From an uncultured Clostridium sp. (GTDB taxonomy: Bacteria > Bacillota > Clostridia > Lachnospirales > Lachnospiraceae), in NCBI GenBank assembly GCA_958349075.1, contig CATWBR010000067.1:1-13656 (forward strand): DNA of 13,656 bases, written 5' to 3'. Position 1 is the stretch's first letter; each line of letters starts with the position of its first letter. The position numbers and the translations under genes were made by a program. Shown here piece after piece: positions 1-13,656 of this stretch. Under the pieces are notes generated by a model. The model saw only the letters and a list, made by a program, of their open reading frames with translations, did no database searches and was not told where the DNA came from.

Positions 1-187
1 CTACTATACAGGTAATGTGTGATGAAAGTTTGACCGGGAGATAAAGGATTTCTAAAAAAGATAAAAAAAATCTTACGGATAAGTTGTACATTGACAATTA
101 AATAATTTTGACCGGCAACAAATAATTAATGGGGCCTGCTTTTTTACAGACAGTGTGATGTTTTAGAGAGGCAGGGCAGAACTGTGG
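1..187. other. AT-rich upstream non-coding region
   Basis: No coding region is supported here; all three forward frames meet stops early. The stretch is AT-rich, with an A-tract around 61-70. It contains a TTGACA box at 91-96 but no good -10 box 16-18 nt downstream, so I do not call a promoter. Two short direct repeats are visible: TTTGACCGG at 29-37 and 107-115, and GTGTGATG at 17-24 and 153-160. They may be regulator sites for the gene that follows, but copies this short could also be chance. Confidence 0.5.
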
Positions 188-613
188 ATGGAGATAAGTT
201 TAAGGGAGGCGAAGCGATTGGACAGAATATGTAAAAGAAATCTGAAATTGAGCGACTACAATATATCTCAGGCCAAGTATAATGAGTTAAAGTATTTTTG
301 TATGCAGTACGATGAAAAACGCAGGGAGTTACATAACGGCCTTGGACTCAGAGCGGTTGTCTATGACGGAATGCCGAAAGGAAATTCACTGGGGAACCCG
401 ACCGAGCGGACCGCAATCCGTAGAACAATACTGCAGAGCGATTTGGAACTAATCGAGCAGACGGCAATGGAGGCGGACAGAAGCATCTATAAGTGGCTGA
501 TGAAAAATATAACGGACGGCATTCCTTATGAATGTCTGGATGTGCCGAAGGGAAGAAAACAGTTTTATGAGTCGCGCAGGTATTTTTTTTACCTGCTGGC
601 ACAAAAAAGATAA
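188..613 (+). CDS. Probable phage-type transcriptional regulator (RinA/sigma-like HTH protein)
   Basis: This 141-residue basic protein probably binds DNA and controls the tail operon. The N-terminal half is a helical region with LDRICKRNLKL and YNELKYFCMQY; a middle segment carries PTERTAIRR followed by an acidic helix (SDLELIEQTAMEADRSIY). The C-terminus (about residues 104-140) looks like a helix-turn-helix, with VPKGRKQFY-ESRRYFFYLL as a putative recognition helix. This layout is typical of small late-gene activators and sigma-region-4-like proteins of Firmicutes phages, such as the RinA or ArpU type; the exact family is uncertain. ATG 188 is the first start after an in-frame stop at 164; the Shine-Dalgarno site is weak (GAGAGG, about 165-170, rather far). 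It stands alone and is separated from the tail operon by an intrinsic terminator at 711-749. A regulator directly ahead of tail genes is also the arrangement of headless tail loci. The coding region is well supported and the function moderately so. Confidence 0.65.
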   Translation: MEISLREAKRLDRICKRNLKLSDYNISQAKYNELKYFCMQYDEKRRELHNGLGLRAVVYDGMPKGNSLGNPTERTAIRRTILQSDLELIEQTAMEADRSIYKWLMKNITDGIPYECLDVPKGRKQFYESRRYFFYLLAQKR

Positions 614-640
614 AAGTGGATAACTGAGAGGGGGTACTTC

Positions 641-660
641 CATGATAATATAGTATCATG
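641..660 (+). promoter_or_regulatory. Inverted repeat overlapping a -10-like box, possible activator-dependent promoter
   Basis: CATGATA (641-647) and TATCATG (654-660) are perfect 7-nt inverted arms around a 6-nt centre. Inside lies TATAGT (649-654), a good -10 match. The place of a -35 box (about 626-631, GAGAGG) does not match TTGACA, as expected for a promoter needing an activator. It could equally be a regulator's operator or a chance palindrome. Its position just after the regulator gene and before the tail operon favours a regulatory role. Confidence 0.35.
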
Positions 661-710
661 CAATAAGCGGACAGGAAATCTGACTGCTGTATATGTATTC
701 TTCCTTTTTG

Positions 711-749
711 AAACGGCTGCCGGAGCATAAATAATCCGGCGGCCGTTTT
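711..749 (+). terminator. Intrinsic (Rho-independent) terminator
   Basis: The left arm AAACGGCTGCCGGA (711-724) pairs with TCCGGCGGCCGTTT (735-748), giving a 14-bp stem with one T·G wobble and a 10-nt loop, ending in TTTT (746-749). The stem is very GC-rich. The U tract is short, so efficiency is uncertain. It ends transcription from the regulator gene, or from any promoter near 649, before the tail operon, so operon expression needs a promoter after 749 or read-through. Confidence 0.8.
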
Positions 750-788
750 GGTTTCACGGCGGCGGTAAGGAATTATGTTGCCAAAGCG

Positions 789-826
789 CTCCGCCCCAGG
801 CGGAGAATACCGCACACGGGATTCTC
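789..826 (+). promoter_or_regulatory. Leader RNA with two overlapping hairpins
   Basis: CTCCGCC (789-795) pairs perfectly with GGCGGAG (799-805) over a CCA loop. GAGAAT (803-808) pairs with ATTCTC (821-826), with an inner CCG/CGG stem (810-812 with 817-819). Both hairpins need the bases GAG at 803-805, so they cannot both form fully. They sit between the terminator and the first tail gene, in what would be its 5' leader. A role as an attenuator or antitermination element is only a guess. Confidence 0.3.
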
Positions 827-925
827 TCTTCCAGGAACAAATACGGTGGGAGAGGGGAGTTACCGGTATAGACAGAGGTAAGTCCGGTATTGCAAGACTT
901 AAGGCTTGGCCAAAGGAGGTGAATC

Positions 926-1345
926 ATGCTCGACGATATTTTGAATGCAGCTTCCAGGCGGTTAAATGAACTGTTTGGGGAAAATTACACAATTTATACA
1001 GATAAGACAGGACAAGAGTTTCAGAAGCCCTGTTTTTTTGTACGAATTACGGAAACATCGGAACGGCCGATGATAGGCCGGCGGTATTTCCGCAGGACAG
1101 GAATCGCGGTTCAGTATCTTTCTAATGAAAATTCCAGCCGGGAAGAAAACCGCGTTTTGGATATTTTAATGGAAGGTATGGAGAGTGTCACGCTGGAAAA
1201 TGGGCGGCAGTTGACTGGGACGAATCGAAAAAGCGGAACAGAGGAAGGAAGTGTAACCTTCTATGTCAATTATGACCAATTCATTGTGAAGGAAAAAGAA
1301 GAAACGCCAATGGAGGAGTTGGAGATGAAAGGGGGAATTGTGTGA
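926..1345 (+). CDS. Phage tail terminator family protein
   Basis: This 139-residue soluble protein is the first gene of the tail operon. Tail terminators form a ring that ends tube and sheath growth and, in phages, joins tail to head. What is seen: an N-terminal helix (LDDILNAASRRLNELFG), a KPCFFVRI strand typical of this small alpha/beta fold, and a YFRRTGIAVQYLS strand pair followed by a helix and a C-terminal VTFYVNYDQFIV strand. Size and position just upstream of the small linker gene and sheath match the XkdI slot of PBSX-like tails and the clostridial 'tail terminator family' (DUF6838-like). ATG 926 follows an excellent AAAGGAGGTG site. The end overlaps the next gene by 4 nt. No head-completion gene precedes it. 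The family call rests on fold pattern and context. Confidence 0.7.
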   Translation: MLDDILNAASRRLNELFGENYTIYTDKTGQEFQKPCFFVRITETSERPMIGRRYFRRTGIAVQYLSNENSSREENRVLDILMEGMESVTLENGRQLTGTNRKSGTEEGSVTFYVNYDQFIVKEKEETPMEELEMKGGIV

Positions 1346-1536
1346 GAGCGGAAAAAGGTAAGGAGACTGCCGTGGAATCTGAACAGGCGGTATTTACAAA
1401 AAAACAGCTTTTAGCATCATCCAGATATAAGGGAAAGGGTGATTTGCTGGAGGCTCTTCTGGAAGACGGAAAAATGTACAGTTTCCAGGAAACAGACGAA
1501 ACAATTGATTTTTATATGAAAGGAAAGGTGAATTAG
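1342..1536 (+). CDS. Small conserved tail-operon protein (XkdJ position)
   Basis: A 64-residue protein starting at GTG 1342, which overlaps the stop of the preceding gene in a GTGA arrangement, so translation is probably coupled; an AAAGGGGG site lies just upstream. The first 17 residues are polar and look disordered. The rest (FTKKQLLASSRYKGKGDLL, then ALLEDGKMYSFQE and DFYMKGKV) matches a recurring small phage pattern: a 'F-x-K-x-Q-L-L-x-S-x-R-Y' helix followed by 'D-L-L-x-A-L-L'. Such proteins are common in tail modules of Firmicutes phages, but no biochemical role is established that I can name. It sits where xkdJ sits in PBSX, between terminator and sheath, so a part in tail assembly is likely. 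The coding call is good; the function is unknown. Confidence 0.7.
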   Translation: MRAEKGKETAVESEQAVFTKKQLLASSRYKGKGDLLEALLEDGKMYSFQETDETIDFYMKGKVN

Positions 1537-2835
1537 ATGTTAGGAGGCGGAAGTTTTACATCCCAGAACAAGACACTTCCGGGAGCTTATATTAATTTTG
1601 TAAGTGCAGCCCGGGCTAATGCAGTTTTATCGGAGAGAGGTATCGTGACAGTTCCCATGATTCTTGACTGGGGTCCGGAAAAAACGGTTTTTGAAGTAAC
1701 GAACGGAGAGTTTCAGACAAATGGGCAGAAGTTATTCGGATATTCCTATGACGCGCCTCAGATGCTTAATCTAAGGGAGTTGTTTGCCAATGCGACGAAA
1801 GGTATTTTCTACCGTCTGAACAGCGGCGTTAAGGCGGCCAATGACTTTGCAACAGCCAAATACAGCGGGGTAAGAGGCAATGATGTAAGGATTGTAATTG
1901 CCGTTAATGTGGAGGATGAACAGAAGTACGATGTAACGACTATGCTGGATAGAAGCGAAGTAGATCGTCAGACGGTAAGCAAGGCAGCTGATCTTGCGGG
2001 AAATGACTATGTTGATTTTAAAGCGGATGCCGCTCTTGCAGCGACGGCCGGAACTCCCCTTACAGGAGGAACAAATGGAGAGGTTCCGACGGGCTCCGAG
2101 CATTCAGCCTATCTGGCGGCGATCGAGCCGTATACCGCACACATTTTATGCTGTCCAGTGACGGACGAGCCCACGAAGAGTCTCTATACGGCCTTTACAA
2201 AACGGATGCGTGAGAATGCAGGAGTGAAGTTCCAGACGGTCGTTTTCCAAAAAAGTGATGCGGACTACGAAGGCGTCATTTCCGTAGAAAACACGGCAAA
2301 AGAGCTGGAGCAGGGACTTGTATACTGGACGGCAGGAGCCGAGGCCGCATGCGCGGTGAATAAGACCAATGAAAACAGGGTGTATAACGGAGAATATACG
2401 GTTAATACGTCATATACACAGACCCAGCTTGCGGATGGAATCAAATCTGGAAAATTTATGTTTCACAAGGTTGGGGACCAGGTGCGCGTTCTGATGGATA
2501 TCAATACGCTGACCTCCGTCACTGCCGAAAAGAATGAGGAATTTGCCGGTAACCAGACAATCAGGGTACTGGACCAGATCGGAAACGATATTGCATCCAT
2601 GTTCAATACTAAATATCTGGGGAGTATTCCAAATGACAATGCGGGGCGTATCAGCCTTTGGAATGATATCGTGACATACAATCAGAAACTGGCTAAAATC
2701 AGAGCGATCGAAGAGATTAATGCGGAGCAGATTACGGTGGAAAAAGGAGAAAGTAAACGGGCAGTTATCGTGACCAATCCGGTTACTCCGATTAACTGTA
2801 TGAGCCAGTTGTATATGACTGTAATAATTGATTAA
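1537..2835 (+). CDS. xkdK: Contractile tail sheath protein (XkdK family)
   Basis: This 432-residue protein is the sheath subunit that stacks around the tube and contracts to drive it through the target envelope. The N-terminus (GGGSFTSQNKTLPGAYINF, residues 3-21) is the hallmark opening of PBSX-type sheaths; this arm links neighbouring subunits. The middle includes the characteristic LTGGTNG motif (about 175-181) that precedes the conserved core domain (about 185-320). The C-terminal domain ends in a strand (MSQLYMTVIID) that completes the subunit-to-subunit mesh. Length is normal for the PBSX/diffocin class and shorter than T4 gp18. ATG 1537 follows AGGAAAGGTG, which overlaps the end of the previous gene; the tube gene follows 16 nt after the stop, as expected since the two are made together in large amounts. 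The call is close to certain. Confidence 0.95.
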   Translation: MLGGGSFTSQNKTLPGAYINFVSAARANAVLSERGIVTVPMILDWGPEKTVFEVTNGEFQTNGQKLFGYSYDAPQMLNLRELFANATKGIFYRLNSGVKAANDFATAKYSGVRGNDVRIVIAVNVEDEQKYDVTTMLDRSEVDRQTVSKAADLAGNDYVDFKADAALAATAGTPLTGGTNGEVPTGSEHSAYLAAIEPYTAHILCCPVTDEPTKSLYTAFTKRMRENAGVKFQTVVFQKSDADYEGVISVENTAKELEQGLVYWTAGAEAACAVNKTNENRVYNGEYTVNTSYTQTQLADGIKSGKFMFHKVGDQVRVLMDINTLTSVTAEKNEEFAGNQTIRVLDQIGNDIASMFNTKYLGSIPNDNAGRISLWNDIVTYNQKLAKIRAIEEINAEQITVEKGESKRAVIVTNPVTPINCMSQLYMTVIID

Positions 2836-2851
2836 GAAGGGAGCAAATTTT

Positions 2852-3319
2852 ATGCAGACTATGAATGCATGGGATGCGGTCAGTGCATCCAAGGCGGAGT
2901 GTTTTGTGACGATTGAAGGAAACCGTTACAACTTTATGCAGGCCATCAATCTGGAGGCCAAAATTGAGAAGACAAAAACAGAGGTGCCGATTCTCGGCAG
3001 ATCAATGAAAGGAAACAAGACGGTAGGACTCAAGGGTACCGGTTCTGCCACCTTCCATTTTAACACCAGTATTTTCTGGAAAATTCTGTATGATTTCCAG
3101 AAGAGCGGTAAAGACATCTATTTTGATATCCAGGTTACCAATGAGGATCCGGCTTCCAATGTTGGAAGGCAGACGGTGATTCTGAAGGACTGCAACCTGG
3201 ACGGCGGAACAATCGCCAAGTTTGATGCGGATGCGGAGTATCTGGAGGATGAATTTGACTTTACCTTTGAGAGCTGGGAAATGCCGGAGACATTCGGCAG
3301 TCTTGAAGGAATGATATAA
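2852..3319 (+). CDS. xkdM: Tail tube protein (XkdM family)
   Basis: This 155-residue protein forms the inner tail tube, stacked as hexamer rings inside the sheath. It is a beta-rich protein of the usual tube size, with the family-typical NAWDAVSASKAECFV start, an I-E-G-N-R-Y strand, KTEVPILGRSMKGNK at about residues 40-54 (a loop conserved in XkdM tubes), a GTGSATFHFNTSIF strand pair, and a closing FDFTFESWEMPETF. I place the start at ATG 2852, 8 nt after an AAGAAGGGAG site. A longer frame opens at TTG 2828 but overlaps the sheath stop, and the ribosome site lies inside that extension, so it is rejected. Known Xkd tails keep the order sheath, tube, chaperone, tape measure, as here. Confidence 0.93.
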   Translation: MQTMNAWDAVSASKAECFVTIEGNRYNFMQAINLEAKIEKTKTEVPILGRSMKGNKTVGLKGTGSATFHFNTSIFWKILYDFQKSGKDIYFDIQVTNEDPASNVGRQTVILKDCNLDGGTIAKFDADAEYLEDEFDFTFESWEMPETFGSLEGMI

Positions 3320-3340
3320 AGAAAGAGAGGATAAGGATTA

Positions 3341-3769
3341 ATGAGTAATTTAAGTTGTTTTCTGTCACAGAATGCAGTGCCAGTGGAAAATAAAAAGTTT
3401 GTGGTTTCAAAAAGGTTTATTGGGGCGGATAAGAAACCGGTAGAATGGGAGATTTGTCCGATTTCATCCTCGGAGGATGAACTGCTCAGAAAAGAATGCA
3501 CAAAGCGGGTTCCGGTTCCGGGTAAAAGAGGGCAGTATACACAGGAAACAGACTATAATCTTTATCTCGGAAAACTTGCGTCCCGTTCTACGGTTTTTCC
3601 GAATCTGAATGATAAAGAACTGCAGGATTCTTATCATGCTATGGGGGCGGACGCCCTGTTAAAAACGATGCTTACGGCGGGAGAATATGCCGGTTATCTG
3701 GAGAAAATCCAGCAGGTAAACGGATTTGATGTGCCGATGGACGACATCGTTGAAGAAGCAAAAAACTGA
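3341..3769 (+). CDS. xkdN: Tail assembly chaperone, short form (XkdN, gpG-like)
   Basis: This 142-residue protein is the in-frame product of the tail chaperone gene. Such proteins coat the tape measure before the tube polymerises around it and are absent from the finished tail. Visible features are a beta-containing N-terminal region (FVVSKRF, VEWEICPISSSEDELLRKE) and a helical C-terminal half with VFPNLNDKELQDSYHAMGADALLKTML, which matches the XkdN family (Phage_TAC_5-like). Length is normal. It lies 21 nt after the tube gene with an AGAGAGG site upstream of ATG 3341. Its last two sense codons lie in a canonical slippery heptamer and are followed at once by TGA, so a fraction of ribosomes should shift into the -1 frame and make the longer form. 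Confidence 0.9.
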   Translation: MSNLSCFLSQNAVPVENKKFVVSKRFIGADKKPVEWEICPISSSEDELLRKECTKRVPVPGKRGQYTQETDYNLYLGKLASRSTVFPNLNDKELQDSYHAMGADALLKTMLTAGEYAGYLEKIQQVNGFDVPMDDIVEEAKN

Positions 3770-3951
3770 TAGAGGGAGACGATACCGAGGCCAACATCGC
3801 CTATTATTGTCTCCACAAACTGCATAAATGGCCTCATGAGTTTCTGGAATTAGAACGGTATGAAAAGGCCTTTGTAATAGCCGCCGTTGAGTTAAAGCTG
3901 GAAAATGATAAAAAGGAAGCAAAGAAGGCGAAAGCTATGAGGAGGAGATAG
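3341..3951 (+). CDS. Tail assembly chaperone, long -1 frameshift form (gpGT-like)
   Basis: The -1 frame relative to the chaperone is open only from 3754 to the TAG at 3949-3951 and has no start codon apart from a late ATG near 3937, so it can be expressed only by frameshifting. Slippage at 3760-3766 would add 61 residues (LIEGDDTEANIAYYCLHKL, then HKWPHEFLELERYEKAFVIA, then a Lys-rich helix) to give a protein of about 203 residues. The extension is helical, charged and ends Arg-rich (KAKAMRRR), like the T domain of lambda gpGT, which recruits tail subunits to the tape measure. Xu, Hendrix and Duda described conserved -1 frameshifts in this position across tailed phages. The coding sense of the extension, the position before the tape measure and the slippery site agree strongly. 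Confidence 0.88.
3760..3766 (+). promoter_or_regulatory. -1 ribosomal frameshift slippery site A AAA AAC
   Basis: The zero frame reads GCA|AAA|AAC|TGA, so the heptamer A|AAA|AAC is in the exact phase for tandem -1 slippage (X XXY YYZ). The stop codon TGA follows at once. After slippage the frame continues CTG ATA GAG and stays open for 61 codons to 3951. This sets the ratio of short to long tail chaperone. Confidence 0.88.
3775..3814 (+). promoter_or_regulatory. Putative frameshift-stimulating stem-loop
   Basis: GGAGACGAT (3775-3783) pairs with ATTGTCTCC (3806-3814): nine base pairs including one G·U. The stem begins 8 nt after the slippery heptamer, within the usual 5-9 nt distance. The 22-nt loop holds a small inner stem, AGGC (3788-3791) with GCCT (3799-3802). 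Location and spacing fit a stimulatory element; whether it forms a pseudoknot was not determined. Confidence 0.6.
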
Positions 3952-4167
3952 ATTATTGTTTTAATAAGTTGGACAGCCCCCGGGATGAGTGCCTCTTTAG
4001 ACGGGGCAATCATAAGATATAATGACGCTTCTGCCAACTTTTGATTGATACCCATGAGAGCCGGTAACAAACAGCAGTAAAACAGGAAACATAGTTGGAA
4101 CGTACCTCCAGGGACGTTCCAACTAAAAGAACGATTAAAAAATATACAGGAAAGGAGGAATACCAAA
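3952..4167 (+). other. Structured non-coding gap before the tape measure gene
   Basis: This 216-nt stretch carries no supported gene, which is unusual in an operon whose other genes touch or overlap. It contains nested inverted repeats: AAGTTGG (3966-3972) with CCAACTT (4034-4040), enclosing GCCCC (3976-3980) with GGGGC (4003-4007), then a long perfect hairpin at 4092-4125. The hexamers AGTTGG (3967, 4093) and CCAACT (4034, 4119) each occur twice and any left copy can pair with any later right copy. A 19-codon frame starting at ATG 3985 has no ribosome site. The 3' end holds the tape measure's ribosome site AAAGGAGG (4151-4158). Confidence 0.45.
4092..4125 (+). repeat. Perfect 12-bp inverted repeat (RNA hairpin)
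   Basis: TAGTTGGAACGT (4092-4103) and ACGTTCCAACTA (4114-4125) are perfect complements around a 10-nt loop that can form a further CC/GG pair. No T-tract follows (AAAAGAACG), so it is not a normal intrinsic terminator. It ends 26 nt before the tape measure's ribosome binding site. Possible roles are mRNA processing or stability, or limiting tape measure translation relative to the abundant upstream proteins. Confidence 0.7.
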
Positions 4168-6306
4168 TTGGCAACAGTTCAAGCATCAATACAACAGTAT
4201 ACGGGGATGTCTGCGACTTTAAATACAATTACCGGGGATATGCGCGCAGTGATTAGTTCGTTCAAGGCAATGCAGATTGCCTCATCCGACGGTTTGAACA
4301 TAATGGCTATCCAGGCGGGAAGAGCCGAACTTGTAAGCACGGGAACAGAAGTAAAAAGAATCGGCCAGTCGGTTGATTCGGCTTCAAAAAAGATGGATAC
4401 CTTTGACGATAAAATCAGTCAGGGGAAGAATGAAACGGTTTTGCTTGGGGCAAGGCTCAAGGATATGCTGAAACACTTTGACAGTAAAAAGGCAATTAAG
4501 ATGGGCGTTGATTTTGTTACCGATGCATTGTCCCTGCAGAGTGTCCAGCAACAGGCGGAAACAAAGCTTGGAACAGTAATGCAGCAGCGCATGGGAGCGT
4601 CACCAGAGGATATCCAGTCAATAAAAAACATGGCCTCCGCACAGCAGCAGCTTGGTGTAATCGGAGATGAAGTACAGCTCTCCGGTGCACAGCAGTTAGC
4701 TACATATCTGGGGTCCTCAGACGCTCTGGGCACTCTGCTCCCCGCGATGAATAACCTGGCGGTGAGTCAAAACGGAGTCGGCGTCAGCAGCAAGGACATG
4801 ATCAGTGTCGGAAGCAAAATGGGACAGGCCATGCAGGGGCAGACGAGTGTCTTAACCGAAATGAGACTCGGATTTTCAGAGGCCCAGGCTCAGATATTAC
4901 AGTGCGGCAATGAGCAGGAGCGTGCCGCCACGCTGGCACAGATTATTACAGATAATATAGGAAACATGAATGCCGTCATGGCCGGAACACCTCAGGGCCA
5001 GATTCAGCAAATGAAAAACGCATGGGGAGAGATAAAAGAAATGGTCGGCGCCCAGGTATTTCCGGCGGTGCAGGGATTTTTTGATGTACTCAAATCCCAC
5101 TTGCCCCAGGCACAGAGCCTGTTCATGGGTCTGGCCGGAGGAATTAGTGTCATTATAACGGTGATAAGTCTGCTGGCCGATGGACTGGGGAGCGTTGTTG
5201 AGTTCTTCCAGAGCGGATGGACCATATTTGAACCGATTATATGGGGAATTGTGGCAGCTCTTGGGGTGTATCTGCTGGTCACAGAAGGTGTGAAACTTGC
5301 ACAGATGGCGGGAGCCGCCGTTATGTCGGCGTATAAAGCTGCACAGACATTTCTATCGATTGGATTTGGCGTTTTGACAGGCAGTACTACAGCAGCCGGT
5401 GCAGCGGCTGCAACTTTTAATTCCGCTCTGCTTGCCAGTCCGATAACGTGGATTATTATAGGGATTATTGCATTGGTTGCGATATTATTTGCGGCGGTGG
5501 CGGCATTTAATCACTTTACCGGAGCATCCGTCAGTGCGGCGGGAATTATCGCCGCGGTATTCGGAGTGCTGGGAGCACATATTTATAATACATTTATTGT
5601 TCCTCTATGGAATATGATTGCAGCATTTATCAATTTTTTCTATAACGTATGGAACGAGCCGATCGCGTCTATAAAACTTTTGTTTTATGATCTGGCTTTA
5701 ACTGTAATCGGATATGTAGCAAACATGGCACATGCAATAGAAGATGTTATTAACAATATTCCTGGTATTGAAATAGATATTGCCGCCGGCCTGGATAAGT
5801 TTAAAAGCCAAATTGAATCGGCAGCGGAAAAAGTGAAAAGTGAATCGGAATGGAAAGAGCTTGTAGAGCAAAAGGAATTCCTGAGTTATGAGGAAGCTGC
5901 CGGGAATGCCTATCAAAAGGGTAAAGACTTTAAATTCCCTGGCATGGACTTGTTTGACAGTAGTAATGATTCTCCATTTGATCCGGGTCTACAACCCTCT
6001 TTTGGGGGTGACGGCTGGAATAGTTATAATCCGGATATGAGTGATATTAAGAATAACACGGGAAATACCGCCGCCAGTACCGCTGCGATGGCAAATACGG
6101 TGGATGTAATGGATGAAGACCTGAAATATATGCGGGATGCCGCCGAACAGGAAATTATCAACCGTTTCACACTGGCAGAATTAAAGCTGGATGTTAAAAA
6201 TAATAATACGCTGACCAAGAAAGCAGATTTTGGCGATATGGCATTTTATATGCAGACGCTCACCGAAGAGTTTGTGGCAGCCTATGCGGAAGGAGATCAC
6301 ATTTAA
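4168..6306 (+). CDS. Tail tape measure protein
   Basis: This 712-residue protein sets tail length and lies inside the tube. Residues 1-110 are helical and polar; residues about 110-310 are Gln/Ala/Met-rich helix, with a GVGVSSKDMISVGSKMGQAM segment and PQGQIQQMKNAWGEIKE (about 275-291), a pattern typical of tape measures. Several strongly hydrophobic segments follow (about 316-345, 353-372, 423-447, 455-475, and weaker ones to about 518), as in tape measures that may enter the target membrane. The C-terminal 150 residues are hydrophilic, with a low-complexity Asp/Pro/Gly/Asn stretch (about 595-640). The start is TTG 4168, 9 nt after GGAGG. It is much shorter than PBSX XkdO (about 1330 residues), predicting a tail near 100 nm from the usual 0.15 nm per residue. 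The function is clear from context and composition. Confidence 0.9.
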   Translation: MATVQASIQQYTGMSATLNTITGDMRAVISSFKAMQIASSDGLNIMAIQAGRAELVSTGTEVKRIGQSVDSASKKMDTFDDKISQGKNETVLLGARLKDMLKHFDSKKAIKMGVDFVTDALSLQSVQQQAETKLGTVMQQRMGASPEDIQSIKNMASAQQQLGVIGDEVQLSGAQQLATYLGSSDALGTLLPAMNNLAVSQNGVGVSSKDMISVGSKMGQAMQGQTSVLTEMRLGFSEAQAQILQCGNEQERAATLAQIITDNIGNMNAVMAGTPQGQIQQMKNAWGEIKEMVGAQVFPAVQGFFDVLKSHLPQAQSLFMGLAGGISVIITVISLLADGLGSVVEFFQSGWTIFEPIIWGIVAALGVYLLVTEGVKLAQMAGAAVMSAYKAAQTFLSIGFGVLTGSTTAAGAAAATFNSALLASPITWIIIGIIALVAILFAAVAAFNHFTGASVSAAGIIAAVFGVLGAHIYNTFIVPLWNMIAAFINFFYNVWNEPIASIKLLFYDLALTVIGYVANMAHAIEDVINNIPGIEIDIAAGLDKFKSQIESAAEKVKSESEWKELVEQKEFLSYEEAAGNAYQKGKDFKFPGMDLFDSSNDSPFDPGLQPSFGGDGWNSYNPDMSDIKNNTGNTAASTAAMANTVDVMDEDLKYMRDAAEQEIINRFTLAELKLDVKNNNTLTKKADFGDMAFYMQTLTEEFVAAYAEGDHI

Positions 6307-6962
6307 TGTATGAGGTATATTTAGATGATATGAGGCTCCCCATTACGCCGCAGAAGATACAGATCAAGTACGGAAATCAAAATAAGACGGTAGATCTGAT
6401 AAACGGAGAGGAATTTAATATCATCCGCCCTCCGGGGCTTTGTGAGATTTCATTGGATGCGGTTATCCCCCAGTCAGATTACCCTTTTGCCTTCTGGGAC
6501 GGAGCGGGAGATGCGGAGGAGTTTATCGAACGTTTGCGGGAGCTTAAGGAAGCACAGTCGGAATTTGAATTTATCGTCATCCGGGAGGGGCCGGGACGAC
6601 AGAATTTCTTTGATACAAATATGGATGTGACGCTGGAGGACTACAAAATTTCGGATGATGCGAAGGAGGGAGTGGATCTGCTGGTTTCATTGACATTGAA
6701 AGAATATCAGCACTACGGAACCAAAATCGTGAATTTCATGATCATGCCGGAACAGCCGCCGCAGGCTGCGGAACCGGAGGAGGACCGGGCAGTACCGGAG
6801 ACGCCGAAGGCCTATACGGTCCAAGGCGGAGACAGTCTCTGGAAAATTGCGAAAAAGACGTTGGGAGATGGAAGCCGCTGGTCTGAAATCTATAACCTGA
6901 ATACGGACAAAATCAGCAATCCGGATTTAATTTATCCCGGTCAGGTTCTGACACTGCCATAG
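6306..6962 (+). CDS. xkdP: LysM-containing baseplate protein (XkdP family)
   Basis: This 218-residue protein belongs to the baseplate hub region. The N-terminal domain (about residues 1-147, starting YEVYLDDMRLPITPQKI) is the conserved XkdP part, containing the family-typical FWDGAGDAEEFIERLRELKE stretch (64-83). A Pro/Glu-rich linker (about 148-168) leads to a C-terminal LysM domain (169-217: YTVQGGDSLWKIAKK, then NPDLIYPGQVLTLP). LysM domains bind N-acetylglucosamine polymers; in tails they help the tail tip contact peptidoglycan, or act structurally as in T4 gp53. The ATG overlaps the tape measure stop by 1 nt (TAATG), so translation is coupled, with GGAGAT upstream. Domain content and length are normal and nothing appears missing. 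Confidence 0.92.
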   Translation: MYEVYLDDMRLPITPQKIQIKYGNQNKTVDLINGEEFNIIRPPGLCEISLDAVIPQSDYPFAFWDGAGDAEEFIERLRELKEAQSEFEFIVIREGPGRQNFFDTNMDVTLEDYKISDDAKEGVDLLVSLTLKEYQHYGTKIVNFMIMPEQPPQAAEPEEDRAVPETPKAYTVQGGDSLWKIAKKTLGDGSRWSEIYNLNTDKISNPDLIYPGQVLTLP

Positions 6963-6975
6963 AAGGAGGGGACAG

Positions 6976-7935
6976 ATGGAAACAGCAATCTATATTCAGA
7001 ACGGCCAGACCGTGTATGCTCCTGTGGTAGAAGGGGATATCACCTGGGAAACTGAGCGGAAAGGACAGCCGGGAAAGCTTTCCTTCACGGTAATTGCGGA
7101 CGATAAATTAAAGATAGAGGAAGGAAATGCCATACGGATGGATGTGGACGGTAAGCCGGTGTTTTTCGGATTTTTATTTGAGCGCTCCGGAAGCAGGGAG
7201 AGGGAGGTCAAAATTACTGCCTATGATCAGCTCAGATATCTGAAAAACACAGATGATTACAGCTACACGAATCTGACGGCGGGAGAGCTGATTGCACAGA
7301 TCGCAGGCGACTATTATCTGCAAACCGGAGAGCTGGAAGACACAGGATACAAGATTGATTCCCGAACGGAAAAAAATAAGACACTTTTCGATATCATATT
7401 AAACGCATTGGATCTGACCATGATGGGGACAGGAAAAATGTTTGTATTGTATGACGATGTAGGAAAGCTGACCCTGAAAAGCATGGACAATATGAAGCTG
7501 AATCTGATGATTTGCGAGAAAAGCGCTCAGGATTTTGATTTTAAATCCAGTATTGACAGTAATACTTACAACCAGATCGAACTGTACCGGGAAGGCAATG
7601 AAACAAAGGAACGGGAAGTTCATATGGTTCAGGACATAGAGAATATTAAAAAATGGGGGCTTCTGCGGAAATATGAATCTTTCGGGGAAAAGGTAAATGG
7701 ACTTCAGAAGGCGGAAGTTTCCCTTTCGCTGTATAACCGGCCCTCCAGGAGCCTTTCAATAAAGGACGCGTTCGGGGATATCCGTGTCCGTGCCGGCTGT
7801 CAGATACCTACATTTTTAAAAGCCGGGGATCAGACCCTTCAAAATTATATGATAGTGGAATCCGTGAAACATAAATTCAGCCAGGGATTTCATTCGATGG
7901 ATTTAACACTGAAAGGAGCTGCTTTTAATGGCTGA
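6976..7935 (+). CDS. xkdQ: Baseplate hub protein (XkdQ family, gp27/gpD-like)
   Basis: This 319-residue protein is the hub ring on which the tube starts and to which the spike attaches (T4 gp27, P2 gpD class). Seen in sequence: a beta-rich N-terminus (METAIYIQNGQTVYAPVVEGDITWETER) with the recurring start 'beta strand-WETER', PGKLSFTVI, and the family-typical VKITAYDQLRYLKNTDDY (79-96), an 'AYDQLRYL' motif shared by XkdQ hubs. Later come FDFKSSIDSNTYNQIELYR, a WGLLRKYES segment near residue 228, and a C-terminal MDLTLKGAAFN strand. Length is standard for XkdQ. ATG 6976 is preceded by AGAAGGAGGGG. The last 8 nt overlap the next gene. Confidence 0.92.
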   Translation: METAIYIQNGQTVYAPVVEGDITWETERKGQPGKLSFTVIADDKLKIEEGNAIRMDVDGKPVFFGFLFERSGSREREVKITAYDQLRYLKNTDDYSYTNLTAGELIAQIAGDYYLQTGELEDTGYKIDSRTEKNKTLFDIILNALDLTMMGTGKMFVLYDDVGKLTLKSMDNMKLNLMICEKSAQDFDFKSSIDSNTYNQIELYREGNETKEREVHMVQDIENIKKWGLLRKYESFGEKVNGLQKAEVSLSLYNRPSRSLSIKDAFGDIRVRAGCQIPTFLKAGDQTLQNYMIVESVKHKFSQGFHSMDLTLKGAAFNG

Positions 7936-8242
7936 TACGGAATGGATTGATAATATGAGACAAATTATGACGAGGGCGGTGGATGCCGGAGAACCCTGTG
8001 ATATCCTTCAGGGCGAAGTGGTTTCCAATACTCCGCTGTCGGTCCGTCTTAATCAGAAGATCACGCTGTCGGGAACTCAGCTTTTTCTGCCGCAATATTT
8101 GACGGATTACGTGGTAGAGATGGACATTCCCGGAGTTGGAGGTGTGCCGGTGACGGTAAAAAGTGCGTTGAAGACGGGAGAATCGGTCTTTCTGCTTCAA
8201 AAAAGAGGCGGTCAGCAATATCTGATTATGGCGCGCCGGTGA
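7928..8242 (+). CDS. xkdR: DUF2577 family tail protein (XkdR-like, OB-fold-like)
   Basis: This 104-residue protein overlaps the hub gene by 8 nt. ATG 7928 lies downstream of a GAAAGGAG site. The N-terminal 20 residues form a helix (ADTEWIDNMRQIMTRAVD). The rest is a small beta barrel: DILQGEVVSNTPLSVRLNQKITL (strands 1-2), QLFLPQYLTDY, VPVTVKSALKTGESVFLLQKRGGQQYLIMAR. 'G-x-V-x-S-x-x-P-L-x-V-R-L' followed by 'L-K-x-G-E-x-V-x-L-L' is the DUF2577 pattern, which has the look of an OB-fold spike or hub-associated domain. By position it takes the place of P2 gpV or T4 gp5 between hub and gp25-like protein, but it lacks the long spike; the needle function is an inference. The family call is good. 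Confidence 0.85.
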   Translation: MADTEWIDNMRQIMTRAVDAGEPCDILQGEVVSNTPLSVRLNQKITLSGTQLFLPQYLTDYVVEMDIPGVGGVPVTVKSALKTGESVFLLQKRGGQQYLIMARR

Positions 8243-8259
8243 CGGAAAGGAGGAGGTTT

Positions 8260-8655
8260 ATGCTGCCGGATTCGGGAAGTATGTTAAAACAGGACTTTAA
8301 AATAGTTGAACGGCCGTCTAAAACATATCGGTTTCAGGCGGAGAAGATTACGGGATATGCAGATGGCCCTGAGGCCGTAAGGCAGGCAATTTTCTGTATC
8401 TTAAATACAGAACGTTTTGACTACCTGATTTACAGTTGGAATTACGGAATTGAGCTGAAGGGATTGTTTGGCAAACCGATGGAGCTTGTTAAGTCGAAAC
8501 TGAAAAAAAGGATCAGGGAAGCATTGATGCAGGATGACAGAATCCGGGGCGTGGATGCTTTTTCGTTTGAAACCAGCGGCCGGAAATTGTCGGCCACTTT
8601 TCATGTACATACAAAGTATGGCGATGTTGTGGCCGCAAAGGAGGTGAAAGTTTGA
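8260..8655 (+). CDS. xkdS: gp25-like baseplate/sheath-initiation protein (DUF2634, XkdS)
   Basis: This 131-residue protein belongs to the DUF2634/XkdS group, related to T4 gp25 and P2 gpW, which joins baseplate wedges and nucleates sheath assembly. Residues TYRFQAEKITGYADGPEAVRQAI include the family 'G-x-x-D-G-x-E-A-x-x-Q-A-I' pattern, followed by LNTERFDYLIYSWNYGIEL, the 'R-F-x-Y-x-I-Y-x-x-x-Y-G' signature, and a C-terminal beta hairpin (LSATFHVHTKYGDV). I set the start at ATG 8260 because AAGGAGGAGG (8247-8256) lies just upstream; a GTG at 8239 overlapping the previous stop opens the same frame, but its seven extra codons contain that ribosome site. The stop overlaps the next gene's start. 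Confidence 0.92.
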   Translation: MLPDSGSMLKQDFKIVERPSKTYRFQAEKITGYADGPEAVRQAIFCILNTERFDYLIYSWNYGIELKGLFGKPMELVKSKLKKRIREALMQDDRIRGVDAFSFETSGRKLSATFHVHTKYGDVVAAKEVKV

Positions 8656-9686
8656 TGTTTGAGGACATAACTTATGAAAAAATATTAAAGCGCATGCTGG
8701 ACAGGATACCCGAGTCCTTTGATAAACGCGAAGGCTCGATATTGTATGACGCGTTGGCGCCGTCCGCGGCGGAAATGCAGATTCTTTACATCAGCCTGGA
8801 CAATGTGCTGAGAGAAGCGTTTGGAGACACAGCCGATCGGGAATTTCTGATAAAGCGCGCCGCAGAATATGGCATCATTCCGAACAAAGCCCGGGCAGCC
8901 GAGTGGCGGGGTGTATTTACTCCGGATGGAATTGAAGTGGAAACAGGCGAGCGGTTCAGCCGAGGGAAAATGAATTTCCGGGTAACGGGAAAGCTGGACG
9001 ACGGGGGATACCGTCTGATATGTGAGAGTGCCGGGGCAGCAGGCAATGACGGCGCCGGTGCCATGATCCCGATTAATTATATTGCGGGACTGGAGCAGGC
9101 ACAGCTTACGGAACTTCTTATTCCGGGAACGGACGAGGAGGATACGGAGGATTTCAGAAGCAGGTATCTGGCGGCGGTCCGTAAACCGTCCACCAGTGGA
9201 AACAGATATGACTATTACAACTGGGCCATGGAGTGCAGCGGAGTGGGGGCGGCAAAGATTTTTCCTCTCTCAGACGGACCCGGAACCGTGAAGATCGTGA
9301 TTGCCAATGAGGAGAGAAAAGGAGCCGACTCGGCGCTTGTAAACTCTGTAAAGGAACATATTGAGGAACTCAGGCCGATTGGCGCAACGGTTACCGTGGC
9401 TTCGGCATCCGAGAAAGAAATACATGTGGCGGCGGGAATACGGCTGAAAAAGGGCCTGTACCTGGGCTCGGTTCAGGATGCGATAAGCAGGGCTCTGAGC
9501 GGATATCTGGAGAGGAATGCATTTGAAATTACTTATGTGAGCCTGGCAAAGGTGGGCAGTTTGCTGCTGGATGTTGAAGGCGTGGAAGACTTTTCAGATT
9601 TAATGCTCAATGGGGAGGCAGGGAACGTATTGCTTCAAAAAGAAGAAATCGCGGTAGCCGGAACCATAAGCCTGGAGGTGATGTAG
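8655..9686 (+). CDS. xkdT: Baseplate J-like wedge protein (XkdT family)
   Basis: This 343-residue protein is the baseplate wedge (P2 gpJ, T4 gp6-like), which encircles the hub and transmits the contraction signal. The N-terminus (MFEDITYEKILKRMLDRIP) is followed by the 'D-K-R-E-G-S-I-x-Y-D-A-L-A-P-x-A-x-E' motif typical of XkdT, then REFLIKRAAEYGI, an EVETGERFSRGKMNFRV strand region, the AAGNDGAGAMIPI turn (from about residue 130), and LIPGTDEEDTEDFRSRYLAAVRKPSTSGN, the standard baseplate-J signature with conserved acidic and R-x-R-Y residues. Length is normal. GGAGG (8640-8644) precedes the start. ATG 8655 overlaps the XkdS stop by one base (TGATG); the in-frame TTG at 8652 is a possible alternative adding one residue. 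Its TAG overlaps the fibre's GTG start. Confidence 0.93.
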   Translation: MFEDITYEKILKRMLDRIPESFDKREGSILYDALAPSAAEMQILYISLDNVLREAFGDTADREFLIKRAAEYGIIPNKARAAEWRGVFTPDGIEVETGERFSRGKMNFRVTGKLDDGGYRLICESAGAAGNDGAGAMIPINYIAGLEQAQLTELLIPGTDEEDTEDFRSRYLAAVRKPSTSGNRYDYYNWAMECSGVGAAKIFPLSDGPGTVKIVIANEERKGADSALVNSVKEHIEELRPIGATVTVASASEKEIHVAAGIRLKKGLYLGSVQDAISRALSGYLERNAFEITYVSLAKVGSLLLDVEGVEDFSDLMLNGEAGNVLLQKEEIAVAGTISLEVM

Positions 9687-12568
9687 TGGAGGTTAATCGA
9701 TTTGAAGAAAAACTCAATAAAGTCGATGGGAATAATTATGTAATTGAAGAGAAGGTGCTGTTATGTGAAGGGGTTTATAACGGAGAACTGAAACATGACA
9801 ACATTAATCCGGCGACGCTTGCTATTTTCACAGGCCCCCGCCTGACCGGAGAGAGGCTCCAGACCTACTCGGTATCGACTCCCAGTATGACTCCCTGGAA
9901 AAGGGTCATTAAAATTTTCGCCGATGTACCGGAGGTGTACATCAGTTATGAGACGGACGGAGACACGGTGGAGGCCGAGGATATTAACCGGATTCAGGAA
10001 GCGGTGTCAAAAACTCAGACTGCGGTCAATTCGGAGGCAGAACGGGCGGCCAGGGCCGAGGAAAAGCTGAAAGAGGAGCTTGATGCTGAGTCAGAACGGG
10101 CTAAGAATTCTGAAGAGGAGACGGCCGGGCGGCTGTTAGAGGAAAGTGGCCGGGCCCAATTGGCGGAACGGGAACTCAGAGACTTCCTGGATACGGAAGT
10201 TCAACGGGCTGAAAGTGAAGAAGAGAATTTAAACCGGAAAGTTCTTGCAGAGACCGGTAGAGCGGAAAACGCGGAACAGTTGTTAAGAACCGGTATTGCG
10301 GAGGAAACAGCGAGGGCGGAGGATGCGGAGGCCGTCAATGCAGTTAATCTGGCAGCAGAATCCGAACGCTCTAAAGCGGCGGATGAAAAACAGGCAGAAG
10401 ATCTGGCAGCGGAAATTGTGCGGGCATCGGGTGTGGAAAAGCTCAACTCCGACAATCTTACAAATGAGATTGCACGGGCCAAAGCAGCAGAAAATTTGAA
10501 TCGCAATGCAATCACCGACGAAGCAGAGCGGGCAAAGGGAGAGGAAGCAAAACTGCAGAACGGTATTCAGAATGAAATATCGCGCGCGGGTGCTGCGGAA
10601 GCCGCAATCAGGAACGCTATCTCATCCAAAGAGCCGACCTGGAATGATAAATATACCCGCAACGAGGTAGACAACAAGTTTGCTGCGCTGGAAACCGCAA
10701 TTGACTGGAAAGAAGCGGTTAATACCTACGCGGATCTGGAAACTGCATATCCCGCTCCGGAAGACGGATGGACGGTCAATGTTAAGGATACCGACTATAC
10801 ATACCGGTGGAGCGGGAACGATTGGATCGCAATATCGGCCAATGCAATTCCAAAGGCTACGCAGAAAGTGGACGGGCTGCTCAGCAAAGAGGACAAATCA
10901 GCCTACGATGAGTCTTACGGGAAACGGCATGTCCACACGAATAAATCCGCCTTGGACCACTTGACGGATTTCTTAATGGACAATTGGAATGCCGCATTTA
11001 CCCATACCGGCAGTAAAAGCAATCCCCACGGTGTGACGAAGGCTCAGGCCGGGCTTGGAAATGTGCCGAATGTCACGACAAATGATCAAGCTCCGACCTT
11101 TACGCAAGGGGCTGCGTTGGAAAATATCGCGAGCGGGGAAAAATTGACTTTGATATTAGGGAAAATTTCAAGGGCCATTGCTGATTTAATTTCCCATAAG
11201 GCAGATTCTGTGCATCACGTAACAGGCTCGGAACGGACTGCATGGAATGATGCGGAAGCAAAAAAGCATACCCACGGAAATAAAAGCGTGATAGATAAAG
11301 TAACACAGGCCATGCTGGATAAACTTGCGGGAATTGACTTGGGTGCCGAAGTAAACGTACAGGCAGACTGGAATATAACTGATGCGGCTTCGGATAGTTA
11401 TATTAAGAATAAACCGGTGTCCATGCCGGCTTCCGATGTACCTTCATGGGCCAAAACGGCGTCAAAACCAGCATATGGATGGGGTGAAATTAACGGAAAG
11501 CCAGGCAGTTATCCTCCTTCCTCACATACTCATACAAAGAGCCAGGTGACGGATATGCCGACAAAATTGTCCCAGTTTGTGAATGATTCAGACTTTTTAA
11601 CATCGTTGGATATCGACACCAGCATGAACCATACGCATACCAATAAAACGGTACTTGATAAGATCACGCAGGTGCTTTTCGATAGCTGGAATGCTGCATT
11701 TACCCATAGCGGAAACAAAAGCAATCCACACAGTGTAACGGCGTCACAGGTGGGAGCTGCCGCCTCATCACATACCCATTCTAAAAATCAAATTACAGAT
11801 TTTCCATCTTCCATGCCGGCATCGGATGTTCCTGCCTGGGCGAAAGCGGCGTCAAAGCCGTCTTATGGATGGACGGAAATCTCGGGAAAGCCAGGTACAT
11901 TCACTCCGTCCCCGCACGGTCATACGAGTCTGGAGGCGGTAAATATCACGGGAAAGACGATAGATGTAAACAGTTATAACTTATCGTCCGGAAGTCCTCA
12001 GATGCAGTTCTATTCCGAGAAGACAAGCGGCGGAGCAGCCAATATTACGAACATCCCTGTCACCGGCCAGCCGTTTTTATTGAAGGTGGAGAGCCTCAGA
12101 TGGGCATCCGAAGCGGATTATGTTTCAAAGCAGACATTATTCTCAGCTTCGGCTATGGCTGTTTATGAAAGATACTGTTCAAACGGAACCTGGTCAGCCT
12201 GGCTTCCGGTCGGACGCTTTAATGCCGCGCCTGTCTCAGGACGCGTTCTGATTTCAGACGGGACATCCGGAGGCATTAAGACATCCGCTTATACGATTGC
12301 CGCCTCGGTGCCGTCGGGGGCAAAGTTTACCGACACCGTATATGCACACCCGAACAGCGGAGCTGCCTCAGGAACCTACCGGAGCGTAACCGTAAATGCC
12401 CAGGGACATGTGACGGCCGGAACGAATCCCACAACGCTGGCCGGCTATGGCATTACAGATGGCGCACCGAAGAACCACAACCACGATGGCGCCTATATGC
12501 CGATGGGACCATTTTCCTGGGCGCAGATGCATGGCGCTTACACCTGGAACCAGCTTAAGGGGGTGTAA
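9686..12568 (+). CDS. Long tail fibre, probable receptor-binding protein
   Basis: This 960-residue modular protein is probably the fibre that binds the target cell. Residues 1-105 look like a globular baseplate-attachment domain (LLCEGVYNGELKHDNINPAT, WKRVIKIFADVPEVYISYE). Residues 117-314 are eleven exact 18-residue coiled-coil repeats. Residues about 340-410 form a small domain with DGWTVNVKDTDYTYRWSGNDW. Residues 415-750 are repeated modules with HxH motifs, NPH-x-VT-x-x-Q and SMPASDVP-x-WAK-x-ASKP. Residues about 752-845 resemble a pyocin-knob domain (SEKTSGGAANI to NGTWSAWLPVG). The end carries VPSGAKFTDTVYAHP, HNHDGAY and SW/TW motifs. Start is GTG 9686 after CTGGAGGTG; it overlaps the xkdT stop by one base. 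It lies between J-like and I-like genes rather than after both, as is usual in P2. No signal peptide or enzyme domain is visible. Specificity cannot be read from sequence. Confidence 0.85.
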   Translation: MEVNRFEEKLNKVDGNNYVIEEKVLLCEGVYNGELKHDNINPATLAIFTGPRLTGERLQTYSVSTPSMTPWKRVIKIFADVPEVYISYETDGDTVEAEDINRIQEAVSKTQTAVNSEAERAARAEEKLKEELDAESERAKNSEEETAGRLLEESGRAQLAERELRDFLDTEVQRAESEEENLNRKVLAETGRAENAEQLLRTGIAEETARAEDAEAVNAVNLAAESERSKAADEKQAEDLAAEIVRASGVEKLNSDNLTNEIARAKAAENLNRNAITDEAERAKGEEAKLQNGIQNEISRAGAAEAAIRNAISSKEPTWNDKYTRNEVDNKFAALETAIDWKEAVNTYADLETAYPAPEDGWTVNVKDTDYTYRWSGNDWIAISANAIPKATQKVDGLLSKEDKSAYDESYGKRHVHTNKSALDHLTDFLMDNWNAAFTHTGSKSNPHGVTKAQAGLGNVPNVTTNDQAPTFTQGAALENIASGEKLTLILGKISRAIADLISHKADSVHHVTGSERTAWNDAEAKKHTHGNKSVIDKVTQAMLDKLAGIDLGAEVNVQADWNITDAASDSYIKNKPVSMPASDVPSWAKTASKPAYGWGEINGKPGSYPPSSHTHTKSQVTDMPTKLSQFVNDSDFLTSLDIDTSMNHTHTNKTVLDKITQVLFDSWNAAFTHSGNKSNPHSVTASQVGAAASSHTHSKNQITDFPSSMPASDVPAWAKAASKPSYGWTEISGKPGTFTPSPHGHTSLEAVNITGKTIDVNSYNLSSGSPQMQFYSEKTSGGAANITNIPVTGQPFLLKVESLRWASEADYVSKQTLFSASAMAVYERYCSNGTWSAWLPVGRFNAAPVSGRVLISDGTSGGIKTSAYTIAASVPSGAKFTDTVYAHPNSGAASGTYRSVTVNAQGHVTAGTNPTTLAGYGITDGAPKNHNHDGAYMPMGPFSWAQMHGAYTWNQLKGV
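10034..10627 (+). repeat. Eleven 54-bp repeats encoding 18-residue coiled-coil units
   Basis: Within the fibre, Glu at 117, 135, 153 and so on to 297, and Arg at 120, 138, 156 and so on to 300, recur at exactly 18 residues with no insertion or deletion. The unit is E-x-x-R-[AS]-x-x-x-[ED] and the rest of the helix varies. Eighteen residues equal five helical turns, and can be seen as a 7+11 coiled-coil repeat, so the segment should form a long, probably trimeric, rod. DNA copies have diverged while the protein register is kept. Confidence 0.85.
10934..11038 (+). repeat. Fibre module repeat, copy 1 (HTNK...NPHGVT)
   Basis: Residues 417-451 (HTNKSALDHLTDF to SNPHGVT) closely match residues 651-685 (HTNKTVLDKITQV to SNPHSVT), encoded at 11636-11740. 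The shared core is WNAAFTH-[TS]-G-x-KSNPH-x-VT. A third, partial copy begins at the HTHGNKSVIDKVTQ segment (residues 528-541). The copies look like an internal duplication within the fibre shaft. Confidence 0.75.
11420..11533 (+). repeat. Fibre module repeat, copy 1 (SMPASDVP...HTH)
   Basis: Residues 579-616 (SMPASDVPSWAKTASKP then YGWGEINGKPG, ending HTH) match residues 709-746 (SMPASDVPAWAKAASKP, YGWTEISGKPG, ending HGH), encoded at 11810-11923. Similarity is visible in the DNA too, with many silent third-position changes, so the copies are old or exchanged between fibres. Part of the fibre's modular shaft. Confidence 0.78.
11636..11740 (+). repeat. Fibre module repeat, copy 2 (HTNK...NPHSVT)
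   Basis: Second copy of the module at 10934-11038; residues 651-685 of the fibre. The order HxH, NK-[ST]-x-LD, WNAAFTH, NPH-x-VT is kept, with no length change between copies. Confidence 0.75.
11810..11923 (+). repeat. Fibre module repeat, copy 2 (SMPASDVP...HGH)
   Basis: Second copy of the module at 11420-11533; residues 709-746 of the fibre. The last HxH motif of the shaft (HGH, 744-746) lies here, just before the pyocin-knob-like region. Confidence 0.78.
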
Positions 12569-12570
12569 AT

Positions 12571-13266
12571 ATGTATGGAGTTGGAAAGTACGGTAAGTTA
12601 AAGTATGCTCTGGAAGATCTGGAACCGGAAATACAGGAGGAATATTTTACAGACTTATCGCTTTATGTTCCCCCCTTCATTTCCTCAATAAGAGAAATAA
12701 AAGAAATATACCAGACCCAGGGCAGGGAGATAGGGCTGCTGCGATACTATCTGTACGATTTGCTGGCTCAGTGCTTCGTGTCCACTTCTACCTGGGGAAT
12801 TACGAGGTGGGAGGAACTGCTGGGAATTTCGACAAATTTGAAGTTATCATATGAACAGCGGCGTGAAATTGTCCTGGCTAAAATAAGGGGACAGGGAACG
12901 ACAACAAAACAGATGCTTAAAAATACCGCAGAGTCATTCAGCGGAGGTGAGGTTGATGTGGTGGAGGACAATGAGAACCACCGCTTTATTATCCGGTTTA
13001 TAGGAATTAAAGGAATACCCAGGAATATGCAGGCATTTGTCGCTATGCTGGAAGATATTAAGCCTGCGCACCTTGAATACAGGTTTGAGTACACCTATAC
13101 AACATGGAACAGTTTAAAAATCTTCACCTGGAATGAACTGCTGCCAAAGACCTGGGATGAAATCAGGATAATGCGTGAAGTGGAGTATGAGAACGACGAT
13201 TGGAAGAGCCTGGGACTTTATACCTGGGACATGATTTACTGGAAAACATGGGAAGAAATTAAATAG
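12571..13266 (+). CDS. xkdU: DUF2313/YmfQ-like baseplate protein (XkdU, P2 gpI-like) with Trp-repeat tail
   Basis: This 231-residue protein corresponds to P2 gpI and PBSX XkdU, at the periphery of the baseplate, where fibres attach. Residues 1-175 are the family domain: VPPFISSIREIKEIYQTQG, LRYYLYDLLAQCFVSTSTWGITRWEELLGI, LSYEQRREIVLAKIRGQGTTTKQML (about 92-116, a strong signature), and IKPAHLEYRFEY. Residues 176-231 are an added tail with tryptophans at 179, 187, 195, 211, 219 and 227, all on an 8-residue grid (W-x-x-[LI]). The family is often shorter than this. ATG 12571 lies 2 nt after the fibre stop, with AAGGGGGTG inside the fibre's end. The fibre C-terminus carries the same TW-x-x-L motif, which hints at a fibre or adaptor contact; that is an inference. 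Confidence 0.85.
   Translation: MYGVGKYGKLKYALEDLEPEIQEEYFTDLSLYVPPFISSIREIKEIYQTQGREIGLLRYYLYDLLAQCFVSTSTWGITRWEELLGISTNLKLSYEQRREIVLAKIRGQGTTTKQMLKNTAESFSGGEVDVVEDNENHRFIIRFIGIKGIPRNMQAFVAMLEDIKPAHLEYRFEYTYTTWNSLKIFTWNELLPKTWDEIRIMREVEYENDDWKSLGLYTWDMIYWKTWEEIK
13096..13263 (+). repeat. Tandem 8-residue tryptophan repeat in XkdU-like C-terminus
   Basis: Residues 176-231 carry [TD]-W-x-x-[LI] at Trp 179, 187, 195, 211, 219 and 227. The spacing is 8 throughout, with one degenerate slot at 203 (residues MREVEYEN). The unit is 24 bp, but the DNA copies have diverged strongly, so selection appears to act on the protein. Confidence 0.75.
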
Positions 13267-13276
13267 GAGGTAATTT

Positions 13277-13656
13277 ATGCAGTACACAACAAATTATAAC
13301 TTGAAAAAACCGGAAGGAGCCGATCCGGTAAATATTCAGGACTTTAATGATAATGCAGATAGTCTGGATACAGAACTGAAAAAAAGGGTAGCGTCATCGG
13401 GCGGTGATATTTCAAATACAAAAATTGCGACAGCAGATAGTATCACAACAGAATTTCCCGTCCCCGCCGCAGGAGATACGCCAAAAGCGTTCCTCGGCAA
13501 GATGAAGAAGTTTGCTGAGGACTTTAAAAATCTGAAAACAGGACTTTTAACCATCGGAATGCTGGTAAATAACTGTACAACGAACAATGCAAACCTGCCG
13601 CTGAGCGCTGCGCAGGGGAAGGTTTTGATGGATTTGTATACTCAGTTAAATGGCGA
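13277..13656 (+). CDS. Second tail fibre-like or tail-tip protein (partial, cut by window end)
   Basis: The frame opens at ATG 13277 after TAGGAGGTAA (13264-13273) and runs open to the window end (126 codons so far). The start MQYTTNYNLKKPEGADPVNIQDFNDN is a very common opening of Firmicutes phage tail fibre or 'tail-tip' proteins, in which 'Y-N-L-x-K-P-E-G-x-D-x-V-N-I-x-D-F-N-x-N' is followed by a helix (DSLDTELKKR). A typical 'NLPLSAAQGKVLMDLYTQLN' fibre coiled-coil segment follows near residues 106-125. It lies 10 nt after the gpI-like gene, where P2 and PBSX place their fibres, so it may be a second fibre, an adaptor or a fibre-associated protein. Domains beyond the window are unknown. 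Confidence 0.8.
   Translation, partial: MQYTTNYNLKKPEGADPVNIQDFNDNADSLDTELKKRVASSGGDISNTKIATADSITTEFPVPAAGDTPKAFLGKMKKFAEDFKNLKTGLLTIGMLVNNCTTNNANLPLSAAQGKVLMDLYTQLNG

What the first reader, a model, noticed from the sequence alone, without database searches (positions are those of the whole stretch)
188..4170. Tail locus without head genes: probable R-type phage tail-like bacteriocin
Between the regulator (ends 613) and the tail terminator gene (starts 926) there is only control sequence. In a myovirus prophage that space should hold terminase, portal, protease, capsid and connector genes. The full contractile set (terminator, sheath, tube, chaperones, tape measure, LysM, hub, DUF2577, gp25-like, J, I, fibres) is present and intact. 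Established knowledge: diffocins of Clostridioides difficile and other tailocins show a regulator followed directly by tail genes. Inference: this is a tailocin of a Clostridia member with a distinctive fibre.
Basis: partly seen in the sequence, partly recalled or inferred. Interest (0 to 1): 0.72.

Follow-up and report, generated by a model that had tools for sequence, protein, structure and literature searches.

The report
Headless phage-tail weapon with swappable tips
A Clostridia bacterium carries a contractile phage tail operon without head genes, probably a weapon against rival bacteria, and a close relative shows that its target-binding tip can probably be swapped by a DNA-flipping system holding about eleven alternative tips.

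Summary
In detail: regulator 188-613, tail terminator from 926, no recognisable head gene between, and an open PBSX-type contractile tail set. The closest relative, Clostridium transplantifaecale (87-90% DNA identity), has the same junction, an upstream repressor, a downstream holin and amidase, and no SPP1-type portal in its draft genome (7 of 7 comparison genomes had one). dN/dS is below 0.3 in all 15 genes compared. An R-type tailocin is the best reading.

The window's last nine bases, AAATGGCGA, match the first crossover site of a tip shufflon. In C. transplantifaecale, 12 distinct copies flank an XerD-like tyrosine recombinase and 11 different in-frame tip cassettes in both orientations. 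Four database proteins share the window's exact 126-residue constant half and carry four different tips, diverging at this site. Two related viral loci have joined and silent tips exchanged.

So this is probably a tailocin with a multi-tip, tyrosine-recombinase shufflon. Both parts are known; I found no report of the combination. Inversion and killing are inferred, not shown.

The parts
188..613 (+). phage late-type regulator; relatives in several full phages sit shortly before the terminase genes
   Evidence: phrog_11237 E 6e-29, phrog_248 8.5e-5; terminase hits within about 0.4-3.2 kb of the regulator in G162, G028, G017, G192
614..925 (.). gap where head genes would stand; no recognisable gene
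   Evidence: about 9 kb of head-module ORFs at this place in 7 loci read
926..1345 (+). tail terminator
   Evidence: PF20765 E 1.8e-28
1342..1536 (+). small conserved tail ORF
   Evidence: phrog_966 E 1e-17
1537..2835 (+). contractile tail sheath
   Evidence: PF04984, PF17482, PF17481, PF22671; PDB 3hxl E 8e-87, CD1363 8v3t E 2.7e-8
2852..3319 (+). tail tube
   Evidence: PF09393 E 4.8e-51
3341..3769 (+). XkdN-like tail assembly chaperone
   Evidence: PF08890 E 3.3e-45
3760..3951 (+). likely -1 frameshift extension of the chaperone (slippery A AAA AAC at 3760-3766)
   Evidence: same heptamer and -1 frame in L001
4168..6306 (+). tape measure, 712 aa
   Evidence: phrog_1068 E 8.6e-98
6306..6962 (+). 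LysM tail/baseplate protein
   Evidence: PF01476, phrog_380
6976..7935 (+). baseplate hub (YQBQ-like)
   Evidence: PF24032 E 6e-107
7928..8242 (+). DUF2577 protein
   Evidence: PF10844 E 2.4e-19
8239..8655 (+). gp25-like sheath initiator
   Evidence: PF10934 E 7e-31
8652..9686 (+). baseplate J
   Evidence: PF04865 E 2.5e-56
9686..12568 (+). long fibre, 960 aa
   Evidence: phrog_13589, phrog_10316 tail fiber; no Pfam family
12571..13266 (+). baseplate Gp48/I-like protein
   Evidence: PF10076 E 1e-34
13277..13656 (+). constant N-terminal half of the exchangeable-tip fibre, cut by the window end
   Evidence: PF22337; alignment A1; identical half in P0130-P0133
13648..13656 (+). first crossover site AAATGGCGA of the tip shufflon (codes N-G-D/E); last nine bases of the window

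Best explanation
An R-type tailocin operon. A phage whose late regulator preceded its head genes lost its head module, leaving regulator and tail directly joined under a repressor. On induction the cell makes contractile tails and is lysed by the holin and amidase (seen in the relative), and the released tails kill sensitive neighbours by punching the membrane (inferred). The fibre gene starting at 13277 is the constant half of a shufflon. An XerD-like tyrosine recombinase (seen in the relative, beyond the window) crosses over at AAATGGCGA and inverts DNA so that one of about 11 tip cassettes is joined in frame after Asn-Gly. A population then releases tails with different target specificities. 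Shown here: gene content, absence of head genes near the locus and of SPP1-type portals in the relative's draft genome, low dN/dS, the cassette array, the fixed divergence point and many tips per constant half. Inferred: inversion in the living cell, killing, tips as receptor binders, and the array beyond the window's own end.
For: Tail set open and headless. Same junction in C. transplantifaecale and in G034. No SPP1-type portal in either genome, found in 7 of 7 comparison genomes. dN/dS 0.008-0.30 in all 15 genes or gene parts compared. XRE repressor upstream; holin PF16079 and Amidase_2 downstream. Shufflon: 12 distinct AAATGGCGA sites on two contig ends whose last 127 nt are identical; 11 of 11 distinct cassettes open for 54-100 codons in the N-G-[D/E] frame, longer than either other frame in every case; recombinase PF00589 E 6e-33, XerA/XerD-like, with R, K, HxxR, H and Y positions. 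Four proteins with the window's exact constant half have four tips, one of which (P0133) is 60% identical to a silent cassette of C. transplantifaecale. In five of six multi-member constant-half clusters (22 proteins) no two members share a detected tip. The window ends at the site; 3 of 5 viral contigs with a related constant half end at or within a few bases of the homologous site. L122 and L142 have joined and silent tips exchanged (85% and 81% identity).
Against: No reads, induction or killing data. The array lies outside the window and is read from a relative, pieced from two draft contigs; tip A stands in it twice, which may be a mixed assembly. None of the tips on the ten database proteins with C. 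transplantifaecale-like constant halves matches its 11 cassettes, so repertoires differ between strains. Two of the short tips (P0126 16 aa, P0137 18 aa) may be cut by contig ends and could not have been clustered. Among 299 and 395 genomes searched only G001 had a close copy of the constant half. The G034 tailocin shows no shufflon in the 20 kb read. In L122 no recombinase was found in the stretch held, and the silent L142 copy matches over only 37 residues. One of two faecal phage records inspected (L146) showed no repeated word around its recombinase. No LexA-like box by simple patterns. The tip fold could not be modelled with confidence (mean pLDDT 47.9).
Confidence: 0.8

Rival explanations
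1. The tips vary, but not by active inversion: the array is a store of horizontally acquired or relic tips changed slowly by recombination between strains.
For: Tip repertoires differ between strains with near-identical constant halves; four tip families each occur on two constant-half types; fibre exchange between strains is reported for Pectobacterium tailocins (PMC13195805, passages).
Against: An intact recombinase stands inside the array, short exact sites occur in both orientations, all 11 cassettes are open in the same frame; two contigs of one strain and the window break at the site; related viral loci have joined and silent tips exchanged.
Confidence: 0.12
2. A decaying prophage remnant with an accidental head deletion and no function.
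For: Sheath relatives that I read are complete phages by gene content; two other headless loci keep truncated scaffold-like fossils.
Against: No broken tail gene seen in window or relative; dN/dS 0.008-0.30 with dS 0.12-0.59; a lysis cassette is kept; two further headless loci, G034 and the short contig L032.
Confidence: 0.06
3. Part of a complete or satellite phage whose head genes lie elsewhere, or a PBSX-like particle that packages host DNA.
For: phrog_2 gave one weak hit in G001 (E 4e-4), and that family misses terminases of some relatives, so its near silence proves little. Only one portal family was searched.
Against: SPP1-type portal: 0 in G001 and 0 in G034, present in 7 of 7 others. 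PBSX carries its own terminase, portal and capsid genes (recalled).
Confidence: 0.05
4. An extracellular contractile injection system that delivers a protein effector rather than killing by puncture.
For: Headless, contractile, low dN/dS; a secreted-looking ribonuclease gene (PF00545) lies near the lysis genes in the relative.
Against: Families and order are those of PBSX-type phage tails; among the ORFs scanned none was an AAA+ ATPase (this eCIS marker is recalled and no targeted search was made); the lysis cassette fits tailocins.
Confidence: 0.04

Closest known systems
Diffocins, R-type bacteriocins of Clostridioides difficile (PMC6088184, passages read)
   Same: Clostridial contractile tail cluster, released by lysis, without a phage capsid.
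   Different: Sheath only remotely alike (CD1363 E 2.7e-8, against 8e-87 for PDB 3hxl, DSY3957). The passages read do not mention a tip shufflon; the diffocin cluster itself was not compared.
Carotovoricin Er / Ein system of Pectobacterium (PMC13195805, PMC12090994, PMC10598620, passages read)
   Same: A tailocin whose fibre, and so its killing spectrum, changes by DNA inversion.
   Different: Gram-negative host; Ein is, from memory, a serine invertase with two fibre forms; here an XerD-like tyrosine recombinase and about 11 tips.
Xenorhabdicin tailocins (PMC13280938, passages read)
   Same: Fibre region inverted between sister strains.
   Different: No invertase gene in the locus according to that paper; here the recombinase lies inside the array.
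Rin shufflon of Bifidobacterium prophages (PMC6109161, passages read)
   Same: XerD-like tyrosine recombinase without arm domain; short asymmetric sites (11 bp there, 9 bp here); constant N-terminal half with exchangeable 95-100-residue tips.
   Different: Complete phages; five tips; different site sequence and host phylum; here in a headless tailocin.
PBSX and PBSX-like phage tails
   Same: Xkd-type tail families in the same order (family names; the PBSX order is recalled).
   Different: PBSX keeps head and terminase genes (recalled).

Membership tests
R-type tailocin | complete contractile tail and baseplate gene set | tested here: met
   the last fibre gene is completed only in the relative
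R-type tailocin | no capsid, portal or terminase genes | tested here: met
   none in window; none seen near the relative's locus; SPP1-type portal 0 in G001 and G034, present in 7 of 7 others. Other portal and capsid families were not searched genome-wide; not testable in the window's own genome.
R-type tailocin | lysis genes for release | tested here: met
   holin PF16079 E 5e-24 and Amidase_2 E 1.6e-27 in the relative, past the shufflon; outside the window
R-type tailocin | maintained by selection as a working unit | tested here: met
   dN/dS 0.008-0.30, 15 of 15, one pairwise comparison without a significance test
R-type tailocin | SOS-type induction | tested here: inconclusive
   XRE repressor upstream in the relative; no LexA-like box by five simple patterns
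R-type tailocin | kills related strains | not testable with these tools
   needs induction and killing assay
Diffocin | close sequence relation to the C. difficile cluster | tested here: not met
   sheath only: E 2.7e-8 to CD1363, far closer to other phage-type sheaths
Tyrosine-recombinase shufflon (Rin/Rci kind) | site-specific tyrosine recombinase in the array | tested here: met
   PF00589, catalytic positions present, in the relative
Tyrosine-recombinase shufflon (Rin/Rci kind) | repeated short sites in both orientations bounding cassettes in frame with a constant half | tested here: met
   12 distinct sites, 3 one way and 9 the other, 11 distinct open cassettes, in the relative
Tyrosine-recombinase shufflon (Rin/Rci kind) | inversion observed | tested here: inconclusive
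   only static traces: contig breaks, many tips per constant half, exchanged tips in L122/L142
Carotovoricin Ein type | serine-family invertase (recalled) beside the fibre gene | tested here: not met
   the recombinase is of the tyrosine family

The most novel reading that the evidence does not exclude
A first multi-specificity tailocin: one clone of a Clostridia species releases a mixture of headless tails carrying up to about eleven receptor-binding tips, generated continuously by a dedicated tyrosine recombinase acting at a 9-bp site that also codes for the Asn-Gly junction. The exchange module is shared with gut prophages, which use other site sequences at the same protein position.
Probability: 0.5. 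Interest if true: 0.76.

Novelty: new variant of a known kind. Interest (0 to 1): 0.62.

Why it matters
Tailocins are known for narrow targets. A tailocin that shuffles about eleven tips would let one clone hit many strains and follow resistant targets without horizontal transfer. It makes a clear question testable: does one induced culture release tails of several specificities, and is tip choice random or selected? The module is also a natural set of fibre tips joined at one fixed residue.

Tried and rejected
Whole-genome search of the window's own strain: none is held. Near-DNA match in phage records: none; constant half of the tip fibre in phage records: none. Recombinase in IMG/VR by back-translated words: 29 stretches, no relative, although a 53% homologue was later seen in the viral locus L121, so that scan missed it. 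phrog_2 as a terminase marker: 14 of 30 sheath-relative records had no hit, yet six of those 14 that I read (L063, L018, L019, L023, L034, L027) have terminase-like ORFs (Pfam agrees for the three of these sampled, L018, L063 and L023), so its silence is weak evidence; I used the portal search instead. Prophage attachment repeat: the tRNA-Arg near the relative's locus has no exact copy of 11 nt or more of itself or its 3' flank in the C6 stretch. Longer consensus at the crossover site: only the 9-bp core is invariant in 12 sites; a C at -5 in 10 of 12. LexA-like boxes: none by five simple patterns. Promoter scan: 2 found, shuffles mean 2.0. Fold search with the tip model was dropped because the model has mean pLDDT 47.9. 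That the window end is a random cut: unlikely, because it falls on the last base of the only AAATGGCGA in the window, but I cannot prove that the window is a whole contig. IMG/VR scan for the exact site context: 0; a looser pattern gave nine stretches, which I did not read apart from a recombinase check of two (L154, L156; none found).

Rows dropped before counts: 92 of 120 listed proteins lack LNG at the expected place and were left out; the sixth multi-member cluster (P0147, three members) has one tip. Of 11 genomes whose regulator regions I fetched, I read ORFs in G001, G162, G028, G017 and G034 (only about 0.3 kb upstream of its regulator was read); the other six were compared by tblastn and phrog_2 only. 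The loci were compared by tblastn only, except those named.
Full report
WHAT IS IN THE WINDOW. The ORF list and family scans confirm a PBSX-type contractile tail operon on the + strand: regulator 188-613, terminator 926-1345, sheath, tube, XkdN-like chaperone, 712-residue tape measure, LysM protein, hub, DUF2577, gp25-like sheath initiator, J, a 960-residue fibre, Gp48/I-like protein and the start of a second fibre gene at 13277. Nothing recognisable lies between 613 and 926. The chaperone has an in-phase A AAA AAC heptamer at 3760-3766 followed by a -1 frame open to 3951, the same in the relative; this is the usual tail-chaperone frameshift (recalled).

THE CLOSEST RELATIVE. A scan of genome contigs with the sheath found 17 relatives among 35 matched stretches, and one of IMG/VR found 48 of 51. 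Of these 65 loci only L001, Clostridium transplantifaecale Marseille-P8228, gave DNA alignments over 200 bases, at 87-90% identity. Its genome (handle G001) has one sheath match. Upstream of its regulator are an XRE-type repressor (PF12844), an ORF matching only uncharacterised PHROGs, a DUF4352-like ORF and a tRNA-Arg; no head gene was seen. The NCBI taxonomy places the species in class Clostridia.

HEADLESS, AND NOT BY CHANCE. Regulator relatives occur in 22 of 299 genomes of the family sampled. In G162 and G017 the ORFs right after the regulator, and in G028 those from about 3 kb on, look like terminase, portal and further head genes (by eye); phrog_2 terminase hits lie there in these three and in G192. 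In G034 the regulator is followed by the terminator, as in the window, and the locus runs on to a holin-like and a peptidase-like ORF without head genes (the last two names are my reading). The short contig L032 shows the same junction. In both L097 (G034) and L032 the gap holds a short ORF resembling the first 44 or 71 of 170 positions of the capsid scaffold family PF06810 (E 2e-6 and 2.8e-4, both below the curated cut-off), which I read as a fossil of a lost head module. The window keeps no such piece. By contrast, seven sheath relatives that I read (of 65 loci; 63-72% identity, not the seven closest) have about 9 kb of head-module ORFs at that place; of 10 such ORFs sampled from six of them nine matched terminase, portal or capsid families, and L063's capsid-like ORF matched none. 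The SPP1-type portal family is absent from G001 and G034 and present in all seven comparison genomes. phrog_2 is a poor negative test, so I do not lean on its single weak hit in G001.

STILL IN USE. Between window and relative, dN/dS is 0.008 to 0.30 for all 15 genes or gene parts, with dS from 0.12 to 0.59 (simple Nei-Gojobori counts of one pair, no significance test). The headless operon looks kept under purifying selection.

THE SHUFFLON. Past the second fibre gene, the relative's contig C4 holds a repeated word AAATGGCGA and a 340-residue tyrosine recombinase, nearest in solved structures to XerA, an XerC-like protein and XerD, with the R, K, HxxR, H and Y positions in place (the motif is recalled). 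C4 ends exactly at a copy of the word, and its last 127 nt are identical to the end of contig C6, so the two contigs probably meet there; such an overlap is what short-read assemblers leave at a branching point (recalled). C6 carries seven further cassettes and then a hemolysin/XhlA-like protein, a holin and an amidase, followed by host genes such as recJ. The word occurs 47 times in the 5.7 Mb assembly, 13 of them in these two contig ends; because of the overlap these are 12 distinct sites. The control word (the pattern read backwards) occurs 117 times, so the word is not rare as such; its clustering is what counts: in L094 six copies were found against a mean of 0.22 in shuffles (one of the six is a chance copy in the LysM gene). 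Three sites on the tail side of the recombinase point with the tail operon, the other nine against it. Read in the frame of the fibre (Asn-Gly-Asp/Glu), each of the 11 distinct cassettes is open for 54-100 codons, more than either other frame in all 11. From repressor to amidase the locus is about 20.8 kb (my sum from the coordinates). Tip A occurs at both ends of the C4 array (201 nt), which may reflect a mixed assembly.

LINK TO THE WINDOW. The window's last nine bases are AAATGGCGA, its only copy, and the DNA alignment to the relative runs to that last base. A search with the relative's fibre protein returned 457 proteins (120 listed). Four of the listed ones (P0130-P0133) are identical to the window over all 126 residues of the constant half and carry four different tips; the tip of P0133 is 60% identical over 78 residues to a silent cassette of C. 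transplantifaecale (C6:272214). Two (P0121, P0123) are identical to the relative's constant half. Among the 28 listed proteins with LNG at the expected place there are six constant-half clusters with more than one member; in five of them (10, 4, 4, 2 and 2 members) no two members share a detected tip, in the sixth (3 members) the tip is the same. Very short tips (16 and 18 residues) could not have been clustered and may be cut by contig ends. Four tip families occur on two of these constant-half types each, and a fifth joins the sixth cluster to P0224. In the 24-row alignment the conserved block ends at Gly126. The sources of P0121-P0135 and P0140 are not shown by the tool.

THE SAME MODULE IN PROPHAGES. 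In G047, on a 6.93 Mb contig, a prophage with terminase and portal has a related fibre (43-47%) followed by a recombinase 56% identical and four sites with the core AGTGATTT in both orientations. The viral record L122 and the G047 piece L142 carry the same two tips in exchanged roles: what is joined to the constant half in one is silent and inverted in the other (85% identity over 93 residues; 81% over 37, the silent L142 copy being shorter). No recombinase was found in the held stretch of L122. L121 has three such sites and a recombinase of 53%. L120, L123 and L124, three of the five viral loci, end at or within a few bases of the homologous site. Of two human faecal phage records inspected, L147 has a third word, TAAATGATAATTTA, in four copies around a 33% identical recombinase, and L146 showed none. 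A weak sign from contig sizes: 37 of 116 recombinase rows of at least 1,150 bases have a longest contig of 1,150-1,500 bases, against 11 of 98 regulator rows; this is confounded by gene length.

MECHANISM. One inversion between the site in the fibre gene and any oppositely oriented site would join that cassette to the constant half in frame and silence the former one; two inversions would bring in the others. This follows from the anatomy and from the Rin shufflon of Bifidobacterium prophages, where a constant 168-residue half is joined to 95-100-residue tips at 11-bp sites by an XerD-like recombinase, with several orientations seen in reads (PMC6109161, passages read). Killing by puncture is the established tailocin mechanism (PMC6088184, PMC10538166, passages read) and is inferred here. 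Note that PMC10538166 states that capsid genes tend to be kept in Gram-positive tailocin prophages; the loci here differ from that.

NOVELTY. Inversion of a tailocin fibre is known for carotovoricin Er, cited in PMC13195805, PMC12090994 and PMC10598620, and is reported between Xenorhabdus strains and postulated for Pantoea (PMC13280938) (passages read). Tyrosine-recombinase tip shufflons are known in prophages. Searches for shufflon with tailocin (0 papers), phase variation with R-type, tail fiber and tyrosine recombinase (0), tailocin with DNA inversion and tail fiber (7 listed, passages read in four, the other three seen as listings) and shufflon with tail fiber and tyrosine recombinase (3 listed, passages read in two) showed no tailocin with a multi-tip tyrosine shufflon. 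The library lacks most subscription papers, and a survey of programmed inversions that I recalled was not held, so prior notice cannot be excluded. I rate it a new variant of a known kind.

Noticed in passing
window 3760-3951: In-phase slippery A AAA AAC near the end of the chaperone gene with a 64-residue -1 frame, identical heptamer in L001: likely programmed -1 frameshift.
   Followed up: partly
L097 18801-19016 (minus) and L032 3507-3821: Truncated capsid-scaffold-like ORFs (PF06810, below cut-off) between regulator and tail terminator in two other headless loci: a possible fossil of head loss.
   Followed up: partly
L142 (G047:C1:1231000-1240000) and L122: Viral fibre shufflon with a different core (AGTGATTT) and, in L142, a 56% identical recombinase; joined and silent tips exchanged between the two.
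   Followed up: partly
L120, L123, L124 (locus ends): Three IMG/VR contigs end at or within a few bases of the homologous crossover site, suggesting that such shufflons truncate viral contigs.
   Followed up: partly
L147 (MT835621.1): Human faecal phage record with four copies of TAAATGATAATTTA in both orientations around a 33% identical recombinase.
   Followed up: no
L139 12545-13057 (minus): Ribonuclease-family (PF00545) gene with a lipoprotein-like start (my reading) close to the lysis genes of the C. transplantifaecale tailocin.
   Followed up: no
L095 3509-3582: tRNA-Arg whose 3' end faces the tailocin, as at a prophage attachment site, but no duplicate of its end was found in the C6 stretch on the other side.
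   Followed up: yes
window 10439-10978: Part of the 960-residue fibre gene does not align at the DNA level with C. transplantifaecale while both sides do at 87-90%.
   Followed up: no
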